Positions 1-64,000 of a DNA stretch of 64,000 nucleotides are shown here, piece by piece (position 1 is the stretch's first letter; each line of letters opens with the position of its first letter). The translations under genes were made by a program, and so were the position numbers. The notes beneath the pieces were generated by a model. It was not told the origin of the DNA. It searched no databases and was given only the letters and a program-made list of their open reading frames with translations. The DNA is taken from positions 1-64,000 of IMG/VR virus record IMGVR_UViG_3300027852_000040, one strand, 5' to 3'. This DNA is from a virus.

Positions 1-217
1 TATTATTATACTTTAAATCACATATACACCAACAAATGATATTTCTTATTTGATATTTTAAATAATTTTACTTTAAAAGTTAATGTTAATTATTATTATA
101 CTTTAAATCACATATACACCAACAAATGATATTTCTTATTTGATATTTTAAATAATTTTACTTTAAAAGTTAATGTTAATTATTATTATACTTTAAATCA
201 CATATACACCAACAAAT
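1..217. repeat. 90-bp direct tandem repeat, 2.4 copies, at left edge
   Basis: Copies begin at 1, 91 and 181. The first two are identical over 90 bases; the third matches for about 37 bases and then diverges into AT-rich sequence. Each unit contains the segment ACTTTAAATCACATATACAC. No reading frame uses it. It could be a terminal repeat, an iteron array or an assembly end. The repetition is direct observation; the role is unknown. Confidence 0.95.
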
Positions 218-1030
218 AAAATAAAATATATACTATAATAAATAAAATATATATTACAAAAATAAAATATATACCATAATAAATAAAATATATACTATAA
301 TAAATAAAACATATATATAAAAGTAAAACATATACTATAAATTTAAAATACACACAACAATATACAAAAATATACACAAAAATTCATTACAAGTCCTTCT
401 ATATATTATACTTCCAATCCATACACACTCACACACATACTATATAACCGTATATAACCTAACAATATACACATTCACATCATATCATTCGAACATTCTA
501 ACTCATCATATTTAACAAATAAAAGGGTAGAAGTATGTGTAAGTAAAAGTAAAGGGTATATATGGGGAACATGGGGGTGATGGAATGTTAATGTTTAATG
601 TTTAACATATATACTTATACATACACCAACGATTTTATAATATTGATTATTAAAATAGTAGATATATATAGTGGGTGTGGGTGTGGATATGGTGGGTGGT
701 TGACGGTTGTAAGAGGGGGTATATAGTTCGTTTAATTTTCGTTAGTATAAATGTATGGGTGTTAATGTTAAGTCGGTTGTATGCGTCGTATGCCTGGGCT
801 AGTGTAACGTTATAAATAGACGGTTGATTAGTGTATATATCTATAATCACGGTGAAAATATAAGTACACAATCCTACGATTTTTAATTACAATATTTATG
901 GGTAAAACACTTTCCCACCATTCGTTATTTATATCAAAAGAGTATTAACACTAATAATCTAACGTATAGGCACATTTCTAATAAATCAATACAAATATAC
1001 TACCATTAAAATTAAACGTTCATATATACA
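218..1030. other. Non-coding left region with a strand-composition flip
   Basis: About 800 bases without a credible gene. From about 220 to 510 the plus strand is rich in A and C and nearly free of G. From about 515 to 870 it becomes rich in G and T, with runs such as GGGGGTGATGG, and after about 890 it returns to ordinary AT-rich sequence. The flip is not explained by neighbouring genes, since the nearest ones are all on the minus strand. A replication origin or an untranslated RNA is possible. Nothing here is a recognisable RNA family. Confidence 0.5.
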
Positions 1031-1032
1031 TA

Positions 1033-1500
1033 TTAAAAGCCATTTAATAAGAATTCAAGTGCCAATATATTTATCTTCATCATTCCACCATCACCATCAC
1101 ACCTAAGATCATGAAAATTCATCCAATGTGTATATTGTGGAATATAAATGATAACACTTTCAGTTAAATGGTGAGCCACCATACCTTTACAGTATCTATC
1201 ACCTAGATAAATTTTAGGTGGAGGTAGACCTCTTATTATAGATGCACCCCTAACATCACATCTACCATCACTACTTCTACCATCAATGTAATTTGGATTG
1301 CTCTCTCCACACCTATTAGACATTGGATTCCTTTTACCCTTTTTACAACAAAATCTACATAAATCCTTATAACCACACTTTACCAATATTCTACTTCTAC
1401 CACAATCTTCACAAACACAAACAACCTTCTTACCACTATGTGGACTTAACTCATATGAATAGTACCCAAATAATTCAAACGTTTTCTTTTCATCAATCAT
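1033..1500 (-). CDS. NUMOD3/HNH-type homing endonuclease, short form
   Basis: Shortest of seven paralogues in the window. It keeps the shared N-terminus (MIDEKKTFELFGYYS), a two-CxxC zinc finger (CEDCG, CRFC) and the C-terminal AHHL...VIIYIP...H block that resembles a His-Me/HNH nuclease core. It has essentially one degenerate NUMOD3-like segment (RNPMSNRCGESNPNYIDG). I chose the ATG at 1500, equivalent to the paralogue starts, with GTGAGTGGA upstream; an in-frame GTG at 1509 is the alternative. It is the last gene of the leftward operon, 5 bases after dcd. Such genes normally cleave an allele lacking the element to spread themselves. No intron is visible. Confidence 0.75.
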   Translation of the reverse strand: MIDEKKTFELFGYYSYELSPHSGKKVVCVCEDCGRSRILVKCGYKDLCRFCCKKGKRNPMSNRCGESNPNYIDGRSSDGRCDVRGASIIRGLPPPKIYLGDRYCKGMVAHHLTESVIIYIPQYTHWMNFHDLRCDGDGGMMKINILALEFLLNGF

Positions 1501-1505
1501 TCCAC

Positions 1506-2030
1506 TCACTCGTCATCCATGTACATCCTAGACACTACAGGTTCAGTCTCTTGATTCTGATACTTACCATTATAAAGAACCACTTCACCTTCTACTGTAT
1601 ACCAGAAGATCTGACCAAACTCTACATATGGGTAAACTCTAACTTTCTTCTGTACAACAATTTCTAATGTAATATGTCCCAACCATCCAATATCAATTAG
1701 TCCAGCTGTCATATGGTTCAGTATAAATTTTCTCCCTATCGAACTACGACCCGTAACGAGACTAGCAAACCGATCCGATCCCAGAACCTCAACTGTCGAT
1801 CCCAGGTAACAGTTTCCCGGATAGAGGATGGTGCCGGATTCCTGTAATGTGAATTCCTCATACTCCTCAATTCCCCGAAGATCAATCACGTCACTTGTAA
1901 TCCTTTTCATGTACGGCGACAGTCTGTAGTTATAAGAGTTAGGATTAATCTGTTTAACATTAAACGGATCGATCACAATGTTACCCAGCCCCACCTGTTT
2001 CTCTATCTCCTTACCAGTCAACCACGACAT
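1506..2030 (-). CDS. dcd: dCTP deaminase (Dcd family)
   Basis: Predicted to deaminate dCTP to dUTP, possibly with dUTPase activity, for thymidylate supply. The trimeric dUTPase/Dcd fold is recognisable from GRSSIGR at residues 94-100, the T-AGLIDIGWLG segment at 108-118, the catalytic-type glutamate E123 in HITLEI, and a GQI motif near 139. At 174 residues it is of normal length. It is preceded by GGAAGTGATGG as a ribosome site and follows the thymidylate kinase gene by 7 bases, so the two are probably co-transcribed. A second family member lies at 59074-59541. Confidence 0.9.
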   Translation of the reverse strand: MSWLTGKEIEKQVGLGNIVIDPFNVKQINPNSYNYRLSPYMKRITSDVIDLRGIEEYEEFTLQESGTILYPGNCYLGSTVEVLGSDRFASLVTGRSSIGRKFILNHMTAGLIDIGWLGHITLEIVVQKKVRVYPYVEFGQIFWYTVEGEVVLYNGKYQNQETEPVVSRMYMDDE

Positions 2031-2037
2031 ATTACCA

Positions 2038-2670
2038 TCACTTCCACATCACAAATTGTTCCCATATTAGTATTAAGTTTGAGTATAGATCTTTCTTACT
2101 ATTTAAACCATCTAACTTATATGATTTAACATATGGTCGTATGTCTTCATCTACTTCATTATACTTATCTATAAAATTCACATATCGTTGATTCGCAGAC
2201 ATTAACTTTTCGATCCTCTCATATAATGTCTTCTTTTCACCACGAGTATTAATTCTTCTTATACATTCATCTGCTGGAGTATTTACGAAGAGTAGTAAAT
2301 CTATTCTTTGAAACCTTGAGTTCATATTAACAATAAAATCTTCACTAAATATATACTGATATGCAACACTGGATATAAAACTTCTATCCTGTAATATAGT
2401 AAATCCCATTTTCATTTTTTTCTTAATCCATATATTATTATGATAACGATTTATTAATAATAGAAACTCTAATATACTACGATCAACCATAATCTCTTTA
2501 TCTAATATCTTTCTAATCCATTTATGTGTAGATTTATGTCCATCCCATGGTTCCTTATTTATTATTACTGGAATATTACTTTTTATCAAATACTCCTTAA
2601 ACGATTCCAATAACGTCGTCTTCCCACAACCATCTACACCTTCAAATACAATGAACATAGGTTTTATCAT
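2038..2670 (-). CDS. tmk: Thymidylate kinase
   Basis: Phosphorylates dTMP to dTDP. The P-loop GVDGCGKTT is at residues 11-19, a DRSF segment near 93-97 fits the DR(Y/F) motif of this family, and an arginine-rich lid (RINTRGEKKTLYERIE) follows. The 210-residue length is typical. AAGGAGG stands 7 bases before the ATG. The start overlaps the end of the upstream P-loop protein as ATGA, so translation is probably coupled. It works with ThyA (15730) and Dcd in dTTP synthesis. Confidence 0.9.
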   Translation of the reverse strand: MIKPMFIVFEGVDGCGKTTLLESFKEYLIKSNIPVIINKEPWDGHKSTHKWIRKILDKEIMVDRSILEFLLLINRYHNNIWIKKKMKMGFTILQDRSFISSVAYQYIFSEDFIVNMNSRFQRIDLLLFVNTPADECIRRINTRGEKKTLYERIEKLMSANQRYVNFIDKYNEVDEDIRPYVKSYKLDGLNSKKDLYSNLILIWEQFVMWK

Positions 2671-3266
2671 TTTATATGCCTCCTTACTAAAAGTTTTACA
2701 TCTAACATTAGATCATCAATGTCACCATTATTATATAATACATAATCAGCTAACTTAAAACGATCATCGCCACTCCACTCAATTGGATGTTGGAAATCAC
2801 TACCAGTAACATCATCCTCACGTTGTCTACATGGGCCACTTATTGATATAAATTTAAATCCATAACACTTTAGCTTCTCATAATTATGTGGACGACAATC
2901 ATCGTTTATGATATATACATCTTTAATTCTTGAGCTCACACGAAAATCAGTATTCACATCTTCTATATAATTATCAATTTCATTGAAAAATGTATTAGTT
3001 AAATAATCTGGGTTGATACTATGTATCTTCATACCCAAGAATTGTAAAAGTTCTCCATCTTGAGTGTCATATTTTAAATTCGCACCTAACATCTTATAAA
3101 ATTTATACTGATATCCATATAATGGTTTAGATAATTTAAATATTATAGCTGCATTTGTATCTGAGTTGACATCATGTATAATATCTCTAATCATTTCAGC
3201 TACAGTACTCTTACCAACCCCACTCGGGCCGATGATTGATAATTTATGTACATTTACTTTTCTCAT
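2667..3266 (-). CDS. P-loop kinase, probable deoxynucleoside monophosphate kinase
   Basis: A P-loop GPSGVGKST lies at residues 13-21, followed by a Walker-B-like VYIINDDCR near 117-125 and a late arginine-containing segment (PCRQREDD). The arrangement resembles T4 gene 1-type dNMP kinases and dephospho-CoA kinase relatives. The position immediately before tmk supports a nucleotide kinase. If the virus carries a modified deoxyguanosine, a dedicated dNMP kinase would make sense, but that is inference. Substrate is unknown. Confidence 0.65.
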   Translation of the reverse strand: MRKVNVHKLSIIGPSGVGKSTVAEMIRDIIHDVNSDTNAAIIFKLSKPLYGYQYKFYKMLGANLKYDTQDGELLQFLGMKIHSINPDYLTNTFFNEIDNYIEDVNTDFRVSSRIKDVYIINDDCRPHNYEKLKCYGFKFISISGPCRQREDDVTGSDFQHPIEWSGDDRFKLADYVLYNNGDIDDLMLDVKLLVRRHIK

Positions 3267-3301
3267 TTATACACTTCCTACTTTTATAAACATTTCAAAC
3301 T

Positions 3302-3844
3302 TTAATCCCAATCATTGAAGTAATCAACTTCTAATGCTGTCTGCGGCTCCCACTGTGACCATTCACCAGTACCACTTATGTTCCACACACCTACAAACGC
3401 ATGGTAATCCTCGGCAGTGTTATTCCATTTAATGAATTTGGTACATGATATACCATTTTCTCGTAGTAGTGCTATACTTAAAATTGTATATTCTTCACAA
3501 ATCATTTCATTTACATTTCCATGGTAAATGTCTATAGCACAATTTGTGTTTATTTGATTAACTAAATTATATTCATAATTAGTATTAACAAAGTTTAAAG
3601 TATTTAAAACTGTACCTTCAACAGTTTCAGATAAAAGTTCTTTGCATAATTTGCTCATATTTTCATCTGTAGCGTAAATGCCGTCATTATATGTAAAAGT
3701 TGGAAGTATTGTATATTCAGACATTAGTACAACATTGGATATAATTTCTTCTTCATATATTTCTTCTATTATCATTGGAGTTGATGCAATATTTGGTGAT
3801 AATATTAAAGTGAGTAGTAAAATTGTAATAGTTAATTTAAGCAT
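3302..3844 (-). CDS. Exported transglutaminase-like cysteine peptidase candidate
   Basis: Residues 1-21 form a signal peptide (hydrophobic stretch ending IAS). The mature part has C116 in ICEEYT, H148 in DYHAFVGVW and an acidic residue about 18-26 positions later (E166 or D174). This fits the Cys-His-Asp order of transglutaminase/papain-like hydrolases. Some archaeal virus pseudomurein endoisopeptidases belong to that superfamily, so wall cleavage during lysis or entry is plausible. Processing of a host surface protein is an alternative. It follows a 52-residue membrane protein gene by 3 bases. Confidence 0.5.
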   Translation of the reverse strand: MLKLTITILLLTLILSPNIASTPMIIEEIYEEEIISNVVLMSEYTILPTFTYNDGIYATDENMSKLCKELLSETVEGTVLNTLNFVNTNYEYNLVNQINTNCAIDIYHGNVNEMICEEYTILSIALLRENGISCTKFIKWNNTAEDYHAFVGVWNISGTGEWSQWEPQTALEVDYFNDWD

Positions 3845-3847
3845 CTT

Positions 3848-4006
3848 TCATTTCTCCATTAAGTTATAGATTTCTAAAAAGTTATCAACTACCTTTTTTC
3901 CTTCTATGATATCTTTTTTAAGTTTTCGCTCTAATTTAATTATTGAAGTAATTTTTATTGATAATATAATTAAAGCACATCCAATTATTATTGTTCCAGT
4001 CAACAT
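3848..4006 (-). CDS. Small membrane protein, 52 residues
   Basis: Begins MLTGTIIIGCALIILSIK, one N-terminal membrane segment, followed by a lysine/glutamate-rich helix. The ribosome site GGTGAT is 5 bases before the ATG. It is the first gene after the minus-strand promoter-like motif at 4030-4078 and lies 3 bases before the exported peptidase candidate. A role as holin or spanin-like partner of that peptidase is possible from position only. Confidence 0.6.
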   Translation of the reverse strand: MLTGTIIIGCALIILSIKITSIIKLERKLKKDIIEGKKVVDNFLEIYNLMEK

Positions 4007-4029
4007 TTTTTATCACCATTTTATTTTTT

Positions 4030-4078
4030 TATATAATATATATATACATTTAATCACATATCAATCTTTTGGTGTATT
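4030..4078 (-). promoter_or_regulatory. Recurrent minus-strand promoter motif, copy 1
   Basis: Read on the minus strand: CACCAAAAGATTGATATGTG, then ATTAAATGTATATATATAT and TATATAA, ending about 24 bases before the first ATG. Close copies lie at 43272, 43552, 49500 and 62030, with a shorter one at 54895, each just upstream of a minus-strand operon. The core is CAAAAGATTGAWRTATGATTAA plus an AT run. It may combine a TATA region with an upstream operator; a bacterial -35/-10 reading (TTGATA, then TATATT) is also possible. Confidence 0.7.
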
Positions 4079-4133
4079 TGATTGAATTTTTTATCTACTT
4101 TAATCTTGAGTTAATTAATGAGAATGTATATAT

Positions 4134-4712
4134 ATGATAGATGAAGAGAAGACGTTTAAATTATTCGGATATTATTCTTCTGACTTGACACCGAAAAGTG
4201 GTAAAAAGATAGTTTGTATTTGCAATGATTGTGGTAAAGAGAGGGTATTGGGAAGGTTTGAATATGTAGATTTGTGTAGATCTTGTAGTTTGAGTGGGGA
4301 GAGAAATCCAATGTTTGGTGAGCATCATTCTATAGAAACTAAAGATAAAATAAGTAAAACACTTACTGGTAAATATTGTGGAAAAAATAATCCAATGTTT
4401 GGAAAACATCTTTCTATTGAAACTAAGCAAAAAATAAGTAAATCAAAGTGTGGTGAAAATCATCCAAATTATATTGATGGAAAGTGGAGAGAACGTAGTG
4501 ACGCAAAACGTAGAGGATTTCCAAAACCAGAATTATTCTTTGGTGATAAGTATAACGATATTGAAAAAATTGTGGGTCACCACTTTAATGAAAAAATTAT
4601 AATATACATACCAGAACGTTTACATCAAACGAATACACACAATCTTAGAACTGGTAAAGGAATGTTGAAGATAAATATGTTAGCGTTAATATATTTATTG
4701 AGTGAACAGTAA
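4134..4712 (+). CDS. NUMOD3/HNH-type homing endonuclease
   Basis: 192 residues. Order: conserved start MIDEEKTFKLFGYYSSDL, zinc finger (CNDCG then CRSC), two NUMOD3 DNA-binding repeats (NPMFGEHHSIETK and NPMFGKHLSIETK), an NPNYIDG linker, and the C-terminal HHFNEKIIIYIP...H nuclease-like block ending in an INMLAL helix. It sits alone between the divergent promoter at 4030 and the Cas4-like gene, as expected for a free-standing mobile endonuclease gene. Confidence 0.85.
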   Translation: MIDEEKTFKLFGYYSSDLTPKSGKKIVCICNDCGKERVLGRFEYVDLCRSCSLSGERNPMFGEHHSIETKDKISKTLTGKYCGKNNPMFGKHLSIETKQKISKSKCGENHPNYIDGKWRERSDAKRRGFPKPELFFGDKYNDIEKIVGHHFNEKIIIYIPERLHQTNTHNLRTGKGMLKINMLALIYLLSEQ

Positions 4713-4762
4713 TTATTGAATTAATTAACAATGTAATTAAAACAAAAAAGGTTGAAATGTAA

Positions 4763-5536
4763 ATGACTAATAAAGTTAGAATAAAAGATGTTGCACCAAG
4801 AGTATCAAAGAGTAGAATGGAATCTTTAAACATGTGTAAGCGTATGTGGTTCTATAATTATGTTATTAAAGCAGAACAAAAAGAATCCACTGCAGCTTTA
4901 CGTGGAACTCACACTCATAGATTCTTTGAGGAATTTTATGATAAAATTGATGTTAATGTTATAAATAAATTATCAGATACACGTGAAGTCGTCGAATATC
5001 TAGTACAGGTATGTGGAAATTTAAGGGCAAATGATGAATTATTTATAAAGTACGTAACAGATACGTATATACAAAATTGGATTAAATTTAACATTAAAAA
5101 GTTAGAATCAAACGATGGTACATTTTTTCCAATGAATAGAGAACTAAAATTGGCATACAAAAATATTACTGGATATATAGATCGTGTAGAACATAATACT
5201 GATACTAACGAAATTATAATCATTGATTATAAACCGTCACTGGACTGGGTCAAGAGAACAGAAATCGTTTTTTATGCGAATCTATATAATCTCACTCATC
5301 AGGAAAATCCAGCAACTCGTGGATATTTTTATGCATATAAGACTGGTAAGACAACAAAACTATGGGAGTTCGGTGACGTGGATTTTGAGAATACATCTTA
5401 CAGGATAGACGAATACCTTAACTACAAAGGACCATTTCCATGCGAACCATCTTACGTGTGTAGGTTCTGTGATTATAGTGAAAGGTGTTCTAGTGAAGTG
5501 TTGAAGGATTTTAAGTTAGAGGATTATGTGGAATAG
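4763..5536 (+). CDS. Cas4/RecB-like PD-(D/E)XK nuclease with Fe-S cluster cysteines
   Basis: An N-terminal cysteine (C25 in MCKRMW) and three C-terminal cysteines (C233, C236, C242) match the four-cysteine iron-sulphur site of Cas4/AddB-type nucleases. The nuclease core shows GYIDRVE (D140) and IIDYKP (D155, K157). No Cas1/Cas2 or CRISPR array is nearby, so this is a stand-alone viral exonuclease, probably for recombination or end processing. It begins 50 bases after a homing endonuclease gene. Confidence 0.85.
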   Translation: MTNKVRIKDVAPRVSKSRMESLNMCKRMWFYNYVIKAEQKESTAALRGTHTHRFFEEFYDKIDVNVINKLSDTREVVEYLVQVCGNLRANDELFIKYVTDTYIQNWIKFNIKKLESNDGTFFPMNRELKLAYKNITGYIDRVEHNTDTNEIIIIDYKPSLDWVKRTEIVFYANLYNLTHQENPATRGYFYAYKTGKTTKLWEFGDVDFENTSYRIDEYLNYKGPFPCEPSYVCRFCDYSERCSSEVLKDFKLEDYVE

Positions 5537-5547
5537 GGGGGAGATAA

Positions 5548-6042
5548 ATGTCTGTGGATAAATTAGTATTAAGTTGGAATGAAGTAAATGTATTATGTTC
5601 AAGCATTTACAATAAACTAATAGACATTAACTTTAAGCCAGACAAAATTATAGCAATAGCTCGCGGCGGATGGTATTTATCACTTATATTATCTGAAATG
5701 TTTAATGTAAGAGATTTAAATAGTATTAAAGCTAAACATTGGACTGATTATGGCAAAATGTTAAACGATGTTACAATAGATGATATTTGTACCGAAGATA
5801 AAATAAACCCACTAGACAATAAAAGCATCCTAATAGTTGATGATCTCATTGATACTGGATTAACTATGGTTGAAGTTATTGATAAAATGCTTATTAGTAA
5901 ACGATGCAAATATGATATTAAAGTTGTTACATTGCATGCTAAAGTTAATCATATAACTTCAGATGTAGCTACATATATTTGTGGAAGTGATGAATTAATG
6001 AATAAAAATGAGTGGATTATATATCCTTGGGAGATTATGTGA
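5548..6042 (+). CDS. Phosphoribosyltransferase (purine type)
   Basis: The PRPP-binding motif ILIVDDLIDTGLTM is at residues 94-107 and an IAIARGGW segment at 35-42 matches the PPi loop of xanthine/guanine phosphoribosyltransferases. Length (164) fits archaeal-type Gpt-like enzymes. It may salvage purine bases or recycle 7-deazaguanine precursors; the base is not determinable from sequence. A strong GGGGGG-AGATAAATG start lies 11 bases after the nuclease gene. Confidence 0.85.
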   Translation: MSVDKLVLSWNEVNVLCSSIYNKLIDINFKPDKIIAIARGGWYLSLILSEMFNVRDLNSIKAKHWTDYGKMLNDVTIDDICTEDKINPLDNKSILIVDDLIDTGLTMVEVIDKMLISKRCKYDIKVVTLHAKVNHITSDVATYICGSDELMNKNEWIIYPWEIM

Positions 6043-6071
6043 ATGTTTAAAGTATATGGGAGATGATTAAT

Positions 6072-6650
6072 ATGCATAACGTTAAAGCTATCTTTAATTT
6101 AGATTTAGAAGATTATATGGCATATAAAAGTTTAGAAGAAGGACATGTATATTTAGTAAATGAATTAGACAATGACTTAGTATATGGTAGTATTCTAAGT
6201 ATGAATGAAATGGTAAGATTAGGTGTAACTAATATTACAATGCATATTAATTCAATTGGTGGATTTATATTTTCATCTTTTACATTATATGATTACATTA
6301 ATCTAATTAAATGTAAGAATGGTATACATGTAACATCAGTGGTAGAGGGGGAGGCTTGCTCTGCAGCTTCTATGATAGTTATGCAGGCAGCGGATGAAAG
6401 ATTGGCGTGTGAGAATTCTAGGATAATGATACACGAACCATATGAATTCATTGAAGGGGGACTAACGGTTACCAAGTATAAGGATAGAAGTAAAGAAATG
6501 GATACTGTTACAAAAATGGTAATGGATATATTAAGTGATAGATGTAATAAAACTTCTAAAGAAATAATGAAAGTAATAAAGAATACTGATGTCTTCATGC
6601 GACCAAGTGAGGCGTTGGAGTTTGGGATAATAGATGGAATTTTAAAGTGA
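6072..6650 (+). CDS. ClpP-like serine protease
   Basis: ClpP/crotonase fold: HINSIGG at residues 58-64, nucleophile S97 in GEACSAAS, H121 in RIMIHEP, and D173 in TDVFMRPSEALEFG, so the Ser-His-Asp triad looks complete. I prefer the ATG at 6072 because GGAGATGAT is spaced correctly; an in-frame ATG at 6063 is also present. ClpP-like proteins are often phage prohead proteases, but here a separate XkdF-like protease is adjacent to the capsid gene. This one leads directly (GTGA overlap) into the first ADP-ribosyltransferase gene, so it may process those proteins. Confidence 0.8.
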   Translation: MHNVKAIFNLDLEDYMAYKSLEEGHVYLVNELDNDLVYGSILSMNEMVRLGVTNITMHINSIGGFIFSSFTLYDYINLIKCKNGIHVTSVVEGEACSAASMIVMQAADERLACENSRIMIHEPYEFIEGGLTVTKYKDRSKEMDTVTKMVMDILSDRCNKTSKEIMKVIKNTDVFMRPSEALEFGIIDGILK

Positions 6651-7765
6651 TTAAAGTGAATTTGAAAAAGGGAAATGAAAGTAAATCATCTCCACAATTA
6701 ATACCCAAAAAAGTACTTGTTCGTGGTAAAGATGGGTCATATTATGCTATACGTTATGTTAGGTCTGGAAGTGAGGAAGATGGTGGGAAGCAGAATTTAT
6801 CATCTATACCAAATGTGAAGATAAAGGATTTATTAATATTAATTGGTGAAAGTAAATTAAATCAAAAACAATTACATGAGTTAGTTAGTCATGAAGATGA
6901 ATATGTTAGAGAACGAGTAGCAAGAAAAATTAATCAAAGTGGATTACATCAGATGATTAATGATGATGATGATGATGTTAGAAAAAGAGTAGCGGAAAGA
7001 ATTAATCAAGCTGGACTTCAGTTAATAATGAATGATGAACATAGATATATTAGAGAAATTGCAATAAAACGAAATGATTTAATAAATAATATTAAATTTA
7101 CAATTGATTCATATGATAAGAATAAAGAAATTGAATTATCAAAATATATGAAAAATGAATTAAAAGATATTATTAAAAAAGATACACGTAGTGTGAGTAT
7201 GATGAAATGTACAGATGAGTTTTATGGAAATGTTGATAATGGTAAATTTATTGATTTTCATATAGAATCTAAAAATGAATGGATATGGAGTTCATTTTCT
7301 GATTTAGCTTTACTCTTAAAGGATTCAATAAAAAGACAATTTGGTTGCGAAATTAGACATTACTATGATATTAATGATTATGATGAAAAAGTTAATGAAT
7401 TGTATAAAGTATATAATAGAAAAGATGTAGATGAATATGTTAAAATGCAAAAGGATCTCACTAGAAAATATTTAGATGAAATGTTTCCTGATACTGATAT
7501 TATTACATTATATCGAGGTACACATAAAGATGAAATTGAAGATCTTAATGATGAGGATAAAAAAGTAATAGTTAAATCAAATCCTTTATCTTCTTGGACA
7601 TTAGAAAAATATATTGCTAAAGGATTTGGTGAAACTGGAGTTGTTTTAACTACAAAGGTACATAAGGATGATATATGGTCTACATTTATGAGCCATGCAT
7701 ATGATGGTGATGCGAGGGAAATTATAGTAATAGGCAATAAAGATAGAGAAGTGGATGTGATATGA
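6647..7765 (+). CDS. Repeat-ADP-ribosyltransferase fusion 1 (3 repeats)
   Basis: 372 residues. N-terminus: conserved PKKVLVRGKDGSYYAIRYVRSG-type segment (about residues 22-43). Then three 24-residue helical repeats of the LRV/HEAT-like type (INQxGLHxMINDxxxxVRxxVAxR). The C-terminal half is an R-S-E-class ADP-ribosyltransferase: arginine of LYRGT near 289, SNPLSSWTL near 310-318, and glutamate of REIIVIG near 356. The residue two before that glutamate is alanine, unlike the ExE of its paralogues. It probably starts at GTG 6647, overlapping the ClpP-like stop codon. Confidence 0.8.
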   Translation: MIKVNLKKGNESKSSPQLIPKKVLVRGKDGSYYAIRYVRSGSEEDGGKQNLSSIPNVKIKDLLILIGESKLNQKQLHELVSHEDEYVRERVARKINQSGLHQMINDDDDDVRKRVAERINQAGLQLIMNDEHRYIREIAIKRNDLINNIKFTIDSYDKNKEIELSKYMKNELKDIIKKDTRSVSMMKCTDEFYGNVDNGKFIDFHIESKNEWIWSSFSDLALLLKDSIKRQFGCEIRHYYDINDYDEKVNELYKVYNRKDVDEYVKMQKDLTRKYLDEMFPDTDIITLYRGTHKDEIEDLNDEDKKVIVKSNPLSSWTLEKYIAKGFGETGVVLTTKVHKDDIWSTFMSHAYDGDAREIIVIGNKDREVDVI

Positions 7766-9456
7766 AAATGAATATAGAAAAGCAAAATGAAAATAAGTTA
7801 TCAACAACATCATCTCAACTAATACCCAAAAAAGTACTAGTTCGTGGTGATAATGGATCATATTATGCTATTAGATATGTTAGGTCTGGAGAGGAAGAGA
7901 AAGAGAATGTGAATTTAAGGAACATTGATATAGCTAAATTATTATCGTTACTCGATAATAATAAATTAAATCAAAATCAATTACACGAATTAATTGATCA
8001 TGAAATTGAATTTATTAGAGAACGAATAGTTAAACATATTAATCAGATTGGTTTACATAAGATGATAAATGATGAAAGTAGAGTAATTAGAGAAAAAGTA
8101 GCAGAAAGAATTGATCAAGTTGGTTTACATAAAATGATGAATGATAAAAGTGTACAGGTTAGACGAGATGTAGCTATGAGAATTAATCAAGTTGATTTAC
8201 ATAAGTTGATAAATGATGAGGATGAAGTTAGAGAGATAGTGGTAAAAAGAATTGATCAATCTGGACTACATGAAATGATGAATGATGAAAGTATATATAT
8301 TAGAGGATGTATAACTGAAAGAATTAATCAAGTTGGTTTACATGAAATGATGTATGATAATAATGAATTTATTAGAAGAATAGTAACACATAGAATTGAT
8401 CAGATTGGATTACATGAAATGATGAATGATAAAAGTGAGGAAGTTAGAAAGAGTGTAACAAAGAGAATTGATCAAATTGGTTTATATAAAATGATAAATG
8501 ATAAAGATTATCATGTTAGAGAAGGAGTAACATGTAAAATTAATCAAGCTGGACTTCATAAAATGATAAATGATGAAAAAGAATATGTTAGAAGTGGTGT
8601 AGTAAGGAGAATTAATCAAGATGGTTTACATAAGATGATAAATGATGAAAATGAAAATATTAGATCAGCTATAGTAAAAAGAATTGATCAAGTTGGATTA
8701 AATGAGATGAAGAATGATAAGAGTGAGCAGGTAAGGGTAGAAATATTAAGTCGTGTAAGAGATATAAATAATATTAAATCTACAATTGATTCATATGATG
8801 ATAATAAAGAAGTTGTATTATCAAATTATATGAAAGATGAATTAAAGTATGTTATGGAAAAAGATAAATCAAGTACAAATATGATAAAATTCACTAATGA
8901 GTTTTATAAAAATATTAATAATGGTAAATTTGATGAATTTCATGTAAGTTCAAAAGATGATTGGGAACGTAGTTCTTCTTCTGATTTAGCATTATTATTA
9001 AAAGATTCAATTATGAGACAATTTGGTGGAGAAATTAGACATCATGATGCTGTTAGTGATTATGATAAAAAGGCTAATGAATTATATGACGATAATAATA
9101 AAAGTAATGTTGATGAATACGTTAAAATTCAAAAAAATCTTACTAGAAAATATTTAGATCAAATGTTTCCTGATACTGATATTGTTACACTATATAGAGG
9201 TACCACTGAAAATGAAATTCAAACTTTGGGTGATGATAATAAGATAATAGTTAAATCAAATCCTTTATCATCATGGACATTAAAAGAGAGTGTGGCTAAT
9301 GATTTTAGTAAACAAGAAAATAAAAATGGTATAGTTTTAACTACAAAAGTACACAAAGACGATATATGGTCAACATTTATGAGTCACGCATATGAAGGCA
9401 ATGAAAGAGAAATTTTATTAATAGGCAGTAAAGATAGAGAAGTGGATGTAATATGA
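7762..9456 (+). CDS. Repeat-ADP-ribosyltransferase fusion 2 (11 repeats)
   Basis: 564 residues, the longest of five paralogues. After the shared VLVRGDNGSYYAIRYVRSG segment come eleven 24-residue repeats (IDQVGLHKMMNDKSxxVRxxVAMR type; the fourth has lost one residue). The transferase domain has R near 478 in LYRGTT, SSWTL near 501-505, and the ExE pair in EREILLIG near 547-549, the pattern of arginine-directed mono-ADP-ribosyltransferases. Its start overlaps the previous gene as ATGA, and its own stop overlaps the next start the same way. Confidence 0.82.
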   Translation: MKMNIEKQNENKLSTTSSQLIPKKVLVRGDNGSYYAIRYVRSGEEEKENVNLRNIDIAKLLSLLDNNKLNQNQLHELIDHEIEFIRERIVKHINQIGLHKMINDESRVIREKVAERIDQVGLHKMMNDKSVQVRRDVAMRINQVDLHKLINDEDEVREIVVKRIDQSGLHEMMNDESIYIRGCITERINQVGLHEMMYDNNEFIRRIVTHRIDQIGLHEMMNDKSEEVRKSVTKRIDQIGLYKMINDKDYHVREGVTCKINQAGLHKMINDEKEYVRSGVVRRINQDGLHKMINDENENIRSAIVKRIDQVGLNEMKNDKSEQVRVEILSRVRDINNIKSTIDSYDDNKEVVLSNYMKDELKYVMEKDKSSTNMIKFTNEFYKNINNGKFDEFHVSSKDDWERSSSSDLALLLKDSIMRQFGGEIRHHDAVSDYDKKANELYDDNNKSNVDEYVKIQKNLTRKYLDQMFPDTDIVTLYRGTTENEIQTLGDDNKIIVKSNPLSSWTLKESVANDFSKQENKNGIVLTTKVHKDDIWSTFMSHAYEGNEREILLIGSKDREVDVI

Positions 9457-10859
9457 AAGTAAATATAGAAAAGCAAGGAGAAAGTAAGCCTCCCACATCT
9501 ACACAATTAGTACCTAAAAAAGTACTTGTTCGTGGTAATAATGGATCATATTATGCTATTAGATATGTTAGGTCTGGAAGTGAGGAAGGTAAGGGGAAAT
9601 CAAATTTAGGTGATATGGATTTAATGGAGTTACTAGAATTCCTTGAAGAAAATACATTAGATCAAACCCAATTACATGGATTAATTAATCATGAGGATCA
9701 ATATATTAAAAAATATGTAGCTGAACGAATCGATCAAAAAGGATTACATGAATTGATTAATAGTGATGATAATAATGTTAAACATATAATAGTGAAAAGA
9801 ATCGATCAGGCTGGTTTACATGAGATGATGAATGAGAAAGATTGGCTTCTTAGAAGAAAGGTAGCGGAGAGAATTGATCGAGATGGACTTCGTGAAATGA
9901 TGAATGATGAAAGTGAATTTGTTAGATCACAAGTTGTTGAAAGAATGAATCAAAAAGGACTTCATGACATGATGGGGGATAAAAGTAAAATAGTTAGGGA
10001 ACATGTAGCGGAGAGAATTGATCAGGCTGGATTACATGAGATGATGAATGATGAGGAAGAAAGTGTTAGATTAGAGATAGCTAAAAGAATTGATCTAATT
10101 GGATTGAATAAGATGAAAGATGATGAAGATGTATGTGTAAACGTTAAAGTATCACATCGTATAGAAGTTATAGATCGTACTCAATCTATGATTGACGCAT
10201 ATAAAAAGGATAAGAAAATTGTGCCAACGACGTGGATGACTGGTGAATTAACGCGTGTTATAGATGAAGAAGATGATAGTGTTAATATAATAGAGTGTAC
10301 CAATGAATTCTATATGGACATTGCTGGTGGCAAATTTAGTGATTTTCATTTGAAATCAAAAGATGCGTGGGAGGATAGTTCATCAGCGGAGTTAGCTTTA
10401 CTTTTAAAAGATTCAATAAAAAGGCAATTTGGTGGAGAAATAAGGCATCACGATGATGTTGATGATTATGATAAAAAAGCTAATGAATTATATAAAATAC
10501 ATAATATGAAAAATGTTGATGAATATGTTAAAATTCAAAAGGATCTTACTCGTAAGTATTTAGATCAAATGTTTCCTGATACTGATATTATTACAATATA
10601 TAGAGGTACTACTATAATGGAAATTGAAAATTTAGATGACAATAGGAGTGTAATAGCAAAATCGAATCCTCTATCATCATGGACATTAAAAGAGAGTGTT
10701 GCTGATAGTTTTCGTAGATTTGAAGATGGTGGAGTTATTTTAACTACAGAAGTTCATAAAGATGAAATATGGTCAACATTCATGTGTCATGCATATCAAG
10801 GTTATGAGAGGGAAATCTTGTTAATAGGAAACAAAGATAGAAAGGTGAATGTAATATGA
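9453..10859 (+). CDS. Repeat-ADP-ribosyltransferase fusion 3 (7 repeats)
   Basis: 468 residues: N-terminal VLVRGNNGSYYAIRYVRSG segment, seven 24-residue repeats, then the transferase with R384 (IYRGTT), S408-S409 (PLSSW), E452 and E454 (EREILLIG). Codon use is slightly less AT-rich than in copy 2. The 3' end (GNKDRKVNVI) is the tail shared by all copies and overlaps the following methyltransferase start as ATGA. Enzyme class follows from family knowledge; the target is unknown. Phage ADP-ribosyltransferases such as T4 Alt modify host transcription machinery. Confidence 0.82.
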   Translation: MKVNIEKQGESKPPTSTQLVPKKVLVRGNNGSYYAIRYVRSGSEEGKGKSNLGDMDLMELLEFLEENTLDQTQLHGLINHEDQYIKKYVAERIDQKGLHELINSDDNNVKHIIVKRIDQAGLHEMMNEKDWLLRRKVAERIDRDGLREMMNDESEFVRSQVVERMNQKGLHDMMGDKSKIVREHVAERIDQAGLHEMMNDEEESVRLEIAKRIDLIGLNKMKDDEDVCVNVKVSHRIEVIDRTQSMIDAYKKDKKIVPTTWMTGELTRVIDEEDDSVNIIECTNEFYMDIAGGKFSDFHLKSKDAWEDSSSAELALLLKDSIKRQFGGEIRHHDDVDDYDKKANELYKIHNMKNVDEYVKIQKDLTRKYLDQMFPDTDIITIYRGTTIMEIENLDDNRSVIAKSNPLSSWTLKESVADSFRRFEDGGVILTTEVHKDEIWSTFMCHAYQGYEREILLIGNKDRKVNVI

Positions 10860-11371
10860 ACACATATAATACAAATGATGGGCATTTTCATAGATGTAAA
10901 TGGCTAATAGATAGTGCTACAAATTCTAAAGGTAGCATTCTAGATGTGGGCACCAACGATGGTTTCATGTTTCGAGATAAATTAGATGAATTAGATGTAA
11001 CGTTTTATGACATCGAATTTAATTTTCCAGATTCATATAGGAATCAAATTAAATTTGTAAAAGGGAACGCTGAAAGTTTACCATTTAAAGATAAATCTTT
11101 TAACGCAATCATTGCTGGAGACATATTAGAACATGTAAATTATCCAGTAAAGGCATTAAAAGAATTTCATAGAGTTGGAGTGCAAACATTTATCACTGTA
11201 CCAAATGAATATAATTGGACTGATGAAAAGAGGCCGTTTGAAAATACCGGGCATGTTAGATTTTATGATGAGGAATTGGTAAGGGAGCATTTAAAGTTGG
11301 CTAATATATTCGAATATGAAATACACATGATAGAAGGCGGAGGATGGTCCTTTTTTTGTGTACAGTTTTAA
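10856..11371 (+). CDS. SAM-dependent methyltransferase (class I, type 11-like)
   Basis: SAM-binding motif I is ILDVGTNDGF (residues 28-37), and AIIAGDILEHV matches motif IV of small-molecule and sugar methyltransferases. 171 residues, with coupled start (ATGA) to the ADP-ribosyltransferase gene upstream. It is followed by a second methyltransferase, so the pair probably belongs to a modification or glycan-decorating cluster with the genes at 12710 and 13680. The substrate is unknown. Confidence 0.75.
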   Translation: MNTYNTNDGHFHRCKWLIDSATNSKGSILDVGTNDGFMFRDKLDELDVTFYDIEFNFPDSYRNQIKFVKGNAESLPFKDKSFNAIIAGDILEHVNYPVKALKEFHRVGVQTFITVPNEYNWTDEKRPFENTGHVRFYDEELVREHLKLANIFEYEIHMIEGGGWSFFCVQF

Positions 11372-11392
11372 GATATAAATAGGAGTAAAAGA

Positions 11393-12001
11393 ATGTTAGA
11401 AGTTGATAGAATATATGAAACATTAAATACCTGTATGATCACAAAGGAATTTGCTTTAAAATTATACAGTATGGCAAGTAAATGTACTAAAGGTATAATA
11501 GTAGAAATAGGATCAAATTTAGGTTGTTCAACTATTTCTATTGCGACTGGAGTTAGGGATAGTGGAAGTGGCATAAAATTCGTGAGCATTGATCCACATA
11601 ATAATGGTGGAGCTACATTAACTGATCGACCATGTCAAGAGAAGGATATGGGTGAACTGGAGGCCAATTATATAAATCAGGGAATAAATTTAGATGAATA
11701 TTTATGTAACCTGGAAGAATTTGGAGTATTTAATATAGTAACAGTAATTTGTGATTACTCTGAATTAGCATATGATAAGTGGAAAAAGGAACCTATAGAA
11801 ATGTTATTTATAGATGGTGACCATAGATATCATTTTGTGAAAATGGATACAGATTTATATTTACCACATGTCATTAAAGGTGGGTACGTAATTTTGGACG
11901 ATTGTGCTTATCCAGGAGTATTTAGGATAATAGAGGAGTTAAAGGAGCAGGGTATTATTGAACCAGTTGAGGAAAGGTTTGGTATATACCGGAAATTATA
12001 G
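11393..12001 (+). CDS. SAM-dependent methyltransferase (Methyltransf_24/CmcI-like)
   Basis: VEIGSNLGCST at residues 37-47 is the SAM-binding loop; FIDGDHRYHF and GGYVILDDCAYPGV are diagnostic of the class I group common in glycan biosynthesis loci. 202 residues, with AGGAGT placed 7 bases before the ATG. Together with its neighbours it suggests sugar O-methylation, but no substrate can be named. Confidence 0.78.
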   Translation: MLEVDRIYETLNTCMITKEFALKLYSMASKCTKGIIVEIGSNLGCSTISIATGVRDSGSGIKFVSIDPHNNGGATLTDRPCQEKDMGELEANYINQGINLDEYLCNLEEFGVFNIVTVICDYSELAYDKWKKEPIEMLFIDGDHRYHFVKMDTDLYLPHVIKGGYVILDDCAYPGVFRIIEELKEQGIIEPVEERFGIYRKL

Positions 12002-12036
12002 GTGAAGAAGAGTAGTATAAGAGTAGAATGATATAC

Positions 12037-12690
12037 ATGATTGATGAAGAAAAGACGTTTGAGTTATTTGGATATTATTCGTATGATTTAAAGTCGAAAA
12101 GTAACAAGAAAGTAGTTTGTATCTGTAATAATTGTGGGAAAGAGAGGATACTTAGATTGGTGGATTATCGTACTTTATGTAGGTCTTGCTCAAATAAAGG
12201 AAAACATCTTTCAGATAAAATAAAGTATAAATTAAGTAAATTATATAGTGGTAAAAATAATCCAATGTTTGGAAAGCATCATTCCACTAAAACTAAGCAA
12301 AAAATTAGTAATTCACTTAAGGGAAAATGTTGTGGAGAAAATCATCCAATGTTTGGGAAGATAGGAAAAGATAATCCAAATTTCGGAAAACACCGATCCA
12401 TTAAAACTATAGAAAAATTAAGTAAAGTAAATATGGGAAAAAATAATCCAAATTATATAGACGGTAAAGGTAAAGAAAGAGTTAAAGCTAGACGAAGAAA
12501 CTTTCTAGCTCCTAAATTCTTCTTAGGAGATAGATATTGTAAAGGATTAGTAGCTCACCATCTTACTGAAACAGTTATAATATACATTCCACTATATATA
12601 CATAGAAAGAATTGGCACAATCTTAGAACAGGAAAAGGTATGAGAGAAATAAATGATTTATCTTTGAAGTTTTTACTAGAAGGATTTTAA
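12037..12690 (+). CDS. NUMOD3/HNH-type homing endonuclease
   Basis: Starts MIDEEKTFELFGYYSYDL, zinc finger CNNCG/CRSC, about three NUMOD3 units (NPMFGKHHSTKTK, HPMFGKIGKDNPNFGKHRS), NPNYIDG, then VAHHLTETVIIYIP...WHNLRTGKGM. An upstream in-frame ATG at 12028 exists; 12037 aligns with the paralogues. The insertion separates the methyltransferase pair from the nucleotidyltransferase gene. Confidence 0.85.
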   Translation: MIDEEKTFELFGYYSYDLKSKSNKKVVCICNNCGKERILRLVDYRTLCRSCSNKGKHLSDKIKYKLSKLYSGKNNPMFGKHHSTKTKQKISNSLKGKCCGENHPMFGKIGKDNPNFGKHRSIKTIEKLSKVNMGKNNPNYIDGKGKERVKARRRNFLAPKFFLGDRYCKGLVAHHLTETVIIYIPLYIHRKNWHNLRTGKGMREINDLSLKFLLEGF

Positions 12691-12709
12691 ATAAAGGGGA
12701 CACATTTAT

Positions 12710-13669
12710 ATGTTTGATGGACTTGAGATAGTTAGACAAAAAGAAAGTAAGATTAGAGATATCATTTCAAAAATTGAATCTCATTTCGATATATTTATAG
12801 AAGGAACATTTGTGTGGAAATCACGAGTTACTGGTAAATGTAAATTTTATAGTGATGTGGATATTTGTTTATTGGTACCTAGTTTTTTTGAAATAACAGA
12901 CTTAGATATGGTGAACTCATATCTTAGATCTAATAAGATGAGTAGAGTTGATTTACTTGAGTTGGATATTAGATTTGTTCATTCTATACCTAACATTGAA
13001 CATGTGAATATAAATGATATTGGTAAACCAACTATTCATATACCACAAATAGATCAACTTAGTGGTAGTGATATATTTAATTTAGAATTAAACGGCAAAC
13101 CTGTTAAGCAATTTATGTTATCTGCACCACCGCATAATTTAGTTGCTGGATATTGGCACAATTTTTATAGAAATAGTGAGAAAGTTATTTCATATGAACC
13201 TAGAGTAGAAATATTATTTGGTAATAGTGAACCACATGAATTTTCACATGAAGCAGTTGGTACTCAGCCATTTGGTTCATATTTGCGTGGACATATAAAT
13301 GATAAGTTAGATGACGATAAATTGGATAATAGTATAAAAGGTAAATACTTTATCATACAACAGTATTACAAATCTAATCTCATGCCAGGTAAATCATTTT
13401 TTGACATTCAAGTTGAAATGAATTATAGTTTAATACATCTATTTGAGGTAGGATTAGTACCAGTAAATGCTAACATATATTTTCAAAATCACTCACATGA
13501 TTGGGATGGGTATGCATATGATCCAACTTATTTTATGTCTACCACTGATGTGGTTAAGTTATTGAGTTTACCAGTGAATGAACTTAAAGATATATGGAGA
13601 TTAATAGAATCAAATGGAATTGATTGTAATAATGGTATGTTAATAAATGAACGAATTAAAGAATTGTAG
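12710..13669 (+). CDS. Pol-beta-fold nucleotidyltransferase-like protein
   Basis: IEGTF followed by YSDVDICLLV (D49, D51) and a later LELDIRFV (D86) reproduces the GS...DxD...D metal-binding pattern of minimal nucleotidyltransferases. The remaining 220 residues match nothing I recognise. The glycosyltransferase starts 11 bases later, so nucleotide transfer to a sugar or small molecule is one option; an antitoxin/toxin-type NTase is another. AAAGGGG lies 12 bases upstream of the ATG. Confidence 0.6.
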   Translation: MFDGLEIVRQKESKIRDIISKIESHFDIFIEGTFVWKSRVTGKCKFYSDVDICLLVPSFFEITDLDMVNSYLRSNKMSRVDLLELDIRFVHSIPNIEHVNINDIGKPTIHIPQIDQLSGSDIFNLELNGKPVKQFMLSAPPHNLVAGYWHNFYRNSEKVISYEPRVEILFGNSEPHEFSHEAVGTQPFGSYLRGHINDKLDDDKLDNSIKGKYFIIQQYYKSNLMPGKSFFDIQVEMNYSLIHLFEVGLVPVNANIYFQNHSHDWDGYAYDPTYFMSTTDVVKLLSLPVNELKDIWRLIESNGIDCNNGMLINERIKEL

Positions 13670-13679
13670 TTGAGTAAAA

Positions 13680-14720
13680 ATGACCAGTAAAATCAAAATA
13701 GCACTTATAGCACCAGAATCTCTAACAGTCCCACCAAAGGATTATGGGGGAATAGAGGCGGTTGTGTATAATTTAGCTAAAGGATTAGAAGAATTGGGAA
13801 AAGATGTAACGGTTATTTGTAGAGAAGGGTCGACGTATGGTGGGAAGAAGATTATATCTGGTATAGAAGGTCCACACGGAGAAGATGGAATAAAAAATTA
13901 CTTACATAATATGGGAGATTTGTCTGAGTTTGATGTTATTCATGATCATATGACAGGAGCGACTAAATGTAAGGTGTCATCTGAAAAGATACTCACAACA
14001 CTACACTGGAACCACACGGGACTGAGTGCTGGGTTCTATAACGTTAATTGTATATCTCATTCACAACGTAATTGGTTAATGAATGAATGGAAACGGGAAT
14101 TTAAGCAAACTGAAGGTAAAGGTAAGATTAAAGACGCTCCAGTTGTACAACATGGATTAGATCCAAATGAATTTAGAATGAATGAAAATGTAAAGGATTA
14201 TAATTTATACTTAAGTAAAGTGGCAAAATATAAAGGTGCAGATATATTAGTAGATTTGGTAAAATCAATGCCTAATGAGAACTTCGTGGTAGCAGGGTCA
14301 AATGGGGATTATATGGGTATATTAAAGGAAGTTAGTAATAAGTATAATAACCTTAAATATGTGGGTGAAGTTTCTTATGAAGAGAAATTAGAGTTATATG
14401 CAAATGCTAAATTATTCATATTTCCAACCGGTGGGTATGACCAGTTATGGAAAGAACCTTTTGGTATAGTAATGATAGAAGCAATGATGGCTGGTATACC
14501 TATTTTATCAACTAGAAATGGGGAAACTCCATATATAGTCAAAGATGGAATAAATGGATTTTTATGTGATAGTGTTAACGATTTTGTTAAGCACATAAAT
14601 ACAATAGAAGATGTTGATATGAGTAAGAAGAGTATACGAGAATATGGAATTAAGAACTTCAGTAATGTAAAAATGGCTAATGAGTACTATAAGTTATACG
14701 AAAAATTATTAGAAGAGTAA
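13680..14720 (+). CDS. Glycosyltransferase family 4
   Basis: GT-B fold. N-terminal PKDYGGIEAVVYNLAKGL matches the acceptor-side glycine-rich loop; the C-terminal half has LSKVAKYKGADIL and EPFGIVMIEAMMAGIPIL, the donor-binding E-x7-E region of GT4 enzymes. 346 residues. It would transfer a sugar from an activated donor, perhaps onto virion protein, modified base or host glycan. It belongs to the 10.8-14.7 kb modification cluster. Confidence 0.85.
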   Translation: MTSKIKIALIAPESLTVPPKDYGGIEAVVYNLAKGLEELGKDVTVICREGSTYGGKKIISGIEGPHGEDGIKNYLHNMGDLSEFDVIHDHMTGATKCKVSSEKILTTLHWNHTGLSAGFYNVNCISHSQRNWLMNEWKREFKQTEGKGKIKDAPVVQHGLDPNEFRMNENVKDYNLYLSKVAKYKGADILVDLVKSMPNENFVVAGSNGDYMGILKEVSNKYNNLKYVGEVSYEEKLELYANAKLFIFPTGGYDQLWKEPFGIVMIEAMMAGIPILSTRNGETPYIVKDGINGFLCDSVNDFVKHINTIEDVDMSKKSIREYGIKNFSNVKMANEYYKLYEKLLEE

Positions 14721-14724
14721 TAAA

Positions 14725-15462
14725 ATGATTGATGAAGAGAATACATTTGAATTATTCGGATATTATTCATATGATTTGAAGTCGAAAAGTAATAAGAAGA
14801 TAGTTTGTATATGCAATGGATGTGGAAAAGAGAGGGTATTAGATAAAAGTGGTTATAGTGATTTATGTAAGTCTTGCTCAAAGAAAGGTGAAAATCATCA
14901 CATGTATGGGAAGCATCACTCTAAAGAAGCACGTGAAAAGATGAGTAAGGCTCGTGATGGAAAGCATCATTCCATTGAAACTAAAGAGAAGTTAAGTAAG
15001 GCAGTAAGTGGAGCGAAAAATCCAATGTATGGAAGGAAAGGAAAAGATAATCCAAATTTTGGATCACATCGTTCATTTGAAACACTAGAAAAAATGAGTA
15101 AAGCACTTAAGGGAAAATATTGTGGAGAAAATAGTTCATTTTTTGGTAAACATCATACTAACGAATTTAAGGAAAAATTGAGTAAGGATAGAAAGGGAAA
15201 AAATAATCCAAATTACATAGATGGAAAATGTGAAGTAAGAGATAGCGCAAGACGAAGAAACTTCCCAAAGCCTAAATTCTACTTAGGTGATAACTATTGT
15301 AAAGAAGAAAAGAATGTATTCGTCGCTCATCATCTTACTAAAGAAGTTATAATATACATTCCAGAATATATACATAGAAAGAATCGTCATAGACTTAAAA
15401 GTGTAAAAAGTGTGAAAGAAATAAACAATTTATCTTTGAAATTTTTACTAGAAGGATTTTAA
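14725..15462 (+). CDS. NUMOD3/HNH-type homing endonuclease, longest intact copy
   Basis: 245 residues with about four NUMOD3-type units (HHMYGKHHSKEA, KNPMYGRKGKDNPNFGSHRS, NSSFFGKHHTNEF). It has the usual zinc finger (CNGCG, CKSC), NPNYIDG, and the HHLTKEVIIYIP...NRHRL nuclease-like end. Variable NUMOD3 number among paralogues implies different DNA target lengths. It begins 4 bases after the glycosyltransferase stop. Confidence 0.85.
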   Translation: MIDEENTFELFGYYSYDLKSKSNKKIVCICNGCGKERVLDKSGYSDLCKSCSKKGENHHMYGKHHSKEAREKMSKARDGKHHSIETKEKLSKAVSGAKNPMYGRKGKDNPNFGSHRSFETLEKMSKALKGKYCGENSSFFGKHHTNEFKEKLSKDRKGKNNPNYIDGKCEVRDSARRRNFPKPKFYLGDNYCKEEKNVFVAHHLTKEVIIYIPEYIHRKNRHRLKSVKSVKEINNLSLKFLLEGF

Positions 15463-15484
15463 ATAAAAGGAGTAAATGGTACAT

Positions 15485-15715
15485 ATGTCAATAATAGAAA
15501 AATTTGAGTGGAAGCAATTAAATGGGGATACTTGGATAATTATATGCGATGAAAACGAAAAAACTTTAACGGTTTTAGATAAAGATACTAACGATATTAT
15601 AAGTAAACACGAAGATTTATCTAAAGATGCGTTGAAGTTGTTGAAAGATAGTTTTCTCAATATAGTTAGTGATAATAAAACTGAAACAAACGACTACAAT
15701 CCAATGTATGCTTAA
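15485..15715 (+). CDS. Small protein of unknown function
   Basis: 76 residues from the ATG at 15485 (MSIIEKFEW); an in-frame ATG at 15476 is the alternative, both behind AAAAGGAG. It looks like a beta-rich N-terminus (WKQLNGDTWIIICDE) followed by a short helix and a DYNPMYA tail. No family recognised. It is the first gene of a set running into thyA and the DpdA-like gene. Confidence 0.6.
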   Translation: MSIIEKFEWKQLNGDTWIIICDENEKTLTVLDKDTNDIISKHEDLSKDALKLLKDSFLNIVSDNKTETNDYNPMYA

Positions 15716-15729
15716 AGTGGTAAATAAAT

Positions 15730-16398
15730 ATGATACAAACATTTAGTGAATATTATTCTAGTAAATCTTCATATATATCAATATTAAACTATATATATGA
15801 AAATCATCATATACTAACTTCTAAACGTGGACAAAAGTTTAAAGAATCTACTAGTCCAGTATACATCGAAATACTATCTCCAGACGTATGCATGAATACA
15901 AGAGACATGATTAATTCAGTAGTATTAGAATATTTCCCCGTTAAATTTATAGAAGAATATGCCATTAATGTGGCAAGTTGTATAGAAGAACCTGGGGAAT
16001 TTGATTATAGCTATGGCGGTAGGTTGAATTTACCTAAGGGTTTACAGCATAACTGTAACCAATTAGAGGAGTGCATTAACAAATTATCCAGTCATCCTGA
16101 TACACGACAGGCTACTGTTATATTACGATTACCAGAAGACATTTTCATGTCTAATCCACCTTGCATGACAGTTATAGATTTTAAAATTCGGAACAATAAA
16201 CTAAACTCATATACATTCTTCAGATCAGAAGACATGTTATTCGGATTTCCTGCAAACTATTTAGAACTACTATACACAACACATAGAGTATCAAGTGAGA
16301 TAGGAGTGGAGATCGAATCGATCAATTTTCTAGTAACTTCCCCACACTATTATATTAGAAGTGAAGAATTGGTAAAATTGATAATAGGAGATATATAA
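15730..16398 (+). CDS. thyA: Thymidylate synthase, archaeal type
   Basis: Catalytic C145 in NPPCM, the phosphate-binding TRQAT at 125-129, and FRSEDMLFGFPANY at 164-177 carrying the conserved substrate-binding asparagine region. At 222 residues it is short like methanogen ThyA proteins rather than the 264-residue bacterial form. It methylates dUMP (or could hydroxymethylate dCMP, a related family activity). Linked to Dcd, Tmk and the dUTPase-like protein by pathway, and directly upstream of the DpdA-like gene. Confidence 0.85.
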   Translation: MIQTFSEYYSSKSSYISILNYIYENHHILTSKRGQKFKESTSPVYIEILSPDVCMNTRDMINSVVLEYFPVKFIEEYAINVASCIEEPGEFDYSYGGRLNLPKGLQHNCNQLEECINKLSSHPDTRQATVILRLPEDIFMSNPPCMTVIDFKIRNNKLNSYTFFRSEDMLFGFPANYLELLYTTHRVSSEIGVEIESINFLVTSPHYYIRSEELVKLIIGDI

Positions 16399-17121
16399 AT
16401 GAATGAAAGTTTAACTAAATGGTGTTATATACTACCAGCATATAATATGAAAGAGTCCACAGAAATATCCGATTTTATATTAGCATTATACCATCTTACT
16501 ATCACATACACCGATTATAGAGAAACACTTAAATCCTATAATGGACTAAAAATGTTAGATAACTCATACTGGGAACTACAGAAAAATCCTAAATTAGAAG
16601 ATTACATAGATATGGCTAAATATTTAGACGTAGACGTAATATTTACTGAAGAAACCATGGATGGCGATATTGATAAGATAATCAGTAGTGCAACTGAAAT
16701 GAGAGAGATAATGCCAGATGTTGATATAATGGGAATTGTTAAAGTTAATAAAGGTATAAGTTGTGCAATGGATATGGCGTCAGGATTAATCGATTGTGAT
16801 GATATAAAGTATATAGGAGTTTCCTATCATCCTGGGAAGTGGTTGATAGATGAATTTGGTGACAAGAAGTCAATAGTATTAGAAATAGGTAGGAGAATTA
16901 AACGTATAATTGATAATAATAGTAAAGATAAGATATTATATTCAAATGGATTGGATCCAATTATAATAAATGATATAGGGCAATTTTATAAATTTAATGA
17001 AACTTTTCAATATTGTGATACATCTTACTTTACTAGGAAAATTGTTGGTGATGTTGGTAATTTAAATTTTGATCGTAAAATGTCTAATTTAGAATTGGAT
17101 ACCATGAAATATTTGTTATAA
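16399..17121 (+). CDS. DpdA-like 7-deazaguanine DNA transglycosylase candidate
   Basis: 240 residues. The motif KMLDNSYWEL (D54) corresponds to the LDNGA(F/Y/A)E motif of phage TGT-like proteins, where the aspartate is catalytic. It is followed by an alternating strand/helix barrel pattern (DVDVIFTEE, VDIMGIVKV, IKYIGVSYHP). Phage DpdA enzymes swap guanine in DNA for a 7-deazaguanine. The virus encodes the full precursor pathway at 53554-58801, which makes this the missing insertion enzyme. The exact subgroup is inference; the glycine and alanine of the usual motif are replaced by S and Y. It abuts thyA. Confidence 0.6.
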   Translation: MNESLTKWCYILPAYNMKESTEISDFILALYHLTITYTDYRETLKSYNGLKMLDNSYWELQKNPKLEDYIDMAKYLDVDVIFTEETMDGDIDKIISSATEMREIMPDVDIMGIVKVNKGISCAMDMASGLIDCDDIKYIGVSYHPGKWLIDEFGDKKSIVLEIGRRIKRIIDNNSKDKILYSNGLDPIIINDIGQFYKFNETFQYCDTSYFTRKIVGDVGNLNFDRKMSNLELDTMKYLL

Positions 17122-17207
17122 AGTTTAAAGAATAACGTATAACCTTAATAAACCAACGTATAGTCCACTTTATTTTTCATAATATAAATATACTACCACA
17201 TAACGAT

Positions 17208-17321
17208 CTTGGATTTCTGTAAATCACATGTTAATGAATTGATTTTGGAAAAACAATATATAGAGAAGTGATTTAAAATCAATATATAGAGAAGTGAATT
17301 TGGATAATCAATATGTAATGA
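17208..17321 (+). repeat. Dispersed 114-bp repeat, copy A
   Basis: Starts CTTGGATTTCTG and includes AATCACATGTTAATGAATT, two near-identical tandem AATATATAGAGAAGTGA units, and ends ATATGTAATGAC. A closely similar copy in the same orientation lies at 49654-49768. The surrounding 17122-17387 has no gene. A regulatory RNA, a partition or origin site, or a promoter element are possible. Confidence 0.85.
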
Positions 17322-17387
17322 CCATATAAATATTAAAACTTTTACATATAAACACATTATAATATTATCATATACACCACATACATA

Positions 17388-17413
17388 TCCTTGAAATATA
17401 ATATGAATATTGA
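17388..17413 (+). promoter_or_regulatory. Recurrent plus-strand promoter motif, copy 1 (portal)
   Basis: TCCTTGAAATATAATATGAA lies 47 bases before the portal ATG. Related copies with consensus TCCTTGAAWTATATATTGAA occur at 20811, 24711, 25308, 32049, 43326 and 43603. It precedes plus-strand virion or mobile genes, so a late-class promoter is suggested. The portal gene has no clear ribosome site after it. Confidence 0.65.
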
Positions 17414-17434
17414 TAAAATATAGTAAGTGTAAAA

Positions 17435-19603
17435 ATGTCGTTAAGAAGTAGGTTATCCAAACTAATTGTTTCCAGTCCTGATACCGTTACAGATGAAATT
17501 GGTGAGTTATCCGGGGAGGGAAATTTATCAACTTTACATCATCCAGTTTCATATGAATTTGCACGATTACTACACGACACATCTCCTATAATGAGAACTA
17601 TTACATGGAACTTGAAGGAGAAGATGTTTAAGCGGGGAATAGAGGTTACACCATCATATGAATATAAGTGTGAGAATTGTGGAAAAGAGTATCAGGTGGA
17701 TGTAGACGAGTGTGATTTGTGTAGTTCCACCAATCTTAAGAAATTTGATTCAATTAAATTTCAAGAAATAAGCAAATTATTATTAGATAGAAATGTCAAT
17801 AAGCATGGAGAAAACTTAGTAACAATATGTAAGAGATTAGAGGTTGACCTTGATATAGTAGATGAAGCATATTTATACACAAAGTTTGATTATATTATTG
17901 ATGATGTAGGTAATATAATACATAAAAAGTTGTCTAGCATCCACCGAATTCCACCATCTCATATTCATACATTGACACATATTGATCATAAGAAGAAATA
18001 TAAAGTTTGCATTAAACATAGAGATACTTTATATGAGGGAAATGAAACTAAGTGTCCATTGTGTGGTAAAAAGTTATATCCATCATTATTCGCGTTTACT
18101 AAAACATCTATACCAGTGGGTGGAATAACATCGATTACTAGGGGTGATACGTTTTTAATTGATGGAGAAATACACTTTTCTACTAAATATTCAGATGAAA
18201 AACATGGATTATCACCAGTTGTTGCCGTGTGGAGAGATGTGTTAATCTTACAGTACATGAATCATTATATATACGATACATATAGATTAAAACGAACTCC
18301 TAGGGGTGTATTGGTTGTAAACACTGATAATGAGAGGTCATTTCACACTGCTTGGAAGAAGATTCAGGTAAAATTGAGAGAAGATCCATTATATGTACCA
18401 GCTATTACTGTTAGATCTGGTGATAGTAATAATCGTAAAAATTTAATGGAATTCGTTAAATTCATGGACTCAATTGATGAGATGAAGTTTCTGGAAATAC
18501 GGGATGAGATTAGGCGGGAAATAGCATCCTTCTATGGTGTATCAAATGTTTTCTTAAATGATTATAAAGATGCCGGTGGGTTAAACGTTGAAACTACACA
18601 AATCTTAGTTACGGATTTAGCATTACAATCTTCACAGGGTGTGTTTAATGAAGTTATATTTAAATCTTTAATGTGTACACTTGGTTGTGATGATTTTAAA
18701 CTTAGAATAAAACCATCTGAAGTTGATACTGAATTATCAGAATTGAATTTAATAGCAAAGCGTGTAGATATAGCTGTGAGAATGGCACAGATGGGATATC
18801 CGTCACATTTGGTTGATACTAAGAGATTAATCTTTGACTTTGATAAAGAGCCACAGGATCCTAATCAGGGAATGATGGGTGGAATGCCGGGTATGGGAGC
18901 GATGCCGGGACAGGATCCAATGGAGGCTGGGAATACGTTTCCACCAGATGATATGGAAGAAGAAGATGTAAGTGAAGATGATATGAATGTAGTAAATAGT
19001 GATAGTGCTAATATTGAACTACAAAAAGCTGATTATCAAACAATAACAGAAGAACTATTAGATGATATTACTTCTGGTAAAATTAATGTGGATAATGTTA
19101 GAGATGGATTAGAAGAAATGTTAACTAAGATATATGAAGGATCTAGGCCGATTAAAGATTTTCCTGGTATGGAATTGCCGTTAACTGATATTGATAAAAG
19201 GATTATTAGTGAGATAATGGATAGCATACCTATACGAGAAGCGTCTTCAAATTTATCTTTATTATTAAGGATGTCTAAGGGTAAGGTTACTGATGAAATA
19301 AAGAATGCAACTAAACAGATAGTTAGAAACGAGAAACATAATATTGCCAATAAATCTTACGTAAATATCTATAAGCAAGTAGAAGAGAGGAGAGGGGAAA
19401 AGTTTAAATATAGATGGGTTGGACCAAACGATAGTAGAAGTACTAAAAATTGTACTAATATTAAGAAAGAAGTTGGATTAGAGGGCGTAGAGATGGATAA
19501 ATTGATTGAAATTGTTAGTAGGAATACTGATAAATCTTTACCATATAAAAGAGAACTTGAACCACATATTAGATGTAGACATAGGATAATAAGAGTAGTA
19601 TAA
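17435..19603 (+). CDS. Portal protein fused to a MuF-like C-terminal domain
   Basis: Residues 1 to about 480 show portal features, including EIRREIASFYGVSNVFLND (near 350-370), a typical SPP1/HK97-portal segment. Two zinc ribbons are inserted: C79/C82/C93/C96 and C192/C207/C210 with H195. A Met/Gly/Pro- and Asp/Glu-rich linker (about 475-520) joins a C-terminal MuF-like domain with WVGPNDSRSTKNCTNI and a final PHIRCRHR. It forms the DNA entry ring; the MuF part is usually internal or minor head protein. 722 residues as one chain. Confidence 0.85.
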   Translation: MSLRSRLSKLIVSSPDTVTDEIGELSGEGNLSTLHHPVSYEFARLLHDTSPIMRTITWNLKEKMFKRGIEVTPSYEYKCENCGKEYQVDVDECDLCSSTNLKKFDSIKFQEISKLLLDRNVNKHGENLVTICKRLEVDLDIVDEAYLYTKFDYIIDDVGNIIHKKLSSIHRIPPSHIHTLTHIDHKKKYKVCIKHRDTLYEGNETKCPLCGKKLYPSLFAFTKTSIPVGGITSITRGDTFLIDGEIHFSTKYSDEKHGLSPVVAVWRDVLILQYMNHYIYDTYRLKRTPRGVLVVNTDNERSFHTAWKKIQVKLREDPLYVPAITVRSGDSNNRKNLMEFVKFMDSIDEMKFLEIRDEIRREIASFYGVSNVFLNDYKDAGGLNVETTQILVTDLALQSSQGVFNEVIFKSLMCTLGCDDFKLRIKPSEVDTELSELNLIAKRVDIAVRMAQMGYPSHLVDTKRLIFDFDKEPQDPNQGMMGGMPGMGAMPGQDPMEAGNTFPPDDMEEEDVSEDDMNVVNSDSANIELQKADYQTITEELLDDITSGKINVDNVRDGLEEMLTKIYEGSRPIKDFPGMELPLTDIDKRIISEIMDSIPIREASSNLSLLLRMSKGKVTDEIKNATKQIVRNEKHNIANKSYVNIYKQVEERRGEKFKYRWVGPNDSRSTKNCTNIKKEVGLEGVEMDKLIEIVSRNTDKSLPYKRELEPHIRCRHRIIRVV

Positions 19604-19617
19604 AGGAGATGATATAT

Positions 19618-20058
19618 ATGTCAGAAGAAGAGATAAATGATAATACAAAAAATGAAAAAGACCCATTAGTGGAAGCTCTAGTGAATATGTTGAAAGATAT
19701 AAAAGATGAAATTGTATCAATGAATAGGTCTTTTAATGAACTAAAAGAAGATATGAACAAAAAAGAGAAAAGTGAAGTGGAAGCTAATTCTAATGATTAT
19801 AATCCTACACAAGATGATATACCAGGAGAATATGACGTAGATCCAGAATTTAAAAAATCTTTGGATTTAAAGAAGTCACTAGATGATTCTGGATTCAGTT
19901 TAATAAAAAGTCCCAGTATACATGTAGATGAACAACTTAATTATGAACAAATATCTTCTGAAATTCCAAATATAATGGGCGATGTTATGAATGTAGTTAA
20001 AGATATAGACTGGAATGAATTCCACGGGTTTGCAAATAAATATAAAAAGACAAAGTAG
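19618..20058 (+). CDS. Acidic coiled-coil protein, possible head-assembly factor
   Basis: 146 residues from ATG 19618 (MSEEEIND), behind AAAGGAG; an ATG at 19609 is also in frame. Residues about 15-55 look like a coiled coil (VNMLKDIKDEIVSMNRSF). The rest is acidic with a DYNP motif. Its position between portal and protease fits a scaffold or minor head protein; no family recognised. Confidence 0.6.
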   Translation: MSEEEINDNTKNEKDPLVEALVNMLKDIKDEIVSMNRSFNELKEDMNKKEKSEVEANSNDYNPTQDDIPGEYDVDPEFKKSLDLKKSLDDSGFSLIKSPSIHVDEQLNYEQISSEIPNIMGDVMNVVKDIDWNEFHGFANKYKKTK

Positions 20059-20060
20059 AT

Positions 20061-20763
20061 ATGATAGATGAAGATAAGACAGTTGAACGGTTTGGATATT
20101 ATTCGTCGAATTTAAGTTTACATAGTAATAAGAAGATAGTTTGCATTTGCAATGATTGTGGAAAAGAGAGAGTGCTTTCTAAAAATGGTTATAGAGATCT
20201 TTGTCATTCTTGCTCAAAGAAAGGTGAAAATCATCATATGTTTGGTAAAACTCATATAATAGAAACTAAGAAAAAGATTAGTGAAACTCGTAAGGGAAAA
20301 TGTTGTGGGGAAAACAACCCAATGTTTGGTAAAACTCATTCATTAGATACAATTAAAGAAATGATTAAAGTTAAGAAAGGTGAAAATAATCCAATGTTTG
20401 GTAAACATCATTCAGTAGAAGTTAGAAGTAGAATAAGTGAATTAAATAAAGGTAAAACTCACTCAATAGAAACTAAATTAAAATTAAGTAAATCTAGAAT
20501 TGGAAAAAAATAATCCAAATTATATTGATGGAAGAGGAAAGGAAAGAGATGTAGCAAAAAGTGATGGTCGGCCAGTACCAGAACTCTTTTTAGGCAACAA
20601 ATATAATGGTAAAATAAAAATGGACGGACACCACTTTAATGAAAAAATTATAATATATATTCCAACGAGTTTACATCAAAAATATCGACACAATCTTAGA
20701 ACTGGTAAAGGTATGAAGGAGATAAATACTTTAGCATTTAAATTTCTAATAGGAAAACTTTAA
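20061..20763 (+). pseudogene. Frameshifted NUMOD3/HNH homing endonuclease
   Basis: The first frame (20061-20513) encodes the zinc finger (CNDCG, CHSC) and about four NUMOD3 units, then stops after SRIGKK. The rest (NNPNYIDG ... HHFNEKIIIYIP ... RHNLRTGKGM) continues in another frame from about 20500 to 20763. The break is at GGAAAAAAATAATCC (A7), where intact paralogues have GGAAAAAATAATCC (A6). One extra A explains it. It is a decaying copy, a sequencing error, or, less likely, programmed slippage. Confidence 0.85.
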
Positions 20764-20810
20764 TAGAATTTAATACATTTACTATAAAATTATAACATAT
20801 ATATTCTATA

Positions 20811-20830
20811 TCCTTGAAATATATATTGAT
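20811..20830 (+). promoter_or_regulatory. Recurrent plus-strand promoter motif, copy 2 (protease-capsid operon)
   Basis: TCCTTGAAATATATATTGAT, the best match to the consensus, 73 bases before the prohead protease ATG at 20903. It heads the protease, acidic protein and capsid genes. Confidence 0.65.
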
Positions 20831-20902
20831 ATTTAGTAATCAATATGAGCTAAATTAACATATATACAGTATTAATTTAAAATCTACTAAGAGTAAAAAT
20901 TA

Positions 20903-22375
20903 ATGAATATAAAAAAATCCTTTGATATAACTGGAAAAATCGAAACTTTAATTTGTGGAGAAGGAGACCTACCGACTGTTATAGGTGGTTACGCTTCATT
21001 GAATACGGTAGATAAAGAGTCTCATATATTAACTTTAAATGCACTCAAAAACGCAACAGCTAAATTTTTATCAAATTCAAATTTTTGTAATCTTATGTAT
21101 GAACATTCATCTATTCAAATTGGCCAAATTGTACCAGAATATAATGTTAATGGTAAGACTTACACTACACATGTAGATGAAAAGGGATTATTTGTTGTAG
21201 GTATATTGAGAACAGATTCAGATAAGGTAAATGAAGTTAGAAAACTTATTAAAAGTAAAGAATTAGGCGCCTTCTCTATTCGTGGTAAAGCTTCTAATGT
21301 TACTCCAATTATTGAAAACGGAATAGTATGTTTAAGTATCGATGAATTAGAATTACTAGAAGTAACAGCCTGTAAAAATGGAAAGCATCCTGATGCTGGA
21401 TTTGAAGTATTGAAAGGTATTGATGTTAATGAAAATAATGATGACAATAAAAATTGGATGGTAGGTAGCATGGATATTTATAAAAACAATGAAACTAATG
21501 AAGTATATATAGATGGTGATGAGAGTAATAGTAATGCGATTTTTATTAGAGATATAATTAAAACGTTAGATTTATCTAAAGGTAGTGAAGTTCATTTTAA
21601 TGAGAGACTAAAAGATCTATTAAAATTAGAAGATAATGGATTAGAAAAGGTGGATATTAGTTTAAATAATGTTATAAAAAATAAAGATAGTGAATCGATT
21701 AATTCAATAACGGTAAAAGAATTAGTTAAATCAATATCTGATCAATTAATGGAAAACAGTGAACCAATAGACACCATAGACATAACAGATTTAACTAAAT
21801 CAATATCCAATCAATTAAAAGAAGATCTAAAAGATACATTATCAATAAAAGGAATAAATGATAAAGATGGGAAAGAAGGGAAAGAGGAAGTCAAAGGAGA
21901 AACTGAGGAAGAAGAGACGCAGGAAGGAGAAGCAGGACGGGACAATAAGATAAAGAAAATAGATTATGAGTTTGATGAAAAAGAGAAACAAGCTGCTAGA
22001 AAGTCAAATAAACTAATAAAAGGCTGTTCAACTACTTTCGGTATAGCTAAAGGAAAAGTGTATATACATCAAGGTGAACAGGCACCGAAAGGGTCAAGTG
22101 TTGGTGTTGGTCCTAGAGGTGGAAAGTATTATGAGTCTACTGGTGATAAGAAAGATGGATTGAAATATGTTGACACTGGATCATTTAAGATGACTGGGTC
22201 GGCGCATGTCGAACTTCCTAAAGTTGAGCGTGTTATTAATGATAATAAGGATAAAGATGAAAGTGAGATATTAAAAATTGTTAAGAAGTTTATTAATGAA
22301 AATTATACAGGTCATTTACAAGATCAATTAATGGAAAATGTTAATAAATTAATTGATAAAAATATAAATGACTAA
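20903..22375 (+). CDS. Prohead maturation protease (XkdF-like) with C-terminal extension
   Basis: The N-terminal 170 residues form the protease: H68 in LMYEHSSIQIG, S125 in LGAFSIRGKA, and ELLEVTACKNGKHPDAGFEVL, all typical of XkdF/HK97-type head proteases. Residues about 175-360 are charged and helical, as in scaffold-fused proteases, and a cluster near 365-415 (KGKVYIHQGEQAPKG, VGPRGGKYYES) recalls GPRGGxYY motifs of head-associated proteins. It would cleave scaffold and capsid N-termini inside the procapsid. The start follows a promoter-like motif and lacks a strong ribosome site. Confidence 0.82.
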   Translation: MNIKKSFDITGKIETLICGEGDLPTVIGGYASLNTVDKESHILTLNALKNATAKFLSNSNFCNLMYEHSSIQIGQIVPEYNVNGKTYTTHVDEKGLFVVGILRTDSDKVNEVRKLIKSKELGAFSIRGKASNVTPIIENGIVCLSIDELELLEVTACKNGKHPDAGFEVLKGIDVNENNDDNKNWMVGSMDIYKNNETNEVYIDGDESNSNAIFIRDIIKTLDLSKGSEVHFNERLKDLLKLEDNGLEKVDISLNNVIKNKDSESINSITVKELVKSISDQLMENSEPIDTIDITDLTKSISNQLKEDLKDTLSIKGINDKDGKEGKEEVKGETEEEETQEGEAGRDNKIKKIDYEFDEKEKQAARKSNKLIKGCSTTFGIAKGKVYIHQGEQAPKGSSVGVGPRGGKYYESTGDKKDGLKYVDTGSFKMTGSAHVELPKVERVINDNKDKDESEILKIVKKFINENYTGHLQDQLMENVNKLIDKNIND

Positions 22376-22423
22376 TATACTAAATAAAAGATTACAATTG
22401 AAAAAACATTGGAGGCATAAAAA

Positions 22424-22819
22424 ATGAGTGAAGAAATGGGCGACGAATCAGTTGGAGAAATGACTACAGATGATTTAATAGCTAAAATTGCTGAAGCTGT
22501 GGGCGAAATATTGCGTACAGAATTGAGTGGATTTAAAAAGGCATTTGAAGGACCAACTGAAGGAGAAGAAAAGGTAGACGAAGAGATAGAGGAAGAGGAA
22601 GCAGAATCAAGGGAAGAACCAAAAGAGGAAGCGAAGGAAGAGGTTGATGAAGAAGTAGAAGATGAAGTGAAAAAGCAGGATGAGGAAGAACCAATACCTG
22701 AAGAGGAAGATGAGGAGTCTGATGAAAAATTAGATCTCAGTAAATCTGAAAATGGTGTTATGGATTTAATTAACAAATCTTGGCAGGATATACATTTCAT
22801 GGCCAGAGGTGGCAAATAA
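22424..22819 (+). CDS. Glutamate-rich scaffold-like protein
   Basis: 131 residues; residues 40-105 are mostly E, D and K and likely helical. The C-terminus (NGVMDLINKSWQDIHFMARGGK) is distinct. GGAGG stands 10 bases before the ATG. Placement directly before the major capsid gene and composition favour a scaffold or an internal head protein. The serine-rich frame opposite it is only the complement of its acidic codons. Confidence 0.65.
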   Translation: MSEEMGDESVGEMTTDDLIAKIAEAVGEILRTELSGFKKAFEGPTEGEEKVDEEIEEEEAESREEPKEEAKEEVDEEVEDEVKKQDEEEPIPEEEDEESDEKLDLSKSENGVMDLINKSWQDIHFMARGGK

Positions 22820-22901
22820 GTATATACATGAATATGTGCATAAATACATATATACATAAATATACACATATATATAAAAATACATAAAAGGTGAATAACA
22901 T

Positions 22902-24035
22902 ATGACTAGACAAGTTATAAGAACAATGAAAGAAATGGAATTAGTGTATTATGGTACACCTGGTTCTATAGAAATTGCAAAATCAGATGATCCATATGGT
23001 ACTGGTACTACAGGAATATATTCTATTCTATATGGAGCAAAGGTTTGGTCACAGTTGAATCAGGAAGCAAATATCTTTGCTGCATTACCAAAGATTCCTT
23101 GGGATCATTCTGGGTTCAGGGTGATGACTGCTAGACCTGGTGCCGTGGGTACTGGATTGGATGGTGGTGTTGCTGAGGATGGTACTTTGCCTGAAACTAC
23201 AAAGGGAACATTTGCTGAAGTATACCAGAAACCAAAACTTGTTGCACATAATTTTGATGTGAATGAGATGATGATGGAACTTGCAGGTAAAGATGATACG
23301 ATTGGTGATCCTTTAGCAGTAGGTAAAGAGGAAACTGGTAAACATCACATAGAGATGATGAATAGGATGTTACTTAGAGATGTAGATGATGTAGGTACAG
23401 CAAGTTCAACAGATGCACAGGCTAGAGTAATTGAAAGTATTGATAGGGTAATATCTGGATATGCTGAGAAAGATATAGTATCAGATGAGTCTGATGTGGA
23501 TATTTATAATTTAGATAGACACACTGCGGCTACAAACTATGATTCATATATAGATGAGAATGATGATGTAGATAGAGAGTTAACTTTAACAATGATAGAT
23601 TCTGCGTTTACAGCAATGCAAGAAAGAGGTGGGACGCCGAAAATAATTGTAACAGGATACGATACTATAGCAAGAATACAGCAGTTAGCAAGATCAGAAA
23701 GACGTATAGTGTCAGAGAGAGCAGTTGTGCCAACATACAATGGAATAAAAGGACTACCTGGAATTGACGGTGGATTTGTTGTATCGTTCTGGAATGGTGT
23801 ACCGATTATACCTTCAAAGGATGTTACTAAAGATACTCTATCAAGAATATACTTCATAGACACAGATTATCTGAAAATTAAAGTACTCAAACCAACGCAA
23901 TACTTCGAAGCAGGAATTAAAACAGGAAACCCATTCGCGATCAATAAGTTCGCACAGGAAGGAATGTATAGAACAATGGCTGAATTAATTTGTACTTTCC
24001 CACGGGCACAGGCGAAGATACGAGATCTGCAGTGA
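22902..24035 (+). CDS. Major capsid protein (HK97-like)
   Basis: 377 residues. The position after protease and scaffold, the length, and the order of features fit HK97-fold capsids: an N-terminal arm, an acidic SDESDVDIYNLDRH region, ALTMIDSAF-type spine helix (LTMIDSAFTAMQER), PKIIVTGYDTIARIQQL, and a closing beta region ending TMAELICTFPRA. Codon use is less AT-biased than its neighbours, as expected for a highly expressed gene. AAAGGTGAA precedes the ATG. Confidence 0.85.
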   Translation: MTRQVIRTMKEMELVYYGTPGSIEIAKSDDPYGTGTTGIYSILYGAKVWSQLNQEANIFAALPKIPWDHSGFRVMTARPGAVGTGLDGGVAEDGTLPETTKGTFAEVYQKPKLVAHNFDVNEMMMELAGKDDTIGDPLAVGKEETGKHHIEMMNRMLLRDVDDVGTASSTDAQARVIESIDRVISGYAEKDIVSDESDVDIYNLDRHTAATNYDSYIDENDDVDRELTLTMIDSAFTAMQERGGTPKIIVTGYDTIARIQQLARSERRIVSERAVVPTYNGIKGLPGIDGGFVVSFWNGVPIIPSKDVTKDTLSRIYFIDTDYLKIKVLKPTQYFEAGIKTGNPFAINKFAQEGMYRTMAELICTFPRAQAKIRDLQ

Positions 24036-24036
24036 A

Positions 24037-24339
24037 ATGGTAGAAGTAACTGTAACGTATTTAGGACAATCACATTGTATTAATCCTGGTTGTCTTAAAT
24101 CAGATTTTTTATTTTTTAAAAATCGATCAATTAAGTGTGATCTTAGTATAGAAGATTTAACGGTATTATGTAAACATCCTAACTTTAATGTTGAAGATAT
24201 TGATATTAAATATGAGGATGATAGAAAGTATATCGTGACACAGCATGAAGTCATAACTGTTAAAGTGAATAATAATACGTTAATAGTAGACAATGTGCCA
24301 GTATATTTGAAATTCATAAAAGAAAAGGAGAGTGAATAA
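24037..24339 (+). CDS. Small head-region protein, unknown
   Basis: 100 residues, starting 1 base after the capsid stop. A beta-rich pattern with three cysteines (C14, C19, C34) and a central IKYEDDRKYIVTQHEVITV. No family recognised. Position between the capsid and a decoration-like protein suggests a virion component. Confidence 0.65.
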   Translation: MVEVTVTYLGQSHCINPGCLKSDFLFFKNRSIKCDLSIEDLTVLCKHPNFNVEDIDIKYEDDRKYIVTQHEVITVKVNNNTLIVDNVPVYLKFIKEKESE

Positions 24340-24341
24340 TA

Positions 24342-24668
24342 ATGACTTTAACGTTTAGTTCTAGAATGCTTACCAGAGATAAGGGAGATTCATGTCCATA
24401 CTTCCGGGGAAGGAGTGATGCTTTATTTCCAACAGTTGTAACAGGTAGCGGATCTTTTACAACCACTTCAACTGAAGACTCGATAACTGTTTCTCCGTTG
24501 GATTCCGTACACTCGGTAATCTGTACGCCGCAAACTAAAGGGAATGCGAATGATAGACTTTCTTGTGATCCGAAGGTGACAGGAAGTACTCTAACAGTTA
24601 GAAGAGCAGCGTCAGGGACATCTGGATTAGTATACAGCTTTATAGCAGTTGGACAAATAAGTACTTAA
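24342..24668 (+). CDS. Ser/Thr-rich head decoration-like protein
   Basis: 108 residues, rich in S, T, G and V (GSGSFTTTSTEDSITVSPLD), predicted all-beta, with codon use similar to the capsid gene (less AT-rich). These are typical features of capsid cement or decoration proteins, which lie just after the capsid gene in many phages. The function is inferred from position and composition. The gene is followed by poly-T terminators. Confidence 0.6.
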   Translation: MTLTFSSRMLTRDKGDSCPYFRGRSDALFPTVVTGSGSFTTTSTEDSITVSPLDSVHSVICTPQTKGNANDRLSCDPKVTGSTLTVRRAASGTSGLVYSFIAVGQIST

Positions 24669-24710
24669 GTGTGTTTTTTTTTTACTTAAGTGTATATTTT
24701 TTTTTCATTT
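24668..24710 (+). terminator. Double poly-T terminator after head genes
   Basis: Two T runs (10 and 9-10 bases) each follow the sequence ACTTAAGTGT, giving a tandem stop signal without a stable hairpin apart from the CTTAAG palindrome. Poly-T termination of this kind is usual in archaea. It ends the capsid operon before the homing endonuclease gene. Confidence 0.65.
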
Positions 24711-24728
24711 TCCTTGAATTATATAGAT
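24711..24728 (+). promoter_or_regulatory. Recurrent plus-strand promoter motif, copy 3
   Basis: TCCTTGAATTATATAGAT, only 8 bases before the endonuclease ATG at 24736. The short distance argues against a classical archaeal TATA box at -26 for this gene, unless transcripts start inside it. Confidence 0.5.
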
Positions 24729-24735
24729 GATAAAA

Positions 24736-25287
24736 ATGATAGATGAGAAGAAAACTCATGAAAAATTCGGATATTATTCATCGGATTTGTCGACTAAAAG
24801 TGGTAAAAAGATAGTCTGTATTTGCAATGAGTGTGGAAAAGAGCGGATAATTTTTAAACATGGCTATCGTGATTTATGTATATCTTGTAGTAGGAGTGGA
24901 AAAAATCATCCAATGCATGGAAAACATCATTCTACTGACTCACGTGAAAAAATGAGTAAATCAAAGATGGGGGCAAATAATCCAATGTTTGGGAAACGTG
25001 GTTATTGGTTTGGTATAACTGATGAAAATAGTCCACATTACATAGATGGAAAGTGGATAGAACGTAGTGACGCTAAACGTAGAGGATTTCCAAAACTAGA
25101 ACACTTTTTAGGCAATAAGTATAATGATAAATATAAAATGGTAAGTCATCACTTTAATGAAAAAATTATCATCTATATACCAGAACGTTTACACCAAAAA
25201 TATAGACATAATCTTAAAACTGGAAAAGGTATGTTGAAGATAAATAAGTTAGCATTTAAATTTCTATTAAAAGGAACTATATCTTAA
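24736..25287 (+). CDS. NUMOD3/HNH-type homing endonuclease
   Basis: Begins MIDEKKTHEKFGYYSSDL with the zinc finger CNECG/CISC. One clear NUMOD3 unit (HPMHGKHHSTDSREK) is followed by a second, shortened one (NPMFGKRGYWFG), then SPHYIDG and HHFNEKIIIYIP...YRHNLKTGKGM. An upstream in-frame ATG at 24727 is possible. It is inserted between the head operon terminator and the glycosyltransferase island. Confidence 0.85.
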   Translation: MIDEKKTHEKFGYYSSDLSTKSGKKIVCICNECGKERIIFKHGYRDLCISCSRSGKNHPMHGKHHSTDSREKMSKSKMGANNPMFGKRGYWFGITDENSPHYIDGKWIERSDAKRRGFPKLEHFLGNKYNDKYKMVSHHFNEKIIIYIPERLHQKYRHNLKTGKGMLKINKLAFKFLLKGTIS

Positions 25288-25307
25288 TTTTAATATATAT
25301 CACACAT

Positions 25308-25328
25308 TTCTTGAGTTATAAATTGATA
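25308..25328 (+). promoter_or_regulatory. Recurrent plus-strand promoter motif, copy 4
   Basis: TTCTTGAGTTATAAATTGAT, 5 bases before the glycosyltransferase ATG. As at 24711, the spacing fits a -10-type element or a near-leaderless transcript better than a distant TATA box. Confidence 0.5.
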
Positions 25329-25332
25329 AAAA

Positions 25333-26526
25333 ATGATAATTTTCATAGTCAGTCAAGGTCCATTTCCAAGTCCTCAAATAAGTGGATTAGCTAGAGTAAG
25401 CACTGATATTGCTAAATCTTTAATAAAAGATGATCAAAATGAAATATATTACTTTACCTTTGGGTATAAGGAAAATAATAAACCAATCGTCACTGTACCA
25501 GAAGTCGTAAATGGTATAACGGTAATAGATTCCCGATTACTATTAGATTATCTAGTCAAATTTAATCCACATATCTTAATCACAGTGGGGGAAAATTGGA
25601 TGTTTAACGATTTATTAAAAGTACACGATAGGTTTCCATACACAAATTGGATTCATTATGTGCCATTAGATTCTTGTTACACTCCTCAAACTGATATAAA
25701 TGAATTTATAAAGTTGGTGGATATATTAGTAGTACCTACTCCTAATGCTCAAAAAGTTTATACTGATCATGGCATACCAGCAATAAATATCCCTCATAGT
25801 GTGAATATAAAAGATTTCTATAGATACGAAGATGATAAGAGATTGGTAGTAGCTAAAAAATTAGGTATAAATTCCAATAAATTCATAGTTGGATATAATG
25901 GTAGATTTCAGGAAAGAAAAAATTTACTAGATTTAATATTTGCATGGAGTAAATTTATTAACATAGTTGGAGAAGATAACGTAAATCTAGTCATGCTTAC
26001 TAATCCTGATGATAGTGAAGGTGATTTTAATCTTATTGAAGTGGTAAATAAATTAGAAATTAGTAATAGTGTACTTATATCACAAGGAGATGATAGAATA
26101 ACAGATAATGAATTAAATGATTTCTATAACACATTAGACATTTACATATCTACTTCATTAGCGGAAGGATTTAATTTACCAGTATTAGAAGCATTATCAA
26201 CTGGAGTTACACCAATTTTAACAGATAATGTACCACATGTATATTTATTATCACATTTAAGTGAAGATATTAGAAGTAAATTTTTAATTAAATCCAGTAA
26301 ACCATTTGTAACTCCAGTGGGAACTACATGGATTAAGCCAGATTTTAATGATATAGTTGATAGATTTATTTATGCATATCATCACAAAGATGTATTAAAG
26401 CAATTAATTACACAAAATATAGAATTTGCTAGAAAACATGATATAAATGAAATTGGACAGATATGGAGAAATTTGACAAATAACTACTTAACAATTAGCA
26501 ATGAAATATTTGAGGAGTTAATGTAA
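25333..26526 (+). CDS. Glycosyltransferase family 4
   Basis: 397 residues. N-terminal SQGPFPSPQISGLARVSTDI, middle IVGYNGRFQERKNLLDLI (donor-side start), and STSLAEGFNLPVLEALSTGVTPI, the EGFNLPVLEA form of the GT4 nucleotide-sugar site. It probably acts with the next three enzymes. The first gene of a five-gene island between head and tail genes. Target could be capsid or tail protein or host surface. Confidence 0.85.
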   Translation: MIIFIVSQGPFPSPQISGLARVSTDIAKSLIKDDQNEIYYFTFGYKENNKPIVTVPEVVNGITVIDSRLLLDYLVKFNPHILITVGENWMFNDLLKVHDRFPYTNWIHYVPLDSCYTPQTDINEFIKLVDILVVPTPNAQKVYTDHGIPAINIPHSVNIKDFYRYEDDKRLVVAKKLGINSNKFIVGYNGRFQERKNLLDLIFAWSKFINIVGEDNVNLVMLTNPDDSEGDFNLIEVVNKLEISNSVLISQGDDRITDNELNDFYNTLDIYISTSLAEGFNLPVLEALSTGVTPILTDNVPHVYLLSHLSEDIRSKFLIKSSKPFVTPVGTTWIKPDFNDIVDRFIYAYHHKDVLKQLITQNIEFARKHDINEIGQIWRNLTNNYLTISNEIFEELM

Positions 26527-27621
26527 ATGTTAAATGATACAAATAAAACTACTACATTTCCAAAAATAGCAGTTTTATCTTCTTGGAATGAATCATGTGG
26601 AATTGCGTCATATTCAAAAAATTTATATTCATATATGAATGCTAATATTAAGATATTTTCTGAATTAACTAATAGATCAGATGGAATGAGTATACCATGT
26701 TGGTCACGTGGAAAATTGTTAGATAAGGCGGCAAAGTGCATATTAAAGTTTAATCCTGATGTTATTATAATTGAATATGAACCGGGATTATTTCAACATA
26801 TTAAGTATTTGCAACCAATATTAGACTTAAATATTCCAGTGATATCGAATTATCATTTAATGAATAAACAATTGGGTGAAGAATTGGTTAATAATAAATT
26901 TGCCGGTGCATTTATTCATCATAATAATTGGATGAAATATATAGATGGTGAAGATTTACCATACATCTTTAATGTTCCACATGGATGTGAGATTGCATAT
27001 AAGTTTAATGGTATTGATAAATTAAAATCGTTTCTTGGTTGGGATCTAAATAAATTTCATATAGTAACATTAGGGTACATATCACCTAGAAAGATGACAT
27101 TAGAAAATGTGAAATTGATAAAAAATCTTAAACGTCATAATAAGGAAATAGTTTATCACATATTTGGTGGATCACAGAATGTTAGAAGTAGATATTGGGT
27201 AAATGATAGGCGATATATGAGAACAATATTAATGCAAACGAAAAATGATCCAAAATTTGATATTAATTTTAACGAATTAAATGTAGACAATATACACATG
27301 ATAGCTGCAGCAGCTGATTTATTACTATTCAATGGTGGGGAAATTAATTGGAAATCAGTATCAGGTATAGCACAATATACGTTTACATATAAGAAGCCAT
27401 CTTTATTATCTTCAACTACATTATTTGATGAATTTAATAACACAAATTCATTTAAATTTACACATTTAGGTACATCTGAAATTGAATTTGCATTTGATAA
27501 TTATGACTATTTTGAAAAGAAGTTTAGAGGTACTTTAAATGATTCATATTATATTAAGAAATATGACATATTAAGTAATAATAAATTGGCATTGATTTGT
27601 AAAATAATAGATGAATATTAA
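26527..27621 (+). CDS. GT-B glycosyltransferase-like protein
   Basis: 364 residues. The N-terminus (IAVLSSWNESCGIASYSKNLYSYM) is the GIAxY loop of GT4 acceptor domains; the centre has VPHGCE and IVTLGYISPRKMTLENVKLI. The usual E-x7-E region is weak: the C-terminal half reads LLLFNGGEINWKSVSGIAQY. It may be a divergent or inactive partner of the preceding enzyme. The gene begins directly after the previous stop, with GAGGAGT upstream. Confidence 0.7.
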   Translation: MLNDTNKTTTFPKIAVLSSWNESCGIASYSKNLYSYMNANIKIFSELTNRSDGMSIPCWSRGKLLDKAAKCILKFNPDVIIIEYEPGLFQHIKYLQPILDLNIPVISNYHLMNKQLGEELVNNKFAGAFIHHNNWMKYIDGEDLPYIFNVPHGCEIAYKFNGIDKLKSFLGWDLNKFHIVTLGYISPRKMTLENVKLIKNLKRHNKEIVYHIFGGSQNVRSRYWVNDRRYMRTILMQTKNDPKFDINFNELNVDNIHMIAAAADLLLFNGGEINWKSVSGIAQYTFTYKKPSLLSSTTLFDEFNNTNSFKFTHLGTSEIEFAFDNYDYFEKKFRGTLNDSYYIKKYDILSNNKLALICKIIDEY

Positions 27622-27641
27622 TAAAATGGAGCACATATAAA

Positions 27642-28328
27642 ATGACATTTAATGGATATAATGACAAGTATTTCAGTGATGGAATATACGGTAATTATAA
27701 TACACAAATATGGATGCCGGTTTATGATGTAATGGCTGCTATTGGTAAGATAACTAATGCTAATAATGCATTAGACATTGGGGCGGCTACTGGTCACTTT
27801 ACTGATGGTGGATTAGAGGCTGGTATTAATGTAATTGGAGTAGATATTAGTGAATGGGCAGTTAATCATCCTATAACTGAAAGACTGAAAGATAAGTTAA
27901 TAGTTGGTGATATTACTAAAGGTTTACCATTTGAAGATAATTCATTTGATTTAGTATATTCATTCGATTTAATGGAACATATTTATATTGAAGATATGTA
28001 TAAGACTTTTAGTGAAATAGTGAGAGTATCAAATAAATATATTATACTACTTATATCACAATCTTTTGATGTATTACGGAGAGATGCTTATACTGTAATG
28101 AAAGACGAAATTATAACAGATCCATCTGGACATGTTACAGTTCAGCCGCCGATTTGGTGGTATAAGTTTTTTATGGATTTTAATGATTCTAATTGTAAAG
28201 TAAAACTTAGAATGGATTTGGAGTGTAAATTTAGAACTTTAATTAGTCATATGTATTTACAAAATTGGACATTCTTGGTGGTATTAGAGAAAGTATTAGA
28301 AGATAAAAGTATAAAATTGGAGGAATGA
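27642..28328 (+). CDS. SAM-dependent methyltransferase (type 11)
   Basis: NALDIGAATGHF is motif I, VIGVDISEWA motif II, and FDLVYSFDLMEHI motif IV. 228 residues, complete. Placed among glycosyltransferases, so sugar or glycolipid methylation is the likeliest role; substrate unknown. GGAGCAC precedes the ATG. Confidence 0.8.
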   Translation: MTFNGYNDKYFSDGIYGNYNTQIWMPVYDVMAAIGKITNANNALDIGAATGHFTDGGLEAGINVIGVDISEWAVNHPITERLKDKLIVGDITKGLPFEDNSFDLVYSFDLMEHIYIEDMYKTFSEIVRVSNKYIILLISQSFDVLRRDAYTVMKDEIITDPSGHVTVQPPIWWYKFFMDFNDSNCKVKLRMDLECKFRTLISHMYLQNWTFLVVLEKVLEDKSIKLEE

Positions 28329-28333
28329 TATAA

Positions 28334-28489
28334 ATGGCATATAGTGTAGATAGCACAGATTTAGTAGTATGGACAGATATTGATAGTACATTGGAGACAA
28401 AACTAGGTACATTGTCAATTACAACATTACATGATATAGAAATAGTACCAGTAGGCTGTAAGTATATAGCAGTAATAGTATATGAATAG
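28334..28489 (+). CDS. Small beta-rich protein, 51 residues
   Basis: MAYSVDSTDLVVWTDIDST continues to a VPVGCKYIAVIVYE end, with GGAGGAATGAT 8 bases upstream, and tight spacing to both neighbours. It resembles short phage structural proteins of the 'wait-and-see' beta type, but no family is recognised. Confidence 0.6.
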   Translation: MAYSVDSTDLVVWTDIDSTLETKLGTLSITTLHDIEIVPVGCKYIAVIVYE

Positions 28490-28501
28490 GAGTAATAGTA
28501 A

Positions 28502-29386
28502 ATGAATAACAAATTTGGTAGTATACACATTATATCTACTCATCCATATATATTACCATTGTTATTAGATTTATCTATGCAAACTTATAAGAATTTCGAA
28601 ATAATATTGGTGGATTCGTTGTTTAGGTATCGTACAAAAGTAGTTAAAAAAGTTGCTGATAAATTAGGATTAAATGTTAAACATTATTCAGATATATACA
28701 ACTCATCTCATATTGCTGGAGCAAAACAAGCTATATATAGAAATGAATGTATAAGTCATATGAATGATAAAGTTGATCGTATCATATTTTTAGATGATCA
28801 CCAACGTGTAAATGATACATTTATAGAAGGTCACATGAATAATGATAATAATGTGCTAACGATTGGTAGATGGTTTGAGATGAGGGGTAGCAATTTAGTA
28901 AATTTTAATCCAAATGTTAATCTAACTGATATATTAAATGAATATACATATGACGAAAGACTTAAACCTATCGATTTTGGTGGATTTTGGACATGCAATT
29001 CATCTACATCAAAGGAATATGTTAGTGGTGTAAATGGATTTGATAATCGATATACCGGGGGAACTGGTGGCGAGGATTACGATTTGGCTTATAGAATTGT
29101 GAAGAAGTATAGAAGTAAAGGTGAAAATGTTGAATTCAAGTATGAATCAAATAGTATAGCATTTCACTTTAATCACGATATATACTCTCGTCCGAAAAAA
29201 TGTAATCATAATCCATCTTATTTCGCTGAGAATCCATATGAAAATGGTGACAGAGAAGCATATTCTGATAAAAAGATTATAAGTACATGGAATTTGGGTG
29301 TAAAAATGTGGTATTGCCCAAATTGTGGTAAGCGGGGAATTGTGGATTCATTGCAGGTTTTTGATTTGAATATGAAGAATTGGTAA
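28502..29386 (+). CDS. Glycosyltransferase family 2 with C-terminal zinc ribbon
   Basis: 294 residues. GT-A features: YKNFEIILVDS near residue 30, FLDDHQRV as the DxD-type metal site near 99, and GGTGGEDYDLAYRI near 185-198 as the ED acceptor/catalytic motif. The last 30 residues contain WYCPNCGKRG, half of a zinc-ribbon-like unit. The last enzyme of the island. Confidence 0.82.
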   Translation: MNNKFGSIHIISTHPYILPLLLDLSMQTYKNFEIILVDSLFRYRTKVVKKVADKLGLNVKHYSDIYNSSHIAGAKQAIYRNECISHMNDKVDRIIFLDDHQRVNDTFIEGHMNNDNNVLTIGRWFEMRGSNLVNFNPNVNLTDILNEYTYDERLKPIDFGGFWTCNSSTSKEYVSGVNGFDNRYTGGTGGEDYDLAYRIVKKYRSKGENVEFKYESNSIAFHFNHDIYSRPKKCNHNPSYFAENPYENGDREAYSDKKIISTWNLGVKMWYCPNCGKRGIVDSLQVFDLNMKNW

Positions 29387-29429
29387 ATGAAAGGTTAAAA
29401 GTTAGTAAAAAAATATAGAGGTAAATAAT

Positions 29430-30020
29430 ATGACGAAAGATGTAACTCCTAAAATTGTAACGGATTGGACAGCTGTTGCACAAAATACTATAGTTGAAAG
29501 TGACACAGAAGATGTTAGTCCTAATTATGGATCAATGTTGTATATTCAAGCATTTTTAGATACTACTACAGCTCATACAGGTACTAAGTTTGTAATTCAA
29601 GTATCAAATGCTGATAGTGGAGATGAAAATTGGCACGATCTTACTGAGTTTGTGGGATTAATTGGAACTGCTGCGACGGATTTAATTGAAGATAACCCAT
29701 TAGCTGCTGGATCAACAGCAATTGCTTTAACTGGACATGCATTAACAGTATTAGCGAAATGGTTAGCAATTGAAGATGGAACATTAGTAAATAGTGAATT
29801 AATATTTGAAAAATCACAAAGTACAAATGAAGTTGTAGTTTTAGATGGAACGACAAATGCTCACGTACAGAATGTAGCAATATTTAATGTAGCTATGGTT
29901 AAATCGATATTCATTCCACCAGAAGTAGTAAGAGTGAGAGTATTAGTAGTAAATTCATATGATGCTGATGGTTCAACTTTAAATTATAAAGTAGGTATAT
30001 CGGAGATTTTATCAGTATGA
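29430..30020 (+). CDS. Virion structural protein, unknown
   Basis: 196 residues; beta-rich with repeated ALTGHAL/VLAKWLAIEDGT segments and PPEVVRVRVLVVNS near the end, typical of phage tail or fibre-base proteins. AGAGGTAAATAAT precedes the ATG. Its stop overlaps the LamG gene start (ATGA), so the two probably work together. Confidence 0.6.
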   Translation: MTKDVTPKIVTDWTAVAQNTIVESDTEDVSPNYGSMLYIQAFLDTTTAHTGTKFVIQVSNADSGDENWHDLTEFVGLIGTAATDLIEDNPLAAGSTAIALTGHALTVLAKWLAIEDGTLVNSELIFEKSQSTNEVVVLDGTTNAHVQNVAIFNVAMVKSIFIPPEVVRVRVLVVNSYDADGSTLNYKVGISEILSV

Positions 30021-31972
30021 GACAAATTTTCACACAAAAACCATCATTAGGAACACCAATTAACTTTAGTCATCCATTAGCTAAAGGATTAGTTGGATTT
30101 TGGCTTTTTAATGAAGGCAGTGGAGATTTAGTTCAAGATTTAAGTGAAAATGATAACCACGGTACACTTAAAAATATGGCGTTTCCTTCAACTACAACAT
30201 CCGGTTGGGGTCCTGGTGAAAATGATGCTGACATTAATTTTGATGGTAATGATGATTATGTTAGTATTGCTAATAATTCTATTTTAAATATTACTGGGGA
30301 AATTACAATTGAATTATTAGTAAAAGGTAGAAATTTACGGTCAGATAAATGGTGTGGATTGGTAACGAAAGGTGGATATTATCACGATAGCACTGGGTAT
30401 GATTTAATAATGATGGATGGTAGATTAAGGTTTGAGTTATATGGACTTACTACAAATAATATAGATATTTATACTACAATTTCAGATGATGTGTTATATC
30501 ATATAATTGCTGTCTATAATTTAGCTACAATAGAAATATTTAAAAATGGAAAAACTGTAGGTTCCGTTGCATCAACTGGTGTGGTATCAACAAATACTGA
30601 TGTTCTATCAATTGGTAGAAGATCAGAGGTTACTGATGAACTTAATGGAATAATTACTTATATTAAAATTTATAATCGTGCACTTACATCGATGGAAATA
30701 GAAGAATTATATATTAATCCATATGGCATATTTGAACGTCAAAAATTTGGATTATCACAAACCCCTGGAATGGATTATTTATATGAATCTAGTGTAAATT
30801 TGGTTACTAATCTTGGTAATATGTCTACTTATTTTAAAATTTTAAGTACAAGTTTATCAGTTAATTTTGTTAATATACTTGAATATTTTAAGAATTTAGG
30901 TATAAATTTGGTAAATAATATTAATAATATTAAATATACAACAACACATTTAAGTGAAAATTTATCAATTAATTTTATTAATCCACTTAAGTATTTTAAG
31001 AATATAAATACAAATTTATTAATTAATTTTAATAATATATTTGAGCATTTTAAGAATTTAGATATAAATTTGGTAAATAATATCAGTAATATTAAATATA
31101 CAACAATACATTTAAGTGAAAATATTCAATATAATATCACATTATTTAACGCAAAATTAATACAATATACATTCAATATTATAGCAACACTTGTTGGTAT
31201 AAAAGTTCCAACGTTATCAAAAGATCTTAATATAAAATTTGATTACACATTTGATACTCCATATAATTATTTTAAATTGTTATTAAATTTACTAATTTCA
31301 CTTAATCTATCTGATAAAAAGAAATTCACATTACCAATATCTTTTGATGTAATATCAAATTTAATTAAAAGTGTACCACACTCTAAGGATATTGCGTTTA
31401 CACTTAATTTTAATTTATCAGATGTGAGGAGCTATACCAAATCTGTTACACAATATTTGAGTTTAGGACATGTTAGGGTAATGTTAACTGGTAAGCAAAT
31501 TGATCAATTAATGAATTTGAATTTAATAATTGGTAAAAGTCCAATTAAAATGTTAAATGATGTACTTAAAATAACAACAAATGTTATAGCAATGGGAGTA
31601 GTTAATTTATCATTAGAATTATCAATTGCAATGAATGAGATACAATCTTATATTAAACGAGAAAACGTTAACATTCAATTTAATACTGATAAATCACTTC
31701 TATATACTTTAATTAAACAATTAAATCTCACATTAGTAAAATCAATTAATACACTACTTACATATATTTTAAATCTAAATGCTCAAATATCAATGAATAT
31801 AAGTAATATAAAAGTTATAAGTAAAAGCATTCAATCTAACATTAGTATAACATTAAGTAGAAATTTCACATTTGCAATTGGACGAGTGAAAATTAAAATT
31901 AGACCAATAATAGTAAAAGTTAATTCAGGATTCACTAATATAAGGAGTAAATTAAATGCCGGTAGAAAATAA
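30017..31972 (+). CDS. LamG/concanavalin-fold surface protein with Ile/Asn-rich repeats
   Basis: Residues about 20-235 form a LamG_3 domain: GLVGFWLFNEGSGDLVQDLS, INFDGNDDYVSI, ITIELLVKGRN, AVYNLATIEIFKNGKTVGS and ITYIKIYNRALTSMEIEELY. The last 400 residues are repetitive and rich in L, I, N, S and T, with duplicated blocks NLVNN-INNIKYTT-HLSEN at about 297-320 and 350-375. Such proteins bind carbohydrate at virion surfaces; receptor binding is a reasonable guess. No membrane segment or trypsin-like autoproteolysis motif is seen. Confidence 0.75.
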   Translation: MRQIFTQKPSLGTPINFSHPLAKGLVGFWLFNEGSGDLVQDLSENDNHGTLKNMAFPSTTTSGWGPGENDADINFDGNDDYVSIANNSILNITGEITIELLVKGRNLRSDKWCGLVTKGGYYHDSTGYDLIMMDGRLRFELYGLTTNNIDIYTTISDDVLYHIIAVYNLATIEIFKNGKTVGSVASTGVVSTNTDVLSIGRRSEVTDELNGIITYIKIYNRALTSMEIEELYINPYGIFERQKFGLSQTPGMDYLYESSVNLVTNLGNMSTYFKILSTSLSVNFVNILEYFKNLGINLVNNINNIKYTTTHLSENLSINFINPLKYFKNINTNLLINFNNIFEHFKNLDINLVNNISNIKYTTIHLSENIQYNITLFNAKLIQYTFNIIATLVGIKVPTLSKDLNIKFDYTFDTPYNYFKLLLNLLISLNLSDKKKFTLPISFDVISNLIKSVPHSKDIAFTLNFNLSDVRSYTKSVTQYLSLGHVRVMLTGKQIDQLMNLNLIIGKSPIKMLNDVLKITTNVIAMGVVNLSLELSIAMNEIQSYIKRENVNIQFNTDKSLLYTLIKQLNLTLVKSINTLLTYILNLNAQISMNISNIKVISKSIQSNISITLSRNFTFAIGRVKIKIRPIIVKVNSGFTNIRSKLNAGRK

Positions 31973-32048
31973 TGTTGGAATGTATTTAAAATGTAAAATT
32001 AAACTTAAGCACAATTATTATCAAAGGTTTAAACTATATATCAAGAAA

Positions 32049-32069
32049 TTCTTGAGATATATATTGAAT
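32049..32069 (+). promoter_or_regulatory. Recurrent plus-strand promoter motif, copy 5 (connector-tail operon)
   Basis: TTCTTGAGATATATATTGAA lies 30 bases before the ATG at 32099 with GAGGTGA between. It heads the run of connector and tail genes to 41780. Confidence 0.65.
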
Positions 32070-32098
32070 AAACAGTAAATATATGAGGTGAGATAGAC

Positions 32099-32551
32099 AT
32101 GTCTAATAAAATGGGATTACATCTTTACAGTATCGCTAATTTGACTTTACTTGATAAAGATGGTAAGGTTAAGGAGTCTCGTGTGGAAAAGAATCTAATT
32201 ACTGATGCTGGATTTGACTTTTTATGTCAGCAAATAGCAGAAGCTACACAAAATTCAATGGTATATTCTGGAGTTGGATCTGGTAGTACTGCAGCAAATG
32301 CTAGTGATACTACATTAGAATTGGAATCAGCTAGAGAAAGTGGAACATATGCTCATACTGGTGGAACTAAAGTGTTTACCAATACAAATGTATTCGGTCC
32401 AGGTGTGGCAACTGGTGAAGTTAGGGAAGCGGGATTATTAAATGAATCATCAAGTGGATCATTACTAAATCGAGTAGTGTTTTCAGTCATAAATAAGGGA
32501 GCTAGCGATAGTCTTCAGGTAGAATGGACTGGAACTTTAAGTGAAGCATGA
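32099..32551 (+). CDS. Phage structural protein (LITDAGxD...GSGST type)
   Basis: 150 residues. EKNLITDAGFDFLCQQIAE followed by VGSGSTAANASDTTLELE and GEVREAGLLNES is a recognisable layout of phage tail-fibre or head-fibre associated proteins in many Caudoviricetes. Its precise role is unknown. GAGGTGAG lies 8 bases before the ATG. The stop overlaps the connector start. Confidence 0.7.
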   Translation: MSNKMGLHLYSIANLTLLDKDGKVKESRVEKNLITDAGFDFLCQQIAEATQNSMVYSGVGSGSTAANASDTTLELESARESGTYAHTGGTKVFTNTNVFGPGVATGEVREAGLLNESSSGSLLNRVVFSVINKGASDSLQVEWTGTLSEA

Positions 32552-33465
32552 GTGAAACAGTAAATGTTGGTGAAACAGTAACATTAACAGTTGAATTTGT
32601 AACGGATAGTGGGGAGTATCTACAAATGGATACTATTTCCGCTAAAATTTATGATGCAAGTAGAAATTTAATAGATACTGGTACACCAGATGAGACGATT
32701 AGTGGTAATAAGTATACGTATACGTATAAATATACCATATCTAGTAGTTTAAATCTAACTGATTACATTGAATATTACTATGAATTCATTGGAGTAAAGG
32801 ATACTTCAACATATTCTGAGGTGGATATGTTTGAAATAGAACCTAATAATGATCTAATAGTATATACAACAGTTGGAGAAGTTAGATCATATTTACAAAA
32901 AACTGTTGGATCTACCACTAAACCAAGTTCAAATGATACTAGACGAGCAATAAGACGGGCGCAGGATAGAATTGAAGCAATAACTCATCATGCTTGGAGA
33001 AGCAAATCATCTGATTTAGAGTATCACGATATGCCGAGATGGTCGGTGGATAATTGGGCGACTAGATCAATAAATTTAAGGCATAGAGATATATCTACAT
33101 TTACTACACTTGAATACTTTGATGGACAACAGTGGGTAAATTGTCTTACTGATTGGACTGAAGATAGATCAGATGGTGATTATTGGGTGGATTATGAGAC
33201 TGGTATATTATATATACATGGAAGATATGGTGTATGGATTAATATATCTAAGTTTAGAGTACAATATACGTATGGATCAGTTTTAAATGGTAATGTTAGA
33301 GAATTATGTACATTAATGGTAGCACAAAAGTTAATGTTAAGTGATGATTACTCAAATTTATTTCCAGTTGGATCAAATAGTATAGATTTAGGTAAGAAGA
33401 TTGAATTAATAGAACTAGAAATTAAAGAAATATTAGGAACATTAGTAGAAGTAACGATATATTAA
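32548..33465 (+). CDS. Head-tail connector (adaptor-like) with N-terminal Ig-like domain
   Basis: 305 residues. Residues 1-100 look like an immunoglobulin-type beta domain (VNVGETVTLTVEFVTDSG). Residues about 105-305 resemble gp6/gp15-type adaptors: TTVGEVRSYLQK, RRAIRRAQDRIEAITHHAW, a YFDGQQWV / YIHGRYG beta core, and ELCTLMVAQKLM helices. It would bind the portal to form the neck. The Ig fusion is unusual. Confidence 0.7.
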   Translation: MSETVNVGETVTLTVEFVTDSGEYLQMDTISAKIYDASRNLIDTGTPDETISGNKYTYTYKYTISSSLNLTDYIEYYYEFIGVKDTSTYSEVDMFEIEPNNDLIVYTTVGEVRSYLQKTVGSTTKPSSNDTRRAIRRAQDRIEAITHHAWRSKSSDLEYHDMPRWSVDNWATRSINLRHRDISTFTTLEYFDGQQWVNCLTDWTEDRSDGDYWVDYETGILYIHGRYGVWINISKFRVQYTYGSVLNGNVRELCTLMVAQKLMLSDDYSNLFPVGSNSIDLGKKIELIELEIKEILGTLVEVTIY

Positions 33466-33486
33466 AGGTTTAAAGTAGATGGTAAA

Positions 33487-33915
33487 ATGATAGAAGCTTC
33501 TAATATAGTGGATATGATAGACGATGGATGGTTACAGGATAATATTACAACAAGTTTAGATAAACCACTTATCACTAATATAATGGTATCTGATTCAAAA
33601 AGAAGAAATGTTAGTTCTACTGATTTAATATTAGTAAAATTCAATGAAATAGAAGAGAAACAATTAGGTCACGCATATAAATATGTAGATCGCATTTATC
33701 CATGTGATATAGTAGCAAGAACTTCAGTATCATTTGATCATGTGTTAAAATTAAGAGATGAAATTATTAGAATATTGAGGGCTAATAAATTTTATTATAA
33801 TACTGCCTGGAAAATGTTAATAACTAATATAGTAGATGAGTCAATAGAAATGTCATTAATATATCAATTTAGAATTAAAGTGAAAGTACATGAATATGGA
33901 GTATTAATTGATTAA
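33487..33915 (+). CDS. Tail completion / neck protein candidate
   Basis: 142 residues, in the order connector, this gene, tail tube, chaperone, tape measure. The N-terminus (IVDMIDDGWLQDNI) and mixed alpha/beta pattern with DHVLKLRDEIIRILRANK fit tail-terminator or completion proteins. The assignment rests mainly on synteny. Confidence 0.55.
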   Translation: MIEASNIVDMIDDGWLQDNITTSLDKPLITNIMVSDSKRRNVSSTDLILVKFNEIEEKQLGHAYKYVDRIYPCDIVARTSVSFDHVLKLRDEIIRILRANKFYYNTAWKMLITNIVDESIEMSLIYQFRIKVKVHEYGVLID

Positions 33916-33968
33916 TATAAGAGAAATATAAATAAAATATAAGAAAAAAATATAAAAGGTGATAATAT

Positions 33969-34895
33969 ATGGTATATGTAGCAGAAAATGTATCATTAGG
34001 TTGGAAAATAGAGTCAACTTTTGGTACTGCACCAACAACAATTGATGATTGGATAGGAATAGTAACCGGATCCCCAACACTAAATGTTAGAAACAACTAT
34101 AGTCCGGTACACGCAAAGCGACCAAGTGGTAGGGAAGTATTTAAACAGTTACCACTAAAGAAAGAAGTAGTAGGATCATTAAACATAATCCCACAGGATG
34201 GTTACCCATTCTACTTTGCTATGGGAAGTTCAGTGGATACAGATGAGGGTGGGTATTATAAGCACGTACTTACCACTGGAAACTCACTACCATCTTTTAC
34301 AATTCAGAAAGCTTATATTGATACTACGGTGTCATCTTACAATTGGGTGGGGAATATGGTAAATAAGTTATCATGTAAAGGTGATAAGGAGTCGCATTTG
34401 AAGTTATCAATGGATTTAATTGGTAAAAAGCCTGTATCATTGGGTACAAGTTATGATACTGTATCATCTTCTAGTAAAAGTACGTATTTCTTTGATGAAA
34501 CATCTGAATTTAAGTTATGGGGCACATCATTTGCTAGAGTTGAGGGTTTTTCACTTGATATTTCTAATAAATTGAGGCCAAAGTATTATTATAATGATGA
34601 TAATGATAAATGGTTATCTGAAATTATACTAGGTAAGGTAGAATATGTACTTAAAGCGTCAATAGTTGTGGATGATGGGGAAATTTTGTCGGAATTAATA
34701 TCTGAACAAACTCCTTTTAGTGCATCAATTAAATTTGAACGTAGTAGTACGGATAAATTAGAGTTTGCTTTTACTGATTGTGTATTAAGAGAAGCTCAAC
34801 ATGAGATACCAGATGAAGGTGAGATAATTGTACCAGTGTCTATTACACCAAGAACTGTAACTGTTAATGTGTATGATGATATTGCTAGCTATTAA
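33969..34895 (+). CDS. Major tail tube protein
   Basis: 308 residues. The start SLGWKIESTFGTAPT and GSLNIIPQDGYPFYFAMGS are characteristic of long-tail tube proteins of the siphovirus/myovirus type; later blocks repeat the tube fold. AAAGGTGATAAT precedes the ATG. The position just before the frameshifted chaperone and tape measure supports it. Confidence 0.8.
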   Translation: MVYVAENVSLGWKIESTFGTAPTTIDDWIGIVTGSPTLNVRNNYSPVHAKRPSGREVFKQLPLKKEVVGSLNIIPQDGYPFYFAMGSSVDTDEGGYYKHVLTTGNSLPSFTIQKAYIDTTVSSYNWVGNMVNKLSCKGDKESHLKLSMDLIGKKPVSLGTSYDTVSSSSKSTYFFDETSEFKLWGTSFARVEGFSLDISNKLRPKYYYNDDNDKWLSEIILGKVEYVLKASIVVDDGEILSELISEQTPFSASIKFERSSTDKLEFAFTDCVLREAQHEIPDEGEIIVPVSITPRTVTVNVYDDIASY

Positions 34896-34915
34896 TGATA
34901 GAGGTGACGAAAAGT

Positions 34916-35251
34916 ATGGGAATATTTGTAAAAGATGAAGTAAAAAAAGTTGAAATTGAATTTGAAGGAGAGATATATGAGTTTGAGATTAAAGAATTAA
35001 CTTGGTCTCAGCAAAATAGTCTAATTTCTGAGTGTACTGAATTGAGTAAGAGTAAGAAAATTAAATTTGATCAAGAAAAGTATACTAGAAAATGTTTATT
35101 AGCTTGTGTAACTAAGGCACCATTTGATATGACTAATGCTAATTTAATGAAATTAAGTAGAGATTTTGGTAAGTTGTTAGAAAAAGAACTTATAACTAAT
35201 GTATTAGGCGAAATAAGTGAAGTAGACGAAAAAAACTTAGAGACGAGTTAA
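34916..35251 (+). CDS. Tail assembly chaperone, short form (gpG-like)
   Basis: 111 residues from ATG 34916 (MGIFVKDEV), which has GAGGTGA 8 bases upstream; an ATG at 34895 overlaps the tube gene. It is helical, with LTWSQQNSLISECTEL typical of tail-chaperone N-domains. The short product stops at 35251. A -1 shift near the end gives the long form described separately. Confidence 0.8.
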   Translation: MGIFVKDEVKKVEIEFEGEIYEFEIKELTWSQQNSLISECTELSKSKKIKFDQEKYTRKCLLACVTKAPFDMTNANLMKLSRDFGKLLEKELITNVLGEISEVDEKNLETS

Positions 35252-35427
35252 GTGGAATAAATAGTGGAAGTTATTTAACTCGTTCACTGATAACTGAATT
35301 CAAGTTAAGAAGATATCTAAACTTTACTTCTACTGATTTTAATGAATATACCTTAAGTCATATAAGGTCATTAGAATTAATATTAAACATAGCACTAGAA
35401 GAATCCAATCCTAATGGAGGAACATAA
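34916..35427 (+). CDS. Tail assembly chaperone, long form by -1 frameshift (gpGT-like)
   Basis: Reading shifts -1 at the heptamer A-AAA-AAC (35230-35236), whose last two triplets are in-frame codons as required for slippage. The new frame stays open for 63 codons (LRDELSGINSGSYLTRS to ALEESNPNGGT) and stops at 35427, 2 bases before the tape measure ATG. The extension contains FTSTDFNEYTLSHIRSLEL, like the T-domain of lambda gpGT. The extension has no start of its own, which supports the shift. Confidence 0.85.
35230..35236 (+). promoter_or_regulatory. Programmed -1 ribosomal frameshift site
   Basis: AAAAAAC in frame GAA-AAA-AAC, the classical X-XXY-YYZ form. It sits 15 bases before the zero-frame stop, in the conserved place between tail tube and tape measure genes of long-tailed phages. 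Confidence 0.85.
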
Positions 35428-35429
35428 AT

Positions 35430-36776
35430 ATGGCACTAGAATTGCTAATTAAAATAAGTGATGAGATTGGTGAAACTGTAAAAAATTTAGATGAAGTTTC
35501 TGAGAAATTATCAGATTTAGAAGATAAGCAAGATGAACAAACAGAAAGTTCAGAAAAAAGTAATAAAAAGCAATCATTAGGATGGTTAGGTTTAGGATTA
35601 ATTGCTGGTGCTACAATATTAGGAATTGCTAAACATTCAGCAATTGCGTCATTGTATATGAATGATTTTAGTGACGCATTTGGGTACTTAATTGATGAAA
35701 TCATAACTCCGGCTGAGCCATTACTACAAAAAGCATCTGATCTTTTGTGGGAATTAGGGGATAGGTTTGAAAAATTACCAGAACCAATTAAAAAGGTATC
35801 ATCTGGATTGTTTTTAATTGGTGGTGGGGTTGGTGCTCTTGCTGCTGGATTTGCTGTATTAAAGGGTTTAGGTATAACTACATTATTTAGTGGAATGTCA
35901 TCTGCAATTATGGGAATTCCTATGTCACTTACTACTGCTGTTACAGCTGTAGGTGCTGGAGCAGTGGCAATTGGTCTTGCTGTAGGATTGGCTGGGATGA
36001 AGGTAATAGATATGGTTGGAGGTTTTGATAAAATTGGTAAGTGGGCGGATGATTTTGCCACAAAAAATCCTGTTGCTAAAGCGTTGATAGATGCAATATT
36101 AGATCCCATTGCTACTACCGGTGTAATACTCTTAGATATTGTTAGGGGAGATTGGGATAAAATTCCTGAGCATATGGAGTATATGAATGAAAAACTGAAG
36201 GATAATTTAAATTTAATAAAAGATACAATTTATAATGGATTTACTAACATATTTAGAGACACGTTTGATAGTGTAACAAATTCATTAGCAGATTTAATCA
36301 TAAGCACAGATACATACTTTAACGAATTATCAGATAACTTTAAAGATTGGGCTACAAATATGGTAGACTCATTCTTAGAAGGTATAAGTGATTTACCTAT
36401 AAAATTATCAAACTTCTTGCGAGACGGAATACACGAACATTTAAGTTGGTTACCAGAGTGGGCAAGTGGGGCGATTGGATTAAGTCCAACTTTAATACAA
36501 ATTGGTGAAATGGTGCCACAATCTATACAGGAAGGTATAGAGTCTAGTCCATTGGATGTTAATCCAAAGGTTAATCAATCTAATATCAATAAATCAATGA
36601 TTGATAACATAAATGGTGGAGGAATGGGTAATGGAAACGGTAAGGAAGTTAATATTGAAATTAAACCAAATATTCATTTACATGATATGAAAGTATCTAA
36701 TGATTTCGATATAAGTGATTTAGCTAATAAACTATCCAGTTATTGGAAAAATGATATTAGGAGGAGTGTTGGGTAA
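35430..36776 (+). CDS. Tape measure protein
   Basis: 448 residues. N-terminal coiled coil (VKNLDEVSEKLSDLEDKQD), hydrophobic segments near 50-66 and 128-195 (LFLIGGGVGALAAGFAVL), then amphipathic helices and a Gly/Asn linker near the C-terminus. This is short for a tape measure; at about 1.5 angstroms per residue it predicts a tail near 65-70 nm. GGAGG precedes the ATG, and the stop overlaps the next start. Confidence 0.75.
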   Translation: MALELLIKISDEIGETVKNLDEVSEKLSDLEDKQDEQTESSEKSNKKQSLGWLGLGLIAGATILGIAKHSAIASLYMNDFSDAFGYLIDEIITPAEPLLQKASDLLWELGDRFEKLPEPIKKVSSGLFLIGGGVGALAAGFAVLKGLGITTLFSGMSSAIMGIPMSLTTAVTAVGAGAVAIGLAVGLAGMKVIDMVGGFDKIGKWADDFATKNPVAKALIDAILDPIATTGVILLDIVRGDWDKIPEHMEYMNEKLKDNLNLIKDTIYNGFTNIFRDTFDSVTNSLADLIISTDTYFNELSDNFKDWATNMVDSFLEGISDLPIKLSNFLRDGIHEHLSWLPEWASGAIGLSPTLIQIGEMVPQSIQEGIESSPLDVNPKVNQSNINKSMIDNINGGGMGNGNGKEVNIEIKPNIHLHDMKVSNDFDISDLANKLSSYWKNDIRRSVG

Positions 36777-39145
36777 TGGGATATATATACACACTTGTTA
36801 CATCTCCATCTGATGATTCACTATCAATCTTTGATGTATCAACTCCAAGTTCACCAACATTAGAAGGTGTAATAAGTGGTAGTGGTTCACCAAATTATTT
36901 AAATGGTGTAAGAAATATAGATGTGGTTGGTAATTATGCATATGTTTCAGCTTATAATGATAATTCATTAACTATTATTGATATATCAGATCTATCCACA
37001 CCAACCTTTGTTGGTAAAATTTCAGGTGCTGGAAGTCCAAATTATTTAAGTGGAATAATGGACGCTAAAGTAGTTGGAGATTATGCTTATACTGTATCTA
37101 ATTTTGATAATTCATTATCAATTTTTAATATATCAACTCCTAGTAATCCAACTTTAGTGGGTGAAATACATGGAGCTGGAAGTCCTAATTATTTAGATGG
37201 AGCGAGAAGTATAGAAATAGTTGGTAATTATGCATATGTTGCAGCTTTTAATGATAATTCTTTAACTATTATTAATATATCAAATCCAAGTTCACCAACC
37301 TTTGCTGGTAAAATTTCAGGTATTGGAAGTCCAAATTATCTAGGTGGACCACAAGATGTAAGTATTGTTGGTGATTACGCTTATGTTGTATCTTATAATG
37401 ATAATGCATTAACTGTTATTAATATATCATCTCCTTCTACTCCATTACAAGTAGGTGAAATTGATGGTGCTGGTTATCCGAATTATTTAGGTGAAGCAAG
37501 AAGTATAGATGTAATTGGTGATTATGCTTATATTACATCTAATCTTGATAATGCTTTAGTTATCTTTGATATATCATCTCCCACTACACCAACACTTAAA
37601 GGATCAATAGATGGTGCGGGAAGTCCGAATTATTTAAGTGGTGCACAGGGAGCAAAGGTTGTTGGTAATTATGCATATGTTGCATCTTATGTTGATGATG
37701 CATTAACTATCTTTAATATATCAAATCCTTTTAATATAACACATGTTGGTGAAATTTATGGATATGGTAGTCCTAATTATTTAAATGGTGCTCATGATTT
37801 ATTTACAATAGTATATGGTAAACCATCAACTTTTCAATATCTCACAATGAATCCAGATCCAGCTAAGGTTACACAAGAAGTAGATTTTGAAACTAAATTA
37901 TGGGATGATATTGATGATATTGCTATAGCTAATGTAGCTGTAAATTTATATGATGGATTAGTAGTAATAGGTACAGCAATTACTAATGCATCTGGTATTG
38001 CAACATTTAGTTCACTTTCATTTACTGAATTATCTAAAACATTAAAGGTATACTTTTCTGGTAATGATACATATTCTAGTAATACGTTAGAAGATACTTT
38101 TACATTTAATAAATGTGATACTATTTTATCAAATTTTATAATAAATCCAGATGAAACTTATGTGGGTGAAACTATAAATTTCTCATCTACACTTAATACA
38201 GAATTTGGTGAAGCGATTATTGGTAAAACTGTTAGATTATATAATATAACATTGGCATCAGATTTGGATACAGATTTAACAGATGTTAATGGTAGAATGA
38301 GTATTGATAAAACTTTTACGTATGAATTAATAAATGTATTTAAATGTATATTCGATAATACATCTATATACAATACATCTGAGAGTGATGAAAAGGTTTT
38401 AGTAATATCATCCGTTGCAGGTGTTAATATGACACTTGGTGTAAATACTAATACTGTAGAAGTATTAGAACCAGTAGAATGTACAGTAAGATTATGGAGA
38501 GGTGATACGGGTGACCCATTATCAAATAAATATATTGAGCTTAAAGATAATAGTACTGGAGTAGTATATGGTTCTGGATATACTGATTCCAGTGGTTATT
38601 TGTGTAGATATATACAATTTGAGATACCAGTTGTATATAATATAGTAGCATATTGGTCAGGAGATGGTTGGTCTGATCCTGTTACATCAACTAAAGTAGT
38701 AATAACGGTTAGAGATCCAATTGATCCTGGTGCTGAAGCAACACCGGAGGATTACATTTACATTTCTAAAACTGGAGGCGTTGATAAAATTTATCTAATA
38801 GTAGATAATGTAATAGAAAACATTGTTAGGGAACCTTATGTAATAGATCCAGCAAATAAGAATCAGTCTAAGATTAGAGATAAAGGTAAATGTAAATTAA
38901 GATTTGCTATATCAGGATGGGTATTAAGTGACACATATAAGGATGAATTGGAGACTGCTGTAAAAACATGGTACTCAGAAGAGAGTGGCAATGGGCCGAT
39001 TTTGTTAAATCTTCCTAGTCAAAATATTTATACTTGTGTGGCATCATATTTAGATATTAATGAATTACCTGATAGAGAAGGTAGATATGAGTATTTATTA
39101 GAATTATTGGAAGGAAGGATTACTGTGGGTGCGGAAGATGACTAA
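36776..39145 (+). CDS. Tail protein with seven-bladed LVIVD-type beta-propeller and Ig-like domains
   Basis: Residues 1 to about 345 contain seven units of about 55 residues sharing GSPNYLxGA, VVGNYAYV and DNALTIFNIS motifs, with the first strand probably closing onto the last. Two or three Ig-like domains (Big_3 style: TNASGIATFSSLSF, TDVNGRMSID) cover about 350-640. The last 140 residues (KTGGVDKIYLIVDNVIENIV ... LLNLPSQNIYTCVASYLDI) resemble a tail-tip domain and couple to the next two genes. It is a probable host-recognition protein. Confidence 0.8.
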   Translation: MGYIYTLVTSPSDDSLSIFDVSTPSSPTLEGVISGSGSPNYLNGVRNIDVVGNYAYVSAYNDNSLTIIDISDLSTPTFVGKISGAGSPNYLSGIMDAKVVGDYAYTVSNFDNSLSIFNISTPSNPTLVGEIHGAGSPNYLDGARSIEIVGNYAYVAAFNDNSLTIINISNPSSPTFAGKISGIGSPNYLGGPQDVSIVGDYAYVVSYNDNALTVINISSPSTPLQVGEIDGAGYPNYLGEARSIDVIGDYAYITSNLDNALVIFDISSPTTPTLKGSIDGAGSPNYLSGAQGAKVVGNYAYVASYVDDALTIFNISNPFNITHVGEIYGYGSPNYLNGAHDLFTIVYGKPSTFQYLTMNPDPAKVTQEVDFETKLWDDIDDIAIANVAVNLYDGLVVIGTAITNASGIATFSSLSFTELSKTLKVYFSGNDTYSSNTLEDTFTFNKCDTILSNFIINPDETYVGETINFSSTLNTEFGEAIIGKTVRLYNITLASDLDTDLTDVNGRMSIDKTFTYELINVFKCIFDNTSIYNTSESDEKVLVISSVAGVNMTLGVNTNTVEVLEPVECTVRLWRGDTGDPLSNKYIELKDNSTGVVYGSGYTDSSGYLCRYIQFEIPVVYNIVAYWSGDGWSDPVTSTKVVITVRDPIDPGAEATPEDYIYISKTGGVDKIYLIVDNVIENIVREPYVIDPANKNQSKIRDKGKCKLRFAISGWVLSDTYKDELETAVKTWYSEESGNGPILLNLPSQNIYTCVASYLDINELPDREGRYEYLLELLEGRITVGAEDD

Positions 39146-39512
39146 AATAGGTTTTAAGAATAATGATACATCTGTAATATATTATTTTAATGTTGAATCA
39201 TTTAAGAAAACAGTAAATAAAGGAGGACGTCTACAAACTCCACGTCCAGGTCATACTCAATCAAAATTAATAGATAGAGGTAGAGTAAAGGAAAAAATTA
39301 TATTAAGAGGTTCTATTAGTAGTTTTAGTGATAAGAATACATTTGAGCAAATGTGTACAACTTGGTGGGAAAATGGTGGATATGTGACTATTATAAAAGG
39401 AACTTATTCGTGGGATGGTGTTGTTACTAATGCAACTATTAATTGGGATGTTGGTCAATGGGAATATTTTGATTGGAATGTAACATTTGAAGTTGGTGAG
39501 GTGTCAACATAA
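39138..39512 (+). CDS. Distal tail protein-like (Dit-like) small protein
   Basis: 124 residues from ATG 39138, overlapping the previous stop; an in-frame GTG at 39129 also exists. Contains LQTPRPGHTQSKLIDRGRVKEKIILRGSI and TWWENGGYVTIIKG, a beta-sandwich-like pattern seen in tail-tip ring proteins. The assignment rests on order after the tape measure and on size. Confidence 0.5.
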   Translation: MTKIGFKNNDTSVIYYFNVESFKKTVNKGGRLQTPRPGHTQSKLIDRGRVKEKIILRGSISSFSDKNTFEQMCTTWWENGGYVTIIKGTYSWDGVVTNATINWDVGQWEYFDWNVTFEVGEVST

Positions 39513-40741
39513 TGTCTAGTAGTGGATATAACTTTTACATAGAAGGTAATTATGTAGATGCTATGGATATTAAAATATCAATTAAGCGTAATCAATCTTC
39601 ACGTTTAGAATGTAATATTTATAATCCAGAAAGTGCTATAATTAGCTTATTAGTTGAAAATAGTAGAGTATTATGTAAAGATTCACTTGGAAATAGTATA
39701 TTTGGTGGTTATATTAAAGATTCACTTGATTCAGATAATGATAATGTATATGAAATTGTTGCATTTGATGGTAGTAAAATGTTAATGGATAGGATTCAAG
39801 AAAATAAGACATCATATAGCGGTATAAATCCATCTACTATTGTAACTGATATAAATGATAGCATATTAACACTTGGTACAATTAATAGTGGAGAAGTTAT
39901 AACTATTGATTTACAAAATATTACTAAATTAGAAAATATTGCGCGTATAACTGATATTTGTGGTTATTATTGGTATGTAACATTTACTACTAGTGGTGGG
40001 AATGTGCCAACTAATTTCACTCTTAATTTTACTGAAAGTAAAGGATCTGTTATAGCTGATACCTTAGTGTTAAATTCAAATATATTTAATTCCAAATCTG
40101 GTAAAAGTGAAGTTGCTAATTCAGTAGTAGCTTTGGGAAAAGAAACTGCCGGAATAAAGATAAAAAGTAAACAATATTTTGCAACAAATGTGTATACATA
40201 TCTAACTTCTGATTTAGCATCATATGATTCAGTAGTTTATGTAAATGATACTGTTAATTTTCCAAATAGTGGTACACTAAGAATTGGTATAGAAGAAATG
40301 ACATTTACTAAAACTGGAGGAACTACTTTTAGTGTAAGTAGATCTGTACCATATTCACATTCAAATGGAATTTATGTATTTGATGGACAATATACTCCAA
40401 GTAGTCCACAATTTGGATCATCAATAGCTGAATTTGGGATATTAGAAACGTTTATTGAAGATACTGATATAACATTACAGGATTCATTAGATGCATTATC
40501 GTTAAATACACTATTATCATCTTATACTCAAAATGATTATATGAAATTTGAACGTCTCATTAGTGTAGATCAATACGTAATTGGTGATACTTTAACAATT
40601 TGGGACGAAGATGAGGTAAGTAGTATAGAACAGGAAGTTAAATCTGTACTATATATGTCAGAATTTGATATAGTAATGTATGAAGTGGGATATTTACCTG
40701 ATCAATTTCACCAAATTAGAATTAGAAAGGAAGTGAATTAA
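39512..40741 (+). CDS. Tail hub protein (baseplate/Tal-like)
   Basis: 409 residues. The start (YNFYIEGNYVDAMDIKISIKRNQ, ...ECNIYNPESAI) and GGYIKDS, VAFDGSKMLMDRI resemble gp27/gp44-like hub proteins, which adopt a phospholipase-like fold of several beta domains. A late beta section (TYLTSDLASYDSVVYVNDTVNFP) looks inserted. GAGGTG upstream of the ATG. It would form the tail tip with the propeller and Dit-like proteins. Confidence 0.65.
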   Translation: MSSSGYNFYIEGNYVDAMDIKISIKRNQSSRLECNIYNPESAIISLLVENSRVLCKDSLGNSIFGGYIKDSLDSDNDNVYEIVAFDGSKMLMDRIQENKTSYSGINPSTIVTDINDSILTLGTINSGEVITIDLQNITKLENIARITDICGYYWYVTFTTSGGNVPTNFTLNFTESKGSVIADTLVLNSNIFNSKSGKSEVANSVVALGKETAGIKIKSKQYFATNVYTYLTSDLASYDSVVYVNDTVNFPNSGTLRIGIEEMTFTKTGGTTFSVSRSVPYSHSNGIYVFDGQYTPSSPQFGSSIAEFGILETFIEDTDITLQDSLDALSLNTLLSSYTQNDYMKFERLISVDQYVIGDTLTIWDEDEVSSIEQEVKSVLYMSEFDIVMYEVGYLPDQFHQIRIRKEVN

Positions 40742-40742
40742 A

Positions 40743-41003
40743 GTGTTAAAGTCAAATGGAATAAATAAAAATGAATTTTTATCCACATATGCTGAAATTC
40801 ATTCATTTATAATAGGAATTGCACATGGATTAGCTATTATTTGTAAAATTAAAGACTTAGAACGTATAAATATGTGGAATGATGAAGTTAAAGGTGAATA
40901 TCATTACTCGTGTGGAGGATTTATATTGGGACATATAATTGAATATATATTAGTATCAATATTTATTGGTATGATATTTAAAGAATTGGGTGGATTGTTA
41001 TAA
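40743..41003 (+). CDS. Small membrane protein
   Basis: 86 residues, GTG start with GGAAGTGA upstream. One C-terminal membrane segment (GFILGHIIEYILVSIFIGMIF) and a weakly hydrophobic N-terminal helix (HSFIIGIAHGLAIICK). It could be a holin-like or tail-tip membrane protein; no family recognised. Confidence 0.6.
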   Translation: MLKSNGINKNEFLSTYAEIHSFIIGIAHGLAIICKIKDLERINMWNDEVKGEYHYSCGGFILGHIIEYILVSIFIGMIFKELGGLL

Positions 41004-41489
41004 ATGATTTCATATGAATCTAATATAAAAGAATTAATTGATAAATATAGTAAATTTAAGGAACAAATGATCGATGATATCCTTGATATATTAACTGATG
41101 GTCTTGATAAATGGGCCGAAGTGTGTGCAGATATTATATCAAAGGAATGTACAAATGAGGGAAATTTATTGTCATCCATTTATACTGATCCACGAGATAA
41201 ATATAATCAACGAGGGGAAATTCAATCAGATTATGCTGAATACGTTAATTATTCAACTGGTCCACACTTTCCACCAGTTAATGTAATTAAAGATTGGGCA
41301 CATCTTAGATTAGGGATAACAGATCCTAAGGAATTAGATAAAGTAGCTTGGTCAATATGTAGAAAGATTTCAATAAGTGGAACTAAAGGACATTACTTTT
41401 TCGAATCAGGTGTAATTGAAGCAGAAAATGTAATAGTAAGAAAAATTAAAGAATTGGAGAATAAGTACAATGAAGACTATGAAGAATGA
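41004..41489 (+). CDS. HK97 gp10-like head-tail completion protein
   Basis: 161 residues. YAEYVNYSTGPHFPPVNVIKDW is the signature layout of this family (YxxYVExGTxPHxPPxxxI), followed by helices and GTKGHYFFESGV. Found normally between connector and tube genes, here displaced to the end of the tail module. Confidence 0.75.
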   Translation: MISYESNIKELIDKYSKFKEQMIDDILDILTDGLDKWAEVCADIISKECTNEGNLLSSIYTDPRDKYNQRGEIQSDYAEYVNYSTGPHFPPVNVIKDWAHLRLGITDPKELDKVAWSICRKISISGTKGHYFFESGVIEAENVIVRKIKELENKYNEDYEE

Positions 41490-41589
41490 AAATAAGAATG
41501 ATGATAAAAATGGTAAATTTGATAGTAAAATAATTGGTCATCAGATAACATATGTTGTAAATACCATTCGTGAATCAATGGATAAATAA
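41470..41589 (+). CDS. Minigene, 39 residues
   Basis: MKTMKNENKNDDKNGKFDSK then IIGHQITYVVNTIRESMDK. It overlaps the previous gene by 20 bases and its stop overlaps the next start (TAATG), a coupled arrangement. No ribosome site beyond coupling; function unknown. Confidence 0.45.
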   Translation: MKTMKNENKNDDKNGKFDSKIIGHQITYVVNTIRESMDK

Positions 41590-41780
41590 TGAGTGATATT
41601 GATAATGATAATAACGTTAATTATATAGAGGATATAACTAGAATTCTCATGCAAATAATCGTAACTATCGTTATATTAGGAATATCATCTTATATTTTAA
41701 TTAATGGACAATATTCAGATGATATAACCAAGTGGTGCACATTTGCAATTGGTGCTATATTAGGATATTGGGTTAGATGA
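41589..41780 (+). CDS. Small membrane protein, holin-like
   Basis: 63 residues with two predicted membrane segments: ILMQIIVTIVILGISSYILI and WCTFAIGAILGYWV. Acidic short N-terminus. Size and topology fit class II holin-like or phage small membrane proteins. It is the last gene of the tail module before convergent minus-strand genes. Confidence 0.6.
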   Translation: MSDIDNDNNVNYIEDITRILMQIIVTIVILGISSYILINGQYSDDITKWCTFAIGAILGYWVR

Positions 41781-41812
41781 GTGATGTAATTATATCTAAC
41801 ACTATTACACTT
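41779..41812. terminator. Bulged hairpin between convergent genes
   Basis: AGTGATGTAAT (41780-41790) pairs with ATTACACT (41804-41811), with a two-base bulge, in the 24-base gap between convergent genes. It could terminate both transcripts. The stem is short, so confidence is modest. Confidence 0.4.
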
Positions 41813-42440
41813 TCTCAATTTTATCACTACTAACTTTATACATAACAGTAGTACTCATATTTACATCAATTGAATTTTTTAAGTCCATTATTAATTCTAT
41901 TATAGTTGAATTATGATATACATTATCTGGTGATATTACTACAATATATTCATCTACATACATTGTCTTAAGTTGAACAATATTATCATTAATCCATTTT
42001 TCCATTTCAATGCTTGGTGTATTCATGGATAGAATTTCGATATACTTTAGTTCTAAATTCATTAAACTTGTATGATAATCCGCCGCTAACCCCAAATTTA
42101 ACAATTCTCTATTTATACTCTTTACTTCTTCTAAATTAGTATTCTTCCTTTTACCAGTTAAGTTACCATTACCAACTCTCACTTCAGTTGTATTCCATTT
42201 TTCATCTTTATAATCAACGTAATATTTTCTATTATATATACGTTGAGCGATTTTAGCACATTCATCTTTACAATATTTATGTTTACCAGTTGGTAATATT
42301 TCTCCACATATTGCACAATGACTCCACAATTTTACTTTCCCACTACAAAATTTACATAAAACTCTTTCTCTCTTAGTAAGTGGTTCACCACATTTACAAT
42401 ATAAGCCATTATATGTATTACTATCTTCCATTGTTATCAT
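41805..42440 (-). CDS. Zinc-finger protein of unknown function
   Basis: 211 residues. Two cysteine pairs sets: CKCGEPL...CKFC and CAICGEIL...CKDEC in the first 60 residues, the layout of paired treble-clef or zinc-ribbon units seen in HNH-associated proteins. The C-terminal part is helical/beta with no known motif. GGTGTAAA precedes the ATG. Last gene of a minus-strand operon of small zinc-binding proteins. Confidence 0.65.
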   Translation of the reverse strand: MITMEDSNTYNGLYCKCGEPLTKRERVLCKFCSGKVKLWSHCAICGEILPTGKHKYCKDECAKIAQRIYNRKYYVDYKDEKWNTTEVRVGNGNLTGKRKNTNLEEVKSINRELLNLGLAADYHTSLMNLELKYIEILSMNTPSIEMEKWINDNIVQLKTMYVDEYIVVISPDNVYHNSTIIELIMDLKNSIDVNMSTTVMYKVSSDKIEKV

Positions 42441-42441
42441 T

Positions 42442-42870
42442 TTACACCATAAGATTTCTAATTTCTTCTAATATGATTAAAAATTTACCACGCATTTTTA
42501 TATTATTATAATAATGTGAAGTAATATATAAGCAAGCATTTATCACATTATCAGTATACATGGATGGAATCATTATATCTAACATCTCCCTACCAATCTT
42601 CATCTTAATCCATAACTCATCACTTTTTCCTCTACTTGATTGAATATTAGGATAAGGTTTAGTGGTATATTCTTCTACTAATTTTAATGCCTTTACTTTA
42701 TCTATCTTACCATTATTATAACAACTTCTAGTAATCATTTGTCTTAATTGAATAGATGAAGTAGACCTACCTGATCTATTAAGTGATGCTATAGCTTTTC
42801 GAATTACTATATCAAATTCATCTGTTTCATTAATGACGAATTTCACGTCATCTTTGTATTTTTTTTTCAT
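42442..42870 (-). CDS. Helical protein of unknown function
   Basis: 142 residues, basic and mostly helical (IVIRKAIASLNRSGRSTSSIQLRQMI), suggesting nucleic-acid binding. GGAGGATTAAT lies upstream, inside the end of the preceding minigene. It is 1 base from the zinc-finger gene downstream. No family recognised. Confidence 0.65.
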   Translation of the reverse strand: MKKKYKDDVKFVINETDEFDIVIRKAIASLNRSGRSTSSIQLRQMITRSCYNNGKIDKVKALKLVEEYTTKPYPNIQSSRGKSDELWIKMKIGREMLDIMIPSMYTDNVINACLYITSHYYNNIKMRGKFLIILEEIRNLMV

Positions 42871-42875
42871 ATCTA

Positions 42876-43037
42876 TTAATCCTCCAACTCATCTGGTATA
42901 AGACATTCTACATCAAAGTAATACTTATTAAACATCTTCGGACATTCATCACTCCTACCAGCACATTTAAGTTCATCTACTCCACCAACATCTCTATATA
43001 TATGTATAACACACTTATTACATTTTAATTTCATCAT
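42876..43037 (-). CDS. Small cysteine-rich protein A, 53 residues
   Basis: MMKLKCNKCVIHIYRDVGG then a CAGRSDECPK segment and FDVECLIPDE. Five cysteines can form a zinc site. It is a paralogue of the protein at 43363-43521: both share KCV, DExxCxGRxDECPK and FDVxCLxP. GAGG lies upstream of the ATG pair. Probably an early regulatory or anti-host peptide, but this is inference. Confidence 0.7.
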   Translation of the reverse strand: MMKLKCNKCVIHIYRDVGGVDELKCAGRSDECPKMFNKYYFDVECLIPDELED

Positions 43038-43053
43038 ATTAACTAACCTCTAT

Positions 43054-43239
43054 TTATCCACTCAATTCTATCCTATAAACTATTGGCTCTAACCAAGATA
43101 TTAACACATGACATTCATCTACTACCTTAGTTTCTATATTTATACTATTTTTTGGAATAGTTACAACTTCACTAGTTTCACAAACAGTCATCTTTACTAT
43201 ATATTTATTACTTGTTTCAGGATTATTACACTTTTCCAT
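43054..43239 (-). CDS. Small protein of unknown function, 61 residues
   Basis: MEKCNNPETSNKYIVKMTVC continues with a beta-rich segment to VYRIELSG. AAGGAG lies 10 bases upstream. It is the first gene after the promoter motif at 43272, ahead of cysteine-rich protein A. No family recognised. Confidence 0.6.
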   Translation of the reverse strand: MEKCNNPETSNKYIVKMTVCETSEVVTIPKNSINIETKVVDECHVLISWLEPIVYRIELSG

Positions 43240-43271
43240 TTCTACATTCTCCTTGAATTTTATTTTTATTA

Positions 43272-43316
43272 TATATAATATATATACAATTAATCATACA
43301 TTAATCTTTTGGTGAA
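43272..43316 (-). promoter_or_regulatory. Recurrent minus-strand promoter motif, copy 2
   Basis: Minus-strand reading CACCAAAAGATTAATGTATG then ATTAATTGTATATATATTATA, near-identical to the copy at 43552. It serves the operon 43239 to 41805. Confidence 0.7.
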
Positions 43317-43325
43317 TACACTACA

Positions 43326-43345
43326 TCCTTGAAATGTATATTGAA
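43326..43345 (+). promoter_or_regulatory. Recurrent plus-strand promoter motif, copy 6, with no gene in front
   Basis: TCCTTGAAATGTATATTGAA points into the minus-strand minigene at 43363. It looks like the leftover half of a duplicated divergent promoter region (compare 43552-43623). It could also give an antisense RNA. Confidence 0.5.
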
Positions 43346-43362
43346 TTCACTATTAGAAATGT

Positions 43363-43521
43363 TTAACAAAATTCTACTGGTTCAAGACAATCTACATCAA
43401 AGCAACATAAATTTACATCTTTCGGACATTCATCCTTTCTACCAACACAACGAATTTCATCCTCCTTTCCAAATCCTCTAATTACACACACAACACATTT
43501 TTCATTTTTTAATTTCATCAT
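43363..43521 (-). CDS. Small cysteine-rich protein B, 52 residues
   Basis: MMKLKNEKCVVCVIRGFGKE then CVGRKDECPK and CCFDVDCLEPVEFC; eight cysteines, more than its paralogue at 42876. AAAGGATGTGT lies upstream. It is a single-gene unit behind its own promoter motif (43552). The pair arose by local duplication that included the promoter. Confidence 0.7.
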   Translation of the reverse strand: MMKLKNEKCVVCVIRGFGKEDEIRCVGRKDECPKDVNLCCFDVDCLEPVEFC

Positions 43522-43551
43522 TACACACATCCTTTTAATTTTTTATTATAT

Positions 43552-43596
43552 AATATATATATACAATTAATCGCATATCAATCTTTTGGTGAATAC
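43552..43596 (-). promoter_or_regulatory. Recurrent minus-strand promoter motif, copy 3
   Basis: Minus-strand reading CACCAAAAGATTGATATGCG then ATTAATTGTATATATATATT. It stands back to back with the plus-strand motif at 43603, giving a divergent control region of about 120 bases. Confidence 0.7.
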
Positions 43597-43602
43597 ACTA
43601 CA

Positions 43603-43623
43603 TCCTTGAATTATATATCGAAT
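43603..43623 (+). promoter_or_regulatory. Recurrent plus-strand promoter motif, copy 7
   Basis: TCCTTGAATTATATATCGAA, followed 8 bases later by GGAGG and then the ATG at 43645. The ribosome site so close behind means the start of transcription must be within about 15 bases of the AT core, a useful constraint on what the motif is. Confidence 0.6.
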
Positions 43624-43644
43624 ACATAATGGAGGACAAATAAT

Positions 43645-44190
43645 ATGCCAGATTTTCCATCGTCAACGGCTTCAAAAGCCACAATAAAAGATGCAATGAC
43701 TGAACAAGGTTACACCGATACTAGGGCGGGTAACATTGATAATATAGATGCTGCGGTATCAACTAGAGCTGCACCCACTGATATTCTATTAGATATTGGT
43801 GAAAAGGTAGATGGTGCTAAGACTGGAGAAATTTTAACACTAGAAACGCCAGTAGAGGGTGTTGCTGAATTTTTAGCAGCTGACACATATCCAAAAACTG
43901 TTATACTTGCAACAAAAGAGATTGGTAAACCATTTTACCTAAATTCATTGATAGATTTAACAGAATTAGTTGGTACAAATGAAGTAACAGTAAAAGAATC
44001 TGCTAAATTAACTAGTGGTGGATCATATGTTGAATATGCTTCAGCCGATTATGAAGGACCACAGGGAGAACCATTGCTAAAAGTTATTTCAATGGAAGCA
44101 ATTCATGGAATACAATTAGAATTAACAATGGATGCTGCACCATCAGTTGATACTGATATAGAATTTAATGTCTTTGTTGGTAAGAAGTAG
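43645..44190 (+). CDS. Virion protein, fibre-connector-like
   Basis: 181 residues. The N-terminal YTDTRAGNIDNIDAAVSTRA segment is common in phage structural proteins that attach fibres or decorate tails. The rest is a beta domain (EFLAADTYPKTVIL ... LTSGGSYVEYASAD ... IQLELTMDAAPS). The C-terminal two thirds are paralogous to the next protein. GGAGG upstream. Confidence 0.65.
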   Translation: MPDFPSSTASKATIKDAMTEQGYTDTRAGNIDNIDAAVSTRAAPTDILLDIGEKVDGAKTGEILTLETPVEGVAEFLAADTYPKTVILATKEIGKPFYLNSLIDLTELVGTNEVTVKESAKLTSGGSYVEYASADYEGPQGEPLLKVISMEAIHGIQLELTMDAAPSVDTDIEFNVFVGKK

Positions 44191-44202
44191 TATTAGTAAT
44201 AG

Positions 44203-44595
44203 ATGAGTAAAATTAGTTGGGAGGGTGTTATTAGCTTTTTAGTTAATGACACTTATCCCAAAACTATAAGTATTGAACATACTGATAGTAGTATGTTTCA
44301 ATTTATTGGATTATTAGATATTAGTGATTTATCCATAAAAGATGAAATTATACTACATGAATATATAAAAGTACTTACAACATCTAAATGGAAATATAGT
44401 CAAATTGAGACATATTCAATTAATTTAGGTGAAATAATTACAATTAAAACAGCATATGGTTGGAATGGATTACGTTTAACTGTAACTATGCCTAATAAAC
44501 CATTAGAAGATAAATTTGTACCATGTCACATTTGGACAGTTACAGATGAGATTAATGATAAAGGTGAAGATTATGCCAGACTATCCCCCGAATAA
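44203..44595 (+). CDS. Virion-like protein, paralogue of the preceding gene
   Basis: 130 residues. WEGVISFLVNDTYPKTISI matches VEGVAEFLAADTYPKTVIL of the neighbour, and ISDLSIKDEIILHEYIKVLT matches its DLTELVGTNEVTVKESAKLT. It lacks the N-terminal DTRAGNID segment. A duplication followed by divergence. The start has no clear ribosome site. Confidence 0.65.
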   Translation: MSKISWEGVISFLVNDTYPKTISIEHTDSSMFQFIGLLDISDLSIKDEIILHEYIKVLTTSKWKYSQIETYSINLGEIITIKTAYGWNGLRLTVTMPNKPLEDKFVPCHIWTVTDEINDKGEDYARLSPE

Positions 44596-44698
44596 TTCTA
44601 ATACAATTGTTAATGAAGATGATATTGTTAAAATAATTGGTCAATTTATTCATTCTAAATCACCATATGTGGCTGATAATGATGATAGTGAGGAATAA
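44573..44698 (+). CDS. Minigene, 41 residues
   Basis: MPDYPPNNSNTIVNEDDIVK then IIGQFIHSKSPYVADNDDSEE. AAAGGTGAAG lies directly upstream, inside the preceding gene's 3' end. It is 7 bases before the next gene. Possibly a small virion protein; unknown. Confidence 0.5.
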   Translation: MPDYPPNNSNTIVNEDDIVKIIGQFIHSKSPYVADNDDSEE

Positions 44699-44705
44699 AT
44701 AGTAC

Positions 44706-45017
44706 ATGTGGGATGCAAATTTACTATCAACTGATAAAGGAAAAGCTGATCCATTATTAGCAAGTAGAGTAGATGGTATGATACGTACAATGAATACTTT
44801 TAATGTTTTATTTCCAAATTATGATAGTAGTTATAATGTTAATTTAAATAACGTTAAAACTATTGAAACTGTTATCATATTTCCAATTAATGTAGATAAT
44901 GGTGATACTATTTCCTATACATTTTTAAATAATATTTTAACATTAAATCGTTCAAATCCAATTACTCAAGATATGAATGTTAGAATAGTTGTATATGGAT
45001 ATACTACTGCATATTAG
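44706..45017 (+). CDS. Small structural protein candidate
   Basis: 103 residues, beta-rich (YNVNLNNVKTIETVIIFPIN, ISYTFLNNILTLNRSNP), GAGGAATAA upstream. No family recognised; position in the virion-protein cluster before terminase suggests a structural role. Confidence 0.55.
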   Translation: MWDANLLSTDKGKADPLLASRVDGMIRTMNTFNVLFPNYDSSYNVNLNNVKTIETVIIFPINVDNGDTISYTFLNNILTLNRSNPITQDMNVRIVVYGYTTAY

Positions 45018-45121
45018 AGTATTAAAAAACAATGAAATACGGTTAAATAAGTGGAGAAATTGTTAGAGTTATAATTTAATATTGACAAATAATAGACAAT
45101 TAAAAAGAAGGTTATAAGAAA

Positions 45122-45493
45122 ATGTCAAAAGGTAAAGGTTCAAAAGGTAATAAGAATAGTAGTGGAAATATTAGTGATGATGAACGTAGAAGATTTATGA
45201 AAGATTTAGAAGATGTGGAGAAAGAACTCAAAAGATTATTCGATACATCAATAGACACAAAGGAAAAGTCAAATTTAGCAGAAATATTAAGACGAGTAAT
45301 TTCAGAAATAATTAAGGCACCTGAGCCAACAACATCTACTAAAAAGTTCATACTACAATTAAAGGATGATTATTTGGGTAACACAGATGAGCATAAAATT
45401 GAAATGACTGAAGTTAAATGTATAGTGGATAGAAGTGAAGATGATGTTAATAGTAATAAGCAAATAGTAAAAGATTCAACTTTAGATGAATAG
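45122..45493 (+). CDS. Putative small terminase subunit
   Basis: 123 residues. Basic Ser/Gly/Lys N-terminus, a coiled-coil helix (RRFMKDLEDVEKELKRLFD) and a second helix (LAEILRRVISEIIKA), then an acidic tail. Location 11 bases before the large terminase gene is the main evidence. A DNA-binding helix-turn-helix is not obvious. Confidence 0.5.
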   Translation: MSKGKGSKGNKNSSGNISDDERRRFMKDLEDVEKELKRLFDTSIDTKEKSNLAEILRRVISEIIKAPEPTTSTKKFILQLKDDYLGNTDEHKIEMTEVKCIVDRSEDDVNSNKQIVKDSTLDE

Positions 45494-45504
45494 GAAGATC
45501 ATAA

Positions 45505-46881
45505 ATGATAGAAGATAGTGGAAGTAATAAAGCTGATTATAACAAGTTATTTAAAAAATTCTTCAATTACGATTTACAGGGATGGCAAATTAGAGTTGCT
45601 AAGGAAAACTTCCCACTAAATCCCAATACTAGAATTCTTATTAAAAACGTTCGTGGTGGACGTAAGAGTACATTTTGTGATCTTACAGTACTCCTATATA
45701 TGCTAACTGAGGAGGAGAAGTTTACTATTATATCTTCTGTATCTGGTGCACAATCATTGGAACATATTTCTAACATTAAAAAGTTAATGAGAGATATGGG
45801 AATATTAGAGGATTATGTTGATCACTCTAAGCGGGAGAAAGTTGATCAATTTACACTAGTTAATGGTTGCAGATTACTTAGTATTCCACAATCACATCAA
45901 CAAGTAGGAAAACATCCAGATTTCTTATATATAGACGAATTATCAAGAATTGAAGATAAATTCTTCTTTGAAACATTACATCCAATGTGTAGAGGTAGGG
46001 AAAGTTCAACAATTGAAATTATATCATCATCTCCATATGGTTTAACTGGTGTATTTTCTGATATTTTTCATCATCAACGAGATATTTATAAAGTATATGA
46101 CTTTTACACGGAAGATTGTCCGTGGATATCTCAAGAAACAATAGCTAGAGAGAGACAATTATATGAAGGTAGAGAAGCTATATTCCAACAAGAAATTTTA
46201 GGAATGTTTGTTAACCCAGATACATTTGGAGTATTTCCACAGGAAAAATTAATGTCTAAAACTGGATTATTGGATGGTGATACATCTAATAAATTCATCA
46301 TGGGCGTTGATTTAGGTAAAAAACACTCAAGAAGTGCAGTGATTATATTAGATAGTAATGGTATAATTAGGCATGTGTCGAGTTTTAGGTGGCCATGGGA
46401 TAAGCAAATGGAAGAGTTATATGAAATTTTTAATAAGTGGAAACCTGAAACTATGATAATAGATTCTACTGGATTGGGAGATGTGTTTGTAGACATGATT
46501 CCATCGCCTTTACGGGAATTTACTACACCGATGATTCTAACATCTAAATCAAAATCTGATATGGTGCACAATTTACGTACATTATTACAATTTGATGTTG
46601 TAAGATTTCCAACAGAAGTTGCAAATATTGATGTTGTAATAAAAGAGTTGCGAAATTATGTATATACATCCATGGGTCAATATTCAAATTCAACTGGAGC
46701 TGTGGCGGGTTATGATGATTTGGTATGTGCTTTGTATCTTGCTGCGCATGGAAAAATTAACATTATGGATGAGAAGAGTTGTGCTATAGATGAATTTGGT
46801 CAAATTGATTTAGATATAGAAGAATCAAAAGTTGAAAATGTGGTTGGCATAATGAATGCTTATAGAAGTGATTCGGCATAA
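45505..46881 (+). CDS. Terminase large subunit
   Basis: 458 residues. ATPase: Walker A variant VRGGRKST (49-56), Walker B FLYIDE (140-145), and the coupling motif region SSSPYG (174-179). RNase H-like nuclease: GVDLGKKH (D269), MIIDSTGLGD (D320) and a late GYDDLVCAL. It packages DNA into proheads by ATP hydrolysis and cuts the concatemer. Unusually it lies downstream of the tail genes, about 27 kb from the portal gene. Confidence 0.92.
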   Translation: MIEDSGSNKADYNKLFKKFFNYDLQGWQIRVAKENFPLNPNTRILIKNVRGGRKSTFCDLTVLLYMLTEEEKFTIISSVSGAQSLEHISNIKKLMRDMGILEDYVDHSKREKVDQFTLVNGCRLLSIPQSHQQVGKHPDFLYIDELSRIEDKFFFETLHPMCRGRESSTIEIISSSPYGLTGVFSDIFHHQRDIYKVYDFYTEDCPWISQETIARERQLYEGREAIFQQEILGMFVNPDTFGVFPQEKLMSKTGLLDGDTSNKFIMGVDLGKKHSRSAVIILDSNGIIRHVSSFRWPWDKQMEELYEIFNKWKPETMIIDSTGLGDVFVDMIPSPLREFTTPMILTSKSKSDMVHNLRTLLQFDVVRFPTEVANIDVVIKELRNYVYTSMGQYSNSTGAVAGYDDLVCALYLAAHGKINIMDEKSCAIDEFGQIDLDIEESKVENVVGIMNAYRSDSA

Positions 46882-46889
46882 CCACCCCA

Positions 46890-47750
46890 TCATCTCTTCC
46901 TTCTCAATATAATCTTAGACATTAAACACGTATTATTCTGTTGACAATATCTACTACCAAATTCATAATCAGATTGGAATTTCATATTAACCACATCATA
47001 TGGACACTGTACTATCTTACCACTGGGAAATATATTAGCAAAATTACATTTAATATTTGGTAGTGATTTAGAACTCTCAAATACTCCACGCTTTGATATA
47101 TGTATATCCATATTTCCATTATACTCAGTTAGAAAATTATGTACTAACTTTTTATATTCAAGTACTGGCATTGTTAACTTAGTATCATTAAAAAATTCTT
47201 TATCTGGGTTATCCAATTCTCTAATACTTGATATAAAGAATACTTTGGAATCTAATACATCTTCAGAATATTTAGCAGTTTCTAAGAGTTCGTTTAATGT
47301 AGTTTCCGCTGAAACCATATAATTAACATCAAATTTCATACCTTTTGTGATATTTGTTGCAACTTTTATCTTTCCATTCATACAATACACTGATAATCTC
47401 AGTTTAGCACCATAAAAGTCTTCACTACTATATCTATTTATAAAGTAACCATTTGTATAAATAGTAGTCTTTATACCTAACTCTTTATTCAATTTACAAA
47501 ACTTAGAAATATCTTTATGCAACAATGGTTCCCCACCAAGTATGTTTATTTGTTTTCCACCTTTATAATGAAAAGTATCTAGTATTTGTCTATACGTATC
47601 CATACTTATATCTTTCACATCACCATCTTTCATTACTTTTCTAGCGAAACAACCTTCACATTTTAAGTTGCATCGATTTGTTACAAATACCTGTAACGTT
47701 GGTCGACTTTCTAACGGCATTTCTTTATATTTATTCCAGGGGAATTTCAT
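46890..47750 (-). CDS. Radical-SAM protein with C-terminal cysteine cluster
   Basis: 286 residues. CNLKCEGC (C27, C31, C34) is the CX3CX2C cluster motif, and NILGGEPLLH the SAM-binding GGEP. The C-terminal part has KCNFANIFPSGKIVQCPYD plus two more cysteines, recalling a SPASM/twitch auxiliary cluster. It could modify a peptide or a base. No gene resembling NrdG is otherwise present, but the size and extra cysteines make this an unlikely NrdG. AAGGAG upstream. Confidence 0.75.
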   Translation of the reverse strand: MKFPWNKYKEMPLESRPTLQVFVTNRCNLKCEGCFARKVMKDGDVKDISMDTYRQILDTFHYKGGKQINILGGEPLLHKDISKFCKLNKELGIKTTIYTNGYFINRYSSEDFYGAKLRLSVYCMNGKIKVATNITKGMKFDVNYMVSAETTLNELLETAKYSEDVLDSKVFFISSIRELDNPDKEFFNDTKLTMPVLEYKKLVHNFLTEYNGNMDIHISKRGVFESSKSLPNIKCNFANIFPSGKIVQCPYDVVNMKFQSDYEFGSRYCQQNNTCLMSKIILRRKR

Positions 47751-47800
47751 TTTTTAACATCTCCTTATTTTACTTAATACTTCTCTTATATCTTATATAT

Positions 47801-49465
47801 TCATTTATCATCATTCCATCCTCCATCCCTTGATAATCTCTTCCTCAACGCTTCTCTTATATTTTTCATTATACTCTTTGATACACCTAATCTACTTTGG
47901 ACTATATCATATTGATCTTTAAATGATATTTCATCTAAAGGTTTAAGTTCTAAATTTAATGTATTATATTCAATTTCTTCTAAATCTTCATTTATAATCG
48001 CATCAACTTCTACTTTAAATTCTTCAAATTTTTCTCTAATTTTATTAAACTTAGCATCAACATTAATATCAATATTCGCCTTTATAATATCATAAATATC
48101 ATAATGTTCCATATGTGGCCTTAAGTTATATTGATGCTTGATGTGACTACATATACCATCAAATGTTAAATTATCTATCCATTTATCATATGTATCCTGT
48201 ATTTCTCTCTCCCATATCTTATTAGTAATTTCTACTAACTTATTCTCAATTTCTTCCTTAATACTTTTATTAAACTCAGATATAAAATTAAGATCAATAT
48301 TATGATTCAATTGATAAGAAATTTTAGCCAGTAACTTTGATTTAGATGAAATCGCAACATCTTCTATTAGTTGCTTTTTATCATCTGGCATTGGTTTTAG
48401 TGGTATTTCCATCAGTCTCATATATTCTACTAAATATGCTCCCAATCCAATTGGTTGGAGATTTCCACTATCATCCTTTAAAGTTTTACTAATAAAAAAT
48501 GAACTCAATGATTCTAACTCATATGTCTTATTTCTCATCCATGTATCATAATCCATATCATCTAATAATCCATATCTTTTCATAAATTCTATTCTCTTTA
48601 ATGCAATTGGATTATTTAGAGGTCGTTTTGAATTCTCATCATTCGGTAATCCTAATAATTCTCCAACACTTGGATATAAACCTGCTACATATAAATTTGG
48701 ATATTTATTATTTAAGTGTGGTGCTTCCTTTGATCCATACATAATTACTCTACTCATATCTATTCCATACGCATCTCCATCAGTAAATGAGATGATGTTT
48801 TTTCTAGTTTCACCATTACCAAATCTATTAATTAATTTAGACACTGCTCGAGTAACATTTCCACCGGTAGTTTCTATAATTGAATTTGTAAGTGAACTAA
48901 ATCCAATAGATGTTAGCCTTGTAGCTGCAGCAATCTTCTCAATATGTATAACATTTAAAGCATTTTTTGTTTGTTCATCAGTTAATACACTATCCGCAAT
49001 ATTTTCAGTCATACCAATTTTTTTCTCAATATTTCCAAAATCTTTATCAAACTTATAAAAGATAAAACCTTTTGGAAAATTTCCCACAGTAAAAATCGAC
49101 CTATTAATATCACATAACACTTCTGTTGTATTAATACCATGTAATACTGCATCATATATACCTTTAGTTCCGGTAAATGGCCGAACTAATTCTGGTTGCG
49201 TTCTAATAGTATAGTAGAATTCTCTCAACTCTAACTTCGACTTAAGTGATAATTCAATTATTGACTTTACCTGATTCATACCTATACCAGATAGATTGTA
49301 AATTTTATCTTGTTCTTTTAAATGAAATCCATTCTTATCATCAAAAAGTTCTACTTTGTTACCTCTATCATTTTTCACTTGTTGTGTTTTAAAGGTAGAA
49401 TTTTTATTAAAACATTCTAATAAATCTTTCCTCTTATCAGAATTTTTACATTTATATTTACTCAT
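47801..49465 (-). CDS. Topoisomerase VI A-subunit/Spo11-like protein (Mini-A-like)
   Basis: 554 residues from ATG 49465, which has AAAGGAG upstream. Catalytic-tyrosine motif LREFYYTIR (Y84/Y85), then the Toprim domain: VIHIEKIAA (E176), TGGNVTRAVSKLINRF, and SFTDGDAYGIDMSR (D229, D231). These match Top6A/Spo11. About 200 extra C-terminal residues are charged and helical. No GHKL ATPase (B subunit) gene is in the window. It may make double-strand breaks or relax DNA during viral replication. Confidence 0.8.
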   Translation of the reverse strand: MSKYKCKNSDKRKDLLECFNKNSTFKTQQVKNDRGNKVELFDDKNGFHLKEQDKIYNLSGIGMNQVKSIIELSLKSKLELREFYYTIRTQPELVRPFTGTKGIYDAVLHGINTTEVLCDINRSIFTVGNFPKGFIFYKFDKDFGNIEKKIGMTENIADSVLTDEQTKNALNVIHIEKIAAATRLTSIGFSSLTNSIIETTGGNVTRAVSKLINRFGNGETRKNIISFTDGDAYGIDMSRVIMYGSKEAPHLNNKYPNLYVAGLYPSVGELLGLPNDENSKRPLNNPIALKRIEFMKRYGLLDDMDYDTWMRNKTYELESLSSFFISKTLKDDSGNLQPIGLGAYLVEYMRLMEIPLKPMPDDKKQLIEDVAISSKSKLLAKISYQLNHNIDLNFISEFNKSIKEEIENKLVEITNKIWEREIQDTYDKWIDNLTFDGICSHIKHQYNLRPHMEHYDIYDIIKANIDINVDAKFNKIREKFEEFKVEVDAIINEDLEEIEYNTLNLELKPLDEISFKDQYDIVQSRLGVSKSIMKNIREALRKRLSRDGGWNDDK

Positions 49466-49499
49466 TCGTACAAATGCTCCTTTTAACTTTTTATTATAA

Positions 49500-49545
49500 A
49501 TAATATATATACATTTAATCATACTTCAATCTTTTGTGTACTTTA
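49500..49545 (-). promoter_or_regulatory. Recurrent minus-strand promoter motif, copy 4
   Basis: Minus-strand reading ACACAAAAGATTGAAGTATG then ATTAAATGTATATATATTAT. It heads the Top6A-like and radical-SAM genes. Confidence 0.7.
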
Positions 49546-49653
49546 TTACCACTAATTTCCAATCATATCATTAACATCTACTATAACCCAGATAATTTAA
49601 CATATTAACAACTTTTATTCTTTGCAATATTAATATACAATTCATCTATCGTT

Positions 49654-49768
49654 CTTGGATTTCTGATAATCACATGTTAATGAATTAATTTTAGAAAAAC
49701 AATATATAGAGAAGTGATTTAAAATCAATATATAAAGAAGTGATTTTAATAAATCAACATGTAATGAC
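49654..49768 (+). repeat. Dispersed 114-bp repeat, copy B
   Basis: Same orientation and internal structure as 17208-17321, with CTTGGATTTCTG at its start, ATCACATGTTAATGAATT, two AATATATARAGAAGTGATTT units, and CATGTAATGACT at its end. It lies in a 330-base gene-free gap (49466-49800) next to the tRNA gene. Confidence 0.85.
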
Positions 49769-49800
49769 TTAATTTAAAATATCAAAAATAAACTCATATA

Positions 49801-49871
49801 TGCGTCGACTAGGATTTGAACCCAAACTTCAGGCTTGGAGTGCCCACGTCATACCATTAGACCATCGACGC
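49801..49871 (-). tRNA. tRNA-Gly (anticodon UCC)
   Basis: On the minus strand a full cloverleaf forms. The acceptor arm is GCGTCGA/TCGACGC, the D stem GTC/GAC with GG in the loop, and the anticodon stem TGGGC/GCCTG around loop ACTCCAA. The T arm is TTGGG/CCTAG with loop TTCAAAT. The discriminator base is A and CCA is not encoded. Position 33 is C rather than the near-universal U. It would read GGA/GGG-type glycine codons, frequent in this genome. Confidence 0.92.
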
Positions 49872-49877
49872 CACTGA

Positions 49878-50366
49878 TTATACTAAAAATAATTCCCTAA
49901 AATCCCACATCCCATCTCTCATTCTAGGAATTTTAGTAATCTCCAATGTTTCACACATTCCATCTAATTCAATCCACTTAATAGACTTTCGACAATCAAC
50001 TTCAGTCCATTTAATTATTTGTTGCGCCGAAATAGAATACATCCTAAAATCTCTCGGCCTAGATCTATTGTTTATCAAAAATCGTCCAATTCCACCTAAT
50101 TGATCAACCATGAGAACATTATATATCTGATGTTCTGCTATGTAGTCAAAATTATAAGAAGTTTTATTTCTACTACTCTTTGCTTCTAATCCATATACTA
50201 TTCCTTCATGTAATGCAATAAAGTCAAAAGGTACAACAGGTCGATATTTATGTGATTGATAAGAGGTAGCATCTGGTATTTTGAGAAACCATAGATGATT
50301 AATTTTCTCATTATAATATCTAAGTGATTTTGATATTTCATATTCAAAATCTTTTCCACTATTCAT
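49878..50366 (-). CDS. RecU/Hjc-like Holliday-junction resolvase
   Basis: 162 residues. E8 in GKDFEYEI, D48 in PFDFIAL, and E61/K63 in YGLEAKSS give the E...D...ExK pattern of RecU-like PD-(D/E)XK resolvases; KIPDA upstream also fits. It would resolve branched DNA before packaging. Its ATG overlaps the stop of the ADP-ribosyltransferase gene upstream, and it ends 7 bases before the tRNA. Confidence 0.8.
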   Translation of the reverse strand: MNSGKDFEYEISKSLRYYNEKINHLWFLKIPDATSYQSHKYRPVVPFDFIALHEGIVYGLEAKSSRNKTSYNFDYIAEHQIYNVLMVDQLGGIGRFLINNRSRPRDFRMYSISAQQIIKWTEVDCRKSIKWIELDGMCETLEITKIPRMRDGMWDFRELFLV

Positions 50367-51490
50367 ATCACAGTCACTTCTCTATCCTTATTACCCATTA
50401 ACAAAATTTCTCGCTCAATACCATCATAAGCATGACTCATAAAGGTTGACCATATATCATCTTTATATACTTTCGTACTTAAAATTACACCGTCACCAAA
50501 ACTATTAGCAATATCTTTTTCCAATGTCCATGATGAAAGTGGATTTGATTTAACTATTATCTTACTATCATCATCATCTAAACTTTGAGTTTCATCAATA
50601 TTAGTACCTCTATATAGTGTAATAATATCAGTATCAGGAAACATTTGATCTAAACATTTACGAGTAAAATTCTTTTGTATTTTAACGTATTCATCAACAT
50701 CTTTTTTATTATATGTTTTATATAAATCATTAGCTTCTTTATCATAATCATCAATAGCATCATGATGTCTAATTTCTCCACCAAATTGTCTTTTTATAGA
50801 ATCTTTTAATAATAAAGCTAATTTAGAAGAAGAACTATGTATCCACGAATTCCTAGAAGTTATATGAAAATTACTAATTTCAGTATTATCAATGTTATTA
50901 TAAAATTCATCAATACATTTCATCATATATTCAGATGATTTACCTTCTTTCATAATATTATTTAATTCATCTTTCATATAATCTGATAATACAATTTCTT
51001 TATTATCTTCATATGAATTAATTGTAGATTCAATCTTATCTATGAGTTCTATACGTTTTGATGCTGTGTTTACAACTTTTTCACTTTTATCATTTAACAT
51101 TTTATGTAAACCTTTTAGATTAATTTCCTGTGCTACCTCATTTCTAATAAATTCACTTTTATCATTTATCATTTTAAAGAGTCCGGATTGATTAATTTTA
51201 TACACAACATGTTGTCTAATAGTAGTATTATTCACATTTACCATTTCATGTAAATCATGTTGACTTATTGAACCATCATCAATTAATTTCACCAATTTAG
51301 ATTCGTCAACTTTTTTCCAATTTCCTACTCCACTTTCATCCTTTACTTCTCCTTCTCCCTGCCTAACATATCTAACAGCATAAAATGATCCACCTTTACC
51401 ATGTATAAGTACCTTTTTAGGTACTAATTGTGATGATGCTGATGGTTTACCTTTATTTTGCTTTTCTATATCCATCTTTACTTTCACCAT
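50363..51490 (-). CDS. Repeat-ADP-ribosyltransferase fusion 4 (3 repeats)
   Basis: 375 residues. N-terminus SSQLVPKKVLIHGKGGSFYA, then three 24-residue repeats (INQSGLFKMINDKSEFIRNEVA type), then the transferase domain with LYRGTN, SNPLSSWTLEKDIANSF and IEREILLMG (ExE). Same architecture as the plus-strand cluster at 6647-10859, but in the opposite orientation 40 kb away. AGGTGATTATAT precedes the ATG. Confidence 0.82.
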   Translation of the reverse strand: MVKVKMDIEKQNKGKPSASSQLVPKKVLIHGKGGSFYAVRYVRQGEGEVKDESGVGNWKKVDESKLVKLIDDGSISQHDLHEMVNVNNTTIRQHVVYKINQSGLFKMINDKSEFIRNEVAQEINLKGLHKMLNDKSEKVVNTASKRIELIDKIESTINSYEDNKEIVLSDYMKDELNNIMKEGKSSEYMMKCIDEFYNNIDNTEISNFHITSRNSWIHSSSSKLALLLKDSIKRQFGGEIRHHDAIDDYDKEANDLYKTYNKKDVDEYVKIQKNFTRKCLDQMFPDTDIITLYRGTNIDETQSLDDDDSKIIVKSNPLSSWTLEKDIANSFGDGVILSTKVYKDDIWSTFMSHAYDGIEREILLMGNKDREVTVI

Positions 51491-51507
51491 ATATAATCAC
51501 CTAAAAC

Positions 51508-51819
51508 TCAATCATACTCATCTAATAACACTATATGACCATCACCTTCAGTATAAATGAATGACTTTAAAGAATTTACTCCCCCACTCTGAGGAACAGA
51601 TTTGCCCAGTGTCACTCTGAGAAATCCTCCAACGTATGGCGCGTTGTTAATATTTGTTCCTCTATAAGTTATTTCAATAACTTTACCGGAATGTTTGATT
51701 AGATTACTTAAGTGTATATTATTGTATAAACTTGATTGATGTGAATTTGTACAATTTCTATTTAATAGTCCAATCTTTGTACCTATTTGTATATCATTTG
51801 TGTATTGTATTAGTTTCAT
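51508..51819 (-). CDS. Unknown protein between two ADP-ribosyltransferase genes
   Basis: 103 residues, beta-rich (KVIEITYRGTNINNAPYVGGF, FIYTEGDGHIVLLDEYD). Starts by ATGA overlap with the upstream transferase gene. It lacks repeats and the transferase triad. It may be an accessory or immunity partner of the transferases; that is inference from position only. Confidence 0.6.
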   Translation of the reverse strand: MKLIQYTNDIQIGTKIGLLNRNCTNSHQSSLYNNIHLSNLIKHSGKVIEITYRGTNINNAPYVGGFLRVTLGKSVPQSGGVNSLKSFIYTEGDGHIVLLDEYD

Positions 51820-53333
51820 ATTATACTCACTTCTCTATCCTTATTTCCTATTAACAAAATCTCCCGCTCATTGCCTACATTCTCACCAATAAGCGCATGA
51901 CTCATAAAAGTGGACCATATATCATCTTTATGTACACTTGTGGCTAAAACTACTCCAGTTTCCCCAAATTCACTTGCTACTTCCCTACTTATTGTCCATG
52001 ATGACAGTGGATTTGATTTAACGATTATTTTATTATTATCTTCATCATCATCATCATCAAAAGATTGAGTTTCAGCTTCAGTGGTGCCTCTATATATAGT
52101 AATATTATCAGTATCAGGAAACATTTGATCTAAATATACACGAGTAAGATCTTTCTGTACCTTAACGTATTCATCTACTTCATTTTTATCATATCCCTTA
52201 TATAATTCATTAATTTCTTCTTCTTGATTCATAACACCACCATGGTGTCGTATTTCTCCACCAAATTGTCTTTTTACTGAATCTTTTAAGAGTAGTGCTA
52301 AATTAGTAGATGAACCAATCTCCCATTCTTTTTTTGATCTTAAATGAAACGCACCAAATTTACTATTATTAATATTTTTATAAAATTCGTCAGTACATTT
52401 TACTATATTCACACTTTTTCTTTCATTTTTCATAACAGCTACTATTTCATCTTTTACATATTTAGATAATTCAATTTTTTTATTCTTATCATATGAATCA
52501 ATCATAGTTTTAATAGTATCTATCGACTCCAATCGTTCATTTACTTGATCTCTTACACCTTTACTTTTATCGTGCATCATTTCATTTAGATCAGATTGTA
52601 TAATTCTTTTAGTTACATTCTTTCTAACATCTTCACTTTCATCTTTCATCATTTTATGTAAACCACTTTGATCAATTCTATCTGTTACTTTTGATCTAAC
52701 CTCTTCACTTTTATCTTTCATTAATTTATGTAAACCGTCTTGATCAATTCTCATTGATACTATAGATCTAACATGCTCACTTTTATCGTTTAACATTTCA
52801 TGTAAACCAGTTTGATCCATTCTTATTGCTATCACTCCTCTAATATCTTCACTTTCATCATTCATCATTTTATATATTCCAGTACGATCAATTTTACTTG
52901 CCACCGTCCCTCTAACATCTTCATTTACATCATTCATCATTTTATGTAAACCATCTTGATCAATTTTTTCCGCTACCACCACTCTAACATCTTTATCTTT
53001 ATCGTTTATCATTTTATGTAAACCAGATTGATCAATTTGTTTTGCTACTGATATTTTAGTATGACCACTTACTCGATCAATCGCTTCATGTAATTGACTT
53101 TGATTTAATTTACCACCAAAAATTAATCTAGCTATCTCATATTTATCCATGTCCCGTAAACTAGGTTGCTTACTATCATCGTCTTTCTCTTCACTTCCAC
53201 TCATGGGATTAACATATCTAACAGCATAAAATGATCCACCTTTACCATGTACAAGTACTTTTTTAGGTACTAATTGGGATGATGATGATGGTTTATCTTT
53301 ATTTTGCTTTTCTATATCTATCTTTATACCCAT
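51816..53333 (-). CDS. Repeat-ADP-ribosyltransferase fusion 5 (8 repeats)
   Basis: 505 residues. Conserved KKVLVHGKGGSFYAVRYV N-terminus, eight 24-residue repeats (IDQDGLHKMMNDVNEDVRGTVA type), and a transferase domain with IYRGTT, SNPLSSWTISREVASEFG and NEREILLIG (ExE). A run of aspartates (about 436-442) lies between the arginine and serine motifs. It has a weak ribosome site (GAGTGATGGGAA) at the end of the 60-residue gene upstream. Confidence 0.82.
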   Translation of the reverse strand: MGIKIDIEKQNKDKPSSSSQLVPKKVLVHGKGGSFYAVRYVNPMSGSEEKDDDSKQPSLRDMDKYEIARLIFGGKLNQSQLHEAIDRVSGHTKISVAKQIDQSGLHKMINDKDKDVRVVVAEKIDQDGLHKMMNDVNEDVRGTVASKIDRTGIYKMMNDESEDIRGVIAIRMDQTGLHEMLNDKSEHVRSIVSMRIDQDGLHKLMKDKSEEVRSKVTDRIDQSGLHKMMKDESEDVRKNVTKRIIQSDLNEMMHDKSKGVRDQVNERLESIDTIKTMIDSYDKNKKIELSKYVKDEIVAVMKNERKSVNIVKCTDEFYKNINNSKFGAFHLRSKKEWEIGSSTNLALLLKDSVKRQFGGEIRHHGGVMNQEEEINELYKGYDKNEVDEYVKVQKDLTRVYLDQMFPDTDNITIYRGTTEAETQSFDDDDDEDNNKIIVKSNPLSSWTISREVASEFGETGVVLATSVHKDDIWSTFMSHALIGENVGNEREILLIGNKDREVSII

Positions 53334-53339
53334 TTCCCA

Positions 53340-53522
53340 TCACTCTTTACTTATACGTATTGGTTTAACCAATCCCTTAATTGTAATTTCGTTAGTACTT
53401 TTACTTTTCCTCACTTCCTTCTCTTTACTTTCAGTTTTACTCTCCTCTTTAGTATCCTCTTTACGACCAGCCTTTATCCAATCCGCACTTTTATCATTTA
53501 AATCTAATATTATTGTTTTCAT
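53340..53522 (-). CDS. Small charged protein at head of ADP-ribosyltransferase operon
   Basis: 60 residues: MKTIILDLNDKSADWIKAGR, a Lys/Glu-rich middle and a KGLVKPIRISKE end. GGGAGGTGAGTATAATATG is an excellent start. That start region also encodes, in another frame, the terminal residues IIGNKDREVSII typical of the transferase genes, so the gene arose next to a lost transferase copy. Function unknown. Confidence 0.65.
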   Translation of the reverse strand: MKTIILDLNDKSADWIKAGRKEDTKEESKTESKEKEVRKSKSTNEITIKGLVKPIRISKE

Positions 53523-53560
53523 ATTATACTCACCTCCCTATCCTTGTTTCCAATTATAAA
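53519..53560 (-). pseudogene. Remnant 3' end of an ADP-ribosyltransferase gene
   Basis: On the minus strand, FIIGNKDREVSII and a TGA stop can be read in frame, the same tail as the intact copies (GNKDREVxxI). It overlaps the last codons of the folE fusion and ends in the ATGA that starts the 60-residue gene. Only about 13 codons survive, indicating deletion of a sixth copy or recombination at the conserved tail. Confidence 0.65.
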
Positions 53561-54387
53561 CATATACTCAAGAACTCATCCCGTAAACTATGTTCTTCAA
53601 ATACTCCACGAATTGCAGATGTATTAATGCCTGCCCCCAATTTTTTAATTCCTCTCATTCTCATACAATCATGTGCACCATTTACTAGTACCATTACACC
53701 CTGTGGTTGAATCCAGTGCATTAATGTATCAGCTAACACATTAGTAAACTCTTCTTGTGTAACTGGTTTAGTCGCCAATATATCAACTATTCTCTGATAC
53801 TTAGATGTTCCAATAATGTATTTCCCGGGAACTACCCCAATTTTAACATCTAATTCAACTGGTAACAAATGATGTGGACATAATGTAAAAGAGTGAGTAT
53901 TAGCGGTAATAAGTTCATCTCCAGTAGATGTAAATAGTTCAATTACTTCTTCTATTTCTATATCCACATTTTTACCAATTCCACATATTTCTAAATATGC
54001 TCTACTGAAGCGTTTAGGTGTATCAATTAGATGATTGTATATATCCATCTTATTATCATTAACATCATCACCATATATAGCAGTTAATATATTTTTTGCT
54101 GCACTTTCCAATAAATGTAATGAATTTTTAATTTCATTACCATTCACATACATATGTGCAATTCTATGACAATCTCTACATAATAATACCATATCATCTA
54201 ATTTAATTGGATTATCTACCTTCCTATGTAAAATTAACTTATCTAAAAAAGCTTCTTCTCCACAATTCATACATTTATTTCCATATACTTCACAAAGATT
54301 AGATCTAAATTCAGATAATGGGATTTTTTTAAGATTTATATTATTATTATTATCAATATCATTTGTACTATTATCACTACTAATCAT
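53554..54387 (-). CDS. folE: GTP cyclohydrolase I with N-terminal HNH-like domain
   Basis: 277 residues. C-terminal FolE: zinc ligands C170 (LCPHHLLP) and C241 (AHDCM), GTSKYQRIVDIL at 193-204, and RMRGIKK. It converts GTP to dihydroneopterin triphosphate, first step to preQ0. Residues 39-78 form an HNH-like zinc module: C39-x2-C42, H54, C70-x2-C73-H74, H78. The usual HH is LHR and the usual N is D65, so it may be degenerate. A fused HNH module on FolE is unusual. Confidence 0.85.
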   Translation of the reverse strand: MISSDNSTNDIDNNNNINLKKIPLSEFRSNLCEVYGNKCMNCGEEAFLDKLILHRKVDNPIKLDDMVLLCRDCHRIAHMYVNGNEIKNSLHLLESAAKNILTAIYGDDVNDNKMDIYNHLIDTPKRFSRAYLEICGIGKNVDIEIEEVIELFTSTGDELITANTHSFTLCPHHLLPVELDVKIGVVPGKYIIGTSKYQRIVDILATKPVTQEEFTNVLADTLMHWIQPQGVMVLVNGAHDCMRMRGIKKLGAGINTSAIRGVFEEHSLRDEFLSICL

Positions 54388-54461
54388 TTAACTTCTCCTT
54401 TATATAAATTAACATAAGAATGCATATAAAAGAAAATCAATGCATTCAATTTAAATCTCAC

Positions 54462-54872
54462 TTACAACTTTTTTACCACAAAATTCTTATATCTACCATT
54501 TTCTCCAGCAGTCTCTCCTAAGAATTTTATTCCCACTACATCTCCGGGTACAACTTCTTGTGAATCCATCTCATTTACAATTACAGTTGTTCCCCATACT
54601 GAAAACTTTTTACCATCACCTGATTGAATAGTATAAACGTTTTGATTATACTTACCAATTCCAACTTCAGATTTAACTAGCAATCCAGTAATCTGATCGC
54701 CAACTTCTCTAAATATGAAATTCTCTGGATAATCAGTAACAGTTACATCCTCATCCATTTTCTTCTCAAGTTCAGCTAATTTTGCCAATACATCCGGCGA
54801 TAGTTTTGTAGAACCACCCAAATCATCCATTATACTATCAACAGACATTTCATCATTTTTTGTTTTTACCAT
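54462..54872 (-). CDS. OB-fold single-stranded DNA-binding-like protein
   Basis: 136 residues. The second half has GDQITGLLVKSEVGIGKYNQN, VYTIQSGDGKKFSVWGTTVI and VVPGDVVGIKFLGET, the strand pattern of a small OB fold as in phage SSB-like proteins. The N-terminus is a short helix region. AAAGGAGGTGAAC gives a strong start, suggesting high expression. Confidence 0.7.
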   Translation of the reverse strand: MVKTKNDEMSVDSIMDDLGGSTKLSPDVLAKLAELEKKMDEDVTVTDYPENFIFREVGDQITGLLVKSEVGIGKYNQNVYTIQSGDGKKFSVWGTTVIVNEMDSQEVVPGDVVGIKFLGETAGENGRYKNFVVKKL

Positions 54873-54894
54873 TTATTTGTTCACCTCCTTTATA

Positions 54895-54928
54895 TTACAT
54901 CTTGTAGTATATTTCAATCTTTTGTTCT
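54895..54928 (-). promoter_or_regulatory. Recurrent minus-strand promoter motif, short copy 5
   Basis: Minus-strand reading ACAAAAGATTGAAATATACT, followed 18 bases later by AAAGGAGG. It lacks the long AT run of the other copies, so CAAAAGATTGAAATAT is the invariant part. Confidence 0.65.
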
Positions 54929-54938
54929 TGTTTTTATT

Positions 54939-56381
54939 TTATATACTATTATTGTTAATATTAATATCATTAACACCATTATTTAGTGTTATCAGTGGAT
55001 CAACTTTACCATTTCGTTCAAATGCGATCCTTCTCATGTAACAAGGTCCACAATTTCCACAAATATGAGTACCTTTATCACTTTTACCATCACTACCGCT
55101 TTCATAACATGACCATGTAAGATGATATGGAACTTTAAGTCTCAATCCGATTCTAACTATATCATGTTTCATACAATTCTTTAAAGGATTTTCGATAATT
55201 ACATGATTTCCCATATTCGTAACATTTCCCATTAATTTATTGAACTTTATAAAAAAATTCTCTTCATTATCACTATAACTCCCACTTTCTTCCAAATTTA
55301 CTCCAGTTGATATTACATCATATTTGTGTGATTCAGTAAATGCAATTGCAACAGATAACATTACAGTGTTTCGTGCTGGCACCCATTCCATAGCTTTCTC
55401 CGTACCTTTTATTCCAGATGCAATTTTACTATCTGGATCGAGTAACGTGCTCCCACCGATATTTTTATACAGGGAAGTCATATTGATTATGTGCAGTTTA
55501 CAGTTGTAATATTGAGCAATTTTCTTAATTCTATCAAGTTCTCTACTTTCTGCTTTACATCCATATGTAAAATGTAATAAGTCTACAGTTTGATACTTTA
55601 ACTTTTGTATACCAATTACTGTTGTTGAATCTAATCCTGCTGAAGCAATTACTAGGCATTTTTGGTCCTTAGTATTAACTTCTGGTATTAATGACATTCT
55701 TCCACTTACACCAGCAGATGTTAGTCTTATCATCTCATATGGTCCTACTTCCAGTGGTTTATTGATAGTACTTTTAAACAATGGACTCAAGTATTCTTCA
55801 AGACTGGAATAGTAAATTGCCTCATCATTTTCATATATATAAATTGGTTTAAAATTATTCACTAATACTAAAGTACGTGGATCATCCACATTCCATATAG
55901 ATAAGGCAAATCCACTATCAAGGTGTCCTATAGTTTCATCTACACCAACTTTATCAACTAATTCACATATAACAGATGTATCAATTTTAGATTGTGGATG
56001 TAAGTCAAATGCTCGACATAATTCATCATCATTGGAAATTATTCCATTAAATGCAATAACTGTATCCCTAGAATTAGATATAAAAGGTGAATAATCATTC
56101 ATATCATCTCCACACATAATTTCAGTGGTAGGAACTGCTCGACAGTTTCCCATAAACATATCTCCATCATTACAACGATTTTTTATTATATTATCAATTG
56201 CACTAAAGTCATTCATATCTACGTTTATGATTTTTAAAAATCCTTCTCTTTTCATGTCAATGTGAACGATTCCATTCGCATCCATTCCCCGAGCCCGTGA
56301 CAATTTAAAGATTTGTTCAAAATTACGAGATCGTTTAAATTTCTCTACATCTTTTATAATAACTCCAAATATACTACACAT
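54939..56381 (-). CDS. Glutamine amidotransferase-QueC fusion
   Basis: 480 residues. The start must be ATG 56381, since the class II amidotransferase needs cysteine directly after methionine (MCSIFGVI); TAGGAGT stands upstream. Residues 1-210 are the GATase (GNCRAVPTTE, AFNGIISNDDEL). Residues 240-480 are QueC: ASAGLDSTT ATP loop, TWSCY and HICGNCGPCYMRR zinc site. QueC makes preQ0; GATase-QueC fusions are known to convert preQ0 to archaeosine (G+), in archaeal tRNA or in phage DNA. Confidence 0.9.
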   Translation of the reverse strand: MCSIFGVIIKDVEKFKRSRNFEQIFKLSRARGMDANGIVHIDMKREGFLKIINVDMNDFSAIDNIIKNRCNDGDMFMGNCRAVPTTEIMCGDDMNDYSPFISNSRDTVIAFNGIISNDDELCRAFDLHPQSKIDTSVICELVDKVGVDETIGHLDSGFALSIWNVDDPRTLVLVNNFKPIYIYENDEAIYYSSLEEYLSPLFKSTINKPLEVGPYEMIRLTSAGVSGRMSLIPEVNTKDQKCLVIASAGLDSTTVIGIQKLKYQTVDLLHFTYGCKAESRELDRIKKIAQYYNCKLHIINMTSLYKNIGGSTLLDPDSKIASGIKGTEKAMEWVPARNTVMLSVAIAFTESHKYDVISTGVNLEESGSYSDNEENFFIKFNKLMGNVTNMGNHVIIENPLKNCMKHDIVRIGLRLKVPYHLTWSCYESGSDGKSDKGTHICGNCGPCYMRRIAFERNGKVDPLITLNNGVNDININNNSI

Positions 56382-56400
56382 TTTTATGTTACTCCTATAT

Positions 56401-56778
56401 TTATCTATGTGGAATTTTATCGTCTTCCATTGCACCCTTTCTTCTATCTATAATATACGGTACCGATAATTTATTTTCGTATATTATTTTACAAAATTCA
56501 ACTATATCATTAGACATTACCGTAATAACTTCTCTCTTACCTTTAATTCTATATTTAAGGATACTAATGCTACTTGTATGAATAATTAAAGGATAAAATA
56601 AAGGAGTTAACTTTCTAACCACATATTTAGCTCTTCCATTGCTACTAAACTTTTTATCCAATTCACCTAAATACGGTACATTTAGATATACATTCATATC
56701 AGTATATACCGGACATCCCCGATGTTTACCAACTGTGGTATGTTTATTTTTCTTATAGAATGTTATTTTAGTTGCCAT
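56401..56778 (-). CDS. Unknown protein in deazaguanine operon
   Basis: 125 residues, basic, mixed alpha/beta (GKHRGCPVYTDMNVYLNVPY, YRIKGKREVITVMSND). No family recognised. Lies between the QueC fusion and a DUF1599-like gene, so a role in nucleotide modification is possible. Confidence 0.6.
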   Translation of the reverse strand: MATKITFYKKNKHTTVGKHRGCPVYTDMNVYLNVPYLGELDKKFSSNGRAKYVVRKLTPLFYPLIIHTSSISILKYRIKGKREVITVMSNDIVEFCKIIYENKLSVPYIIDRRKGAMEDDKIPHR

Positions 56779-56817
56779 GTTTATATCTCTTATATGTTGT
56801 TTAAATGTTTTCCTCTA

Positions 56818-57192
56818 TTACCATGCCATTGTTAAAGTATAATCTGAAATCTCCGTCTCATTATCTTCATCATCATTTATAAAATCATCCAAGTTTAACT
56901 GCTCACCATTTCTCATATTATACGATTCATCTCTAATATAATATAACATTAGCAATCCGTAATTTATTAAATCCATTACTGTATCTTCCACTGTTTCATT
57001 TACTTCTATACTATTATCAACTGTATCATTATCCCAAACTAGTGACTTTATCCGACTGACTTTATCGTAAATGTGTACAAATAAACCTTTATTTCCCAAA
57101 TTAAACACAGTATCCTTATAAGTCTTATTCTTAGTACACATTAAATCTAAGCAGTCATTTGTTAAATATTCCATAACTTTTCTATTAACCAT
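56818..57192 (-). CDS. DUF1599/Nmad1-like protein (nucleotide-modification-associated)
   Basis: 124 residues. KNKTYKDTVFNLGNKGLFVH, DKVSRIKSLVW and EVNETVEDTVMDLINYGLL follow the all-helical pattern of the nucleotide modification associated domain 1, related to MazG-like folds. In phages this domain sits with modified-base genes, as here beside queE. GGTGGTGAG precedes the ATG. Its biochemical role is not established. Confidence 0.65.
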   Translation of the reverse strand: MVNRKVMEYLTNDCLDLMCTKNKTYKDTVFNLGNKGLFVHIYDKVSRIKSLVWDNDTVDNSIEVNETVEDTVMDLINYGLLMLYYIRDESYNMRNGEQLNLDDFINDDEDNETEISDYTLTMAW

Positions 57193-57209
57193 TTACACTC
57201 ACCACCCAT

Positions 57210-57842
57210 TTACATAACATTTGACACTTTATGCAACTGTACTCCAACTCTTATATCGTATCCAGAATTAATTACCAGTTTTATTAATAAATTCAATCTT
57301 TCTCTAAATTCAACATTATCCCAAGCATTGTTAAAGTATATTTTATGTAATCTCATATTAGTGAAATTATCTTTAATAAAATTAATCGACCACTCAAAAT
57401 CTTCAACATTTGAAATTATGAACTTATATTCTCTATCAATTGAACTTACTTGATTTAAAATTTTATCATTAAAGTGCCCAACCATTTTAGAACTTGGTGT
57501 CTTAATGTCAACTGTATAGTGTATACCATCTATCTTTGGTAACATCATTGTTCCATTTGTTTCAATATTTACAGTGTATTCATTAATCTTTAATAATACT
57601 ATTAAAGTTCTAATATCAGCATGAATTAACGGCTCTCCACCGGTTATAGTGATATATTTACAATTAAAAGTTTTAATATTATCCATAATCTCAAATACAT
57701 CCATCTCCGTGGATTTCGGTGGATTCTTAGTATCACACCACTTACACTTCAAATTACATCCATCCAAACGTATAAATGTACAAATTCTACCAATATTTGA
57801 CCCCTCACCCTGTATACTTTTAAATATTTCATTTACTTTCAT
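57210..57842 (-). CDS. queE: 7-carboxy-7-deazaguanine synthase
   Basis: 210 residues. FKSIQGEGSNIGR, the cluster motif CNLKCKWC (C29, C33, C36), ITGGEPLIH, and NIETNGTM are diagnostic of QueE. It turns carboxy-tetrahydropterin into CDG by radical-SAM ring contraction. Third step of the preQ0 pathway encoded here. A weak ribosome site (GGTACACAT) precedes the start. Confidence 0.93.
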   Translation of the reverse strand: MKVNEIFKSIQGEGSNIGRICTFIRLDGCNLKCKWCDTKNPPKSTEMDVFEIMDNIKTFNCKYITITGGEPLIHADIRTLIVLLKINEYTVNIETNGTMMLPKIDGIHYTVDIKTPSSKMVGHFNDKILNQVSSIDREYKFIISNVEDFEWSINFIKDNFTNMRLHKIYFNNAWDNVEFRERLNLLIKLVINSGYDIRVGVQLHKVSNVM

Positions 57843-57858
57843 GTATGTGTACCAATTT

Positions 57859-58401
57859 TTATATTTTAATTAAATTATTCAATCTTATACGGTTATAAAC
57901 AATATTAGAAATTTCTTCTAATCTTAAATTCATATCAGAATGTACAACATATATAGTATCATCTAATAAGAATACTTTTATCATTGATTGTACTCTTTGC
58001 CTTCTTTCTTCACCCAAAACTCTTTCACCATTATCTACTATTGGTTGACTTTTATCCACATCAGTATAAAATGTTAAATCATATTTAGGTTTAAATAGAT
58101 TAAACAATTTATTACACTTTTCAGTATCAGAAGGATATTCTAGGGCAGTATAAACTTTCGTTAATCGTAAATCACTATCCGTCACAAATCCATTCTTTCC
58201 CCAATCTACAGCTTTATATATAGCCTCTACTTCTTTTTGATATTGTTTACATAATAGTTGCGGTTGTGTAAATTCGACCCCATCTCTAATATATTTAGCT
58301 GCAAGCTCATCTACATATACTAAATCATACTTTTCAGCAATCTTTTTAGCAATTATAGTTTTCCCAGTACTCGAAGCACCAAGCATTGAAACTTTTAACA
58401 T
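57859..58401 (-). CDS. NadR-like P-loop kinase (AAA_28 family)
   Basis: 180 residues from ATG 58401, behind GGTGGAAAA in the queD 3' end; an upstream ATG at 58425 would overlap queD. P-loop GASSTGKT, then VDELAAKYIRDG and FVTDSDLRLTKVY, the ATP/nucleotide kinase pattern related to NadR ribosylnicotinamide kinase. It could phosphorylate a nucleoside or serve NAD supply; NAD is the transferases' substrate, an interesting but unproven link. Confidence 0.65.
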   Translation of the reverse strand: MLKVSMLGASSTGKTIIAKKIAEKYDLVYVDELAAKYIRDGVEFTQPQLLCKQYQKEVEAIYKAVDWGKNGFVTDSDLRLTKVYTALEYPSDTEKCNKLFNLFKPKYDLTFYTDVDKSQPIVDNGERVLGEERRQRVQSMIKVFLLDDTIYVVHSDMNLRLEEISNIVYNRIRLNNLIKI

Positions 58402-58402
58402 A

Positions 58403-58801
58403 TTATTTTCCACCATATTCTCCACATTTTATCTTAACAATAGCAGTAGATTTTTCTGTTTCATTTACTGATATTGTAACAATTTTATTATCAGATTTTA
58501 ATTCATTTACTATATTTACACAAATATGTTCAGCCATTATTTCAGCAGTTGGATTTACATTCATTATAATATCATTTAAATGTGCATGATCGTATATGTT
58601 AACTATTTCATCTATTTTCTTAAAATCCATTACCATACCAACTGTATTTAATTCATCTGTTACAATATGAACACTTATCTTATAATTATGTCCATGTAAA
58701 TTGTTACATTTACTATCATATGGTAAATCTAACTTATGACTAGCTGAAACTGTAATTTCTCTTTTAACTTCATATTGTTTATTTCTTTCAATTGTATTCA
58801 T
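58403..58801 (-). CDS. queD: 6-carboxy-tetrahydropterin synthase
   Basis: 132 residues. Zinc ligands H22 (SASHKL), H36 and H38 (LHGHNY), catalytic C32, and DHAHLND (D71, H72). It converts dihydroneopterin triphosphate to CPH4, the second step of preQ0 synthesis. AGGAGGAG precedes the ATG. Confidence 0.93.
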   Translation of the reverse strand: MNTIERNKQYEVKREITVSASHKLDLPYDSKCNNLHGHNYKISVHIVTDELNTVGMVMDFKKIDEIVNIYDHAHLNDIIMNVNPTAEIMAEHICVNIVNELKSDNKIVTISVNETEKSTAIVKIKCGEYGGK

Positions 58802-58810
58802 TTTACCCCA

Positions 58811-59056
58811 CTACTCCTCCTCTTTACTAAATTCATCTACCAACATTCTAATTAATTTAGTTGTATCTGAAGGATGCAATTTATATAATAACTTCATTAC
58901 TTCAAATATTTCACTATACCGTGGTACATATCTAAATGGTCGATTTAATCCTTTCAATTTAAAGTATATCGTAACAATTTTCCCACGCCGCATATAAAAC
59001 TGGTCATCTTCTATGACAATTTTCTCTATAGCCTTTTGATATCCATTTTGTTTCAT
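58811..59056 (-). CDS. Small protein of unknown function
   Basis: 81 residues, basic first half (FYMRRGKIVTIYFKLKGLNRP) and helical second half. AGGTGAAT upstream. No family recognised; operon position links it to nucleotide metabolism. Confidence 0.6.
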   Translation of the reverse strand: MKQNGYQKAIEKIVIEDDQFYMRRGKIVTIYFKLKGLNRPFRYVPRYSEIFEVMKLLYKLHPSDTTKLIRMLVDEFSKEEE

Positions 59057-59073
59057 GTTATATATTCACCTAC

Positions 59074-59541
59074 TTAATCCATTCTATTCTGATTGTGTCC
59101 ATTATATGAACAATATGAATTTGCATGATAGAATATTATTTGAGCAATTCTGCTATCTTTTTTCACTAAAATTTCTTGATTATTACTATTATGTAAAACA
59201 AAACTAATTATTCCACGATAACCAGAATCATATACTCCCGCAGATAATAATACACCTTTATCACTTATAGATGACCTTATATGTATTACACCAAAAGCAT
59301 CTTTAGGTATATCAACCACTTCATTACATTTAGCTCTTCTCCAACTATGTGGATAAATTATTACATCATCATTAACAGTCACATCTATACCAACTTGTTG
59401 TATTTCAGTAAATGTAGATGGTATGAGTATTTCTCTAACTATCACATCTCTTGGGTTTAAGTTTGCACCCTTATTTGGTCTCACATAATCGATGTTTTTG
59501 AGTAATTTAGTCCATATTTTTTCCATTTCACTATTTTTCAT
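59074..59541 (-). CDS. dUTPase/dCTP deaminase-family protein
   Basis: 155 residues. IHIRSSISDKG (motif 2), AGVYDSGYRG (motif 3, catalytic-type D), KKDSRIAQIIFY (motif 4) and a C-terminal YNGHNQNR (motif 5-like flap) fit a trimeric dUTPase. It would remove dUTP and supply dUMP to ThyA. The Dcd at 1506 is the partner. Confidence 0.82.
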   Translation of the reverse strand: MKNSEMEKIWTKLLKNIDYVRPNKGANLNPRDVIVREILIPSTFTEIQQVGIDVTVNDDVIIYPHSWRRAKCNEVVDIPKDAFGVIHIRSSISDKGVLLSAGVYDSGYRGIISFVLHNSNNQEILVKKDSRIAQIIFYHANSYCSYNGHNQNRMD

Positions 59542-59607
59542 TTATCATTCCTCTTTTCTATATTCAATATATCTATCCTTCATATATATAATTTTAACCT
59601 TTAATCA

Positions 59608-59727
59608 TTACCAATAACGTGCTTCATAATTAAGTCTATCTTTTTCCCTACACTTCGGACATAAACCAAAAAATCCACCCAATTCATGTGAATCGACAAA
59701 TCTCCTTAAACAATTTCTACATATCAT
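59608..59727 (-). CDS. Zinc-ribbon minigene, 39 residues
   Basis: MICRNCLRRFVDSHELGGFF then GLCPKCREKDRLNYEARYW. Two CxxC pairs make a rubredoxin/zinc-ribbon knuckle. AAGGAGATGAAAAA stands before the ATG, and the gene fills the gap between nrdD and the dUTPase-like gene. Possibly a regulator or a NrdD accessory; unknown. Confidence 0.65.
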   Translation of the reverse strand: MICRNCLRRFVDSHELGGFFGLCPKCREKDRLNYEARYW

Positions 59728-59731
59728 TTTT

Positions 59732-61471
59732 TCATCTCCTTTTATCTTCCACATTCAACATATCTCTTCTATCAATAAACTCCATCTTCTTACCAATATT
59801 CCAATTTTTTACAGGACGATAATATCCAACTACTCTACTATATATATCACATATACTCTTACAATTTGGACACGTTTCATATTTACCATATAATAAACCA
59901 CATTTATGACATATGCTACGTGTTGGACTAAAGGTTAAATATGGAATCTCACTATGTGATAGTATTTTACTTAATAAACTTTTAATAGCATCAACACTTG
60001 GTACACTATCTGAAAATATATGAAAAATACTACCACCAGTATATAATTTTAAAGTCTTCTCCTCAAATTTAATTCTATCAACTAAACCTATATCTGTGCT
60101 CACTGGTAAAGATGTTCCTGTGGTATAGTAGGGGGAATCTTTAGTTCCCTGTGTATATGCAGTTGGAAATCGTTTAATATCAGTTTTAGCCAATCGATAT
60201 GTCGCACCTTCACATGGTGTTTGCTCTAAGTTCCATAATTGGTTCGTTTCAGATTTATATTGGTTTAGTTTATTTAAGATAAAATTCATTACTTTAATTG
60301 AAAACTTTTCATTTGCCCATATATCGCTTCCAAATAAATTCACACATGCTTCATTGCAACCTATTATTCCTATGGTATTAAAGTAAGTATCAAATCCTTT
60401 AATATATTGACTAATAAATGGATATAATCCATTATCAAACATATCATTAACTAATGATCTTTTAAATAAACTCTGCTCCTTTGCTGCATTTAATACCAAA
60501 TTTAATCTTTCAAAGAACTTATCTTCATCCCGATTTGATACCATAGCTGCATTTGCTAAATTAATAGTACAAACTCCAATGCTACCAGTACTACCATTTA
60601 TATCCCATAAACCATTTTTCTCTTTAATATCAGCATTATCTAACTGTAATCTGCAACACATTGATCGTCTATCACTTTTACTTAAATTTGTACCACAATA
60701 ATTTGAATAATATGGTCCACCATATTTAATGGAATACTGAATTAACTTATTTGCAATCCTACTTTCCCAATCAAAATTTTCATCTACATCTACTGTAATA
60801 AGTGGAAATGTGAAAGGTTGTTCCTTATCATCACCACTAATCATTATATCAAGTAAAGCTTTATCAAATATTTCTATTTCTTCTTTATAATCATCATATA
60901 CATTACTACACAATTTTCCATCTATTATAACATGATTATCCTTAATATTAGAAGTATTAAATCCTAACGTTATATTACTAAAGACTGTTTGATAATTAGT
61001 CCTTAACGGAAAATTTAAGTTATATATATAACGTTGAATTGTCTGTTTAACTCCATTGTAATCTAATTTATCTTTTCTAACAAATGGACTCATATATACA
61101 TCAAAATTACTAAACGCCTGTGCACCATTAAATTCTTGTTGAGCAGCATATAAGAAGTTCATACAATGATCTAATGCTGTATCAAGATGTTTAGCATAAT
61201 GAGAAGAAGTACCGCCGATGTTTGAGATACCCTTTTCTAATATTAATCCTACATCATGACCAGAACAATATGAACAGATACCTCCATCTAAATCATGTAT
61301 ATGTAATGATCCGTTTATGTGATAGTTTCTAGCAGGACTGAGTCCTAGTAAATGTTTAGCTAGTCCAGTATTAGATATATAACTCCTCAAGCCACTAATA
61401 CTAAAATTTGTGTTAGCGTTTTCTAGAATTCTCCAATCTTTTTTATCTAAATATTCTTGTATTTCTTTCAT
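59732..61471 (-). CDS. nrdD: Anaerobic ribonucleoside-triphosphate reductase (class III)
   Basis: 579 residues from ATG 61471, with AAAGGAG upstream. Glycyl-radical enzyme: C-terminal zinc site (CHKCG ... CPNCK) and SRVVGYYRPVKNWN, whose glycine carries the radical. GIIGCNEA and SIGVCTINLANAA contain active-site cysteines. The N-terminal ATP-cone is missing, so dATP inhibition may be absent. It needs an NrdG activase, not found in the window. Confidence 0.9.
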   Translation of the reverse strand: MKEIQEYLDKKDWRILENANTNFSISGLRSYISNTGLAKHLLGLSPARNYHINGSLHIHDLDGGICSYCSGHDVGLILEKGISNIGGTSSHYAKHLDTALDHCMNFLYAAQQEFNGAQAFSNFDVYMSPFVRKDKLDYNGVKQTIQRYIYNLNFPLRTNYQTVFSNITLGFNTSNIKDNHVIIDGKLCSNVYDDYKEEIEIFDKALLDIMISGDDKEQPFTFPLITVDVDENFDWESRIANKLIQYSIKYGGPYYSNYCGTNLSKSDRRSMCCRLQLDNADIKEKNGLWDINGSTGSIGVCTINLANAAMVSNRDEDKFFERLNLVLNAAKEQSLFKRSLVNDMFDNGLYPFISQYIKGFDTYFNTIGIIGCNEACVNLFGSDIWANEKFSIKVMNFILNKLNQYKSETNQLWNLEQTPCEGATYRLAKTDIKRFPTAYTQGTKDSPYYTTGTSLPVSTDIGLVDRIKFEEKTLKLYTGGSIFHIFSDSVPSVDAIKSLLSKILSHSEIPYLTFSPTRSICHKCGLLYGKYETCPNCKSICDIYSRVVGYYRPVKNWNIGKKMEFIDRRDMLNVEDKRR

Positions 61472-61543
61472 ATGTGTATACAATTCTCCTTTATGTATTA
61501 TGTGTATCTCTTTTTATATACATTATAATTCAATTATTATAAC

Positions 61544-61825
61544 TTAATCCAAATCCCTACTCCCTATATCAATAGTCATCATTCTTGTGTTAGAAAATAT
61601 ATCATCTTCATAACCACTAGAAACTGGTTCATATATAGCTTTACCATTTACTTCTACAATATTGCCTATCCATTCAATTACTTCAACTGTGGCATCAAGT
61701 AGTAGAATGCTTAACATTTGATTTTTTGTTATTGAAAAGCTATATATTTCAATTGTCTCTAATACATTTTTACCATTTTTTTCATACTCAAGTTCTTTAG
61801 TGCAATTTTTACAAATGACTCTCAT
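61544..61825 (-). CDS. Small protein with one CxxC, unknown
   Basis: 93 residues: MRVICKNCTKELEYEKNGK, then a beta-rich part (IEIYSFSITKNQMLSILLLD). GAGGTGGAT precedes the ATG. No family recognised. The open frame on the opposite strand here is a shadow. Confidence 0.6.
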   Translation of the reverse strand: MRVICKNCTKELEYEKNGKNVLETIEIYSFSITKNQMLSILLLDATVEVIEWIGNIVEVNGKAIYEPVSSGYEDDIFSNTRMMTIDIGSRDLD

Positions 61826-61852
61826 TTTATATCCACCTCACAATAACTTCAC

Positions 61853-61996
61853 TCATTCAATACAAATACGTGTTGGAACTTCTTTTGTTCCCTTAATCTG
61901 TACAAATATTACTTCACCGTTATTACTATTTTCAGCAGCGACTATATTAATTGTATTACCGTTTACTATCGATCTTTTGACATTAAATTCTCTCAT
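61853..61996 (-). CDS. Minigene, 47 residues
   Basis: MREFNVKRSIVNGNTINIVA then ENSNNGEVIFVQIKGT and a TRICIE end. AAAGGAGAACATAAAA precedes the ATG. First gene after the promoter motif at 62030, so probably highly transcribed. Unknown. Confidence 0.55.
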   Translation of the reverse strand: MREFNVKRSIVNGNTINIVAAENSNNGEVIFVQIKGTKEVPTRICIE

Positions 61997-62029
61997 TTTT
62001 ATGTTCTCCTTTATTTGTGTTTTATTTTA

Positions 62030-62072
62030 TATAATATATATACAATTAATCATATATCAATCTATTGGTCAC
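62030..62072 (-). promoter_or_regulatory. Recurrent minus-strand promoter motif, copy 6
   Basis: Minus-strand reading GACCAATAGATTGATATATG then ATTAATTGTATATATATTAT. It differs from others only in AATAG for AAAAG. It serves the minigene at 61853 and the nrdD region. Confidence 0.7.
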
Positions 62073-62212
62073 TTATATCTCATATGCAAACTACTAATAA
62101 AAGAATTTGAATCAAACGGTTCAATATTAGTACGCACAATACCAAAGTACATTACTAATATTGCAATGATTCCAAATAAGAATATTAATACTTGCTTACT
62201 ACTATTATTCAT
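62069..62212 (-). CDS. Small membrane protein, 47 residues
   Basis: MNNSSKQVLIFLFGIIAILV is a single N-terminal membrane segment, followed by a short soluble tail (TNIEPFDSNSF). The start overlaps the previous gene's stop region (TAAATG). Its end overlaps the promoter motif at 62030. Unknown. Confidence 0.55.
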   Translation of the reverse strand: MNNSSKQVLIFLFGIIAILVMYFGIVRTNIEPFDSNSFISSLHMRYK

Positions 62213-62347
62213 TTACTTACCCACTCTTCGTTTTAGTTTAATTTCTACAGTTTCACCATTTTTTAATATTTTTACCACTTTCACAACTTCATGTTTCTGA
62301 AGTCGACCTAATTTCTCATTCGTTATGTTTACATTTATTTCTTCCAT
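62213..62347 (-). CDS. Minigene, 44 residues
   Basis: MEEINVNITNEKLGRLQKHE then VVKVVKILKNGETVEIKLKRRVGK. Basic, beta/helix mix; GGAGAAATAA precedes the ATG. Adjacent to RNase H. Unknown. Confidence 0.55.
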   Translation of the reverse strand: MEEINVNITNEKLGRLQKHEVVKVVKILKNGETVEIKLKRRVGK

Positions 62348-62361
62348 TTTTTATTTCTCCT

Positions 62362-62763
62362 CTACTCTAACATATGTCCAGCCAAATTTTTCTCTCTATT
62401 CACCCAGTTTACTCTTATATTTTCAAATTGATTATATAAGTCTTTTACTTCTGTGACTAGTTCAACGTTAGTCTTAATTTTCCAATTTCGATTTAAATGT
62501 CCTTCTACCAATCTTGAGTCAGTATAGATGATAATTTTATCTGTGTTCTTATATTTATGTCTGACTATATTAATAGCTTGCCGAATTCCTAAATATTCTG
62601 CAATATTACAGGTGCCCACTCCAACTTCTTTAATTAAATTGTTTTCTTTATACTGACAGTCATATATAGCGATTCTCATTGGACCAGGATTTCCTTTACA
62701 TCCACCATCCGAGTATAGCGTATTGATTTTTTTTGTCTTACTTTTAGCTTTACTTTTAGTCAT
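62362..62763 (-). CDS. rnhA: Ribonuclease HI
   Basis: 133 residues from ATG 62763; an upstream in-frame GTG is an alternative. LYSDGGCKGNPGP (first catalytic D), NIAEYLGI (E), IIYTDSRLV (second D) and a NLAGHMLE end cover the four-residue active site region. It would remove RNA from RNA-DNA hybrids during replication. Confidence 0.88.
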   Translation of the reverse strand: MTKSKAKSKTKKINTLYSDGGCKGNPGPMRIAIYDCQYKENNLIKEVGVGTCNIAEYLGIRQAINIVRHKYKNTDKIIIYTDSRLVEGHLNRNWKIKTNVELVTEVKDLYNQFENIRVNWVNREKNLAGHMLE

Positions 62764-62789
62764 ATAGATCACTTACCTTTTATATACAT

Positions 62790-63368
62790 TTAAAATCCTC
62801 TTAATAGAAAGATCAATGATAATATGTTTATCTTTAACATACCCTCTCCACTAAGTCTATGATAATTCTTCTTATGTATATAATTTGGAATGTAAATGAT
62901 AACCTTTTTAGTCATATGATGTGCAGCCACCCCTTTACAATATCGATCTCCTAAGTAAATTTTAGGTTCTGGTAAACCTCTAAGCTTTGATTCAATGCGT
63001 TCGTCTCCCTTTCCGTCTATATAGTGAGAACTATCTTCTCCACATTTTCCTTTATGAGATTCACTCATTTTTTCACTTGATTCAATGGAATGATGCTTTC
63101 CAAACATAGGATGATTTTCACCACAACGTTTTCCCTTAAGCACTTTACTCATTTTTTGTCTAACTTCTACCGATAAATGTTTACCAAACATTGGATTTCT
63201 TTTTCCCCTCAGTGCACAAGATGTACACAAATCTCGATAATTATCTTTAATTAGTATTCTCTCTTTTCCACAATCATTACAAATACAGACTATCTTCTTA
63301 TCACTATGTACACTCAAATCACATGAATAATACCCAAATAACTCAAACGTCTTCTCTTCATCTATCAT
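62790..63368 (-). CDS. NUMOD3/HNH-type homing endonuclease
   Basis: From ATG 63368 (MIDEEKTFELFGYYSCDL); an ATG at 63377 is also in frame. Zinc finger CNDCG/CTSC, two NUMOD3 units (NPMFGKHLSVEVR and HPMFGKHHSIESS), SSHYIDG, and AAHHMTKKVIIYIP...H. The C-terminal RTGKGM is replaced by SGEGM. Inserted between RNase H and the gene at the right edge. Confidence 0.85.
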   Translation of the reverse strand: MIDEEKTFELFGYYSCDLSVHSDKKIVCICNDCGKERILIKDNYRDLCTSCALRGKRNPMFGKHLSVEVRQKMSKVLKGKRCGENHPMFGKHHSIESSEKMSESHKGKCGEDSSHYIDGKGDERIESKLRGLPEPKIYLGDRYCKGVAAHHMTKKVIIYIPNYIHKKNYHRLSGEGMLKINILSLIFLLRGF

Positions 63369-64000
63369 GTAAATCATCTTCCTTAAAATTCATATACAAC
63401 TTCCTCTTCCAACGTTTACTCTTAGGTTTAACTGTAGGCCAAACGTTTATATGTGTCATGTTAATCGCTGACAATACTCTCTCAAATTTTTTCATTACTT
63501 GATTTTCAAATATTTTTGGTTTATCTATCTCAAAGTCTGATACTGGAACATTTTCAATTAAAGGTACACAAGCAATTTCTATCTTTCTAATGTTACCTTC
63601 TTTTATTAAATTTTTACACTTTTCACATATTAATGCGTCATTTGATGCACTTTCAAGATAATTAATATATTTACAACCTTTAGATGTACATTCTACTCTA
63701 ATTACCTCACATGGTACTGTATACACAAAATTATACTTTCCTACACCGATGTTGGCGTTGTATTTAAAGTTACAATATTCTGCAGACTTATGATATAAGT
63801 TTTTAATCTTATACTTATTAAAGCTCTTACTAAAAGATTTAGGTATAGAATAGTAACGTAAATTCTCTTCTACATTATCTATTTTCTTAAAGTACTTTTT
63901 CAATAATACATGTATCCACAAAAAGTTAACATTATCGGAATGATATAAAACCATTTTACACAATTCCTTCTGTGAATCCACAGATATCTGAGCATTATCT
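63358..64000 (-). CDS. Partial protein of unknown function, 5' end beyond the window
   Basis: The frame stays open through the right edge (…DNAQISVDSQKE), so the start lies outside. About 213 residues are seen. It includes a CTSKGCKYI ... CEKCKNL four-cysteine cluster near the middle of the visible part and a basic end (KPKSKRWKRKLYMNF). It could be a replication protein or part of a larger enzyme; no family recognised. Confidence 0.6.
   Translation of the reverse strand, partial: DNAQISVDSQKELCKMVLYHSDNVNFLWIHVLLKKYFKKIDNVEENLRYYSIPKSFSKSFNKYKIKNLYHKSAEYCNFKYNANIGVGKYNFVYTVPCEVIRVECTSKGCKYINYLESASNDALICEKCKNLIKEGNIRKIEIACVPLIENVPVSDFEIDKPKIFENQVMKKFERVLSAINMTHINVWPTVKPKSKRWKRKLYMNFKEDDLHDR

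What the first reader, a model, noticed from the sequence alone, without database searches (positions are those of the whole stretch)
6647..10859. Cluster of three LRV-like repeat ADP-ribosyltransferases with 3, 11 and 7 repeats
Each protein joins a conserved GSYYAIRYV N-terminal segment, an array of 24-residue helical repeats and an R-S-E transferase. Repeat number varies widely while the ends are conserved. This suggests exchangeable target recognition delivered with a constant enzyme. I know of no described phage system with this layout.
Basis: partly seen in the sequence, partly recalled or inferred. Interest (0 to 1): 0.85.

Follow-up and report, generated by a model that had tools for sequence, protein, structure and literature searches.

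The report
Archaeal virus's repeat-guided ADP-ribosylating protein family
A tailed virus that probably infects an archaeon carries five related proteins, each joining a short shared tag, a stack of small helical repeats with fast-changing surface positions, and an enzyme domain predicted to attach ADP-ribose to other molecules; they look like a diversified set of host-modifying effectors.

Summary
In all five the C-terminus matches Pfam DRAT above its cut-off, with R, S-S-[WY] and E-x-E motifs; protein A has A-R-E, so it lacks the first Glu. Repeats match Pfam LRV (protein C) and solved structure 1LRV. The virus is probably archaeal: capsid and portal relatives are haloarchaeal and methanogen viruses. 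Homologous ART domains occur in at least three other viral contigs, inside large proteins of the head module, beside MuF or portal genes. That supports a virion-delivered effector, but packaging was not shown. Repeat positions 4, 16, 19 and 20 change faster than synonymous sites, while the enzyme domain is conserved; this fits, but does not prove, diversified target recognition. The ART fold itself was not confirmed by structure (low-confidence model). Verdict: new variant of a known kind (virion-type viral ARTs), unusual for its LRV solenoid, five-paralog battery and archaeal-virus setting.

The parts
6647..7765 (+). Protein A (372 aa): tag + 3 LRV-type repeats + DRAT-like ART; E-x-E reads A-R-E
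7762..9456 (+). Protein B (564 aa): tag + 11 repeats + DRAT-like ART (E-R-E)
9453..10859 (+). Protein C (468 aa): tag + 7 repeats + DRAT-like ART (E-R-E); Pfam LRV above cut-off
50363..51490 (-).
51816..53333 (-).
6704..6760 (+). N-terminal tag of A (PKKVLVRGKDGSYYAIRYV), predicted beta-hairpin
   Evidence: two strands in the low-confidence part of the model of C
7825..7881 (+). N-terminal tag of B
9513..9569 (+). N-terminal tag of C
51365..51421 (-). N-terminal tag of D (PKKVLIHGKGGSFYAVRYV)
53211..53267 (-). N-terminal tag of E (PKKVLVHGKGGSFYAVRYV)
6857..7072 (+). Repeat array of A (3 x 24 aa)
7966..8754 (+). Repeat array of B (11 repeats; number 4 is 23 aa)
9657..10160 (+). Repeat array of C (7 x 24 aa)
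51053..51268 (-). Repeat array of D (3 x 24 aa)
52533..53108 (-). Repeat array of E (8 x 24 aa)
7073..7762 (+). ART domain of A: R290, S315-S316, A356-R357-E358
8755..9453 (+). ART domain of B
10161..10856 (+). ART domain of C
50366..51052 (-). ART domain of D
51819..52532 (-). ART domain of E
6063..6650 (+). ClpP/S14 protease, phage head-maturation-protease type, overlapping the start of A
53340..53522 (-). Small 'ADWIK' protein (60 aa) just upstream of E; relatives sit beside DRAT-like ART genes in two other viruses and at the N-terminus of a large protein in a third
51508..51819 (-). 103-aa protein of unknown function between D and E, in the same gene string

Best explanation
A five-member family of host-modifying effectors of an archaeal tailed virus. 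A short N-terminal hairpin tag (inferred: packaging into the head or other virion association) is followed by an LRV-type alpha-solenoid of 3-11 repeats that binds partner proteins (inferred), which places a C-terminal DRAT-family R-S-E ADP-ribosyltransferase on its substrate. The virus likely packages them and injects them with its DNA, as T4 Alt and the polyvalent ARTs of other viruses are thought to be, and they modify host proteins early in infection. Duplication plus gain and loss of repeats and fast change at exposed repeat positions give paralogs with different targets. Shown by sequence: architecture, paralogy, DRAT and LRV identity, R/S/E motifs (A lacks the first Glu), position-specific change, head-module location of homologs in other viruses. 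Inferred: catalysis, packaging, binding role, targets.
For: DRAT above cut-off in all five, and all six members of the wider ART alignment match DRAT. R, S-S-[WY] and E-R-E are kept in homologs at 38-43% identity. Protein A also matches the T4-Alt-type family phrog_832 (E 6e-5). Repeat region modelled at pLDDT about 90 and best matched by 1LRV. Repeat positions 4, 16, 19, 20 differ at first+second codon positions by 0.63-0.74 against 0.39 at fourfold sites, while ART domains show 0.18-0.25 against 0.26-0.51; neutral simulation P 0.004, 0.04, 0.0002, 0.006. Homologs lie in head-module proteins: G001/L026 two ARTs next to a MuF protein; G011/L048 five ARTs upstream of a MuF-type protein and a head-protease-like protein (these two named by eye from similarity to L026 and to known motifs); G012/L050 on the same strand as a portal related to this virus's portal; G003/L045 a weaker DRAT match in a protein ending in MuF, before the capsid gene. 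The tag resembles the N-terminus of a Leptospira-phage protein beside the portal gene. The small ADWIK protein is a shared neighbour. A is translationally coupled to a head-protease-type ClpP.
Against: The ART model has low confidence and matched no ART in the PDB searches. No virion proteomics. Cluster D/E lies among DNA-metabolism genes, not structural ones, and A-C are separated from the portal by about 6.5 kb of other genes. The tag is found in no other protein of this virus. The repeat-rate signal weakens if the neutral rate is set 1.5 times higher and the tested positions were chosen because they vary. Homologs do not share the LRV repeats (tested in L026 and three archaeal-virus proteins). 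Protein A lacks the first Glu of E-x-E.
Confidence: 0.55

Rival explanations
1. The same enzymes are made inside the infected cell (like T4 ModA/ModB) and are not packaged; the tag is a binding element for a host or viral complex, and the solenoid gives substrate choice.
For: Tag absent from the virus's own structural proteins; D/E cluster sits with RecU-, TopoVI- and nucleotide-metabolism genes; each protein has only one enzyme domain, unlike polyvalent proteins.
Against: Every homolog found elsewhere is in a head-module or polyvalent protein or next to one; A is coupled to a head-protease-type ClpP; tag-like N-terminus beside a portal gene in Leptospira phages.
Confidence: 0.27
2. The repeats are structural spacers or oligomerisation modules with no partner; number and surface drift because nothing selects on them.
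For: Repeat number varies freely between 3 and 11; relatives in other viruses have no LRV repeats.
Against: Core and most surface positions are conserved while four positions change faster than fourfold sites; end repeats are kept as distinct caps, both unlike a free spacer.
Confidence: 0.13
3. A DraT-like regulator of host nitrogenase reductase: the viral ARTs ADP-ribosylate NifH of a diazotrophic archaeon.
For: DRAT is the best-matching family.
Against: No DraG-type hydrolase in the record; five divergent copies and head-module homologs do not fit a single metabolic switch; DRAT is simply the nearest named family and matches only its C-terminal two thirds.
Confidence: 0.03

Closest known systems
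ARTs in polyvalent/head-module proteins of other viruses (Iyer et al. PMC5512222, PMC9503650); here contigs G001/L026, G011/L048, G012/L050
   Same: Homologous ART domain with the same W..SSS...LLK[DE]S..RQ helical lead-in and R, SS[WY], E-R-E motifs (L026 and L048); neighbouring ADWIK protein; recurrent short N-terminal tags shared between proteins
   Different: There the ART is one part of 1100-1900 aa multidomain proteins without LRV repeats (G011 also has small ART genes of 325 and 403 aa); here five small one-enzyme proteins with LRV solenoids
Druskaviridae gp115 of HVTV-1 (zeta toxin + ADPrib_exo_Tox)
   Same: Archaeal tailed virus with related capsid and portal; ART encoded between portal and capsid; already noted as ADP-ribosyltransferase (PMC8651126)
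   Different: ART of Pfam PF03496, not DRAT; fused to a zeta-toxin domain; no LRV repeats
DraT (dinitrogenase reductase ADP-ribosyltransferase, PF07357)
   Same: Profile match above cut-off in all five
   Different: Matches only positions about 76-250 of 256; no DraG partner; tag and solenoid added
T4 Alt / ModA / ModB
   Same: Viral R-S-E ARTs acting on host proteins; Alt is packaged and injected
   Different: Only a weak profile match, in protein A alone; no solenoid; bacterial host
LRV repeat protein 1LRV of Azotobacter vinelandii
   Same: Same repeat class and fold
   Different: No ART; this solenoid has hypervariable positions

Membership tests
DRAT (PF07357) | Profile score above Pfam's curated cut-off | tested here: met
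   A 33, B 28.9, C 30 bits, D 42.2, E 52.5 bits, cut-off 25
DRAT (PF07357) | DraG-type ADP-ribosylhydrolase partner (DraT-DraG system) | tested here: not met
   No PF03747 match in the 69-kb record at E 1; the record may be incomplete
R-S-E clade ART | Conserved R, S-T/S-S and [EQ]-x-E motifs | tested here: met
   R and S-S invariant in five paralogs and two L026 homologs; E-R-E in all but protein A (A-R-E)
R-S-E clade ART | ART fold | tested here: inconclusive
   Model pLDDT 66; Foldseek and VIA-align gave no ART match
LRV repeats (PF01816) | Profile above cut-off and alternating-helix right-handed solenoid | tested here: met
   Protein C 22.1 bits against 21.6; 1LRV best PDB match, TM 0.67 on target, 26% identity over 187 columns
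Virion-packaged ART (T4 Alt type) | Presence in the virion and injection | not testable with these tools
   Gene context only
Virion-packaged ART (T4 Alt type) | Sequence membership in the Alt family (phrog_832) | tested here: inconclusive
   Protein A E 6e-5; one of six ART-domain members, best E 0.0024
Polyvalent proteins | Several effector domains in one large polypeptide | tested here: not met
   One enzyme domain each in A-E; homologs elsewhere meet it
phrog_4162 (Leptospira phage head-module protein) | Whole-length profile match | tested here: not met
   Only the N-terminal part matches, E 0.0016-0.053; Leptospira protein scores E 4e-7 with the tag profile in a small set
Archaeal tailed virus (near Druskaviridae) | Capsid and portal closest to archaeal tailed viruses | tested here: met
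   All capsid hits (29-35% identity to HVTV-1 group and vir519, lower to vir335) and all portal hits are archaeal viruses; host itself not identified

The most novel reading that the evidence does not exclude
An archaeal virus injects a battery of five ADP-ribosyltransferases whose variable-length LRV solenoids are adapted under diversifying selection to steer the same enzyme to different host proteins: a modular, re-targetable protein-modification system.
Probability: 0.3. Interest if true: 0.82.

Novelty: new variant of a known kind. Interest (0 to 1): 0.62.

Why it matters
Viral ADP-ribosylation is known mainly from bacteriophages; for archaeal viruses only single annotations (HVTV-1, HCTV-5) were found in the papers read. 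A five-paralog set with solenoids of 3-11 repeats offers a natural test of whether a repeat array can re-aim a constant modifying enzyme, and would give a handle on which archaeal proteins a tailed virus modifies during takeover.

Tried and rejected
Homologs in named phages (tblastn of whole protein and of ART domain: nothing or chance) and in 84,980 bacterial/archaeal species by pattern scans (none; patterns reach limited distance). Scans of IMG/VR with protein B, the five-paralog ART profile and the capsid alone (none). L009 tag hit: a short match inside a protein of an apparently podovirus-like contig, taken as probable chance. Fold search with the ART model: no ART listed among Foldseek or VIA-align rows, not counted as evidence against because the model is poor. 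PDB sequence search: only a chance match to HisF. DraG and macro-domain partners: none. PADLOC: only weak repeat-type matches. LRV repeats in the homologs: none.

Full report
Observation. The three ORFs exist as described, with overlapping stop/start codons. Repeat counts of 3, 11 and 7 are exact; all units are 24 residues except repeat 4 of B, which has 23. A search of the virus's own 69,213-base record found two more paralogs on the - strand, D (50363-51490, 3 repeats) and E (51816-53333, 8 repeats), separated by a 103-aa ORF. The five align end to end at 57-63% identity to A. No sixth copy was found in the record.

The enzyme. All five C-termini match Pfam DRAT above the curated cut-off. 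Protein A also matches phrog_832, RNA polymerase ADP-ribosylase, at E 6e-5. Invariant motifs are YRGT, KSNPLSSWT (A in place of V before K in C) and a terminal R-E preceded by E in B-E but by A in protein A. In the ART superfamily (general knowledge) the second Glu of E-x-E is catalytic and the first helps choose the acceptor, so A may be altered. A wider scan found homologs in other viral contigs: two in G001/L026, five in G011/L048 and one, split into two matches, in G012/L050. The L026 pair, aligned here, keeps R, S-S and E-R-E; the L048 and L050 proteins show the corresponding motifs by eye, with T-S and N-E-N-E in L050. The ART-domain model had pLDDT 66 and matched no ART, so the fold rests on sequence profiles.

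The repeats. In the model of protein C the repeat region has pLDDT near 90 and consists of alternating short and longer helices. The best solved match is 1LRV (E 4.5e-6, TM 0.67 on the target, 26% identity); artificial alphaRep binders and other HEAT-like solenoids follow. First repeats (L[ND]QxQLHEL in A, B, C and similar in E) and last repeats share cap-like sequences across paralogs. Entropy is concentrated at positions 4, 16, 19, 20 and 23; 16, 19, 20 and 23 are spaced to fall on one side of the second helix. Over 21 internal repeats, first+second codon positions at these sites differ by 0.56-0.74, while fourfold sites differ by 0.39; ART domains show 0.18-0.25 against 0.26-0.51. A neutral simulation on a repeat tree gave P of 0.004, 0.04, 0.0002, 0.006 and 0.16 for positions 4, 16, 19, 20, 23; with a 1.5-fold higher rate only position 19 stays well below 0.05, while 4 and 20 fall near it. 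I read this as suggestive of diversifying selection on a binding surface. The positions were chosen because they vary, so the test is not unbiased.

The tag. The N-terminal element is modelled as a beta-hairpin, with low confidence. It is found in no other ORF of the record. A 154-aa Leptospira-phage protein encoded near the portal gene contains LVKKKVLVHGKAGDYMAFR at its N-terminus; phrog_4162, its family, matches the tags at E 0.0016-0.053. In the other viruses short elements recur across several head-module proteins: AKRRGLVPQSGDWxKPxRWV in G001 and G011, VPPEKRxYHPEGxHTGPRGGRF in G012, NWIPYxGPxGGEGWQ in G003. This suggests, but does not show, that such elements mark virion cargo.

Context. 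Capsid and portal hits are all archaeal viruses; the best terminase hit is Halogranum virus HGTV-1, with two bacterial phages also matched. A TopoVI-A/Spo11-type Toprim protein fits an archaeal setting, whereas NrdD and GAT-QueC resemble bacterial-phage genes most. I put an archaeal host at about 0.85; the species is unknown. Upstream of A is a ClpP of the head-maturation-protease type. Immediately upstream of E is a 60-aa ORF related (E about 1e-4) to small proteins beside the ART genes of L026 and L048, and those in turn to the N-terminus of a large L050 protein. G012 carries a portal related to that of this virus on the same strand as its ART protein, and G003 has a weaker DRAT match in a protein ending in a MuF domain. 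HVTV-1 gp115, between portal and capsid genes, contains a zeta toxin and a PF03496 ART; an ADP-ribosyltransferase of HVTV-1 and HCTV-5 is already noted in PMC8651126.

Literature. A survey of 21,191 viral proteomes places about 44% of phage ARTs in head-packaging contexts and finds ARTs in 3% of siphoviruses and podoviruses (PMC9503650). No held paper describing an LRV- or HEAT-guided viral DRAT was found; the library is partial.

Conclusion. These are most likely virion-type effector ARTs that have gained a solenoid and multiplied. The kind is known; the LRV solenoid, the paralog battery with position-specific change, and the archaeal-virus setting are new here.

Noticed in passing
4134-4712, 12028-12690, 14725-15462, 20061-20763, 62790-63377: Repeated NUMOD3/HNH homing-endonuclease-like genes; they flank ART cluster 1 and interrupt the structural module, and the 20061-20763 copy looks split in two frames.
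   Followed up: partly
53554-54387, 54939-56435, 57210-57842, 46890-47750: GTP cyclohydrolase (with an HNH-like N-terminal part), GAT-QueC and radical-SAM genes suggest 7-deazaguanine DNA modification, as in Druskaviridae; 16399-17121 might be a DpdA-like transferase (not tested).
   Followed up: partly
47801-49522: 573-aa protein with a Topoisomerase VI A/Spo11 Toprim domain, unusual in a virus.
   Followed up: no
36776-39145: Tail-region protein with six LVIVD repeats and an Ig-like domain, a possible receptor-binding protein.
   Followed up: no
L026, L048, L050, L045: Virus-specific short elements recur at starts and joints of several head-module proteins, as if they were shared cargo tags; not seen described in the papers read.
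   Followed up: partly
L050:3984-9290: Large protein combining a CCA-adding tRNA nucleotidyltransferase-like part with a DRAT-like ART.
   Followed up: no
G011:C1 (L048, L065): Another viral contig with five DRAT-like ARTs, including two small tandem genes of 403 and 325 aa with a shared N-terminus, parallel to this virus.
   Followed up: partly
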